This document shows positions 1 through 38,389 of a DNA stretch of 38,389 bases, piece by piece. The notes under the pieces were generated by a model, which was given only the letters and a program-made list of their open reading frames with translations, made no database searches and was not told the origin of the DNA. A program made the translations under genes and the position numbers. Source of the stretch: Mycobacterium sp. Root265 (lineage in GTDB: Bacteria; Actinomycetota; Actinomycetes; Mycobacteriales; Mycobacteriaceae); contig NZ_LMJA01000018.1 in the NCBI RefSeq assembly GCF_001428895.1, positions 1-38,389 of the forward strand, in the 5' to 3' direction. Each line of letters opens with the position of its first letter. The stretch's first letter is position 1.

Positions 1-218
1 GCGCCGTCCAGGACCGCATCCACTGGTTCTTCTCCATGGACTACGCCGGCCGCCGCCAATACTCCGAAGACACCGCCACCAACGCCTTCTACGAACAGCT
101 GGCCTGGAACTGGCCCAACTGGGCCAAGATCTTCTTCAACAACAAAGGCGTCGTCGCCCACTCCACTGCCGTCTGCATGAACTACCCACCCGACGACATG
201 TCCGTCTGGGTCTGGTGA
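1..218 (+). CDS. C-terminal part of an unrecognised protein
   Basis: This reading frame is open from the window edge (first full codon at base 3) to a TGA at 216-218, giving about 71 residues. The protein starts outside the window. The visible tail is rich in Trp, Phe, Tyr and Asn and ends in SVWVW. This composition is very unlike the Arg/Pro/Ala-rich shadow translations of high-GC DNA, so it is probably a real coding end. I do not recognise the family. The next gene starts 17 bp downstream on the same strand, so co-transcription is possible. Confidence 0.55.
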   Translation, partial: AVQDRIHWFFSMDYAGRRQYSEDTATNAFYEQLAWNWPNWAKIFFNNKGVVAHSTAVCMNYPPDDMSVWVW

Positions 219-235
219 CCCTATAGATTGACCCG

Positions 236-808
236 GTGCAGAAGCATCGGACCACGACGGTCGGCGTCCTGACCATTGTCGGTGCGCTGCTCTGCGCGGC
301 GGCCATCGGCGGATTCCTGCTCTACCGCTTTCATCTGCTGCGCCCGTATGTGTTCCACCCGTTGCTGTTCGGGGTCACCGGTGGTCTGGCCCTCGCCCTC
401 GCGTGCGGCCTCGGTCTGCGCCGCCCCCTCGCCCGCTGGATCGGCGTCGCGGTCTGCGTACTGGGTGCTGCCGCCATCGGTTTCATCGGCTGGTTCGCCT
501 CGGCCTTCCAGACCGACCTGACAGCCGAATCGCGCCTGGAGTCCGCCGACGGCAGTATGGAACTCGTGGTCTACAGCGGCAGCGCCGTCATGGCCCCGGA
601 TCCGATCTGGGAGCTGCGTCTGCACACCCGGCAGGGTCTGCTGTCGCAGGAGCGTGACCTCGGCTGCGTCAATGCGGATGTGCTGTCGCTCAACGGTATC
701 GGCTGGACCGGACCGCGGACACTGCGGGTGGCGCTGTCCAGCGGTGTCGTCGACATCGCCGTCGACGGTGACGGCCGACCGGACCGCACCGTCGACGGCG
801 GCTGCTAG
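236..808 (+). CDS. Small membrane protein, function unknown
   Basis: A 190-residue protein with a GTG start. Three hydrophobic stretches, near residues 9-30, 40-60 and 68-90, look like membrane helices. They are followed by a polar domain of about 95 residues, probably outside the membrane, ending in a Cys. I recognise no catalytic motif. The TAG stop lies inside a CTAG palindrome that also supplies the stop codon of the convergent flavin monooxygenase, so the two genes share four bases at their ends. Its role is unknown. Confidence 0.7.
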   Translation: MQKHRTTTVGVLTIVGALLCAAAIGGFLLYRFHLLRPYVFHPLLFGVTGGLALALACGLGLRRPLARWIGVAVCVLGAAAIGFIGWFASAFQTDLTAESRLESADGSMELVVYSGSAVMAPDPIWELRLHTRQGLLSQERDLGCVNADVLSLNGIGWTGPRTLRVALSSGVVDIAVDGDGRPDRTVDGGC

Positions 809-2649
809 CTGAGGTGGTGGACTTCCTGCAGCCCGTACACCGGCGTCGGGAGTCCTTCGTAGCGGGCCTTCAGCTGTAGGGCCAGGTACAACGAATAGTG
901 CCGGGACTGATGGAGATTCCCGCCGTGGAACCACAGGTTGGGTTGCTGGGTGGGCTTCCACATGTTGCGCTGCTCGCCCTCCCAGGGGCCGGGGTCCTTG
1001 GTCGTCTCGCTGCCCAGGCCCCACACCTTGCCGACCTTGTCGGCGACGTCCTGGCCGATCAGATCGGCGGCCCAGCCGTTCATCGAACCGAACCCGGTGG
1101 CGTACACCACCACATCGGCGGGCAACTCGGTACCGTCGGCCAGCACCACGCTGTCCGCGGTCAGGTGTGACACATCGCCGTGCGCCAGCTTGATGCTGCC
1201 GTCGGCAATGAGATCGCAGGCGCCGACGTCGATGTAGTAACCGGATCCGCGACGCAGGTACTTCATGAACAGCCCGGAGTCGTCATCGCCCCAGTCCAGG
1301 TCGAAGCCCGCGGCTTCCAGCCGGGCGTAGAAATCCTTGTCCCGCTCCCGGATCGCGTCATAGATCGGGATCTGGAACTGGTGCATGATCCGGTACGGCA
1401 GGGAGGCGAACGTCAGATCGGCCTTCTCGGTGGTCATTCCGGCCGCCAGCGCGCGCTCGGAGTACAGGTCGCCGAGCCCGAGATCCATCAGCGAATCCGA
1501 TTTCACGATATGGGTGGATGAGCGCTGCACCATCGTCACGTCGACACCGTTCTCGACCAGTGCCTTGCAGATGTCGTGCGCGGAGTTGTTGGAGCCGATG
1601 ACCACCGCGCGTTTGCCCGCGTACCGGTCCGGGCCCGGGTGATGGCTCGAATGGTGTTGGTCGCCGATGAATTCATCCTGGCCGGGGAAGGTGGGCACAT
1701 TCGGCTTGCCGGACATCCCGGTGGCCAGCACGAGCTGGGTCGGGTGCAGGGTGAGTCGCTCGCCGTCGCGGTCCACCTCGACCGTCCAGCGCTGTTCGGA
1801 CTCGTCGAAGGAGGCGGACAGGCAGGTGGTCTTCGACCAGTACGGCACCTCCATGACGCGGGTGTAGAACTCCAGCCAGTCGCCGATCTTGTCCTTCGGC
1901 GCGAACACCGGCCAGTTCTGCGGGAACGGCAGGTAGGGCAGGTGGTCGTACCAGACCGGGTCGTGCAGGCACAGCGACTTGTAGCGCTTGCGCCACTGAT
2001 CGCCGGGACGTTCGTGGCGGTCGACCACGATGGCGGGCACACCGAGCTGACGCAGCCTGGCGCCCAATGCGATTCCGCCCTGCCCGCCCCCGATCACCAG
2101 GATGTAGGGCTGCTCGGAGTAGCCGAGCGCACGATCCTCGTCGAGCTTGCGTTCCGCCCAGGACCGGGTGTCCGGGTCGGACCCGTGTACCGCACCGAGC
2201 ACCCGGGTGGCGCCCTTGCGCTCCTCATGGTCCTTGAGTTCCTGCAGCGCGGTCAGCAAGGTCCACGCTGTGTCCGATCCGTCGTCGCCTCGTTTCAGGC
2301 GCAGGTGACCGGTGCCACGGCCCACCGCGGTCTCGAACTCGATGAACGCCGACACCACGCCGTCACCGTCATCGGTGGCGGGCTCACGGGTCCGGAACCG
2401 TGACGGGTCCGTGCCGGTGAGCCGGTTCTCCAGCATCTCGCCGATCGCGTCACGGCCCTCCATCGTCTTCAGATTCCAGGTGAACGACACCAGGTCGCGC
2501 CAGAAGCTGTCGACGGCGAACATCCCGGTGGCCCGCTGGATGTCGCGGGTGGCCAGGACCGTCTCGAACTCGGACAGCCAGGCGTCCACGCGTTCTTGCG
2601 CCGAGATGCGGGAGGTGGGGGCAACCGGAAGGTCAGCGATCTGTGTCAT
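805..2649 (-). CDS. Flavin-containing monooxygenase with N-terminal NTF2-like domain
   Basis: About 614 residues from the ATG at 2649; a GTG at 2661 is an alternative, and neither has a clear ribosome site. The first 150 residues or so resemble a SnoaL/NTF2-like domain. The rest is a class B flavin monooxygenase of the YUCCA/Baeyer-Villiger superfamily. An FAD dinucleotide motif VIGGGQGGIALG follows the N-terminal domain, and a second Rossmann motif VVIGSNNSAHDI, with Asn where the second Gly is usual, is the likely NADPH site. ATGF near the C-terminus is typical of the fold. The family uses NADPH and O2 to oxygenate ketones or heteroatoms. The gene diverges from the butanediol/acetoin operon across about 96 bp, so a ketone or hydroxyketone substrate is an inference. 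Confidence 0.85.
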   Translation of the reverse strand: MTQIADLPVAPTSRISAQERVDAWLSEFETVLATRDIQRATGMFAVDSFWRDLVSFTWNLKTMEGRDAIGEMLENRLTGTDPSRFRTREPATDDGDGVVSAFIEFETAVGRGTGHLRLKRGDDGSDTAWTLLTALQELKDHEERKGATRVLGAVHGSDPDTRSWAERKLDEDRALGYSEQPYILVIGGGQGGIALGARLRQLGVPAIVVDRHERPGDQWRKRYKSLCLHDPVWYDHLPYLPFPQNWPVFAPKDKIGDWLEFYTRVMEVPYWSKTTCLSASFDESEQRWTVEVDRDGERLTLHPTQLVLATGMSGKPNVPTFPGQDEFIGDQHHSSHHPGPDRYAGKRAVVIGSNNSAHDICKALVENGVDVTMVQRSSTHIVKSDSLMDLGLGDLYSERALAAGMTTEKADLTFASLPYRIMHQFQIPIYDAIRERDKDFYARLEAAGFDLDWGDDDSGLFMKYLRRGSGYYIDVGACDLIADGSIKLAHGDVSHLTADSVVLADGTELPADVVVYATGFGSMNGWAADLIGQDVADKVGKVWGLGSETTKDPGPWEGEQRNMWKPTQQPNLWFHGGNLHQSRHYSLYLALQLKARYEGLPTPVYGLQEVHHLS

Positions 2650-2689
2650 GTGAGCCAGCACACACCTGGGCCCGATGCGAGCGCAAGGG

Positions 2690-2706
2690 CTGCAACCCCC
2701 TGCAAC
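2690..2706. promoter_or_regulatory. Candidate activator site: CTGCAAC direct repeat
   Basis: The 7-mer CTGCAAC occurs at 2690-2696 and again at 2700-2706, exactly one helical turn apart. It lies in the middle of the roughly 96-bp region between the divergent flavin monooxygenase and butanediol dehydrogenase genes. Tandem half-sites on one face of DNA suit an activator such as the GAF-domain protein encoded two genes downstream. The binding protein is inferred only from position. Confidence 0.35.
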
Positions 2707-2745
2707 TCTTTCGCGGTGTGCGCCAGGTCACATAGAACTGCAGGC

Positions 2746-3807
2746 ATGAGAGCAGCTGTGTACTACGGGCCGAACAAAGTCGATGTAACCGACGTACCCG
2801 AGCCGGAGCCGGGGCCCGGGACCGTCAAGGTGAAGGTCGGATTCAACGGCATCTGCGGCACGGACCTGCACGAATACTATGCCGGGCCGATCTTCGTGCC
2901 GACCGAACCGCACCCGCTGACCGGCCAGCAGCTGCCGGTGGTGATGGGCCACGAATTCTCCGGCACCATCACCGCACTCGGCGCCGGGGTCCGCGGCTGG
3001 GCCGAGGGGGACCGGGTGGCGATCGAACCGATCTACCGGTGCGGGAAGTGCGGACCGTGTCAGGCGGGCAACTACAACATCTGCGCCCAGATCGGCTTCC
3101 ACGGACTGATGTCCGACGGCGGGATGGCGGAGTACACCGTCGTGCCGGTGAACATGCTGCACAAGCTGCCCGACAATGTGTCACTGGAACTCGGCGCGCT
3201 GGTGGAGCCGATGTCGGTGGCCTATCACGCGGCCACCCTGGGCGACGCGCACCCCGGCGACACCGCGATGGTGTTCGGCGCGGGCCCCATCGGCATCGGA
3301 CTGTGGTTCGCACTGCGCGGCAAGGGTATCGAGGACACCTTCGTCGTCGAGCCATCCGCCACGCGACGCGCCGCCATCGAAGCGCTCGGCGCGCGCACCC
3401 TGGATCCGACCGCCGTCGACGTACCGTCCTTCATCGCCGACCACACGAGCGGCCGCGGTGCCGGCGCGGTATACGACGCCGCCGGGGTGGCCCCCGCCGT
3501 CGAGACCGCGCTGGCCTGCGTCGGTGCGCGCAAGGCCATGGTCAGCGTGGCGATCTACGAGAAGCCGCTGACCACCCCGCTGCTGAACCTGGTGATGAAC
3601 GAATCCCGGATCCAGGGCTCGCTGTGTTACACCGCAGCCGATTTCGAAGCCGTCATCGACCTGATGTCGCGCGGGACCTACGACACCACCGGGTGGGTGA
3701 CCGCCATCGGTATCGAGGATGTCGTCGATGAGGGCTTCGAGGCCCTGCATGCCGGAACCAAGATGAAGGTTCTGGTCGATCCCGCCGACTCGAAGGGTCG
3801 GTCATGA
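2746..3807 (+). CDS. Zinc-dependent 2,3-butanediol dehydrogenase-like enzyme
   Basis: A 353-residue medium-chain dehydrogenase. The ATG at 2746 is chosen because the protein then starts MRAAVYYGP, as the family does; the frame is open further upstream but would run into the divergent gene. The catalytic-zinc region contains GICGTDLHEY and GHEFSG. Structural-zinc cysteines are in YRCGKCGPCQAGNYNIC. A cofactor-binding FGAGPIGIG follows. The HEY after GTDL and the overall length match 2,3-butanediol dehydrogenases, which interconvert butanediol and acetoin with NAD(H). The stop overlaps the next start (ATGA), so the two are translationally coupled. Other vicinal diols or sorbitol-type alcohols remain possible substrates. 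Confidence 0.85.
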   Translation: MRAAVYYGPNKVDVTDVPEPEPGPGTVKVKVGFNGICGTDLHEYYAGPIFVPTEPHPLTGQQLPVVMGHEFSGTITALGAGVRGWAEGDRVAIEPIYRCGKCGPCQAGNYNICAQIGFHGLMSDGGMAEYTVVPVNMLHKLPDNVSLELGALVEPMSVAYHAATLGDAHPGDTAMVFGAGPIGIGLWFALRGKGIEDTFVVEPSATRRAAIEALGARTLDPTAVDVPSFIADHTSGRGAGAVYDAAGVAPAVETALACVGARKAMVSVAIYEKPLTTPLLNLVMNESRIQGSLCYTAADFEAVIDLMSRGTYDTTGWVTAIGIEDVVDEGFEALHAGTKMKVLVDPADSKGRS

Positions 3808-4601
3808 CACGCACCATCCCCGCCCCGCTGGTCGGCAAGGTGGCACTGGTGACCGGCGCGGGCCGAGGTATCGGCCGCGGCATCGCCCACGAGCTGGCCG
3901 GCCAGGGAGCCGACCTGGCGCTGGTCGATGTCAGTGCCGACGCGCTGGCCGGCGTCGCCGACGAGATCACCGAAATCGGCTCCAAAGTCACCACATTCGT
4001 CGCCGACGTCTCCGACCGCGCGGCCGTCTTCGACGCGGTGGAGCACGCCGCGAGCGCCCTCGGCGGATTCGACATCATGGTGAACAACGCCGGGATCGCC
4101 TTGGTGGGACCGATTGCGGAGGTGACCCCGGAACAGCTGTCACGGTTGTGGGCGATCAACGTCGACGGTGTGTTGTGGGGCATCCAGGCCGCGGTCGCCA
4201 AATTCACCGAGCTCGGCACCAGGGGCAAGGTGATCAATGCCTCGTCCATCGCGGGTCACGAGGGGTTCGCGATGCTGGGCCCGTACAGCGCCACCAAATT
4301 CGCGGTCCGGGCGCTCACCCAGGCCGCGGCCAAGGAGCACGCCGGGGCCGGCATCACCGTCAACGCGTACTGCCCGGGGGTCGTCGGCACCGACATGTGG
4401 GTCGAGATCGACAAGCGGTTCGCCGAACTGACCGGCGCCGCGGAGGGTGAGACCTTCGCGAAGTTCTCCGCCACCATTGCACTCGGCAGGCCGGAGACGC
4501 CGGAGGATGTCGCCGGATACGTCGCCTACCTGGCCGGACCCGGCGCGGACTACATGACGGGGCAGGCCGGCCTGATCGACGGGGGCATGGTCTACCGGTG
4601 A
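3804..4601 (+). CDS. Short-chain dehydrogenase, acetoin/diacetyl reductase-like
   Basis: A 265-residue SDR. The cofactor motif TGAGRGIGRGIA lies near residue 20, NNAG near 95, the catalytic Ser in INASSIAGH, and Tyr/Lys in YSATKFA. The C-terminal GLIDGGMVYR is typical of acetoin (diacetyl) reductases of the BudC type. These reduce diacetyl to acetoin or acetoin to 2,3-butanediol with NADH. The start overlaps the stop of the preceding butanediol dehydrogenase by 4 bp, which supports a shared diol/hydroxyketone pathway. SDR specificity is hard to read from sequence, so the exact substrate is inferred from the pairing. Confidence 0.8.
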   Translation: MTRTIPAPLVGKVALVTGAGRGIGRGIAHELAGQGADLALVDVSADALAGVADEITEIGSKVTTFVADVSDRAAVFDAVEHAASALGGFDIMVNNAGIALVGPIAEVTPEQLSRLWAINVDGVLWGIQAAVAKFTELGTRGKVINASSIAGHEGFAMLGPYSATKFAVRALTQAAAKEHAGAGITVNAYCPGVVGTDMWVEIDKRFAELTGAAEGETFAKFSATIALGRPETPEDVAGYVAYLAGPGADYMTGQAGLIDGGMVYR

Positions 4602-4644
4602 CCCGCACGTGACAGCCCGTGTGACGGGGAGCACAATCGGGGCA

Positions 4645-5931
4645 ATGGCAGGCTCCTCGATCCCCGAGCCCGCGGTCGCCGTCGGTGACGACCCGCGTCG
4701 GTACGCCATGCTGCTGTCCGAGGTGTATGACGCGACGATGGCCGGGTCCCGGGCTCCGGCGAAACCGCGCACCGTCATCGCGGACTCCTGGAACAGGCTG
4801 CTGGGCAGTGGAATTGACCCCGAGCATCACGACCCGCCGGATGTGGATCGCAGTGGGCTGGATCTGCTGCGGCAGTCCTCGGGTCTGACGGCGGTGCTCG
4901 AGGACATCTCGCGGGGCCTGGAATCGGTGATCGCCGACGGCAACAACATCCTGGTGGTGGCGGATGCGCGCGGCCGGGTGCTGTGGCGCTCCGGCACACC
5001 CCGGGTGTTGTCACAGGCTGACCGGCTGGGCTTCGTCGAGGGCGCCCACTGGGGCGAACCTGCGGTGGGGACCAACGCGATCGGTACCGCGCTGGTGTCC
5101 CGGCGGGCGGTGCAGATCTTCTCCGCCGAGCACTTCCTGCGCAGCCATCACGCCTGGACGTGTGCGGGCGCGCCGATCCGCGACCCGCGCACCGGGCATG
5201 TGATCGGTGCCGTCGACGTGTCCGGACCTGCCTCGACGGTGCATCCCACCACCGTGGCGCTGGTGGACCTGGTGGCGCGGCTGGCCGAATCGCGGCTGCG
5301 TGAAGCCCATGAACGCACGCTGAACCGGTTGCGGGCGGTCGCTGCCCCGATGCTGGCCCGGATGGGCTCGCCGGCGCTCGCGGTCGACCCGGAAGGCTGG
5401 GTCGCGGCGGTGGATTCACTTCCGCCGCACAATCGGATCCTGTTGCCGCACAACGCCGGGGCCGGCCGCGCGTGGATACCCGCACTCGGTGCCTGTGAGC
5501 TGGAGCCGCTGTCGGGCGGGTGGCTGGTGCGGCCGGTCGAGGAGATGGCCGCCGACGGTCCGGCGGGGCGCGCCACGCTGGACCTGCGGAACCACAGTGC
5601 GCCGACACTGTCGATGGTGGGGCAGTCGGGCACCTGGTGTCGCGACATCTCGCCGCGGCACGCCGAGATACTGCTGGTGCTCGCCACCCGTCCGGAGGGG
5701 CGCAGCGCACCGGAGCTGGCCGCGGATCTGTATGGCGACCGTTCCCGGGTGGTCACCGTGCGTGCCGAGATGTCGCGGCTGCGAAGGCAACTCGTCGGTC
5801 TGATCGCCGGGCAGCCGTACCGCTTCGCGGACGGCGTCGTGGTGGACGTGCTTCGACCCAGCGATCCGCGGGGGTTGCTACCGGCGTCGACCGCGCCCGC
5901 GGTCCGTGCCGCCCGTGATCAGAGCGTGTAG
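4645..5931 (+). CDS. GAF-domain transcriptional regulator, AcoR-like without AAA+ domain
   Basis: About 428 residues from the ATG at 4645; an in-frame GTG at 4609 would add 12. The N-terminal half resembles the sensor part of AcoR. The segment EGAHWGEPAVGTNAIGTAL matches the GAF signature of acetoin-type activators. There is no Walker A, GAFTGA or Walker B, so the sigma-54 ATPase module of true AcoR is absent. Instead the last 80 or so residues (ISPRHAEILLVL onward, with VTVRAEMSRLRRQLVG) look like a winged-helix DNA-binding domain. It follows the butanediol/acetoin genes by 43 bp and probably controls them and the divergent monooxygenase in response to a small hydroxyketone. Its 3' end overlaps the convergent dioxygenase by 13 bp. 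Confidence 0.75.
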   Translation: MAGSSIPEPAVAVGDDPRRYAMLLSEVYDATMAGSRAPAKPRTVIADSWNRLLGSGIDPEHHDPPDVDRSGLDLLRQSSGLTAVLEDISRGLESVIADGNNILVVADARGRVLWRSGTPRVLSQADRLGFVEGAHWGEPAVGTNAIGTALVSRRAVQIFSAEHFLRSHHAWTCAGAPIRDPRTGHVIGAVDVSGPASTVHPTTVALVDLVARLAESRLREAHERTLNRLRAVAAPMLARMGSPALAVDPEGWVAAVDSLPPHNRILLPHNAGAGRAWIPALGACELEPLSGGWLVRPVEEMAADGPAGRATLDLRNHSAPTLSMVGQSGTWCRDISPRHAEILLVLATRPEGRSAPELAADLYGDRSRVVTVRAEMSRLRRQLVGLIAGQPYRFADGVVVDVLRPSDPRGLLPASTAPAVRAARDQSV

Positions 5932-6683
5932 GACGTCATCGACAACGAGCCATAGGTGTAACCCTGGACAAGCACGGTGGCGGGTGTGGCTCCGGCCAGT
6001 CCGGCGAAGTACAGCATCGGGATGAAATGGTCGGCCGTGGGCACCGCTCGATCGAAATCAGGGTGCTCGCGCAGTCTCAGCACCTCGGCGGGCGCTGAGG
6101 TCAGCAGCTCACGGGCAGCGTCGTCAAACCTTGCGGCCCAGTCGAATCCGCTGTCGGGCAGAGTCGGAGACATCACTCGTAAGTTGTGCACGATGTTCCC
6201 GCTGCCGAGCACCAGGACGCCGCGTCGGCGCAACGGGGCCAACCGCGCACCGAGGTCGAGATGGTATTCCAGCGGTTGCTCGGCGTTGATGGACAGCTGC
6301 ACCACGGGGATGTCGGCGTCCGGGAAGGCGTGCAGCAGCACCGACCAGGTGCCGTGGTCAATGCCCCAGCTGTCCTGGTCGGCGCCCACCCAGGTCGGCT
6401 TCACGATCTCAGCGACCTCGTCGACCAGGGCGGGCAGCCCCGGCGCCGGGTACCCGACCGCATAGAGCTCTGGCGGAAAACCGTAGAAATCATGGATGGT
6501 CCGGGGCCGTGCCATCGCGGTCACGGCGGTGGCGTTGATGTACCAGTGCGCGCTGACCACCAGGATGGCGCGCGGCCGCGGCACCGACTGCCCGAACGCC
6601 TGCCAGGCGTCGGTGTAGCGATTGGTGTCCAGCGCATTCATGGGGCTGCCGTGGCCTATGAAGGCTGCGGGCATGGCGCTCAT
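5919..6683 (-). CDS. ygiD: LigB-type extradiol dioxygenase (4,5-DOPA dioxygenase family)
   Basis: A 254-residue protein with an ATG start. Family hallmarks are an N-terminal FIGHGSPMNAL, SAHWY, a central DHGTWSVLLHAFP, GSGNIVHNLR and ADHFIPMLYFAG near the C-terminus. The conserved histidines supply the metal site. The family (YgiD in E. coli, DODA in plants) cleaves catechol rings such as L-DOPA at the 4,5 bond with O2. The length is normal. No catechol pathway genes surround it, so the physiological substrate is unknown. It diverges from fprA across 91 bp. Confidence 0.85.
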   Translation of the reverse strand: MSAMPAAFIGHGSPMNALDTNRYTDAWQAFGQSVPRPRAILVVSAHWYINATAVTAMARPRTIHDFYGFPPELYAVGYPAPGLPALVDEVAEIVKPTWVGADQDSWGIDHGTWSVLLHAFPDADIPVVQLSINAEQPLEYHLDLGARLAPLRRRGVLVLGSGNIVHNLRVMSPTLPDSGFDWAARFDDAARELLTSAPAEVLRLREHPDFDRAVPTADHFIPMLYFAGLAGATPATVLVQGYTYGSLSMTSYTL

Positions 6684-6738
6684 GGGACGAAACTACCGCA
6701 CCCGGCCGGGGTAGGCCTTGCGGTACCCGCGTACCAAG

Positions 6739-6757
6739 TTAGGGTTGCCTTACCCAT
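6739..6757. promoter_or_regulatory. Possible IdeR/DtxR iron box
   Basis: The 19-mer TTAGGGTTGCCTTACCCAT, 18 bp upstream of the fprA start, matches 14 of 19 positions of the DtxR/IdeR consensus TTAGGTTAGSCTAACCTAA. The outer TTAGG and inner ACC-A positions are kept. It is imperfect in the second half-site. If real, Fe(II)-bound IdeR would control fprA and perhaps the divergent dioxygenase. Confidence 0.4.
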
Positions 6758-6774
6758 ATCTAAGCGAGGTGCTC

Positions 6775-8130
6775 ATGCGAGAGATCCGTGTGGCGGTCAT
6801 CGGGGCCGGCCCAGCCGGCATCTATGCGTCCGACACTCTGACCAGTGAATATGCGAATGCGCGGGTCGACCTGTTCGATCGTCTGCCGGCGCCGTACGGC
6901 CTGGTCCGCTATGGCGTCGCCCCCGATCACCCGCGGATCAAGGAGATCATCAAGGCCCTGCGCCGGGTGCTCTCGCGGGACGAGATTCGCTTCATCGGCA
7001 ACGTCCACTACGGCACCGACATCACGCTGACGGACCTGCGGCGTCACTACGACGCCGTCATCTTCTCCACCGGCGCGCGCCGGGACCGCCCGCTGGACAT
7101 CCCGGGTATCGACCTGCCCGGCAGTTACGGCGCTGCGGACTTCGTCTCCTGGTACGACGGGCACCCCGACGTGCCGCGCACCTGGCCATTGGAGGCCCGC
7201 GAGGTCGCCGTGCTCGGGGCGGGCAATGTGGCCCTCGACATCGCCCGGGTGCTGGCCAAGCCCGCCGAGGAACAGCTCGGCACCGAGATCGCCGGCAACG
7301 TCTATCAGGGATTGGCGCTGAACAAGGCGACCGACATCCATGTCTTCGCCCGGCGCGGTCCGGCCCAGATCAAGTTCTCGCCCATGGAGTTTCGTGAGCT
7401 GTCGCATTCACCGAGTGTCGACGTCATCGTGCATCCGGAGGGTTTCGAGATCGATGAGGCCAGTCAGAAGGCCATCAACTCGACCAAGTCCATCAAGCTC
7501 GTCGTCGACACCATGATGAAGTACATGGACCGGGAGCCCACCGGCGCGCCGCACCGCATCCACATCCACCTATGCCAGTCGCCGGTCGCGGTGCTGGGCA
7601 CCGATGCGGTGGAGGGACTGCGCACCGAGCGCACCGAGCTGATCGGCGACGGAACCGTGAGGGGCACAGGAGAGTTCACCGACTGGCCGGTCCAGGCCGT
7701 CTACCGCGCGGTCGGTTACCTGTCCTCACACCTGGCCGATCTGCCTTTCGATCACCATGCCGGCGTGGTCCCCAACGACGCGGGCCGGGTGCTCGACGCG
7801 GACTGGATGGTGGTCGACGCCACCTACGTCACGGGCTGGATCAAGCGCGGCCCGATCGGATTGATCGGCCACACCAAATCCGATGCGGCCGAGACGATCG
7901 CCAGCCTGCTAGCCGACCTGCCGGGCATCCGCCCGCCCGAGGTCGGTGACCCGGACGCCATCCTGGGCCACCTGTCCGCCAACAACGTGGACTACACCAC
8001 CTGGGCCGAATGGGAACGTCTGGACGCCCACGAGGTCGCACTCGGTGGGGAACAGGGCCGCGAACGGGTCAAGGTGGTGCCGCGGGCCGACATGATCACC
8101 GCAGGTAGGCGTCCGCCCACGCCCCGATGA
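6775..8130 (+). CDS. fprA: NADPH:ferredoxin reductase FprA
   Basis: A 451-residue flavoprotein of the adrenodoxin-reductase type. The ATG at 6775 is preceded by GCGAGGT. An FAD motif VIGAGPAGIYASD lies at the N-terminus, followed by PAPYGLVRYGVAPDH, a strong signature of the FprA/adrenodoxin reductase group. The NADP motif VLGAGNVALDIAR lies in the middle, with FARRGPAQIKFSPMEFREL and the late GWIKRGPIGLIGHTKSDA. The family passes electrons from NADPH to ferredoxins that serve P450s and Fe-S enzymes. The length is close to M. tuberculosis FprA. A candidate iron box sits just upstream. The last 35 bp overlap the convergent hydrolase. Confidence 0.95.
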   Translation: MREIRVAVIGAGPAGIYASDTLTSEYANARVDLFDRLPAPYGLVRYGVAPDHPRIKEIIKALRRVLSRDEIRFIGNVHYGTDITLTDLRRHYDAVIFSTGARRDRPLDIPGIDLPGSYGAADFVSWYDGHPDVPRTWPLEAREVAVLGAGNVALDIARVLAKPAEEQLGTEIAGNVYQGLALNKATDIHVFARRGPAQIKFSPMEFRELSHSPSVDVIVHPEGFEIDEASQKAINSTKSIKLVVDTMMKYMDREPTGAPHRIHIHLCQSPVAVLGTDAVEGLRTERTELIGDGTVRGTGEFTDWPVQAVYRAVGYLSSHLADLPFDHHAGVVPNDAGRVLDADWMVVDATYVTGWIKRGPIGLIGHTKSDAAETIASLLADLPGIRPPEVGDPDAILGHLSANNVDYTTWAEWERLDAHEVALGGEQGRERVKVVPRADMITAGRRPPTPR

Positions 8131-8851
8131 TGCGGCCGGCGCGCTTGGCCTGACCCGGGCCGGTGAGCAGATGCTCGGAACCCTCCAGCGAGACGAAGCT
8201 GCGAGGGTGCCGGGCGGTCCGGAAGATATCGCTGGCGTTCTCGGTGCCGACGGTGTTGTCCGTCGGCGAATGCAGGATCAGCAGCGGCAGCCGGAGAGCC
8301 TTGATCTTGTCGTCCAGCTTCGCGCGCCGCACGTCCTCGACGAACGCGCGCTTGAGGGTCAGCGTCTTGCCGCCCACCATCCACTGCCCGCTGCCCTCGG
8401 CGAACACCTGATCCAGACACGCGTCGTACTGGTGCTCGACATGGGTCGGGTCGAACGGCGCGCCCACGGTGACCACCGCGCGCACCCCGGCGCAATCACG
8501 CGCGCAGGCCAGCACCGCCGCGCCGCCCCACGAATGGCCCACCAGCAGATCGGCGGGGGTACCGCGCGCGGTCATGAAATGGCATGCCGCGATGACGTCG
8601 TCGACCTTGCAGGTGAACGATCCGTCACCCCAGTCCCCCTCGGAGCCGCCGAGGCCGAGCGCATCGAAGCGCAGCATGCCGATCCCGTCGGCGGCCAGCT
8701 GCTTGCAGATCCGCGCCGCGGCCGGTGAGTCCTTGCCGAGCGTGAATCCGTGCGAGAAGACGCCCCAACCGCGCACCGGACCCTCGGGCAGGTCGATGAG
8801 ACCGGCCAGGGCGGGCCCGGTCGCGCTGGGGAAGGTGACGCGTTCAGCCAT
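8096..8851 (-). CDS. Alpha/beta hydrolase
   Basis: A 251-residue serine hydrolase. The nucleophile Ser is in VGHSWGGAA, the acid is likely Asp in HSPTDNTVG, and the His is in GSEHLL, all in the usual order. The N-terminal VFSHGFTLGKDSPAA forms the oxyanion-hole region. There is no signal peptide, so it is cytoplasmic. It resembles the short hydrolases often annotated as dienelactone-hydrolase-like or peptidase S9-like; the natural ester is unknown. It is divergent from the methylenetetrahydrofolate reductase gene and overlaps the 3' end of fprA. Confidence 0.8.
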   Translation of the reverse strand: MAERVTFPSATGPALAGLIDLPEGPVRGWGVFSHGFTLGKDSPAAARICKQLAADGIGMLRFDALGLGGSEGDWGDGSFTCKVDDVIAACHFMTARGTPADLLVGHSWGGAAVLACARDCAGVRAVVTVGAPFDPTHVEHQYDACLDQVFAEGSGQWMVGGKTLTLKRAFVEDVRRAKLDDKIKALRLPLLILHSPTDNTVGTENASDIFRTARHPRSFVSLEGSEHLLTGPGQAKRAGRIIGAWADAYLR

Positions 8852-8897
8852 GCCCAGGGTTTACCACGGCGATGCTCCGCACCTTAGGGTGGCGGTC

Positions 8898-9800
8898 GTG
8901 CCGCTCAACACCGTCGCGCTCGAACTCGTCCCACCGAACGTGGAACGGGGTGCGCAGTACGCCGTCGAAGAGGCGATCAAGGTCCGGGCGTTGTCGCAGG
9001 AAACAGGCGTCGAGGTCGGGCACGTCATGATCCCCGGGATGATCGACGAGGACGACGACCGTCCCATCGAGATGAAGCCCAAGATGGACGTGCTGGAGTA
9101 CTGGTCGTTGATCCAGCCCGAGCTGCCCGGCTCCCGCGGACTGTGCACCCAGGTGACGTCGTTCCTGGACGAACCGGCGCTGCGCGGCAGGCTCACCGAA
9201 CTGAACGGGGCGAACTTCGACGGCATCGCCTTCGTCGGGGTGCCCCGCACGCTCAGCGACGGCGAGGGCGGCGGTGTCGCCCCCACCGACGCACTGTCCA
9301 CGTTCGACAGCCTGGTGCCCAACCGCGGGGTCATCCTGATCCCGACCCGCGACGGTGAGCAGGGCCGGTTCAACTTCAAATGCAACCAGGGCGCCACCTA
9401 TGGGATGACCCAGCTGCTGTACTCGGACGCCATCGTCGGCTTTCTGACCGAATTCGCCAGGACCACCGAACACCGTCCGGAGATCCTGTTGTCGTTCGGG
9501 TTCGTCCCGAAGCTGGAATCCAAGGTCAAGCTGATCAACTGGCTCATCCAGGACCCCGGCAACGCGGCCGTGGCCGCCGAACAGGAGTTCGTCAGCAGAC
9601 TGGCTCCGCTGGATCCCGACGCCAAGCGCCGCGAGATGCTGGATCTGTACAAGCGGGTGATCGACGGCGTCGGCGGGCTCGGCTTCCCGCTGAGCGTGCA
9701 CTTCGAGGCGGCCTACGGACCCTCCAAGCCGGCCTTCGACACCTTCGCCGCGATGCTCGACTACTGGGCGCCGGAGAGCTCCAACTCGAACGCCGGATAG
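8898..9800 (+). CDS. Mycobacterial-type methylenetetrahydrofolate reductase
   Basis: About 300 residues from the GTG at 8898; a GTG at 8889 is also possible. The start NTVALELVPPNVERG, the segments PGMIDEDDDRPIEMKPKMD, GIAFVGVPRTLSDGEG, GVAPTDALS and FNFKCNQGATYGMTQLLYSDA agree with my memory of the Rv2172c-like protein family. Members in M. smegmatis were reported as monomeric, NADH-using, flavin-free reductases converting 5,10-methylene- to 5-methyl-tetrahydrofolate for methionine synthesis. The assignment rests on recall of that family, not on a search. The 3' end overlaps the convergent small pseudogene by 40 bp. Confidence 0.7.
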   Translation: MPLNTVALELVPPNVERGAQYAVEEAIKVRALSQETGVEVGHVMIPGMIDEDDDRPIEMKPKMDVLEYWSLIQPELPGSRGLCTQVTSFLDEPALRGRLTELNGANFDGIAFVGVPRTLSDGEGGGVAPTDALSTFDSLVPNRGVILIPTRDGEQGRFNFKCNQGATYGMTQLLYSDAIVGFLTEFARTTEHRPEILLSFGFVPKLESKVKLINWLIQDPGNAAVAAEQEFVSRLAPLDPDAKRREMLDLYKRVIDGVGGLGFPLSVHFEAAYGPSKPAFDTFAAMLDYWAPESSNSNAG

Positions 9801-10208
9801 TCGTCGAGCATCCTGCGCAGCGCGCTCGAACTGCCACATCGAGGTGAGGTCGTGGTCGAGGCGGCAGTCGACCGCGGCCACCGACCCGCCCGGTGGCGGC
9901 ACATCGTGCACCCGATCGGCGATCTGGTCGAACAGGCTGTGCGGTGCGGCCAGGTAATGCCAGGGGCGCCGGTGTGGCGTCGACAGCACCGCCGCGTACA
10001 CCAGGCCGTGTTCGGTGGCCAGGATGTGGGTGGCGGTGATCGTGAAGGGCGCGTGGGCCTCGGCCTGTCCCCATTCGGCAGCGGCCACCTGCCCGGCCAG
10101 GACGTGCAACCGGACGTCGTCGGTGATGAGTGCGGGGAAGTCGGGCCGGCCGATCTGCGGACCGACGTCCAGGCAGTCACGCAGCATGGCGCCGAAGTAA
10201 TCGAACAT
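9761..10208 (-). pseudogene. Conserved-looking small protein with apparent one-base frameshift
   Basis: Reading from the ATG at 10208, the frame gives a convincing protein (MFDYFGAMLRDCLD to LTSMWQFER) as far as about 9826. It then turns into low-complexity shadow translation running antisense across the reductase gene. One frame over, the sequence continues as LRRMLDDYPAFELELSGAQ and stops at 9761-9763. The two halves join if one base is removed from the GCGCGC run near 9820-9826, giving FERLRRMLDDYP. The intact product would be about 148 residues. I do not recognise the family. The extra base may be a true mutation, a +1 recoding site or a sequencing error. Confidence 0.6.
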
Positions 10209-10294
10209 GGAGGCCTCCCGGGAGAAATCCAGACGTCGAGGCCTCGAGCCTGCACCCGGGCGGGGGTGACGGTCAACCGCCTATCCTTGCCCGG

Positions 10295-14197
<3,903 letters not shown>

Positions 14198-14280
14198 CGG
14201 CGGCGAAGGATGCGGGGCCTGAAATTAGCCCAGCTATCAAAAACGCCACCGAAAGACTTGCCGCCGGTTACCGTGTCGTG

Positions 14281-15378
14281 GTGCAGCGTGTTGTCATCGC
14301 CGGGCTCGGCGACACCGGAGTCCTGACCGCACTCAAGCTGGCGAAGCGCTTCGAGGTCACCGGCATCTCCGCCAAACCCGGACTGCTCAGCGGGCAGGAA
14401 CTCGGGGTACGCATCGCCCGTCCGCACGAATGGGCACGCGACTACTGGACCGGGTTCGAACGGTTTCGCGGGCTGGACCGGGTGCGCACTCTGCACGGCA
14501 CCCTGACCGGGCTCGATCTGGCCGCCAGTACCGTCGGCGTCGACCGCTCCGGCGCCGTCGAGCACGTTCCCTACGACATCCTGGTCATCTCCACCGGTGT
14601 CACGAACGGGTTCTGGCGCAGGCCGCACCTGCAGTCCGCCGACGAGATCGATGCGGACCTGCAGGCGGTGCACCGGCGGCTGGCCGCGGCGAAATCCATC
14701 GCGGTGATCGGGGGAGGCGCCGCCGCGGTGAGCGCGGCCGCCAACCTCGCGGCCGCGCTGCCCGGCGCCCGGATCGGTCTGTACTACCCCAGCGAACACG
14801 CACTGCCGCAGCATCATCGGCGGGTGTGGCGCAGGATCGAGACCCGGCTGACGGCGGCGGGGGTCGGATTGCATCCCGGACACCGGGCGGTCATCCCCGA
14901 GGACCACGGGGACATCACCAGCGCGCCGGTGCACTGGAGCACCGGGCAGCCGGCGGTCAGCGCCGATGCGGTGCTGTGGGCGATCGGCCGGGTCAGCCCG
15001 AACACCGGCTGGCTGCCCGCAGAACTGCTCGACGACGGCGGATTCGTCCGTGTCACACCACAACTGCAGGCCCCCGGCCACCCGGAGGTGTTCGCGATCG
15101 GTGATGTCGCGGCCACCGATCCGCTGCGCGCCTCGGCACGCAGCCGCGCCGACGGTCTGCTCGCCCGCAACATTGCCGCGTACGCCGCGGGAAAGCCGAT
15201 GGGTGCCTACAAGCCACCGAAGGCCCGCTGGGGGTCGGTGCTCGGCGCCCAGGCCGACGGACTGGAGGTGTTCGCCCCGTCCGGTCAGGCGATGCGCTTC
15301 CCGGCCTGGTCGGTGCGTAACGTGCTCCAGCCCTGGATCGTCAAGCGGGGGATATACCGAGGCGTGCGGTCAGACTGA
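14281..15378 (+). CDS. FAD-dependent pyridine nucleotide-disulphide oxidoreductase (NDH-2/AIFM2-like)
   Basis: About 365 residues from the GTG at 14281; a GTG codon directly before it is equally possible. The first Rossmann motif VVIAGLGDTGVLTALKL binds FAD, and a second, IAVIGGGAAAVSAA, binds NAD(P)H. AIGDVAATDPLRAS near residue 275 is the FAD-ribityl motif. No CxxC redox pair is visible, so it is not a disulphide reductase. The pattern fits single-subunit quinone or ferredoxin-type NAD(P)H oxidoreductases. It lies 80 bp downstream of hrpA and overlaps the convergent FMN reductase by 38 bp. The acceptor is unknown. Confidence 0.8.
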   Translation: MQRVVIAGLGDTGVLTALKLAKRFEVTGISAKPGLLSGQELGVRIARPHEWARDYWTGFERFRGLDRVRTLHGTLTGLDLAASTVGVDRSGAVEHVPYDILVISTGVTNGFWRRPHLQSADEIDADLQAVHRRLAAAKSIAVIGGGAAAVSAAANLAAALPGARIGLYYPSEHALPQHHRRVWRRIETRLTAAGVGLHPGHRAVIPEDHGDITSAPVHWSTGQPAVSADAVLWAIGRVSPNTGWLPAELLDDGGFVRVTPQLQAPGHPEVFAIGDVAATDPLRASARSRADGLLARNIAAYAAGKPMGAYKPPKARWGSVLGAQADGLEVFAPSGQAMRFPAWSVRNVLQPWIVKRGIYRGVRSD

Positions 15379-15904
15379 TCAACTGATCCAGCAGTGCGTC
15401 GAGTTCACCCGCGCGGCGCTCCAGCGGAGTGAAACCGTCGGCGCCGAACTCCTGGAACAGGGACAGCGCGACCTGGGCCCGGACATCGAACATCTGAAAG
15501 TTCGCCACGATCTGCCGCCACTGCTCCACGGCACGCACGCCGCCGTCCGCTCCGTAGGACACGAAGCCGACCGCCTTGCCGGACCATTCGGGCCCCAGGC
15601 TGTCGACCGCATTCTTCAGCGCGCCGGGGACCCCGTGGTTGTACTCGGGCGTGACGAACACGAATCCGTCGCAGGCATCGATCGCCCGGCTCCACCGCCG
15701 GACGTGCTCCGAGTCGTACTCGCGGTTCGCTGCTGCGGGCGGCACCGGGGCGGTCAGCAGCGGGACGTCGAATTCCTTGAGGTCGATGACCTCGAACTCG
15801 CTGGCGTCCCGGCGTGCCGCCTGCTCGGCGACCCACTGCGCGACGGAGGCGCCGGCGCGGCCCTCCCGTATCGATCCGATGATGATGCCGATGGTCATAT
15901 TCAT
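15341..15904 (-). CDS. NADPH-dependent FMN reductase
   Basis: A 187-residue flavodoxin-fold protein. GSIREGRAG near the N-terminus binds the FMN phosphate and [17 protein letters not shown] is the family signature for isoalloxazine contact. A clear ribosome site (AAGGGAGA) precedes the ATG at 15904; an ATG two codons later is an alternative. Such enzymes reduce FMN, quinones or azo compounds with NAD(P)H. It diverges from the CoA-transferase gene. Its 3' end overlaps another NAD(P)H flavoprotein, but the genes are convergent, so no operon links them. Confidence 0.88.
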
Positions 15905-15965
15905 GTTCTCCCTTCGGTAGGTGCATCGCCTGTCAACGGCTCGAGTCTTCCCGAAACGCGCCGAT

Positions 15966-15990
15966 CGGTACCGTCGTCAATACGGTACGG
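15966..15990. promoter_or_regulatory. Candidate operator upstream of the CoA-transferase gene
   Basis: The palindrome CGGTACCG (15966-15973) and the near copy CGGTACGG (15983-15990) are 17 bp apart centre to centre. Together with flanking bases they form an imperfect inverted repeat with a 9-bp spacer. The right half overlaps TACGGT, a plausible mycobacterial -10 hexamer. This arrangement fits a TetR- or MarR-like repressor site, but no such regulator gene is adjacent. Confidence 0.35.
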
Positions 15991-16020
15991 TCGCCGGTAG
16001 ACCAGTGGAGAGGACGACAT

Positions 16021-17244
16021 ATGGGCAAGGTCATGGAGGGCGTCCGCGTCCTGGAGGTCGCGCAGTTCACCTTCGTCCCCGCCGCCGGCGCGATCCTGGC
16101 CGATTGGGGCGCCGACGTGATCAAGGTCGAGCACCCGGTGCGCGGTGACACCCAGCGAGGGTTCATCAACATGGGCGGGTTCGCGCTCGACCCCAACCGG
16201 CATCCGCTCATCGAGCACCCCAACCGTGGCAAGCGCAGCGTCGGCATCGACGTCTCCACCCCGGGCGGCCAGGAGGTGCTCTACGAGATCGCCAAGACCG
16301 CCGACGTCTTCCTGACCAACTACATGCCCGCCCAGCGACAGAAGAACAAGTTCGATGTCGAGCACATCCGCGCGGTCAACCCCAACATCATCTATGCCCG
16401 CGGCAGTGCCTACGGCGACAAGGGCGACGAACGCGACACCGGCGGTTTCGACGGCACGGCGTTCTGGACCCGCAGCGGTGTCGGGCACGCGCTGACCCCG
16501 GAGGATCTGGGCGGCGCACTGTCACAGGGCATCCCGGCTTTCGGTGACTCGATCGGCGGGATGAACATCGCCGGCGGCATCTCCGCGGCGCTGTTCCACC
16601 GCGAGCGTACCGGCGAGACCTCCGAGATCGATGTGTCCCTGCTGAGCACGGCGTGGTGGGCGGCAGGAGCCAGTGTCACCCAGGGGATGGAGACCGGCGA
16701 GACGATGCGCTCGGTGATGCCGAATTCGGTTGGCCCGACGGTGAACCCGTTCCTGGGCAACTATCTGACGTCGGACGGCGGCACCATCAACCTGTGTATC
16801 GTCAGCCCGACCGGCTACATCCGGGACGCCTTCGAGCATCTCGGGCTGCCCGAACTGGCCGACGATCCTCGGTTCTCCGATGTACTGCCGCTGATCGAAA
16901 ATGCCGCGGCCGCCGTCGAACTGATCACCGAATCGATCCGAAGCAGACCGTTCGAGTACTGGCGCAAGCACCTCAAGACCATGAAAGGCCAATGGGCGCC
17001 GTTCCAGAGCCTGGTGGACCTGGGCAGCGATGAACAGGCGCTGGCCAACGACATGGTCGTCGAGGTCGAAGGCTCAGACGGTCAACCGTTCAAGGTGGTG
17101 CGCGGGCCGGTGCAGTTCAACCACGAACCGCTCCAGACCACCCGGGCGCCGCAGGCCTCCGAACACACCGAGCTCGTGCTGATGGAAATCGGCCTGGACT
17201 GGGATCGCATCGAGGAGTTGAAGGACGCCGGCGCGATAGCCTGA
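16021..17244 (+). CDS. CaiB/BaiF family CoA transferase
   Basis: A 407-residue family III CoA transferase. [30 protein letters not shown] is the usual N-terminal pattern in this family, and Asp144 in [13 protein letters not shown] sits where the catalytic Asp of formyl-CoA transferase is expected. [12 protein letters not shown] and [11 protein letters not shown] lie in the large C-terminal domain. These enzymes move CoA between carboxylic acids through an aspartyl-CoA thioester. GGAGAGGA precedes the ATG. The histidine kinase gene begins 4 bp after the stop, so the two are probably co-transcribed. The acid substrate is unknown; in mycobacteria many homologues act in lipid, sterol or bile-acid-like catabolism. 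Confidence 0.88.
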
Positions 17245-17248
17245 GGAT

Positions 17249-18433
17249 GTGCACTCCCTCCTGCTCCGGGGCGCGCCGCTGCTGTTGACGCCGGTGCTCC
17301 TGGCAGTGAGCACCTTTCCTGGCGAGTTCCGGGTGTCGGCCGGCTACTGGGTACTGGGCTGCGCAGCGGCCGTGGTCTTCCTCTTCGGGGGCCGGTGGCC
17401 GTTTCCGGTGTCGCTGACGCTGTCCGCGCTGGCGATCCCGATGTTCGCGGCGCAGGCGTGGGGGCTGTCCGGACTGGTGCCCTATCTCGCAGCGGTGTCT
17501 TTGGCCGAGCTCACAGCACGCACCGACCGGGACCGGGTCATCGCCGCCGCGGCCGCCGGTTGGCTGCTCGCCCTGGTGCTGGGAGTACAACTCGACGATC
17601 ACGCCCCGAGGTGGAGCGCCGCCGATGTCACCACGGTGGCTGCGGCGTTCGGGCTGCCGCTGTTGCTCGGCCTGTACCTGCGCGGCCAACGGCAGGTCCG
17701 GGCCCTCGCGGAATCGGAGGTCCGCGCTCAGGAACGGGGTGCCATGGCCCGCGAGTTGCATGACCTGGTCGCCCACCACATGGCGTCCATCGCGCTGCGC
17801 GCCGGCGTCGCCGAACACGTGATCGGAACGGCGGACCCGCGGGTCGCCGAGGTGCTCGACGATGTGCACCGCACCGCGGCCGATGCGCTGGCCGATATCC
17901 GGCGCTGGCAGGCCGCGCTGCGTGACCCGGCCCTGCACGAGGTGGCCATGGTGGAGCCCGAGGCGCTGTGGAGCGAGATCGAGGCCGCCGTGCAACGCAC
18001 CCGCGCAGCGGGTTTCACGGTGCACGCGGAGATCGACCGGGCGATCACCGGACTGGACGCGATGGCGCGGCTGACCGTGCTGCGGGTGACCCAGGAGGCG
18101 CTCACCAACGTGATGAAGCATGCCGATCCGGGCGGGCCCGTCGAACTGTCCATCGCGCGACACGGTGGCGGTGTGGAGATCCGCGTCGACAGCGCCGGGG
18201 TCGACGAACATCAGGGTGGTCTTGGGGTCATCGGCATGTCGGAGCGGATGCAACTGTGCGGCGGCACGTTCACCGCAGGCCGCAGCGAGCACCGCGGCGC
18301 TGATCGCCGCGGTGCATCGGGTGGCCGACGGCGACTTCGTGCTTTCGCCACACCTGTTGCAGCGGTTGGTATCCCGGGCGGTCGGCGCGCGTGTCCCCGA
18401 CGGTCCCGAGGCGGTACCGCTGACGACGCGTGA
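17249..18433 (+). CDS. NarL-type sensor histidine kinase, C-terminus lost
   Basis: The first 140 or so residues hold several hydrophobic segments, so the sensor is membrane-bound. The HisKA_3 dimerisation/phosphoacceptor helix has His171 in ARELHDLVAHHM. The ATPase N box is RVTQEALTNVMKHAD and the G box is GLGVIGMSERMQLCGGTF. After GGTFTAGR (about base 18280) the kinase would normally run on for a short beta strand. Here the frame instead enters Arg-rich nonsense to 18433, while another frame carries the C-terminal half of a response regulator. The ATPase core is nearly complete, so some activity is conceivable, but the partner receiver domain is missing. Confidence 0.7.
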   Translation: MHSLLLRGAPLLLTPVLLAVSTFPGEFRVSAGYWVLGCAAAVVFLFGGRWPFPVSLTLSALAIPMFAAQAWGLSGLVPYLAAVSLAELTARTDRDRVIAAAAAGWLLALVLGVQLDDHAPRWSAADVTTVAAAFGLPLLLGLYLRGQRQVRALAESEVRAQERGAMARELHDLVAHHMASIALRAGVAEHVIGTADPRVAEVLDDVHRTAADALADIRRWQAALRDPALHEVAMVEPEALWSEIEAAVQRTRAAGFTVHAEIDRAITGLDAMARLTVLRVTQEALTNVMKHADPGGPVELSIARHGGGVEIRVDSAGVDEHQGGLGVIGMSERMQLCGGTFTAGRSEHRGADRRGASGGRRRLRAFATPVAAVGIPGGRRACPRRSRGGTADDA

Positions 18434-18602
18434 AGAGGATGTGCTGCCGCTGATCGTCGAGGGCCTGTCCAATCAGGAGATCGCCGACCGGCTGCACCTC
18501 GGCGTCACCACGGTCAAGACGCATGTGGCCAACCTGATGGACAAGCTCGGAGCCCAGAACCGGGTGCAACTCGCGGTGTACGGGTATCAACGCATGGCGT
18601 GA
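18283..18602 (+). pseudogene. LuxR/NarL response-regulator remnant lacking the receiver domain
   Basis: From about 18287 one frame reads STAALIAAVHRVADGDFVLSP, the typical linker of a NarL-type regulator. The LuxR helix-turn-helix follows: LTTREEDVLPLIVEGLSNQE, then IADRLHLGVTTVKTHVANLM, ending YGYQRMA. The phosphoacceptor receiver, about 120 residues, is absent. The upstream sequence is the end of the histidine kinase in another frame. The simplest explanation is a deletion of roughly 400 bp across the kinase-regulator junction. Internal GTG codons (near 18312) could in principle start a free DNA-binding domain of about 96 residues. The end overlaps the convergent multicopper oxidase by 16 bp. 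Confidence 0.65.
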
Positions 18603-20074
18603 GGCATGTCCATGGCCATCGGCTGCGGCTGCTGTCCGGGGTTGAGCACCAGGAACTGGCCCATCATGCCCCGGTCCTCGTGCAGGGCCAGATGGCAGTG
18701 ATACATGTACGGGAAGGTCGGATCGGTGTAGTCGGAGAATCTGACCGCGAGCCGGATCCGTTGTCCAGGTGGGGTGTACACCGTGTCCTTGAGACCTGCC
18801 AGCTGCGGCGGTGGCGGCGCACCGTCGATGTCGATGATCCGGAACTGGGTGTCGTGCACGTGGAAGTTGTGCGGCCAGTTGTCCACGTTGCGCACGGTCC
18901 AGATCTCGTCGGCGTCCACCGTCGCATGAAAGTCGATGCGGTTCATGTCCATCCGGTTCCCGTTGATCATGAACCACTGCAGATCGAACTCGCGGTGCAC
19001 GGCCGTCGCCTCATCCGGCAGCGTCGCCGACGTGGCCAGCGCTGCGGGGAGCGCGGCGCTGGGGCGCAGGTTGCGCTCCGGTTGCAGCCGCATGACGGTG
19101 AACGAGTCGCCGATGCCGAAGCGAGCCGCTTCCTCCTTCTCCAGGCCGGCGCGGTGTTCGATCGGAAAAGACTGCAGTGCATAGTCTTGCCCTGGTCTGG
19201 ACTCGACCACGATCTCGGCGCGCTCGCCGGGGCTCAGCTGTACCCGGGTCGCCGGGACGGGCGCGGCGAGCAGCCCGCCGTCACCGGCGATGACATGAAA
19301 GACCCTGTCATCGGAGAAACCCAGGTTGTACAGCCGCCCGCCGGAACCGTTGAGCACGCGCAGCCGGACCCGCTCGGTGCGCACCGTCAGATGCGCCCCG
19401 GCAATCCCATTGGTCACGATGGTGTCGCCGAGCAGGCCGACGTCCGTCGGGTCGGATTCGTCGAGCGCACCCGAAGGTGTGAAACGGCGGTCCTGGATGA
19501 TCAGCGGGATGTCGTCGACGCCGTAATCGCCCGGAAGACCGTCGGTGTCGTCGTCGACGAGAAACATCCCGGCCAGCCCCCGGTAGATGTGCTTCTCGGT
19601 CGCGCCGTGCGGATGCGGGTGATACCAGAGCGTCGCCGCGGGTTGCCGTACCTCCCAGCGTGGCTGCCACTGCCCACCGGCCGGCACCGTCTGGTGCGGC
19701 CCGCCGTCGCACTGGGCGGGCACGTGCATACCGTGCCAGTGCACGGTGGTCGGTTCGGGCAACGCGTTCTCGACATGGACGGCCACCGACTCGCCGCGCC
19801 GCGCGCGCAGCGTCGGCCCCAGGATCGAGCCGTTGAATCCCCAGGTGGCGGTGCGTACTCCGGGCAGCATCTCGGTCTCGCCGGCCGTCGCCCGCAGGGT
19901 GAAGACGCGGGTACCGTCCGCGCCGACGGTCGCTTCGGCCAGCGGTGGGATCGGCAACGGACGGGTCAGCGGTGGCGTGCGCCGGCCGGGCTGGGGACCC
20001 GAACAGGCCAGGGTCAGGGCCAGTGGGGTTGCGGTGAGGCCGACGAGGAGCTGCCGGCGGGACAGGATGGGCAC
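18587..20074 (-). CDS. Multicopper oxidase, MmcO/CueO-like
   Basis: A 495-residue exported oxidase. The N-terminus has SRRQLLVGLTATPLALTLACSG, read as Arg-rich start, hydrophobic core and a Cys that could be a lipobox (TLAC), as in the M. tuberculosis MmcO lipoprotein. The copper ligands are all present: HWHGMH, WYHPHPHG, HNFHVHDTQF and YHCHLALHEDRGMM. The last contains the type 1 Cys with an axial Met nearby. The family oxidises Cu(I) or phenolic substrates with O2 and protects against copper. It diverges from an alpha/beta hydrolase across 161 bp. I found no convincing CsoR/RicR box there. Confidence 0.92.
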   Translation of the reverse strand: MPILSRRQLLVGLTATPLALTLACSGPQPGRRTPPLTRPLPIPPLAEATVGADGTRVFTLRATAGETEMLPGVRTATWGFNGSILGPTLRARRGESVAVHVENALPEPTTVHWHGMHVPAQCDGGPHQTVPAGGQWQPRWEVRQPAATLWYHPHPHGATEKHIYRGLAGMFLVDDDTDGLPGDYGVDDIPLIIQDRRFTPSGALDESDPTDVGLLGDTIVTNGIAGAHLTVRTERVRLRVLNGSGGRLYNLGFSDDRVFHVIAGDGGLLAAPVPATRVQLSPGERAEIVVESRPGQDYALQSFPIEHRAGLEKEEAARFGIGDSFTVMRLQPERNLRPSAALPAALATSATLPDEATAVHREFDLQWFMINGNRMDMNRIDFHATVDADEIWTVRNVDNWPHNFHVHDTQFRIIDIDGAPPPPQLAGLKDTVYTPPGQRIRLAVRFSDYTDPTFPYMYHCHLALHEDRGMMGQFLVLNPGQQPQPMAMDMPHAMR

Positions 20075-20203
20075 ACGTCGAGTCTTCGGGGTTCGGTGCC
20101 GGCCCGGATCCTCCGTGGGGCCCGGAAGTGCGGTCCGCTGGGACCTTGCGCATGCCGGTACTACCTGCTAACCCCCACCCGGGATTGGTGGCTGGCGTCG
20201 ATG

Positions 20204-20217
20204 CCTGCCCGGGCAGG
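20204..20217. promoter_or_regulatory. 14-bp perfect palindrome, possible operator
   Basis: CCTGCCCGGGCAGG is a perfect 14-bp palindrome 18 bp upstream of the ATG of the alpha/beta hydrolase, in the divergent region shared with the multicopper oxidase. It could be an operator or a small hairpin in the leader. High GC raises the chance of random CCCGGG-centred palindromes. Confidence 0.3.
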
Positions 20218-20235
20218 TCACGGGAGAGTCATGCC

Positions 20236-21060
20236 ATGACCACATTCGAGACCGCCATCGTCCCGCGGTTCACCACGATCGACGGTGTCCGCATCCGATA
20301 CGCCGAAAGCGGCCCGGCGCCCGCCGACGCGATACTGCTCAGCCCGTGGCCCGAGACGGTCTACGCCTTCGATCAGGTATGGCCGGAGCTGGCTGCGCAT
20401 GCGCACCTGGTGGCCGTCGACCCGCCCGGATTCGGCGGATCACAGGGCCGGGAAGAGCTGCTGAACCCGAAGGCCCTCGGCGACTTCATCGTCCGGGTCG
20501 CCGACGAGTTCGGGCTGGAACACCCCCACCTCGTCGGACCCGATATCGGAACCTCCGCGGCGCTGTTCGCCGCTGCCGCCGCACCGGGCCGGTTCGCCTC
20601 GGTGGTGGTGGGATCCGGGGGCGCGGCGGTGCCCATCACCGTCACCGGGGTCCTGCAGGACTGGGTGTTCGCCACCGATCTGAAGCCCTACCGGGACATC
20701 GGGGGCGAGGCCATCGTCGAGTCTGCGCTGGACACGATCTCCGGCTACACGCCACCACCTGCCGTGCGCGCCGACTACATCGCCGGCTATGCCGGCGACC
20801 GGTTTGCAGGCACCATCCTGTATGCGCAGAGCTACCGGCAGTGGCTTCCGGTGCTGGCCGACCTGCTGCCCGGCATCACCACCCCGGTCCGCGTGATCGC
20901 GGGCAGTGACGATCAGGTGGTCCCGCCGGTCAACGCGACGTACCTCGCCGAACGCCTGCCGTCCGGTCGCGCGGATCTGGTCGACGGCGCCGGGCACTTC
21001 GTCTGGGAGGAACGACCTGCCGAGTACGCGGCCCTGATCACCGAGTGGTGGCGCCGGTAG
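20236..21060 (+). CDS. Alpha/beta hydrolase with Asp nucleophile (epoxide hydrolase/dehalogenase-like)
   Basis: A 274-residue protein. The nucleophile elbow reads GPDIG, so Asp103 replaces the usual Ser, as in epoxide hydrolases and haloacid or haloalkane dehalogenases. The acid lies in GSDDQVVPP and the base is His254 in GAGHFVWEE. The oxyanion-hole HG of the common HGxPE motif is replaced by Ser36-Pro (LLSPWPET). The ATG at 20236 is used; GGGAGA lies about ten bases upstream. No signal peptide is seen. It is convergent with an acyl-CoA dehydrogenase and overlaps it by 23 bp. The substrate is unknown. Confidence 0.78.
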   Translation: MTTFETAIVPRFTTIDGVRIRYAESGPAPADAILLSPWPETVYAFDQVWPELAAHAHLVAVDPPGFGGSQGREELLNPKALGDFIVRVADEFGLEHPHLVGPDIGTSAALFAAAAAPGRFASVVVGSGGAAVPITVTGVLQDWVFATDLKPYRDIGGEAIVESALDTISGYTPPPAVRADYIAGYAGDRFAGTILYAQSYRQWLPVLADLLPGITTPVRVIAGSDDQVVPPVNATYLAERLPSGRADLVDGAGHFVWEERPAEYAALITEWWRR

Positions 21061-22231
21061 CCACTCGCGGCGCCCTGGCATCGGCGGTGTCGAGCACCAG
21101 CTCGGCGACCCGGTGGCGGTGCGCTTCGGCGCTGCCCAGCAGCGCAGCGTCGGTGGTGGCCCGCTTGAAGTACAGGTGTGCCTGGTGCTCCCAGGTGAAG
21201 CCGATCCCGCCGTGCACCTGGATGGTGTCGGTGGCGATCCGGGAGAACGCCGTCGATGCCAGGGCCTGCGCGATGGCGGCCGCCAGTGCCGGGTCGTCGG
21301 AGCCGTCGCCCAGCGCCCACACCGCGTGGTAGGTGGCCGAGCGGGCATGCTCCAGATCGACCATGCCCTCGGCCAGCCGGTGCTTGACCGCCTGGAAGGA
21401 CCCGATCGGACGGCCGAACTGCAGCCGTGACTTCGCGTACTCGACCGACAGACTCAGCAGATGTGCTGCCGCGCCGATCTGTTCGGCCGCCAGCAGCGCC
21501 GAGCCGACCTGCAGTGCGTGGCTGATCACCCGGTCGGCCTCATCGGGTCCGGCCACCAGCCGGGCCGGCGCATCGGACAGCTCGATGGTCGCCTGCGGCC
21601 TGGTCAGATCGAGGGTGATCAGCGCGGTGCGCTGCACACCCGGGCCATCGGCGTCCACGGCGTAGAGGGCCACACCGTCGGGACCGGTTGCGGCGACGAG
21701 AAGTTCGTCGGCGGCATCGGCGTCCACGACGCGTTCGACACGACCGGTCAGCCGGTCGGTCCCGGTGACGGTGACGGCGGTGGCGTCGAATGCGCCGGCC
21801 CGGTCCGGGACGGCGAAGGCCGCGGTGCGGGTGCCCTCGACCAGGGCGCCGAGCAGCTCGTCACGGTCCGGGCGACTCGATGCCGCGACCAGCGCGGGAA
21901 TGGCCAGGAACACGGTGCCGAAGAGAGGCCCGGTCGCCAGCGCCGCGCCGAGTTCCTCGACGGCGATGGCCTGATCGACCAGGGTGCCGCCGACGCCACC
22001 GTCGGACTCGGGCACGGACAGTCCGAGCACACCGAGCTCAGACCCCAACCGCTGCCAGACATTCCGGTTGAAGCGCGGTTCGGATTCCATCTGAATGCGG
22101 GCGTTGGCCTCGCCGAAATTGTCGGCGCTGAACTTGCGCACTGCATCCCGGAGTTGGGCCTGCTCGCCGCTGAACACGAACTCCTGCACATCAGCCACAT
22201 TGTCGGGCTGATCCGTAAACTCCTCAGCCAC
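21038..22231 (-). CDS. Acyl-CoA dehydrogenase, second subunit of a pair
   Basis: A 397-residue acyl-CoA dehydrogenase. The helical N-terminal domain has LGVLGLSVPESDGGVGGT and the C-terminal domain has YAKSRLQFGRPIGSFQAVKHRLA. QVHGGIGFTWEHQAHLYFKRA carries Glu where the catalytic base of medium-chain enzymes is expected. The middle beta domain is divergent and lacks the usual FAD-contacting loop motif, which fits one partner of a heteromeric enzyme. Its start overlaps the stop of the preceding dehydrogenase by 8 bp. Such coupled pairs in mycobacteria form alpha2beta2 enzymes acting on sterol side chains and similar bulky CoA esters. Confidence 0.85.
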   Translation of the reverse strand: MAEEFTDQPDNVADVQEFVFSGEQAQLRDAVRKFSADNFGEANARIQMESEPRFNRNVWQRLGSELGVLGLSVPESDGGVGGTLVDQAIAVEELGAALATGPLFGTVFLAIPALVAASSRPDRDELLGALVEGTRTAAFAVPDRAGAFDATAVTVTGTDRLTGRVERVVDADAADELLVAATGPDGVALYAVDADGPGVQRTALITLDLTRPQATIELSDAPARLVAGPDEADRVISHALQVGSALLAAEQIGAAAHLLSLSVEYAKSRLQFGRPIGSFQAVKHRLAEGMVDLEHARSATYHAVWALGDGSDDPALAAAIAQALASTAFSRIATDTIQVHGGIGFTWEHQAHLYFKRATTDAALLGSAEAHRHRVAELVLDTADARAPRVATGATTR

Positions 22232-23417
22232 GCGGGATCTCCTTCCACGGCATGCCGGCGTCGGCCCGCAGATCGCCGGGCAGGCCCAGGATCCGTTCGG
22301 CCAGGATGTTGCGCATCACTTCGGATGTCCCGCCTTCGATGGTGTTGGCCTTGCTGCGCAGGAAGCGCTGCTGGATGGGTCCCCGCCAATCCGTCTCATC
22401 GTCACTGTCGTGCAGCCCGTACCCGTGATACAGAAGGCCTTCGGCGCCAAGCAGATCCATGCACCACGTGTAGATGTGCTGGTTGAGTTCGGCGCCGACC
22501 AGCTTGCCGATCGATCCCTCGGGGCCCGGCCCGCCGACGGTCGCGGTGGCCCGCGAGCGTTGCGCGGTCAACCGCTGGGCCTCCGAGCGCAGCCACAGCT
22601 GGGTCAGCCGGTCGCGCAGCACCGGGGTCTGCAGATCGGGGCGCGAGGCCCACAGCCCGACGGCCTCGGCGATGGTGCCGGCGCCGCGCTGGGAACCGCT
22701 GCCGCCGAGCGCACTGCGCTCGTTCATCAGCGTCGTCATCGCCACCCCCCAGCCGTTGCCGACGTCACCGAGCCGGTGCGCGTCGGGGATGCGGGCGTCG
22801 GTGATGTAGACCTCGTTGAACTCGGCCTGCCCGGTCAGCTGCCGCAGCGGCCGCGTCTCGACACCGGGCGCGTGCATGTCGAGCACGAAATAGGTGAGCC
22901 CCTTGTGCTTGGCCACATCGGGATCGGTACGCGCGAGCAGCAGACCCCAGCGCGCCCGGTGAGCCAGGCTGGTCCATACCTTCTGCCCGTTGATGATCCA
23001 GTCCTCACCGTCGCGGACGGCGGAGGTGGCCAGGCCGGCCAGATCGGATCCGGCGCCGGGCTCGGAGAACAGCTGACACCAGATGTCCTCGGTGCTCGCC
23101 AGCGGCCGCAGCCAGAACTTCTTGAGGTCCTCGGACTGCGCGTGTTCGCGCACGGTCGGCGCGGCCATCCCGTAGCCCATCGGGTTGAGCCCCAGCGGCA
23201 TCGGACCACCGGCGCCCTGCAGGATGCCGTCCGCGACGGCCTGCAGCCCGCGGGAGACCCCGAGGCCGCCGAGTCCCTCCGGGAAGTGCACCCAGGCCAG
23301 CCCGGCGTCGTAGCCGGCCGTCAGGAACTCGGGGATCGGAACCTTTTTCGGATCGTGGTCTGCCACGACCTGCCGGGCCAGGTCAGCGACCCGGTCCGCA
23401 TCGGCTTGCGCGCTCAT
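22224..23417 (-). CDS. Acyl-CoA dehydrogenase, first subunit of a pair
   Basis: A 397-residue acyl-CoA dehydrogenase from the ATG at 23417 (another ATG at 23447 would add ten residues). The FAD/substrate loop is clear: CQLFSEPGAGSDLAGL, then DWIINGQKVWTSLAH. The C-terminus has SKANTIEGGTSEVMRNILAE, followed by RILGLPGD, the usual end of long FadE proteins. The second subunit starts inside the end of this gene. No acyl-CoA ligase or hydratase lies beside the pair, so the acyl chain cannot be inferred. An SRPBCC gene is divergent. Confidence 0.88.
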   Translation of the reverse strand: MSAQADADRVADLARQVVADHDPKKVPIPEFLTAGYDAGLAWVHFPEGLGGLGVSRGLQAVADGILQGAGGPMPLGLNPMGYGMAAPTVREHAQSEDLKKFWLRPLASTEDIWCQLFSEPGAGSDLAGLATSAVRDGEDWIINGQKVWTSLAHRARWGLLLARTDPDVAKHKGLTYFVLDMHAPGVETRPLRQLTGQAEFNEVYITDARIPDAHRLGDVGNGWGVAMTTLMNERSALGGSGSQRGAGTIAEAVGLWASRPDLQTPVLRDRLTQLWLRSEAQRLTAQRSRATATVGGPGPEGSIGKLVGAELNQHIYTWCMDLLGAEGLLYHGYGLHDSDDETDWRGPIQQRFLRSKANTIEGGTSEVMRNILAERILGLPGDLRADAGMPWKEIPRG

Positions 23418-23489
23418 CCAGTCACCATAGGTAAGCGTGATCGACATCACGTAGGCGGGTCTACCAACCGGTGGGGCAGGATGTGGTCC

Positions 23490-23909
23490 ATGCACGTCAC
23501 CGCGAACGCCACCGCCAACGTCCCGATCGAGAAGGTGTGGGCCACCCTGACCGACCATGTCGGCATGGCCGGCTGGGGGCCGGGTGTCCAGGTCCGCCTC
23601 GGCAAACCCGGCACACCCGACCCGAACGGGCTCGGCGCGGTCCGCCGGATCAGCACACCGGGACCGGGCCCGGACATCGTCGAAGAGGTGGTCACCTTCG
23701 ACGCGCCGCATGTGTTCGGCTACAAGGCGCTGTCGGGTACCCCGTTTCCCGGCTACACCGGTGAGGTGCGGCTGACCGAAGCGGGCGCAAGCACCCACAT
23801 CGAGTACACCATCGGCTCCACCGCATCGTTCCCCCTGGTGAAGATCCCGCTCGCGGGCATCGGGCAGGTGCTGTTGCGACTGCTGATACGGGCCGCCTCG
23901 CGCGCGTGA
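23490..23909 (+). CDS. SRPBCC (polyketide cyclase/START-like) family protein
   Basis: About 139 residues. The ATG at 23490 is preferred because GGGGCAGG lies 9 bases upstream; an in-frame ATG at 23481 directly abuts that site. The pattern VPIEKVWATLTDHVGMAGWG, then VEEVVTFDAPHVFGYKALSG, and THIEYTIGS near the C-terminus matches the helix-grip fold that binds small hydrophobic ligands. No catalytic residue is evident. It diverges from the acyl-CoA dehydrogenase pair. Confidence 0.8.
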   Translation: MHVTANATANVPIEKVWATLTDHVGMAGWGPGVQVRLGKPGTPDPNGLGAVRRISTPGPGPDIVEEVVTFDAPHVFGYKALSGTPFPGYTGEVRLTEAGASTHIEYTIGSTASFPLVKIPLAGIGQVLLRLLIRAASRA

Positions 23910-23995
23910 ATTGACGCGTTCCATCGCGTTTCGGTCGTTCTGAAGCGGGCACCTCCTAAAAGGAAGCGAAAAGCCGCATTCAGGAGACGAACGCC

Positions 23996-24478
23996 ATGAA
24001 CGCCAGAACAATCGCAGCGATGGCGGCCGGAGTCGCCGTCGCCTTCGGGGTGACCGATGGTCCCCAGGCATCCGCGGATCCCGCCGTGGCCGGGTTCGGC
24101 ACCCAGTTGCAGGCCGCCGACACCGACGGCGCCGGAGTGGGCGGATACACCGTCCACGATCTGCAGCGCAGTCCCACGGACGTGTTGAATGTGCCGATCG
24201 TCGGCAATGTGCCCCTTGCGGGCACGCTGTGGGAGGCGCGCACCGATGTGGACGCAGTGACCGGCTCGGTCGTGCCGGCCATGCAGTTCTTCAACGCGCG
24301 CGCCGCCGATGGCCAGAGCTACCGGGTTCTCGTTCAGACGTTCGCTCCCGATCTCGGCATCTCACCGCTGAGCCAGGGCGGATCATCCGGCGGGAAGATC
24401 TACTTCGACGTCACCGGGCCCGCCCCGACCGAGGTGGTCTACGACGACGGCCAGAGCCGGCTCACCTGGGCGGGCTGA
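23996..24478 (+). CDS. Secreted MPT63-like immunoglobulin-fold protein
   Basis: A 160-residue protein with a Sec signal peptide; cleavage is likely after ASA at residue 27. The mature part shares the MPT63 (Rv1926c) pattern: VPLAGTLWEA, GSVVPAMQFFNARAADGQSYRVL and SSGGKIYFDVTGPAPTEVVY, with a short Trp-containing end. MPT63 is a small secreted beta-sandwich protein of unknown function found in mycobacteria. GGAGA lies upstream of the ATG. The lipase-maturation-factor-like gene starts 6 bp downstream, so the two are probably one transcript. Confidence 0.85.
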   Translation: MNARTIAAMAAGVAVAFGVTDGPQASADPAVAGFGTQLQAADTDGAGVGGYTVHDLQRSPTDVLNVPIVGNVPLAGTLWEARTDVDAVTGSVVPAMQFFNARAADGQSYRVLVQTFAPDLGISPLSQGGSSGGKIYFDVTGPAPTEVVYDDGQSRLTWAG

Positions 24479-24484
24479 GCCCCG

Positions 24485-25930
24485 ATGGACTGGCTCGCGG
24501 CGTCGGAGTCATGGTGGGGCCGGGTCGTGCTGGAACGCGGTATCGCCGCCGTATATGTGGTCGCGTTCCTCTGCGCGGCGCTGCAGTTCCGGGCCCTGCT
24601 CGGCAGCAAGGGCCTGACTCCGATCCCGAAGTTTTTGGAGCGGAGACCATTTCGCTCCTCGCCCAGCCTATTTCACCTGCACTATTCTGATCGCTTCTTT
24701 GCGGCGGTGTGCTGGGCCGGTGTCGCGGTGTCGGTGGCAATGGTCTTCGGACTGGCCGACGTGGTGCCGATCTGGGCCGCGATGGCAGTGTGGCTGATTC
24801 TGTGGGCGGCGTACCTGTCGATCGTCAACGTCGGCCAGGTCTGGTATTCGTTCGGCTGGGAGTCCCTGCTGCTGGAAGCGGGCTTCCTCGCGGTGTTTCT
24901 GGGTAACGACGAGACCGCGCCGCCGCTACCGGTACTGGTGCTCGCGTGTTGGCTGCTGTTCCGCGTCGAGTTCGGGGCGGGCATGATCAAGATCCGCGGC
25001 GACCGGTGCTGGCGGAATCTCACGTGCCTGGATTACCACCACGAGACACAACCCATGCCCGGGCCGCTGAGCTGGTTCTTCCACCGGATGCCGAAACCCC
25101 TGCACCGCATCGAGGTTGCGGGCAATCACGTCGCCCAACTGCTGGTTCCGTTCGGCCTCTTCGCGCCACAACCGGTGGCCGGTGTCGCGGCTGCGATCAT
25201 CATCGTGACCCAGTTGTGGCTGGTGGCATCGGGCAACTTCGCCTGGCTCAACTGGTTGACCATCGTGTTGGCCTGCAGTGTGATCGACGACAGCACCTAT
25301 GGCCGGACGGAACCGGGCGATGCGCCCACAACCTTGCCGGTCTGGTTCGGTGTCGCGGTCCTCGCGTTCACCGTGTTGGTGGTGGTGCTCAGCTGGCGGC
25401 CCGCTCGCAATCTGCTGTCCCGCGAACAACGGATGAACAGCACATTCGACCCTCTGCACCTGGTCAACTCGTATGGCGCGTTCGGCAGCGTCGGGAAGAT
25501 CCGCCATGAGGTGGTGTTCGAAGGCACTTCGGATACGGCCATCGACGAGCACACCACGTGGCGGGAGTACGAGTTCAAGGGCAAGCCCGGCGCACTCGCA
25601 CGGACACCACGGCAGTGGAGCCCGTACCACCTGCGCCTGGACTGGCTCATGTGGTTCGCCGCGATCTCGCCGTCCTACGCCCGGCCCTGGATAGGCGCCC
25701 TGTGCGACGCCATGCTGTCCAATGACAAGGACATCATGAAACTGCTGCGCCACAACCCTTTCCGTGAACAGCCGCCGACCTGCGTGCGTGCCGTCCTCTA
25801 CCGGTACCGATTCACTACCCCGAGCGAGTTGATCCGGGACCGGGCGTGGTGGCACCGCGAGCTCGTCGGTGGATACCTCGCGCCCGTCAGCCCAGCGCTG
25901 CGACCTGGGCGACCGTCAACGCCGAGGTGA
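24485..25930 (+). CDS. Lipase maturation factor (LMF1-like) membrane protein
   Basis: A 481-residue polytopic membrane protein. The LMF signature is strong: YSFGWESLLLEAGFLAVFLG, then FGAGMIKIRGDRCWRNLTCL, DYHHETQPMPGPLSWFFHR and AGNHVAQLLVPFGLFAP. The C-terminal part has FVNSYGAFG-like LVNSYGAFGSVGKIRHE and a soluble domain after the last helix. In animals LMF1 matures secreted lipases in the ER; bacterial homologues have no established role. It follows the MPT63-like gene directly. Its 3' end overlaps the convergent regulator by 44 bp. Confidence 0.88.
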   Translation: MDWLAASESWWGRVVLERGIAAVYVVAFLCAALQFRALLGSKGLTPIPKFLERRPFRSSPSLFHLHYSDRFFAAVCWAGVAVSVAMVFGLADVVPIWAAMAVWLILWAAYLSIVNVGQVWYSFGWESLLLEAGFLAVFLGNDETAPPLPVLVLACWLLFRVEFGAGMIKIRGDRCWRNLTCLDYHHETQPMPGPLSWFFHRMPKPLHRIEVAGNHVAQLLVPFGLFAPQPVAGVAAAIIIVTQLWLVASGNFAWLNWLTIVLACSVIDDSTYGRTEPGDAPTTLPVWFGVAVLAFTVLVVVLSWRPARNLLSREQRMNSTFDPLHLVNSYGAFGSVGKIRHEVVFEGTSDTAIDEHTTWREYEFKGKPGALARTPRQWSPYHLRLDWLMWFAAISPSYARPWIGALCDAMLSNDKDIMKLLRHNPFREQPPTCVRAVLYRYRFTTPSELIRDRAWWHRELVGGYLAPVSPALRPGRPSTPR

Positions 25931-27557
25931 GCCGCAACAGATCCCGCGGCCGCGACAACTGCAGTCCGGTCAACTCTTCGAGGCGCTTGATCCGCTGGGC
26001 AACCGTGTTGGGATGCAGATGGAGTGCGGTCGCGGTGGCGCGACGGTCCAGGCTGTGCTCCAGGTGCACGCGCGCGGTGTGGATGAGCTCGGTCTGCCGG
26101 GCCCGGTCGTAGTCGAGGACGGGGCCGAGCACGGTGCGCGCGAACGCGCGCAGCCGTTGCGGATCGTCGAGCTGCAGCAGCAGATGGTCGATCGTCACAT
26201 CGGCCATGTCGATCACGGTATTCGCCTGTGCATTGGCCGCTAAATTCATTGCACCGCAAAGAGTTCGGTGGGCATCGGGTAGATCGTTCACCGTGCCGGT
26301 GGCGGAGACCGCGGCCACCGCGAACTCGACGGCCCCGGCTGCGGACAGGTGGCCGACGAGTCTGCGGGCCAGGTCCGCAGCGGCTGTGTGCGACTCCGGT
26401 GAGCACACCAGCACCAGATCTCCGCGGAACAATGCGGCCAGCGGCCGGGGTGCGATATCGGCGGCGAACCGGTCGGTGATCGCGAGAACCCGCTCGGCGC
26501 GTTCATGTTCGGGCCAGCGGGTGGTGATCAAGGTCTGGCTGCCCGACAGGTCCCAGCCCAGACGCCGCGCCCGGTCGAGTAGCGAGCTGGTTGCCGCGGC
26601 ATCGGTGAAATCAGCAGTCAGCAGGTCGGCCAGTAGCGAGCCGCGCAGGCGTTGTTCCACCTCGGCAGCGGTGCGGGCCCGCAACAGTTCCAGCGCGGTG
26701 ACCACCGCGGCGTGTTCCACCGCGCGGATATCGAGAGCCGACAGCGCCGTCTCACCCGCGACCTGTATCCGGGCCACCACCGCGCCGTCGAGGACCACGC
26801 CGGATTCCCAGTGATCGTCGACCGGGGTGACGGTGGGGCTGAGATCGCCGCCGTGGACCTCGTCGATCAGCACGGCCCGGCCGAGCAACTCGGCCAGTGC
26901 GTCGGCGACTCCGGCGACCCCCTCGCCGCGCAGTGCGGTGGCCATCAGCAGCCCGTGCACCTCCTCGGCGCGGCGGAGTTCCCGGATGGTGGCCTGCTCC
27001 TGGGCCCGCAGTTGCGCGGTCCCCAGTGCGATGGCCACCTGGGTCGCCAGCGTGGTGACGAGGCTGACCTCGGCGGCATCGAAGCTGTGCGGCCCGGTGC
27101 GGTAACCGTTGAGCGCACCGACGACCGCGCCGGCCCGGCGCAGCGGCACCGAGATCAGTGCCCGGTAACCCTGTTCGTGGGCCACCCCGCCCCAGCCGAA
27201 CCCGGGTACCAGCTCGATGTCCTCCAGGGTCACCACCTCGCCGGTGCGGAACGCGATGCTGGTCGGGGCCTCCTGTTCGCCGTGGACGTCCAGCAGGATC
27301 GGGCGGTCGGCATTGACCTGCGCGATGTAGTCGCCGGACAGGCCGTGCGACCCGACGATGGTGAGCGCCGCGCGTGCGTCATCGGGCAGGAACACCGCGC
27401 AGAAGTCGTAGCCGAGCAGAGTGCAGGCGGTGCGGGCCACCCGGTCCAACAGCTGTGCGACGGGCTCATCCCCGCCGACGGCCTCACCGATACCGGCCAG
27501 CGCGTGCAGCCAGCGTTCCAGGATCGGGTCATCCTGGTGGTGTATCTGATCAGACAT
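25887..27557 (-). CDS. GAF and PucR/CdaR-type helix-turn-helix regulator
   Basis: About 556 residues from the ATG at 27557; an ATG four codons upstream is also possible. The N-terminal third is a GAF domain (LLDRVARTACTLLGYDFCAV to GYRALISVPLRRAGAVVGAL). A middle GGDEF-like/CdaR region follows. The C-terminus has the PucR helix-turn-helix LDRRATATALHLHPNTVAQR, then IKRLEELTGLQLSRPRDLL. Such proteins activate or repress catabolic genes on binding an aromatic or purine-like effector. It diverges from the eight-gene transport/catabolic operon across about 106 bp that holds two palindromes, so it is the probable regulator of that operon. Confidence 0.85.
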   Translation of the reverse strand: MSDQIHHQDDPILERWLHALAGIGEAVGGDEPVAQLLDRVARTACTLLGYDFCAVFLPDDARAALTIVGSHGLSGDYIAQVNADRPILLDVHGEQEAPTSIAFRTGEVVTLEDIELVPGFGWGGVAHEQGYRALISVPLRRAGAVVGALNGYRTGPHSFDAAEVSLVTTLATQVAIALGTAQLRAQEQATIRELRRAEEVHGLLMATALRGEGVAGVADALAELLGRAVLIDEVHGGDLSPTVTPVDDHWESGVVLDGAVVARIQVAGETALSALDIRAVEHAAVVTALELLRARTAAEVEQRLRGSLLADLLTADFTDAAATSSLLDRARRLGWDLSGSQTLITTRWPEHERAERVLAITDRFAADIAPRPLAALFRGDLVLVCSPESHTAAADLARRLVGHLSAAGAVEFAVAAVSATGTVNDLPDAHRTLCGAMNLAANAQANTVIDMADVTIDHLLLQLDDPQRLRAFARTVLGPVLDYDRARQTELIHTARVHLEHSLDRRATATALHLHPNTVAQRIKRLEELTGLQLSRPRDLLRLTSALTVAQVAALG

Positions 27558-27606
27558 AATCTCCAGCATAAGTGTGTGCCTGACAACATTGCCCGACCGG
27601 TTGCGC

Positions 27607-27633
27607 CACGAGCATCGTGTTCTGGTGATCACC
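27607..27633. promoter_or_regulatory. Two adjacent palindromes, candidate operators of the transport/catabolic operon
   Basis: CACGA-GCA-TCGTG (27607-27619) and GGTGATCACC (27624-27633) are both perfect inverted repeats, 4 bp apart. They lie between the divergent PucR-type regulator and the substrate-binding protein gene, 30 to 57 bp upstream of the latter's ATG. Position makes them candidate sites for the regulator; the assignment is inferred. Confidence 0.45.
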
Positions 27634-27663
27634 GTCACAAGACACCGTTCGAGGAGAGTGCCG

Positions 27664-28701
27664 ATGCGCAGAACTGCCAAAGCTCTGATGGCCCTGGTGG
27701 CCGCTGCCGTCTTGGCGCTGACCGCGGCGTGCTCGGCCGGCCTCGGTGGGCCCGCGTCCTCGCGGTCCGCCCAGGACGGCGTCATCCGGTTCACCTTCGC
27801 GCCCGACCCGATCTGGGACTACATGCACGACGCCGGCATCGTCGAGGAGTGGCAGCGCGACACCGGCTACACCATCGAGACCAGCGCCACCTGGGACGAG
27901 TTCGGCCTCTTCGCCGGCGGGCACGCCGACATCATCTCCACTGCTTCCTTCGAGGTGCCCGGCCTGGAGGAGCAGACACAGCGCGAGACGGTCATCATCG
28001 GGCGATACAACGCCGAGCGCAGTCGCATCATGGTCCGTACCGATGATCCCGCCCAGTCGCTGGAAGACCTGCGCGGCCGGCGGCTCGGGGTGTTCACCAC
28101 GGTCTCGGGGACGCTGGTGTGGAGCGCGCTCATCAAACAGATGCACGATATGCAACTACTGGACGGCGATTTCGACATCGTCGTCGCCGACATCCAGAAC
28201 CTGTCGAACCTGTTGGCGCGCGGCGAGATCGACGCGTGCATCTGCTATCCCGACCTCTCTGCGAGGGAGCTGCGCAGCGGCGCGGTGCGGGCGCTCTACG
28301 ACGGGAAGTCCTCGGCGGACCTGTTCGCCGAACTCAACGCGCCGGGCCACGACGGTCCGATGGGCAATGTGTTCGTCGCCCGCAAGGACTGGGTCGACGG
28401 CCATCCCGGTGAAGTATCGGCCTTCCTGGATCTGTGGGACCGCGGCCTGCGGGAATGGCAGCAGCACCGCGACGTCATGATCGAGCGCTACCCACAGCAC
28501 TTCGCCGTCTCCACCCCGGAGGACATCGAGTTCATGAAGCAGTATGTGGCCGAACATGACTGGGTGGTCGACGAGGTTCGCTTCGACCAGAAATGGGCGG
28601 ATGACGAGAGTTCGATCTTCGACCTGATGCGTACCACCGGCGTGATCGGCGACGACATCACCGATCCGCAGTTCCTGCCAGCAGAAGGAGTCCACCAGTG
28701 A
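27664..28701 (+). CDS. ABC transporter substrate-binding lipoprotein, NMT1/SsuA-like
   Basis: A 345-residue protein with GAGGAG seven bases before the ATG. The signal peptide ends in lipobox LTAAC with Cys23, so the protein is anchored outside the membrane. The rest shows the NMT1/TauA/SsuA-type binding fold: RFTFAPDPIWDYMHDAG near the mature start, DLRGRRLGVFTTVSGTLVW in the hinge region and ARGEIDACICYPD in the second lobe. Such proteins bring in sulfonates, thiamine precursors, or aromatic and heteroaromatic acids. The following permease overlaps its stop (GTGA). The acidic, Trp-rich pocket region gives no clear substrate. Confidence 0.88.
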   Translation: MRRTAKALMALVAAAVLALTAACSAGLGGPASSRSAQDGVIRFTFAPDPIWDYMHDAGIVEEWQRDTGYTIETSATWDEFGLFAGGHADIISTASFEVPGLEEQTQRETVIIGRYNAERSRIMVRTDDPAQSLEDLRGRRLGVFTTVSGTLVWSALIKQMHDMQLLDGDFDIVVADIQNLSNLLARGEIDACICYPDLSARELRSGAVRALYDGKSSADLFAELNAPGHDGPMGNVFVARKDWVDGHPGEVSAFLDLWDRGLREWQQHRDVMIERYPQHFAVSTPEDIEFMKQYVAEHDWVVDEVRFDQKWADDESSIFDLMRTTGVIGDDITDPQFLPAEGVHQ

Positions 28702-29528
28702 CCCAGACCGTCACGGCGCGGCCGGCCCAGCGTGAACCGCGCGACACGCCGCCACGAGCCACCGTCCACCGACCCTGGGGGAGTCGCCGCTGGCTGGTGT
28801 CCGGGCTCGCCCTGATCGGCGCGGTCGGACTGTGGGCGCTGGCCGCGGTCATCGTCAACGACCCCATCCTGCCGAACCCCGCCGACGTCGCGGACCGGGT
28901 GCTCGCGATCGTCGTTTCCGGTGAGGCGCTCACCAACTTCGCGGCGAGCATTGCCAAGATCGCAGCAGGATTTGCCATCGCCATGGTGATCGGATTGCTC
29001 ATCGGATTCGCCATGGGCCGTTCGAAATTCATGACGTCCTATTTCTCGCTGCCGTTGTTCGTGCTGGGCAACATGCCCGGTCTGACCTACGCGGTGTTCG
29101 GCCTGCTGATCTTCGGTGTGGGCGCCGGCGGACCGATCGTGGTGTCCGCGCTGGTGGCCACCCCGTTCATCGCGATGAACGTGGCCGAGGGGGTGCGGTC
29201 GGTGGACGGGAACCTGCTGGCGATGTGTCACGCCTTCGAACGCCGGCGGTCCGACATCCTGCGCCACCTCTATCTGCCCGCGGTGACGACCTTCGTCTTC
29301 GCCGGTGTGCGTTACGGGTTCGCGATGGCGTGGAAGGTCGAGGCACTCACTGAGGTGTTCGGCGCCAGCAGCGGAGTCGGGTTCATGATCCGCAAGGCCT
29401 ACCAGGAGTTCCAGGTCGACGACATGCTCGCCTGGACCGCGCTGTTCATCATCGCGATGGTGCTGATCGAACGTGGCCTGGCCCATCTGGAGAATCGCTT
29501 CTTCGCCTGGCGGAAGGAAATCGCATGA
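28698..29528 (+). CDS. ABC transporter permease 1
   Basis: A 276-residue SsuC/TauC-type permease with a GTG start overlapping the previous stop. It has about six membrane helices. The cytoplasmic coupling segment contains GVRSVDGNLLAMCHAFERRR, where the usual EAA-loop Gly is replaced by Glu, followed by LRHLYLPAVTTFVFAGVRYG. The C-terminal VFGASSGVGFMI matches the family. It is one of two different permeases in this operon, which implies a heterodimeric channel. The next gene begins with an ATGA overlap. Confidence 0.88.
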   Translation: MTQTVTARPAQREPRDTPPRATVHRPWGSRRWLVSGLALIGAVGLWALAAVIVNDPILPNPADVADRVLAIVVSGEALTNFAASIAKIAAGFAIAMVIGLLIGFAMGRSKFMTSYFSLPLFVLGNMPGLTYAVFGLLIFGVGAGGPIVVSALVATPFIAMNVAEGVRSVDGNLLAMCHAFERRRSDILRHLYLPAVTTFVFAGVRYGFAMAWKVEALTEVFGASSGVGFMIRKAYQEFQVDDMLAWTALFIIAMVLIERGLAHLENRFFAWRKEIA

Positions 29529-30304
29529 CCACCCTCACCTCCTGGCAGCGCCAACTGCGCAGCCAGAGCAGCTCCGCGGCAGCCGTTCTCGCGGCGCTGG
29601 CGACCATCATCGGGGCCTGGCAGCTCGCGGTGATCGTCGGTAACCGGGTTCCGTCACTGGCCGAAACCATCGGCAGGCTCGGCGCCGAAGCCGCCATCGG
29701 CGAGCTCTGGGGCAACCTGGCCATCAGCATGAACCGGTTCCTGCTGGGACTCGTCGCGGCGCTGGTCGTCGGCGCGGTCATCGGCGTGCTGATGGGACTG
29801 TCCAAGATCGCCGACCTCGCCTTCTCCGACCTGAATGCGGCGGCGCTGGCCATCCCGGCGGTGATCTGGGCGCTGCTGACCACCATGTGGTTCGGGTTCG
29901 GCTGGCTGACACCGGTCGTCACGGTCTTCCTGTCCGGGCTGCCGTTCGTCGTCGTCAACATCGCCAAGGCCACCAGGGCGGTGCCCGCCGACCTGATCCT
30001 GATGGCACGGGCGTTCGGGGTATCGCGTACCCGGGTGCTGCGCGAGATCGTTGCGCCCGCGGTCGCCGGATCTACCGTGGCCGCAGTGCGTTTCGCGATC
30101 ATGAGTGCCTGGAATGGCCTGCTCCTCGCGGAGTGGTTCGGGTCTACCTCCGGTGTCGGGTGGCGGTCGCGCTACTGGTACGACGCCAACCAGCTCGACG
30201 GCTTCCTGGCCTGGGTGCTGGTCTTCATCCTGCTGCTGGTCATCGCCGACCTGCTCATCCTCGGCCCCATCGAACGCCACGCCACCCGCTGGCGTACCGC
30301 CTAG
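29525..30304 (+). CDS. ABC transporter permease 2
   Basis: A 259-residue SsuC/TauC-type permease starting inside the end of permease 1 (ATGA). It has about six membrane helices. The EAA-like loop reads AVPADLILMARAFGVSRTRV, followed by LREIVAPAVAGSTVAAVRFA, and the end has WFGSTSGVGWRSRYW. The coupling loop is more canonical than that of permease 1. It probably pairs with permease 1 in a heterodimer. The ATPase gene begins 15 bp downstream with GAAAGAGAG as ribosome site. Confidence 0.88.
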   Translation: MTTLTSWQRQLRSQSSSAAAVLAALATIIGAWQLAVIVGNRVPSLAETIGRLGAEAAIGELWGNLAISMNRFLLGLVAALVVGAVIGVLMGLSKIADLAFSDLNAAALAIPAVIWALLTTMWFGFGWLTPVVTVFLSGLPFVVVNIAKATRAVPADLILMARAFGVSRTRVLREIVAPAVAGSTVAAVRFAIMSAWNGLLLAEWFGSTSGVGWRSRYWYDANQLDGFLAWVLVFILLLVIADLLILGPIERHATRWRTA

Positions 30305-30319
30305 AAAGAGAGCGACACC

Positions 30320-31066
30320 ATGGCCTCCATCGAAATCCAGAGTCTGGTCAAGGAATTCACCGACCGGCGCGGCGACGTCACCCGCGTGATCGACGGCATC
30401 GACCTGACCATCACCGGCGAGACCTTCGTCTCGGTCGTCGGGCCGTCGGGCAGCGGAAAGACCACGCTGCTCAACATCGTCTCGGGCATCGAGACCCACA
30501 CCTCCGGCAGTGTGCGGCTGCGATCCGGCGGGCGCGACGCCCGCGTCGGCTATGTCTTCCAGGACCCCCGGCTGCTGCCGTGGCGCACCGTGATGGCCAA
30601 CCTCGGATTCGTCCAGCACGAGCGGGACGGCTGGCAGCAGCGCGCCGAGCACTACCTCGACCTGGTCGGGCTGAGCCACTGCGCCAACAGGTTCCCCGCC
30701 CAGCTGTCCGGCGGTCAGCAGCAGCGCATCGGTATCGCGCGCGCCTTCGCCGTCGAACCCGATGTGCTGCTGATGGACGAGCCGTTCAGCCATCTCGACG
30801 CCATGACGTCACGGACCCTGCGCGAACATCTGGAACGCATCTGGCTGGAATCCCGGCGCACGGTCATGTTCGTGACCCACGATGTGACCGAGGCGGTGCA
30901 ACTGTCCGACCGCATCGTGGTGCTGGCTCCCGGCGGCCGCGTGCACGAGGTCATCGACGTGGACCTGCCCCGGCCACGCCGGGCGTCCGATCCCGCCGTC
31001 GCGGTGCTGCAGGCCGAGGTGCTGGCCCGGTTCGAGGCGCTCGAAGCGATGGGAGTGGCATCGTGA
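30320..31066 (+). CDS. ABC transporter ATP-binding protein
   Basis: A 248-residue ATPase. Walker A is GPSGSGKTTLL with Lys47, the Q loop is in VFQDPRLLPWRTV, the signature is LSGGQQQRIGIARAF, Walker B is VLLMDEPFSHLD and the H loop is FVTHDVTEAV. These match the SsuB/TauB group that energises NMT1-type importers. The GTG of the amidohydrolase gene overlaps its stop, so transport and catabolism are translationally linked. Confidence 0.93.
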   Translation: MASIEIQSLVKEFTDRRGDVTRVIDGIDLTITGETFVSVVGPSGSGKTTLLNIVSGIETHTSGSVRLRSGGRDARVGYVFQDPRLLPWRTVMANLGFVQHERDGWQQRAEHYLDLVGLSHCANRFPAQLSGGQQQRIGIARAFAVEPDVLLMDEPFSHLDAMTSRTLREHLERIWLESRRTVMFVTHDVTEAVQLSDRIVVLAPGGRVHEVIDVDLPRPRRASDPAVAVLQAEVLARFEALEAMGVAS

Positions 31067-32049
31067 CGCTGCGCACCGGCCCCATCGACGTCCACGCACA
31101 CTGGTTGCCGCAGGAGCTGTTCGGGCTCGCACCGGGATCGCCGTTGCCCGCGCTGCGGGACCGCGACGGCGAGCTCTGCCTCGGCGAACTCCCGCTGTCC
31201 ATCGAGACGGGCGCGATGAGCGATGTGACCCGGGTGCTCGCCGACACCGATGCGGCCGGCCTGGGCTCCCGGGTGCTGTCCGCGCCGCCGTTCGCATTCC
31301 CCGTCGCTCACACCGACGGTGTCGACGATTTCGTCGGCGGGTTCAACGGCGCACTGGAAAAGGTGTGCCGTGACAACGCGGACCGGCTGCTCGGCCTGGG
31401 CCTGGTCACGCTGCACGACCCGGACGCGGCCCGCAAACAGATCGAGACGATGGCGTCTGCGTCGGTGATCCGCGGTATCGCGGTGCCCCCGCTGCTCGGC
31501 GGCACATCGTTCGACGTCGATCCGATGCGTGAGATCCTCACCGCCGCAGCCGAGAACGACATGGCGGTGCTGGTGCACCCGATGCAGCTGCCGCGCCCGG
31601 AATGGTCGTCGTACTACCTGGCCAACCTGATCGGCAACCCCGTGGAGTCCGCGACGGCGGCCGCCGCGCTGACCCTGGGCGGGGTGCTGGACGCGCTGCC
31701 CACGCTGCGGATCGTGCTGGTGCACGGCGGCGGGTGCGCTCCGGGGATCGTCGGCCGCTGGCAGCACGGCTGGGATCAGCGCGCCGACGTGCGGGCGGGG
31801 AACGGCAGGCCACCGCGGGAGGCGTTCGCCGACCTGTGGTTCGACACCCTGACCCACGATGTTGCCGCGCTCGAACTGCTGCGCGCACAGACCGACCCCA
31901 CCCACCTGATGTGCGGGAGCGACTATCCGTTCGACATGGGAACGCCTGACCCGCTGGGGCTTCCGCGTGCGGCCGGTATCGACGACACCGCGCTGGAGAC
32001 CAATGCCCGGGCATTTCTCGGGCTCGACAACGCAGGAGAGAGCGCATGA
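31063..32049 (+). CDS. ACMSD-family amidohydrolase, probable decarboxylase
   Basis: A 328-residue amidohydrolase_2 protein with a GTG start overlapping the ATPase stop. The metal site matches aminocarboxymuconate-semialdehyde decarboxylase: His11 and His13 (DVHAHW), His172 (VLVHPM), His221 (LVHGGG) and Asp287 (GSDYPF). The segment NLIGNPVESATAAAALTLGG is also typical. The family removes carboxylate from aromatic or muconate-like rings in a non-oxidative, Zn- or Mn-dependent reaction; examples are gamma-resorcylate and 3,6-dihydroxypicolinate decarboxylases. Its location between an importer and a pyridine-type hydroxylase supports decarboxylation of an imported ring acid. The true substrate is unknown. 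Confidence 0.85.
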   Translation: MTLRTGPIDVHAHWLPQELFGLAPGSPLPALRDRDGELCLGELPLSIETGAMSDVTRVLADTDAAGLGSRVLSAPPFAFPVAHTDGVDDFVGGFNGALEKVCRDNADRLLGLGLVTLHDPDAARKQIETMASASVIRGIAVPPLLGGTSFDVDPMREILTAAAENDMAVLVHPMQLPRPEWSSYYLANLIGNPVESATAAAALTLGGVLDALPTLRIVLVHGGGCAPGIVGRWQHGWDQRADVRAGNGRPPREAFADLWFDTLTHDVAALELLRAQTDPTHLMCGSDYPFDMGTPDPLGLPRAAGIDDTALETNARAFLGLDNAGESA

Positions 32050-33248
32050 CCGAGGCGAAGAAGAACTGGGCCGGTCACCGGGCATTGGTGATCGGTGGCT
32101 CGATCGGTGGTCTGACCGCAGCGCTGTTGCTGCGCAGGGTCGGTTTCGACGTCGACGTGTTCGAGCGCACCCCGACATCGCTGGACGGGCGCGGCGGCGG
32201 GATCGTGCTGCAGCCCGACACCCTGCGCTGGTTCGTGGAATGCAGTGACCAGCATCCGGAAAATGTCAGCACCTCAACCCATTTCGTGCAGTACCTGGGA
32301 CCGGACAACGAGATCCTGCACCGTGACCCGGCGCCTTGGAGCTACACCTCCTGGGGCACGTTCTACCGGGCGCTGCTGTCCGATTTCGGCACCTCGCACT
32401 ACCACCTGGGTGAGTACGCGGCCGGATACGATCAGGACTCCGACGGTGTCGAGGTGCGGTTCACCTCGGGCCGGTGTGAGCGGGCCGACCTGGTGGTGTT
32501 CGCCGACGGGATCAGCTCGCCGAGCCGGCGCCGGATCTCACCGGGATCCACGCTGGAGTATTCGGGCTACGTCGGCTGGCGTGGCACCGTGCCCGAAAAT
32601 CAGGTCAGCGCAGGGACCTTCGACCTGCTCCATGATGCGATCAGCTACAGCGTCGCACCGCACACCCACATCAACGTGTACCCGATCCCGTCCGGAGACG
32701 GCGGACTCGGTGTGGGGGAGCGCCTGCTGAACTATGTCTGGTACCGCAACGTCGCCGAAGGTCACGAGCTCGACGAGCTGATGACCGACAAGCGTGGCTT
32801 CCTGGCGGGGGTGTCACTGCACCCGGGCCAGGTGCAGGACCGGTTCATCGACGAGATGCGTGCGGCGGCACCGGAACTGCTGGCTCCGGCGGCAGCAGAG
32901 GTGGTACTGCGCACCGAACAGCCCTACCTGCAGGCGGTCTACGATGTGCAGGCGCAGCAGATGGCGACAGGACGGGTCGCGCTCATCGGTGATGCGGCCA
33001 GCGCCGCGCGCCCGCACGCCGCCGCGGGCACCGCCAAGGCCGCCGCGAACGCCTGGGCTCTGTACGACGCGCTGTCCGACAGCGCCGATATCTCCGAGGC
33101 ACTCGCCAAATGGGAGCCCGGCCAGCTCGAGCTGGCGCACAGCCTGATGCGCCGGGTCAAGGAGATGGGCACCCGCTCGCAGGTGGACTGCACCTGGGTG
33201 CCCGGCGACCCCGACAACCGGTTCGGCCTCTACGGCCCGGGCCACTGA
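32046..33248 (+). CDS. FAD monooxygenase, 2,6-dihydroxypyridine 3-monooxygenase-like
   Basis: A 400-residue class A flavin hydroxylase coupled to the amidohydrolase by an ATGA overlap. The FAD motif is LVIGGSIGGLTAALLLR, the DG motif is VVFADGISSPSRRR and the GD motif is RVALIGDAASAARPHAAAG. From memory, the segments YPIPSGDGG, WYRNVAEGHELDELMTDKRG and RPHAAAGTAKAAA closely follow the nicotine-pathway 2,6-dihydroxypyridine 3-hydroxylase DhpH. It would use NAD(P)H and O2 to hydroxylate an electron-rich ring. Nicotine-pathway partners are not in the window, so a related hydroxypyridine or phenol is likelier than nicotine itself. Confidence 0.85.
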   Translation: MTEAKKNWAGHRALVIGGSIGGLTAALLLRRVGFDVDVFERTPTSLDGRGGGIVLQPDTLRWFVECSDQHPENVSTSTHFVQYLGPDNEILHRDPAPWSYTSWGTFYRALLSDFGTSHYHLGEYAAGYDQDSDGVEVRFTSGRCERADLVVFADGISSPSRRRISPGSTLEYSGYVGWRGTVPENQVSAGTFDLLHDAISYSVAPHTHINVYPIPSGDGGLGVGERLLNYVWYRNVAEGHELDELMTDKRGFLAGVSLHPGQVQDRFIDEMRAAAPELLAPAAAEVVLRTEQPYLQAVYDVQAQQMATGRVALIGDAASAARPHAAAGTAKAAANAWALYDALSDSADISEALAKWEPGQLELAHSLMRRVKEMGTRSQVDCTWVPGDPDNRFGLYGPGH

Positions 33249-33261
33249 CAAGGAGACAACG

Positions 33262-33726
33262 ATGACCACAAACAACCCCCTAGTCGCTTCGCTCCTGCCC
33301 GCCGGAGCCTTCCTCACCGACGCCCCGCTGGCCGGCACCTTGGTGGCCACCGATTTCGAGGGCTGGAGCGATGAGCTGCGCGCCGAGTTCGACGCCTACT
33401 CCCACGACGGCTACGTCGGCTCCCGGCTGCTGAGCCAGAACGAGCGGGTCCGGGTGTGGGAGATCCGGCTGGCACCCGGGGAGCGCTGGCATGCTCATCG
33501 GCACGTGCTGGACTACTTCTGGACCGCGGTCAACGCCGGTCGCAGCCGCCAGCACACCTCCGACGGCACCACCCGGGACGTGTCCTACGGCGCCGGTGAG
33601 ACCCGGCATTTCACCTTCGCGGCGGGCGAGTTCCTGTTGCACGATATCGAGAACGTCGGCGACACCGACCTCGTCTTCACCACGGTGGAACACCTCGACT
33701 CGGCGAACGCACCGCTGGACGTGTGA
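33262..33726 (+). CDS. Cupin-domain protein
   Basis: A 154-residue single-domain cupin 13 bp after the monooxygenase, with a strong AAGGAG site. Cupin motif 1 gives His77 and His79 (RWHAHRHVLDYFW), with Asp84 where Glu is usual. Motif 2 gives His127 in FAAGEFLLHDIEN. The 3His plus one acidic ligand set can hold a metal. It could be a ring-modifying oxygenase, an isomerase or a binding protein for the pathway product. Only its operon position supports a role in catabolism. Confidence 0.75.
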   Translation: MTTNNPLVASLLPAGAFLTDAPLAGTLVATDFEGWSDELRAEFDAYSHDGYVGSRLLSQNERVRVWEIRLAPGERWHAHRHVLDYFWTAVNAGRSRQHTSDGTTRDVSYGAGETRHFTFAAGEFLLHDIENVGDTDLVFTTVEHLDSANAPLDV

Positions 33727-33735
33727 AATGGGGGC

Positions 33736-34164
33736 ATGACCGAGAAATTCGATCCGCATGCGCTGCTGGCCGAGGCGAGGCTCGGGGTGCTGGCCACCAT
33801 CAAGTCCAGCGGCGTCCCGCAGCTGTCGCCGGTGACACCGTTCTACGACCGGACCGCCGACGTGATCTACGTGTCGATGACCGAGGGCCGCGCGAAAACG
33901 ACGAACCTGCGCCGTGACCCGCGCGCGGCGGTGGAGGTCACCAGCGCCGACGGGTGGGCATGGGCGACGGCGGAGGGGCCGGTCACGCTGACCGGGCCGG
34001 GTGCCGATCCGCACAGCCCAGAGGTCGAGGCGCTGGTGGATTACTACCGCAGCGCAGCGGGTGAGCATCCCGATTGGGATGAGTACCGGTCGGTGATGGT
34101 GTCGGACCGCCGGGTACTGATGGCACTGCGGGTGGAGCGGGTGTACGGCGAGAAGCTGCGCTAG
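33736..34164 (+). CDS. PPOX-class, probably F420-dependent, Rv1155-like protein
   Basis: A 142-residue split-barrel flavin/deazaflavin protein. LGVLATIKSSGVPQLSPVTPFYD, AKTTNLRRDPRAAVEV and MALRVERVYGEKL match the Rv1155-like PPOX/F420 family. Members bind F420 or FMN and reduce unsaturated or ring compounds, though many are uncharacterised. It starts 9 bp after the cupin and is the last gene before a strong hairpin, so it appears to belong to the operon. A reductive step on a ring-derived intermediate is possible. Confidence 0.85.
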   Translation: MTEKFDPHALLAEARLGVLATIKSSGVPQLSPVTPFYDRTADVIYVSMTEGRAKTTNLRRDPRAAVEVTSADGWAWATAEGPVTLTGPGADPHSPEVEALVDYYRSAAGEHPDWDEYRSVMVSDRRVLMALRVERVYGEKLR

Positions 34165-34173
34165 CCGAATTCA

Positions 34174-34197
34174 GCGGCGGACCGGATGGTCCGCCGC
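34174..34197. terminator. Strong hairpin, likely bidirectional terminator
   Basis: GCGGCGGACC (34174-34183) and GGTCCGCCGC (34188-34197) form a perfect 10-bp stem with a GGAT loop. It lies between the convergent ends of the PPOX gene and csbD-like gene. There is no U-tract, which is common for mycobacterial terminators. Confidence 0.75.
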
Positions 34198-34206
34198 CGA
34201 ACGAGA

Positions 34207-34380
34207 TCAGCTGGTGAACGTGTCCTTGATGTTCTCGCCGACCTTCTTGACGCCCGAGACGCCCTGGTCCTTCTTGCCTTCGGCCTTCAGTTCGTCATTG
34301 TTGGTGACGTCGCCGACGACCTCTTTGGCCTTGCCGATGGCGTCCTCGGCTGCGTTCTTGGCCTTGTCCACGATTCCCAT
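34207..34380 (-). CDS. CsbD-like stress protein
   Basis: A 57-residue, highly charged, Lys/Asp/Gly-rich protein. It starts at the ATG at 34380, preceded by AGAAAGGAAA; the frame is open further upstream but lacks CsbD features there. The core GKAKEVVGDVTNNDELKAEG is the CsbD family repeat. CsbD-like proteins are abundant under general stress in many bacteria, with unknown biochemical role. A 7-bp inverted repeat lies 18 bp upstream of the start codon. Confidence 0.9.
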   Translation of the reverse strand: MGIVDKAKNAAEDAIGKAKEVVGDVTNNDELKAEGKKDQGVSGVKKVGENIKDTFTS

Positions 34381-34398
34381 GTTCGTTTCCTTTCTGGG

Positions 34399-34421
34399 GG
34401 TTACGTCTATTGGTCGTAACC
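34399..34421. promoter_or_regulatory. Inverted repeat upstream of the CsbD-like gene
   Basis: GGTTACG and CGTAACC flank a 9-bp spacer, forming a perfect 7-bp inverted repeat immediately upstream of the ribosome site of the CsbD-like gene. It could be an operator or a leader hairpin. No matching regulator is encoded next to it. Confidence 0.4.
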
Positions 34422-34471
34422 GGACCTCGGAACCGCACGCGCAGTGGGGCGTGAGGCTGCTCACAGGTGCC

Positions 34472-35710
34472 TCAGGTGATGCGCGGGATCTCCGCGTTGA
34501 TCGCGTTCAGCAGCGCCGGGTAGCGCTTGGCCTCCGGGTGCCCGCTCGGTTTCCCGCTGCTGACCACCGCCACCGAGAGCGCCCGCTGCGGGTCCGCCCA
34601 CATCGCGATATCGGTCAGCCCGGTGTGCCCGAACGCACCGTCCGCGTCACGGCCGAACGGCCCGAAACGCTTGGACCCGAGCATGTATCCGGTGCCCCAG
34701 CGCATGGGCGCCAACCCGGTCGCGAGGTCGGGACGCAGCCGTCGCGCTTCCTTGGTCGCGGCGCTCAATGTCTCGGGTGAGAGCACCCGCACGCCGTCGA
34801 GTTCGCCGCCACGGCGCAGGATCTCGGCGAAGCGCGACAGCTCGTGTGCGTTGGACACGGTGTTCGACGACGGGACGACGCCGGTGAGGAACTCCGGGGT
34901 GTTCGAGAACGGGATGATCTGCTGCGGGGTGCCGCCGACCGCGGTCTTGAACGCCTTGGCGATCGGGGCGGGTAGCGGTTTGCCGGTGACATGGCTGGGC
35001 GCCACCAGCGGAACATCCTGTGCGGCAACACCGTAATTGGTCCAGCGGAACCCCAGCGGGTCGAGGATCTGCTCGGCGAGGATGTCGCGGATGCTACGTC
35101 CCGTTGCCGCGGAGATGATCTCGCGCATCAGCGGGCCCCACGTCACACCGTGGTAGATGTGCACCAGGCCGGGCCGGTACACCGGCTTCATCCGGCCCAG
35201 CATGTCGCGGGCGTACTCGCTGTCGTCCATCCGTTTCAGATCCGGTTTCGGCCCGGTCGCGAACGGGATGCCCGCGCTGTGGGTGACCACGTGGCGGATG
35301 GTGGTGCGGTCCTTGCCGTGGCTGGTGTAGTTGGGCAGGTAGTCGCACACCCGGTCTTCCAGGGAGAAGTTGCCGCGTTCGACGAGCATGTGGGTGACGG
35401 TGGTGGTGATCGCCTTGGCCGTCGAGTACACGCAGAACGGCGTGCTGGTGCTGACCGGAATCTGTTCGGCGTCAACGGGATCATCCGGACCGTTGCCCCA
35501 GCCGTGGCCGATGGCGCGGTCGAGGATCACCTTGCCGTTGCGGCGCAGGCAGACCTGGATCGCCGGATGCATACCGGCGGAGTACCAGTGCCGGGCCGCC
35601 GCCCAGATTCGTTCCACCGCTGCGGAATCGACCTCGGAATGGTCTTCCTCCGCGCGGTCGGTGACGGCGTCGAGGTCGGCGGGGACCCGGATGCGGCGGT
35701 CGTCGGTCAC
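34472..35710 (-). CDS. Serine hydrolase of the beta-lactamase/EstB type
   Basis: A 412-residue class C beta-lactamase-fold protein with a GTG start. The catalytic SxxK is Ser96-Thr-Ala-Lys99 (VYSTAKAI), a Tyr motif lies in IYHGVTWG and GHTGLTD replaces the KTG box. No signal peptide is visible, so it is probably a cytoplasmic esterase or peptidase, not a secreted beta-lactamase. Its start overlaps the stop of the nitrobindin gene by 4 bp (GTGA), so the two are coupled. The substrate is unknown. Confidence 0.85.
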   Translation of the reverse strand: MTDDRRIRVPADLDAVTDRAEEDHSEVDSAAVERIWAAARHWYSAGMHPAIQVCLRRNGKVILDRAIGHGWGNGPDDPVDAEQIPVSTSTPFCVYSTAKAITTTVTHMLVERGNFSLEDRVCDYLPNYTSHGKDRTTIRHVVTHSAGIPFATGPKPDLKRMDDSEYARDMLGRMKPVYRPGLVHIYHGVTWGPLMREIISAATGRSIRDILAEQILDPLGFRWTNYGVAAQDVPLVAPSHVTGKPLPAPIAKAFKTAVGGTPQQIIPFSNTPEFLTGVVPSSNTVSNAHELSRFAEILRRGGELDGVRVLSPETLSAATKEARRLRPDLATGLAPMRWGTGYMLGSKRFGPFGRDADGAFGHTGLTDIAMWADPQRALSVAVVSSGKPSGHPEAKRYPALLNAINAEIPRIT

Positions 35711-36192
35711 GGTTGTTCCTTTCGCAGCACGGCGGCGAGGTGATGCTGCAGCGGTTGGCCGACGGCAGCCATCCGCACCGTGTAGCTCAGATGGTCACCG
35801 CGCAGGGTGAGGGTGCGGGACAGGGCGGTGACCTCCTTGGCTGATGCCGAGCGCCCGATGGTGGAGGTGAGTTCCATGGTCACGGTCCCGTCGCCGGCGA
35901 TGTCCAGCGGGCCCTCCAGCACCTCCACGATGCCGGTGGGGTGCGCCAGCAGCCATTCCACCCGCCCCGGTGCGGGGACCCGGACGTAGCCGGTCTCGGC
36001 GTGCAACGGCCGGCTGTCGTCGACGGCCTTGGTGCGCTGGGCGTAAGCCAGGAACGGCTTGCCGATATGGCCGAAGGTGACGGTCTCGGAATATCCGAAC
36101 GTCTCGATGGTGGGGTATTCGCCGGTACCGGACCCGGTCCAGGTGCCCAGCAGGGGAGCGAGTACCGCCACCGCGGGGTGCAGGTCGACCAT
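35707..36192 (-). CDS. Nitrobindin-like heme-binding beta-barrel protein (peroxynitrite isomerase family)
   Basis: A 161-residue protein of the FABP-like nitrobindin (DUF1794) family. The N-terminal LLGTWTGSGTGEYPTIETF is diagnostic. The C-terminal LQHHLAAVLRK holds the likely proximal heme His, at 150 or 151. Family members bind ferric heme and convert peroxynitrite to nitrate. It is the first gene of a pair with the serine hydrolase and diverges from a hotdog thioesterase across 48 bp. Heme binding is known for the family and not shown here. Confidence 0.88.
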   Translation of the reverse strand: MVDLHPAVAVLAPLLGTWTGSGTGEYPTIETFGYSETVTFGHIGKPFLAYAQRTKAVDDSRPLHAETGYVRVPAPGRVEWLLAHPTGIVEVLEGPLDIAGDGTVTMELTSTIGRSASAKEVTALSRTLTLRGDHLSYTVRMAAVGQPLQHHLAAVLRKEQP

Positions 36193-36240
36193 GGGGCCAA
36201 CGTTACGTCGGCCTGATGAAAGTGGTGTACTGGCGCCGTT

Positions 36241-36711
36241 ATGACCTCAGATATCGCACTCGTCACGGTCGCGGAGCGCCCGCATCCGGCCCGATTGTCC
36301 AAGGCGTTGTACCCGGTGACCGGGCTGGCGCTGGCACGCTACGGCGATATGGACGCCAACGGTCACGTGAATAATCTGGCCCTGGAGTCCATGCACGAGA
36401 ACGCCCGCGCCGAGTTCAACGAGGCCACCTTCCCCGGTATCTATGACCCCGCGACCCGCACGATCCGGCTGGTCACGGCCAACAATGTCGTGCACTTCCT
36501 GGCCGAGGTGCACTGGCCGTCGACCATCGAGACCGGGCTGGGCATCGGACGCCTGGGGCGGACGTCCTACGTGGTGTCGACGGCGTTGTTCGTCGGCGAG
36601 GACTGCGTCGGGTTGTGCGACACCGTCCTGGTCATGCTCGGCGACGACGGTCCGATACCGATCCCCGAGCAGGCACGCGAACTACTGGGCGCGCACCTGC
36701 TCCGGGGGTAG
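36241..36711 (+). CDS. Hotdog-fold acyl-CoA thioesterase
   Basis: A 156-residue 4-hydroxybenzoyl-CoA-thioesterase-type protein. The helix-preceding motif RYGDMDANGHVNN includes the Asp expected at the active site. VHWPSTIETGLGIGRLG and the following strands complete the fold. It probably hydrolyses an acyl- or aroyl-CoA; the chain is unknown. Only 2 bp separate its stop from that of the convergent aminotransferase. Confidence 0.83.
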   Translation: MTSDIALVTVAERPHPARLSKALYPVTGLALARYGDMDANGHVNNLALESMHENARAEFNEATFPGIYDPATRTIRLVTANNVVHFLAEVHWPSTIETGLGIGRLGRTSYVVSTALFVGEDCVGLCDTVLVMLGDDGPIPIPEQARELLGAHLLRG

Positions 36712-36713
36712 CC

Positions 36714-38099
36714 CTACAGCGCCGCGTCCGCGGCGCCCAGTGCGCTGTCCAGGATCGCCAGCCCCTCGGCCACCTCGTCGTCGGTGATGTTGCAGGCGGG
36801 CACGGCGTGGATGCGATTGAAGTTCGCGAACGGCAACAGCCCTCCGGACTTACATGCGGCGATGACCGCGTTCATGGCGGGACTCGAGCCGCCATAGGGC
36901 GCCAACGGTTCACGCGTCTGCTGGTCGGCGACCAGCTCGATGGCCCAGAACACCCCGAGGCCTCGGACCTCGCCCACGCAACGGTGCTTGGCGGCCAGCT
37001 CACGCAGGCCGGGGCCGAGCACATCGGAGCCGATGCGCTTGGCATTGGCCACCATCGCCTCGTCCTCCATCGCGTTGATGGTGGCCACGGCCGCCGCGCA
37101 GGCCAGCGGGTGACCGGAGTACGTCAGACCGCCCGGGTAGGCCCGATCGTTGAACGTGGCGGCGATCTTCTCGCTGATCGCCACGCCACCCAGCGGGACG
37201 TAGCCGGAGGTGACGCCCTTGGCGAACGTGATCAGATCCGGCGTCACGCCGAAGTTCTGGATCGCGAACCACTCACCGGTGCGGCCGAATCCGGCCATCA
37301 CCTCGTCGGCGATCATCACGATGCCGTACTTGTCGCAGATCTCCCGCACCCCGGCCATGTACCCGGGCGGCGGGACCATGATGCCGGCGGTGCCGGGCAC
37401 CGACTCGAGGATGATCGCGGCGAACGACGTCGCACCCTCGTGCTGGATGAGCCGGTCCAGGTACTCCAGCGCGCGCTCGGACTCCTGCTGCTCGTTCTCG
37501 GCATGGAACGAGCTGCGGTACAGGAACGGGCCGTTGAAGTGCACCACGCCGCTGCTGGCGTAGTCGTTGGGGTAGCGGCGCGGGTCACCGGTCAGGTTGA
37601 TCGCGGTGTCGGTGCCCCCGTGGTAGGAGCGGTAGCGCGAGAGCACCTTGTAGCGGCCGGTGTGCAGCCGTGCCATCCGCACCGCGTGCTCGACGGCGTC
37701 GGCGCCGCCGTTGGTGAAGAAGACCTTGTTCAGGTCGCCCGGGGTGCGCTCGGCGATCAGGCGGGCCGCCTCCGAGCGGGCGTCGTTGGCGTGCTGCGGC
37801 GCAACCGTGCAGAGCTTCGCGGCCTGGGCCTGGATGGCCGCGACGACCTTCGGGTGCTGATGCCCGATATTGGTGAAGACCAACTGACCGGAGAAGTCGA
37901 GCAGCTTGTTGCCTTCACCGTCCCACACGTAGGAGCCGTCCGACGCCACGATGGTCATCGGCTTGATATGCGCCTGTGCCGACCAGGAATGGAAGACGTG
38001 CGCACGGTCCAGTTCGTAGGTGCGGGCCGCTTCGGCCCGCGCGTCGTCGACGGTCAGTCCATTGGGCAGCAACGCGGTGCCCTCGTCAATCACACTCAT
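36714..38099 (-). CDS. Class III (omega) aminotransferase
   Basis: A 461-residue fold-type I PLP enzyme. Lys294 in TFAKGVTSGYVPLGG is the Schiff-base lysine. Upstream, FFTNGGADAVEHAVRMARL binds the PLP phosphate and MIADEVMAGFGRTGEW holds the Asp that contacts the ring N. The next gene on the same strand upstream is mmsA, so the pair fits conversion of an omega-amino acid such as beta-alanine or beta-aminoisobutyrate to a semialdehyde that MmsA oxidises. A pyruvate-linked taurine or putrescine role cannot be excluded. Confidence 0.88.
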   Translation of the reverse strand: MSVIDEGTALLPNGLTVDDARAEAARTYELDRAHVFHSWSAQAHIKPMTIVASDGSYVWDGEGNKLLDFSGQLVFTNIGHQHPKVVAAIQAQAAKLCTVAPQHANDARSEAARLIAERTPGDLNKVFFTNGGADAVEHAVRMARLHTGRYKVLSRYRSYHGGTDTAINLTGDPRRYPNDYASSGVVHFNGPFLYRSSFHAENEQQESERALEYLDRLIQHEGATSFAAIILESVPGTAGIMVPPPGYMAGVREICDKYGIVMIADEVMAGFGRTGEWFAIQNFGVTPDLITFAKGVTSGYVPLGGVAISEKIAATFNDRAYPGGLTYSGHPLACAAAVATINAMEDEAMVANAKRIGSDVLGPGLRELAAKHRCVGEVRGLGVFWAIELVADQQTREPLAPYGGSSPAMNAVIAACKSGGLLPFANFNRIHAVPACNITDDEVAEGLAILDSALGAADAAL

Positions 38100-38112
38100 A
38101 TCGACAAGTCTC

Positions 38113-38389
38113 TCACTTGTTCTCGGGGAAGCCGAGGTTGATTCCGCCGTGCGACGGGTCCAGCCAGCGGCTGGTGATGGCTTTCTGGCGGGTGAAGAAG
38201 TTGACGCCGTCCATGCCGTGGGCGTGGCTGTCGCCGAACAGGGAGGCCTTCCAGCCGCCGAAGCTGTAGTAGGCCATGGGGACCGGGATGGGAACGTTGA
38301 TGCCGACCATGCCGACCTCGACTTCGTTCTGGAAGCGTCGGGCGGCGCCGCCGTCGTTGGTGAAGATGGCGGTGCCGTTGCCGTAGGGG
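38113..38389 (-). CDS. mmsA: Methylmalonate-semialdehyde dehydrogenase, C-terminal part
   Basis: The last 92 or so residues of a CoA-acylating aldehyde dehydrogenase; the start lies beyond the window edge. The tail contains [19 protein letters not shown], then [40 protein letters not shown] and [11 protein letters not shown]. These are hallmarks of MmsA. It converts methylmalonate or malonate semialdehyde to propionyl- or acetyl-CoA with NAD and CoA. It lies 13 bp upstream of the aminotransferase in the same operon. Confidence 0.93.

Follow-up and report, generated by a model that had tools for sequence, protein, structure and literature searches.

Upstream of a strong hairpin in the soil bacterium Mycobacterium sp. 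Root265 lies a compact operon that joins an importer to several putative catabolic enzymes, and it raises the question of which compound the bacterium takes up and how it begins to degrade it. The window, i.e. the whole stretch of DNA that was analysed (38,389 nucleotides of contig NZ_LMJA01000018.1), contains eight genes at 27664-34164 on the + strand with no intergenic gap above 15 bp; the seven junctions measure, in order, -4, -4, +15, -4, -4, +13 and +9 bp, with 4-bp overlaps at four of them. This layout, including all coordinates, the four overlaps and the largest gap, agrees with the first-pass annotation of this DNA. The families named there, i.e. an NMT1-type importer, an ACMSD-like amidohydrolase (AMH), a DhpH-like hydroxylase (FMO), a cupin and a PPOX protein, were recovered by sequence matches to Pfam, NCBIfam and PDB. 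The operon anatomy, the protein families, a conserved gene set and a common operator-like motif are demonstrated below. An import-plus-catabolism unit, as had been proposed, is supported, and the operon probably carries out the PucR-controlled import and initial breakdown of a small ring acid. The word complete, used earlier of the importer, applies to that part alone: other genera add aldehyde dehydrogenase (ALDH) and old-yellow-enzyme (OYE) genes to the core; the best relatives of these two in the Root265 genome are 42% and 34% identical, respectively. In a search of plasmid DNA no record covered 80% of the operon (best coverage 37%).

The first four genes encode all parts of an ABC importer of the NMT1/THI5 type: a substrate-binding lipoprotein (27664..28701, +; NMT1, PF09084, 39.8 bits, cut-off 20.5), two permeases (28698..29528 and 29525..30304, both +; PF00528, BPD_transp_1) and an SsuB/TauB/NtrD-like ATPase (30320..31066, +; PF00005, ABC_tran). 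The best NCBIfam match of the ATPase, to the aliphatic sulfonate ATPase, reaches 197 bits, below the cut-off of 395. Cys23 of the binding protein, presumably the lipobox cysteine, is invariant in 25 aligned sequences, and the protein had no PDB sequence match at E<=0.01. At the other end of the operon, the hairpin noted previously (~34174..34197) is predicted to have a 10-bp stem and a 4-nt loop. The fold of 34150-34240 gave -39.9 kcal/mol (z -3.06), a value that 1 of 200 shuffles attained; no T run stands behind the stem, and the terminator scan did not list it.

AMH, FMO and the cupin are a real unit. Among 401 genomes of the family, AMH occurs in 18 (20 minus two weak rows, G232 at 37% and G151 at 34%), FMO in 18 and the cupin in 19. 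All three occur together in 17 of the 21 genomes with any of them, so the separation of these genes in most genomes, which according to the first-pass annotation would speak against a common pathway, is not seen. For the neighbourhoods, the best 80 of 144 confirmed stretches gave 79 loci, of which 72 with AMH at 50% identity or above were counted and 7 were set apart; all counts below out of 72 or 50 loci refer to these best 80 of 144 stretches. Identity floors for the other genes included 45% for FMO, 45% for the cupin and 40% for Mo-hydroxylase, which excludes the second-type FMOs that neighbour AMH in L081 and L117. FMO and the cupin both lie within 3 kb of AMH in 50 of the 72 loci; 22 have no FMO within that distance, and a genome-wide check of 14 of these recovered FMO in 10 and the cupin in 8. 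The module is present in at least 10 actinobacterial genera, and alpha- and betaproteobacteria have partial equivalents of it. The core thus recurs in many soil actinobacteria, but the PPOX gene rarely lies nearby: it is found within 3 kb of AMH in only 2 of the 72 loci, and about 5-6 kb away in two further ones (L066 and L115). The PPOX protein encoded here (33736..34164, +; PNPOx_N domain; Rv1155-type by TIGR03618, 135.2 bits, cut-off 79.05; PDB 1w9a, 4.6e-39) is therefore treated as accessory and not, as had been supposed, as a pathway member. In other actinobacteria the core is accompanied by an ALDH, an MFS importer and an OYE, behind the same type of PucR regulator and with the inverted repeat in common.

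Divergently from the operon, the - strand encodes a GAF and PucR-type (HTH_30) transcriptional regulator at 25887..27557, the end being approximate; the Pfam scan of the frame 25887-27569 gave GAF_2, GAF, GGDEF_2 and HTH_30, and the ATG start was read from the sequence. This gene, absent from the first-pass annotation, belongs with the operon; of the 50 loci that combine AMH, FMO and cupin, 47 have a relative of it no more than 8 kb from AMH. A candidate PucR operator at 27569..27592 follows the inverted repeat [AG]TGT-N6..11-ACAT, a pattern picked after the alignments had been inspected. Of the 21 importer-type upstream regions 20 contain it, as do 18 of the 19 ALDH-type ones, against shuffle means of 1.1 and 0.8, respectively. 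The site GTGATCACCGTCACA (27625..27639), which we take to be CRP/GlxR-like, matches GTGA-N6-TCAC, a pattern present in 21/21 importer-type versus 0/19 ALDH-type regions. The importer-type set comprises the window and 20 of the 30 loci with a binding-protein frame; of the others, 5 were not divergent, L115 was too short, and no PucR frame was recovered for L055, L063, L069 and L073. The ALDH-type set comprises those of 22 regions with PucR on the minus strand, their first 175 bases only.

FMO (32046..33248, +) is a DhpH-like class A flavin hydroxylase by NF005566 (465.3 bits, cut-off 333), with the Pfam domains FAD_binding-like and FAD_binding_3. In line with the DhpH likeness first proposed, its strongest solved relative by a wide margin is the 2,6-dihydroxypyridine hydroxylase DhpH (PDB 2vou, 5.7e-76), the next following at 6.8e-21. 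In the tree it groups with a nicotine-plasmid DhpH-like protein (support 100/99), although the partner branch is long (2.19) and the root arbitrary. This partner, annotated as an FAD-dependent monooxygenase on the Arthrobacter NicSoilB11 nicotine plasmid and taken as DhpH by its cluster position, is 38% identical to FMO over 386 residues. The NicSoilB11 cluster likewise has a PucR regulator, and also Kdh, presumably a Mo enzyme. It differs in having no annotated AMH in 19 kb, in its cyclase-family, Dabb and SRPBCC neighbours, and in its cupin, which does not match the operon cupin at E<=1e-4. A purine (urate) reading was rejected, FMO scoring 96 bits against the HpxO cut-off of 500.

AMH (31063..32049, +; Amidohydro_2, PF04909, 76.6 bits, cut-off 26.4) is probably a metal-dependent decarboxylase. 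The ACMSD-type fold assigned to it earlier is confirmed by its profile, for which ACMSD is the nearest solved family (1.6e-68). Its other solved kin are mainly decarboxylases of ring acids, with isoorotate decarboxylase second-nearest (5e-30), followed by the 5-carboxyvanillate (5e-27) and gamma-resorcylate (9e-16) enzymes. Residues H11, H13, H172, H221 and D287 are invariant in 45/45 aligned rows, so that the metal ligands of ACMSD (HxH, His, Asp) and its catalytic His are kept. On the other hand, the position of human ACMSD Arg47, which we take to be a substrate-carboxylate ligand, is Ser in 41 of the 45 rows, the AMH of the window included (Arg in 2, Phe in 1, Tyr in 1), while the other substrate-carboxylate Arg is kept in all 45. 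ACMSD also differs in acting on a ring-opened compound, and the operon holds no protein like 3-hydroxyanthranilate dioxygenase (cupin profile, E<=0.01; Variovorax enzyme, E<=1e-4). The proteobacterial AMH and FMO fall into other clades than the actinobacterial ones in a tree whose root serves for drawing only. Among seven alphaproteobacterial AMH relatives (33-36%), six have TctA- and TctC-type genes, and FMO and the cupin are absent from all seven at the locus-count thresholds.

The small cupin (33262..33726, +) was recognised through PDB matches, no Pfam family being found at E<=0.001, and likely has a 3-His metal site. H79 and H81, presumably the HxH of motif 1, and H127, presumably the His of motif 2, are invariant in 34/34 aligned actinobacterial rows and conserved in all 7 rows of a cross-phylum alignment, the 5 proteobacterial homologues among them. 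As many orthologues have 144-146 aa, the true start may lie ~10 codons further in. A profile search at E<=0.01 recovered neither a named close relative nor a 3-hydroxyanthranilate dioxygenase. In Methylobacterium (L133) the cupin gene lies tail-to-tail with a DhpH-family FMO preceding uraD and uraH, which weakens the tie of the cupin to pyridines alone.

We tentatively suggest, at slightly below an even chance, that the PucR operon imports a small N-heteroaromatic acid via the NMT1-type ABC transporter and subjects it to AMH, FMO and cupin steps. Judging from its fold and active site, AMH would strip the ring carboxyl group; FMO, by its family, would add a hydroxyl adjacent to existing ones; and the cupin, likely a 3-His metalloprotein, would act on the FMO product, most likely by ring opening, which is the weakest step. 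The substrate is most likely a hydroxypyridine carboxylic acid, perhaps a 2,6-dihydroxypyridine carboxylate, either dihydroxynicotinate or citrazinate; the likeliest chemistry would yield from it first 2,6-dihydroxypyridine, then 2,3,6-trihydroxypyridine and at last an open-chain acid. In other actinobacteria the ALDH, an OYE reductase and an importer of their own are added. This pathway is favoured because FMO is nearest DhpH, AMH is kin to ring-acid decarboxylases, Mo-hydroxylase links exist and the core co-occurs in 17/21 genomes; it is weakened because AMH is nearest ACMSD, the cupin has no named close relative and no Mo-hydroxylase is linked to the operon in the window.

The molybdenum-hydroxylase links come from other genomes. 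A large subunit lies within 6 kb of AMH in 8 of the 72 loci, and in Saccharopolyspora (L090, L102) AMH immediately follows the genes of a Mo-hydroxylase that comprises large, FAD and 2Fe-2S subunits. Two Kitasatospora and S. spinosus have a Mo-hydroxylase and AMH but no FMO at E<=1e-60, a search that would miss a second-type FMO (~35%, E 1e-51), and no cupin at E<=1e-10, so that their AMH need not work downstream of these two enzymes. M. yunnanensis has an ALDH-MFS-FMO-cupin-OYE operon and, on the far side of PucR from it, a second-type FMO with Mo subunits; its AMH lies elsewhere (L056). Plasmids of Agrobacterium, Rhizobium and Paraburkholderia likewise carry a Mo set and an additional FMO near the cluster. 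As some AMHs and related flavin hydroxylases thus stand beside Mo-hydroxylases, an N-heteroaromatic acid is indicated; the (hetero)aromatic acid first envisaged remains likely, with a plain phenol acid less favoured. However, 5 of the 8 Mo-linked AMHs (L081, L085, L090, L102, L117) come as the second copy from genomes in which an ALDH-type locus is present too (L093, L089, L091, L121, L078), and the four Mo-linked AMHs placed in the tree make up a separate clade; they may thus act on a different substrate. The Mo-hydroxylases could also be aldehyde oxidases, the best NCBIfam match in L090 being glyceraldehyde dehydrogenase (577 bits, below the cut-off of 790). Root265 has five Mo-hydroxylases elsewhere in its genome. 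Its Mo clusters G000:C7 and C13 and the FMO2 relative at G000:C3 hold no gene matching the AMH, cupin or OYE references (L149, L152 and L153 left out), and hence no upstream steps were found in this genome.

An unlikely alternative is a 3-hydroxyanthranilate-like order, in which FMO would first act on an aromatic acid as a hydroxylase and the cupin would then open its ring; AMH would decarboxylate the ring-opened semialdehyde, ALDH oxidise it and OYE reduce the muconate. The far greater nearness of AMH to ACMSD than to isoorotate decarboxylase fits this order, as does the single operon for cupin, AMH and ALDH in Rhodococcus and others. It is opposed by the Ser at the Arg47 position, the missing dioxygenase match of the cupin, the three genomes with AMH and Mo-hydroxylase alone of this set, and the distant ALDH and OYE relatives in Root265. 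Distinctly unlikely, given that FMO is nearest a pyridine enzyme (salicylate hydroxylase is far weaker, 1.3e-11) and that Mo-hydroxylase links are unexpected for phenol acids, is a benzenoid version, in which an acid of the resorcylate or hydroxybenzoate type loses its carboxyl group, gains a hydroxyl to become a trihydroxybenzene and has its ring opened by the cupin; in its favour, the AMH superfamily includes gamma-resorcylate, 2,3-dihydroxybenzoate and salicylate decarboxylases, and the MFS importer of other loci is nearest aromatic acid:H+ symporters (180 bits, below the cut-off of 419). That ALDH or a Mo-enzyme first turns an aldehyde of pyrimidine, pyrrole or furan type into the acid for AMH and FMO is slightly less likely still, because Agrobacterium and L117 carry ALDH and Mo-hydroxylase together and the mycobacterial operon has neither, even though ALDH (28/72, within 6 kb) and the Mo large subunit recur next to AMH, isoorotate decarboxylase is its second-nearest solved family, and NMT1-type binding proteins exist for thiamine pyrimidines. 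The second copies among the Mo-linked AMHs move the pyridine explanation slightly down, and the first and last of these alternatives slightly up.

The pyridine pathway has partial parallels among known systems. The picolinate pic pathway likewise combines an amidohydrolase-family decarboxylase, PicC, acting on 3,6-dihydroxypicolinate, with a hydroxylase on a pyridine acid, a likeness by description, but it has a PicDEFG lower pathway (PMC10142695). In a comparison of annotations, no PicDEFG-type gene appeared in plasmid loci L030, L130-L132 and L139, and the picolinate route as such was set aside. The kpi cluster of Arthrobacter sp. IN13 also pairs a flavin monooxygenase with an amidohydrolase-fold protein, on 4-hydroxypyridine (PMC7356986); a kpi-type pathway was rejected, as KpiC belongs to Pfam01979 and AMH to PF04909, and KpiA is nearest 2-heptyl-3-hydroxy-4(1H)-quinolone synthase. 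In the Aspergillus hxn nicotinate pathway inferred 2,3,6-trihydroxypyridine is the substrate of an old-yellow-enzyme, and the OYE of ALDH-type operons might act likewise; the accessible part of that account notes no AMH or cupin, and HxnV is of the phenol 2-monooxygenase type (PMC9304392). Titles and abstract openings of the open-access matches listed contained no description of the AMH-FMO-cupin module.

It is a bolder and rather unlikely proposition that the cupin founds a new ring-opening family for trihydroxypyridines, and that PucR, AMH, FMO and cupin constitute a hitherto unassigned bacterial dihydroxypyridine-carboxylate route with exchangeable importers; if so, the cupin would be the missing step after the DhpH-type hydroxylase. 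If the pyridine reading is true, the module would supply candidate decarboxylase and ring-opening genes for N-heteroarene breakdown, mycobacteria included, and a cupin whose activity would be directly testable.

The first-pass annotation had described a compact operon of eight genes (27664..34164, plus strand), and both the genes and their junctions were borne out: four of the seven junctions are 4-bp overlaps, and the remaining ones are gaps of 15, 13 and 9 bp. The gene for the Rv1155-type (PPOX) protein is followed by a hairpin with a 10-bp stem, which lacks a T run and so departs from the classical terminator form. Some 100 bp away from the gene for the binding protein, a divergent gene encodes a GAF-PucR regulator (PucR). 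Directly past the hairpin lies a small convergent gene (34207-34386, minus strand), whose product resembles, by eye, the CsbD stress-protein family, and upstream of the regulator is a gene (24485-25930, plus strand) that, also by eye, resembles lipase maturation factors.

Domain searches resolved the importer into a binding protein of the NMT1 type, a pair of permeases and one ATPase. As no PDB sequence relative of the binding protein was found at E<=0.01, its ligand is not readable from sequence. The amidohydrolase (AMH) belongs to PF04909, and its profile is closest to ACMSD (1.6e-68), followed by isoorotate decarboxylase (5e-30) and 5-carboxyvanillate decarboxylase (5e-27), with 2,3-dihydroxybenzoate decarboxylase (1e-20) and gamma-resorcylate decarboxylase (9e-16) farther away. 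Its catalytic residues are kept in 45/45 aligned rows, and the ACMSD Arg47 position is Ser in 41 of them. The flavin hydroxylase (FMO) matches 2,6-dihydroxypyridine hydroxylase best (2vou, 5.7e-76; second match 6.8e-21). The cupin matched no Pfam family at E<=0.001; its profile matches 9u8n, an unnamed cupin (1.2e-10), with a weak match to oxalate decarboxylase, and H79, H81, H116 and H127 are retained across actinobacteria and five aligned proteobacterial homologues. The reactions of all these enzymes are predicted ones.

Among 401 genomes of the family, AMH (identity above 50%) was present in 18, FMO (E<=1e-100) in 18 and the cupin (E<=1e-30) in 19; all three occur together in 17 and at least one in 21. 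AMH and FMO are at most 0.6 kb apart in 15 of the 17 genomes; the other two have them about 5 kb from each other. Neighbourhoods were counted at 72 named AMH loci (AMH at least 50%, from the best 80 of 144 confirmed stretches), with a floor of at least 45% for FMO and cupin. Both genes lie within 3 kb of AMH at 50 loci; counting just the 63 loci that are flanked on each side by 3 kb or more of DNA, the figure is 47. Within that distance and at this floor, none of the 72 has one without the other; L081 and L117 carry an FMO of a second type beside AMH, without a cupin there. A PucR relative lies within 8 kb at 47 of these 50 loci. Other neighbours of AMH are a binding-protein gene (30/72, within 9 kb), an aldehyde dehydrogenase (ALDH; 28/72, 6 kb), an old-yellow-enzyme (OYE; 22/72, 3 kb), a molybdenum-hydroxylase large subunit (8/72, 6 kb) and PPOX (2/72, 3 kb). 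The closest AMH among named loci (96%) is that of M. frederiksbergense LB501T, by which the genome appears to be a Mycolicibacterium; at the LB501T locus (L057), a cupin match at 12182 yielded no full reading frame, possibly through a frameshift or a script miss.

Two architectures were distinguished. In Mycolicibacterium, Actinomadura and Nocardioides, PucR faces the binding protein, two permeases, ATPase, AMH, FMO and cupin; in Rhodococcus, Nocardia, Arthrobacter, Amycolatopsis, Saccharopolyspora and others, it faces ALDH, MFS, FMO, cupin, AMH and OYE, with VOC in some. At five loci (L088, L100, L109, L113, L116) an importer adjoins the ALDH-type operon on the opposite side of PucR. An inverted repeat, [AG]TGT-N6..11-ACAT, is common to both types upstream of PucR (20/21 importer, 18/19 ALDH; shuffle means 1.1 and 0.8). 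The pattern was selected after viewing the alignment, and kinship among sequences inflates counts of this sort, but the two types are well diverged from each other. A CRP-like GTGA-N6-TCAC occurs in 21/21 importer-type and 0/19 ALDH-type regions. A further match, to GTGA-N6-TCACA, lies downstream of the operon (34451-34465), bringing the window to two; two or more arose in 6/100 shuffles.

Molybdenum hydroxylases recur near these genes. In Saccharopolyspora, one with three kinds of subunit precedes AMH, and in Streptomyces samsunensis (L081) a molybdenum large subunit, AMH and a second-type FMO lie close together. M. yunnanensis has second-type FMO and molybdenum subunits across PucR from an ALDH-MFS-FMO-cupin-OYE operon (L166/L171), with AMH at a separate locus (L056). 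Agrobacterium and Rhizobium plasmids combine AMH, ALDH, FMO, cupin, VOC and OYE with cytochrome c, 2Fe-2S and molybdenum subunits and a further FMO about 8-20 kb from the cupin. Paraburkholderia carries an FMO with VOC ahead of it, plus AMH, a second FMO, OYE and the molybdenum set, with no cupin annotated at the locus; in Bosea the molybdenum set is absent from the 18 kb viewed, and the Phyllobacterium record bears no annotation. The further FMO scores over the NF005566 cut-off in the three genera scanned (Agrobacterium, Bosea, Paraburkholderia). These molybdenum hydroxylases could be aldehyde oxidisers. None was found in the window, and the closest relatives of ALDH and OYE in its genome reach 42% and 34%. 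Another importer cluster of the same genome (L154, G000:C7:47000-66500, at 9563-18010) has an ABC ATPase and permeases followed by a molybdenum large subunit 35% identical to its L090 counterpart, a pair of genes matching the remaining L090 subunits in size, and a gene for a 411-aa protein.

Two Kitasatospora genomes and one Streptomyces genome have a molybdenum hydroxylase and AMH (57-58% identity), with no FMO at E<=1e-60, a limit that would overlook the second type, and no cupin at E<=1e-10. If AMH function is kept there, AMH acts on a compound that can form without this FMO and without the cupin, which favours decarboxylation by AMH as the first step and disfavours an ACMSD-like role after ring cleavage. 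The argument is weakened by paralogy: for five of eight molybdenum-linked AMHs (L081, L085, L090, L102, L117) the genome holds a second AMH elsewhere (L093, L089, L091, L121, L078), and the four placed in the tree (L077, L081, L090, L101) form a separate clade. Two mycobacteria (G411, G412) have FMO and AMH with no cupin at E<=1e-10 genome-wide, so that the cupin step would be done otherwise or be dispensable there.

No title or abstract opening among the open-access matches listed describes this gene set, and no open-access paper joining dihydroxypyridine and cupin was found. As this covers open-access literature, the operon is not thereby proven unreported; subscription papers reportedly deal with isonicotinate or nicotinate breakdown in actinobacteria.

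Seven alphaproteobacterial loci (L123-L129) hold AMH relatives of 33-36%, with TctA- and TctC-type genes in six and, in several, luciferase-like monooxygenase, Ldh_2 and carboxymuconolactone-decarboxylase-family genes; they possibly represent another, unassigned pathway. On roseobacter plasmids the same cupin family accompanies genes for a glyoxalase, an SDR and an alkene reductase (L134, L135) or RidA and VOC (L136), with no FMO or AMH annotated nearby, and in Methylobacterium it lies beside a urate-type operon. Given the L134, L135 and Methylobacterium contexts, the cupin reaction may be broader than pyridine ring opening. Between phyla the cupin is the best-conserved core protein (55-61% to Bosea, Agrobacterium and Methylobacterium, versus 34-39% for FMO and 28-33% for AMH), and proteobacterial FMO and AMH sit in separate clades. 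Judged by these comparisons, the gene set recurs across phyla, with not all of its members being strict orthologues.
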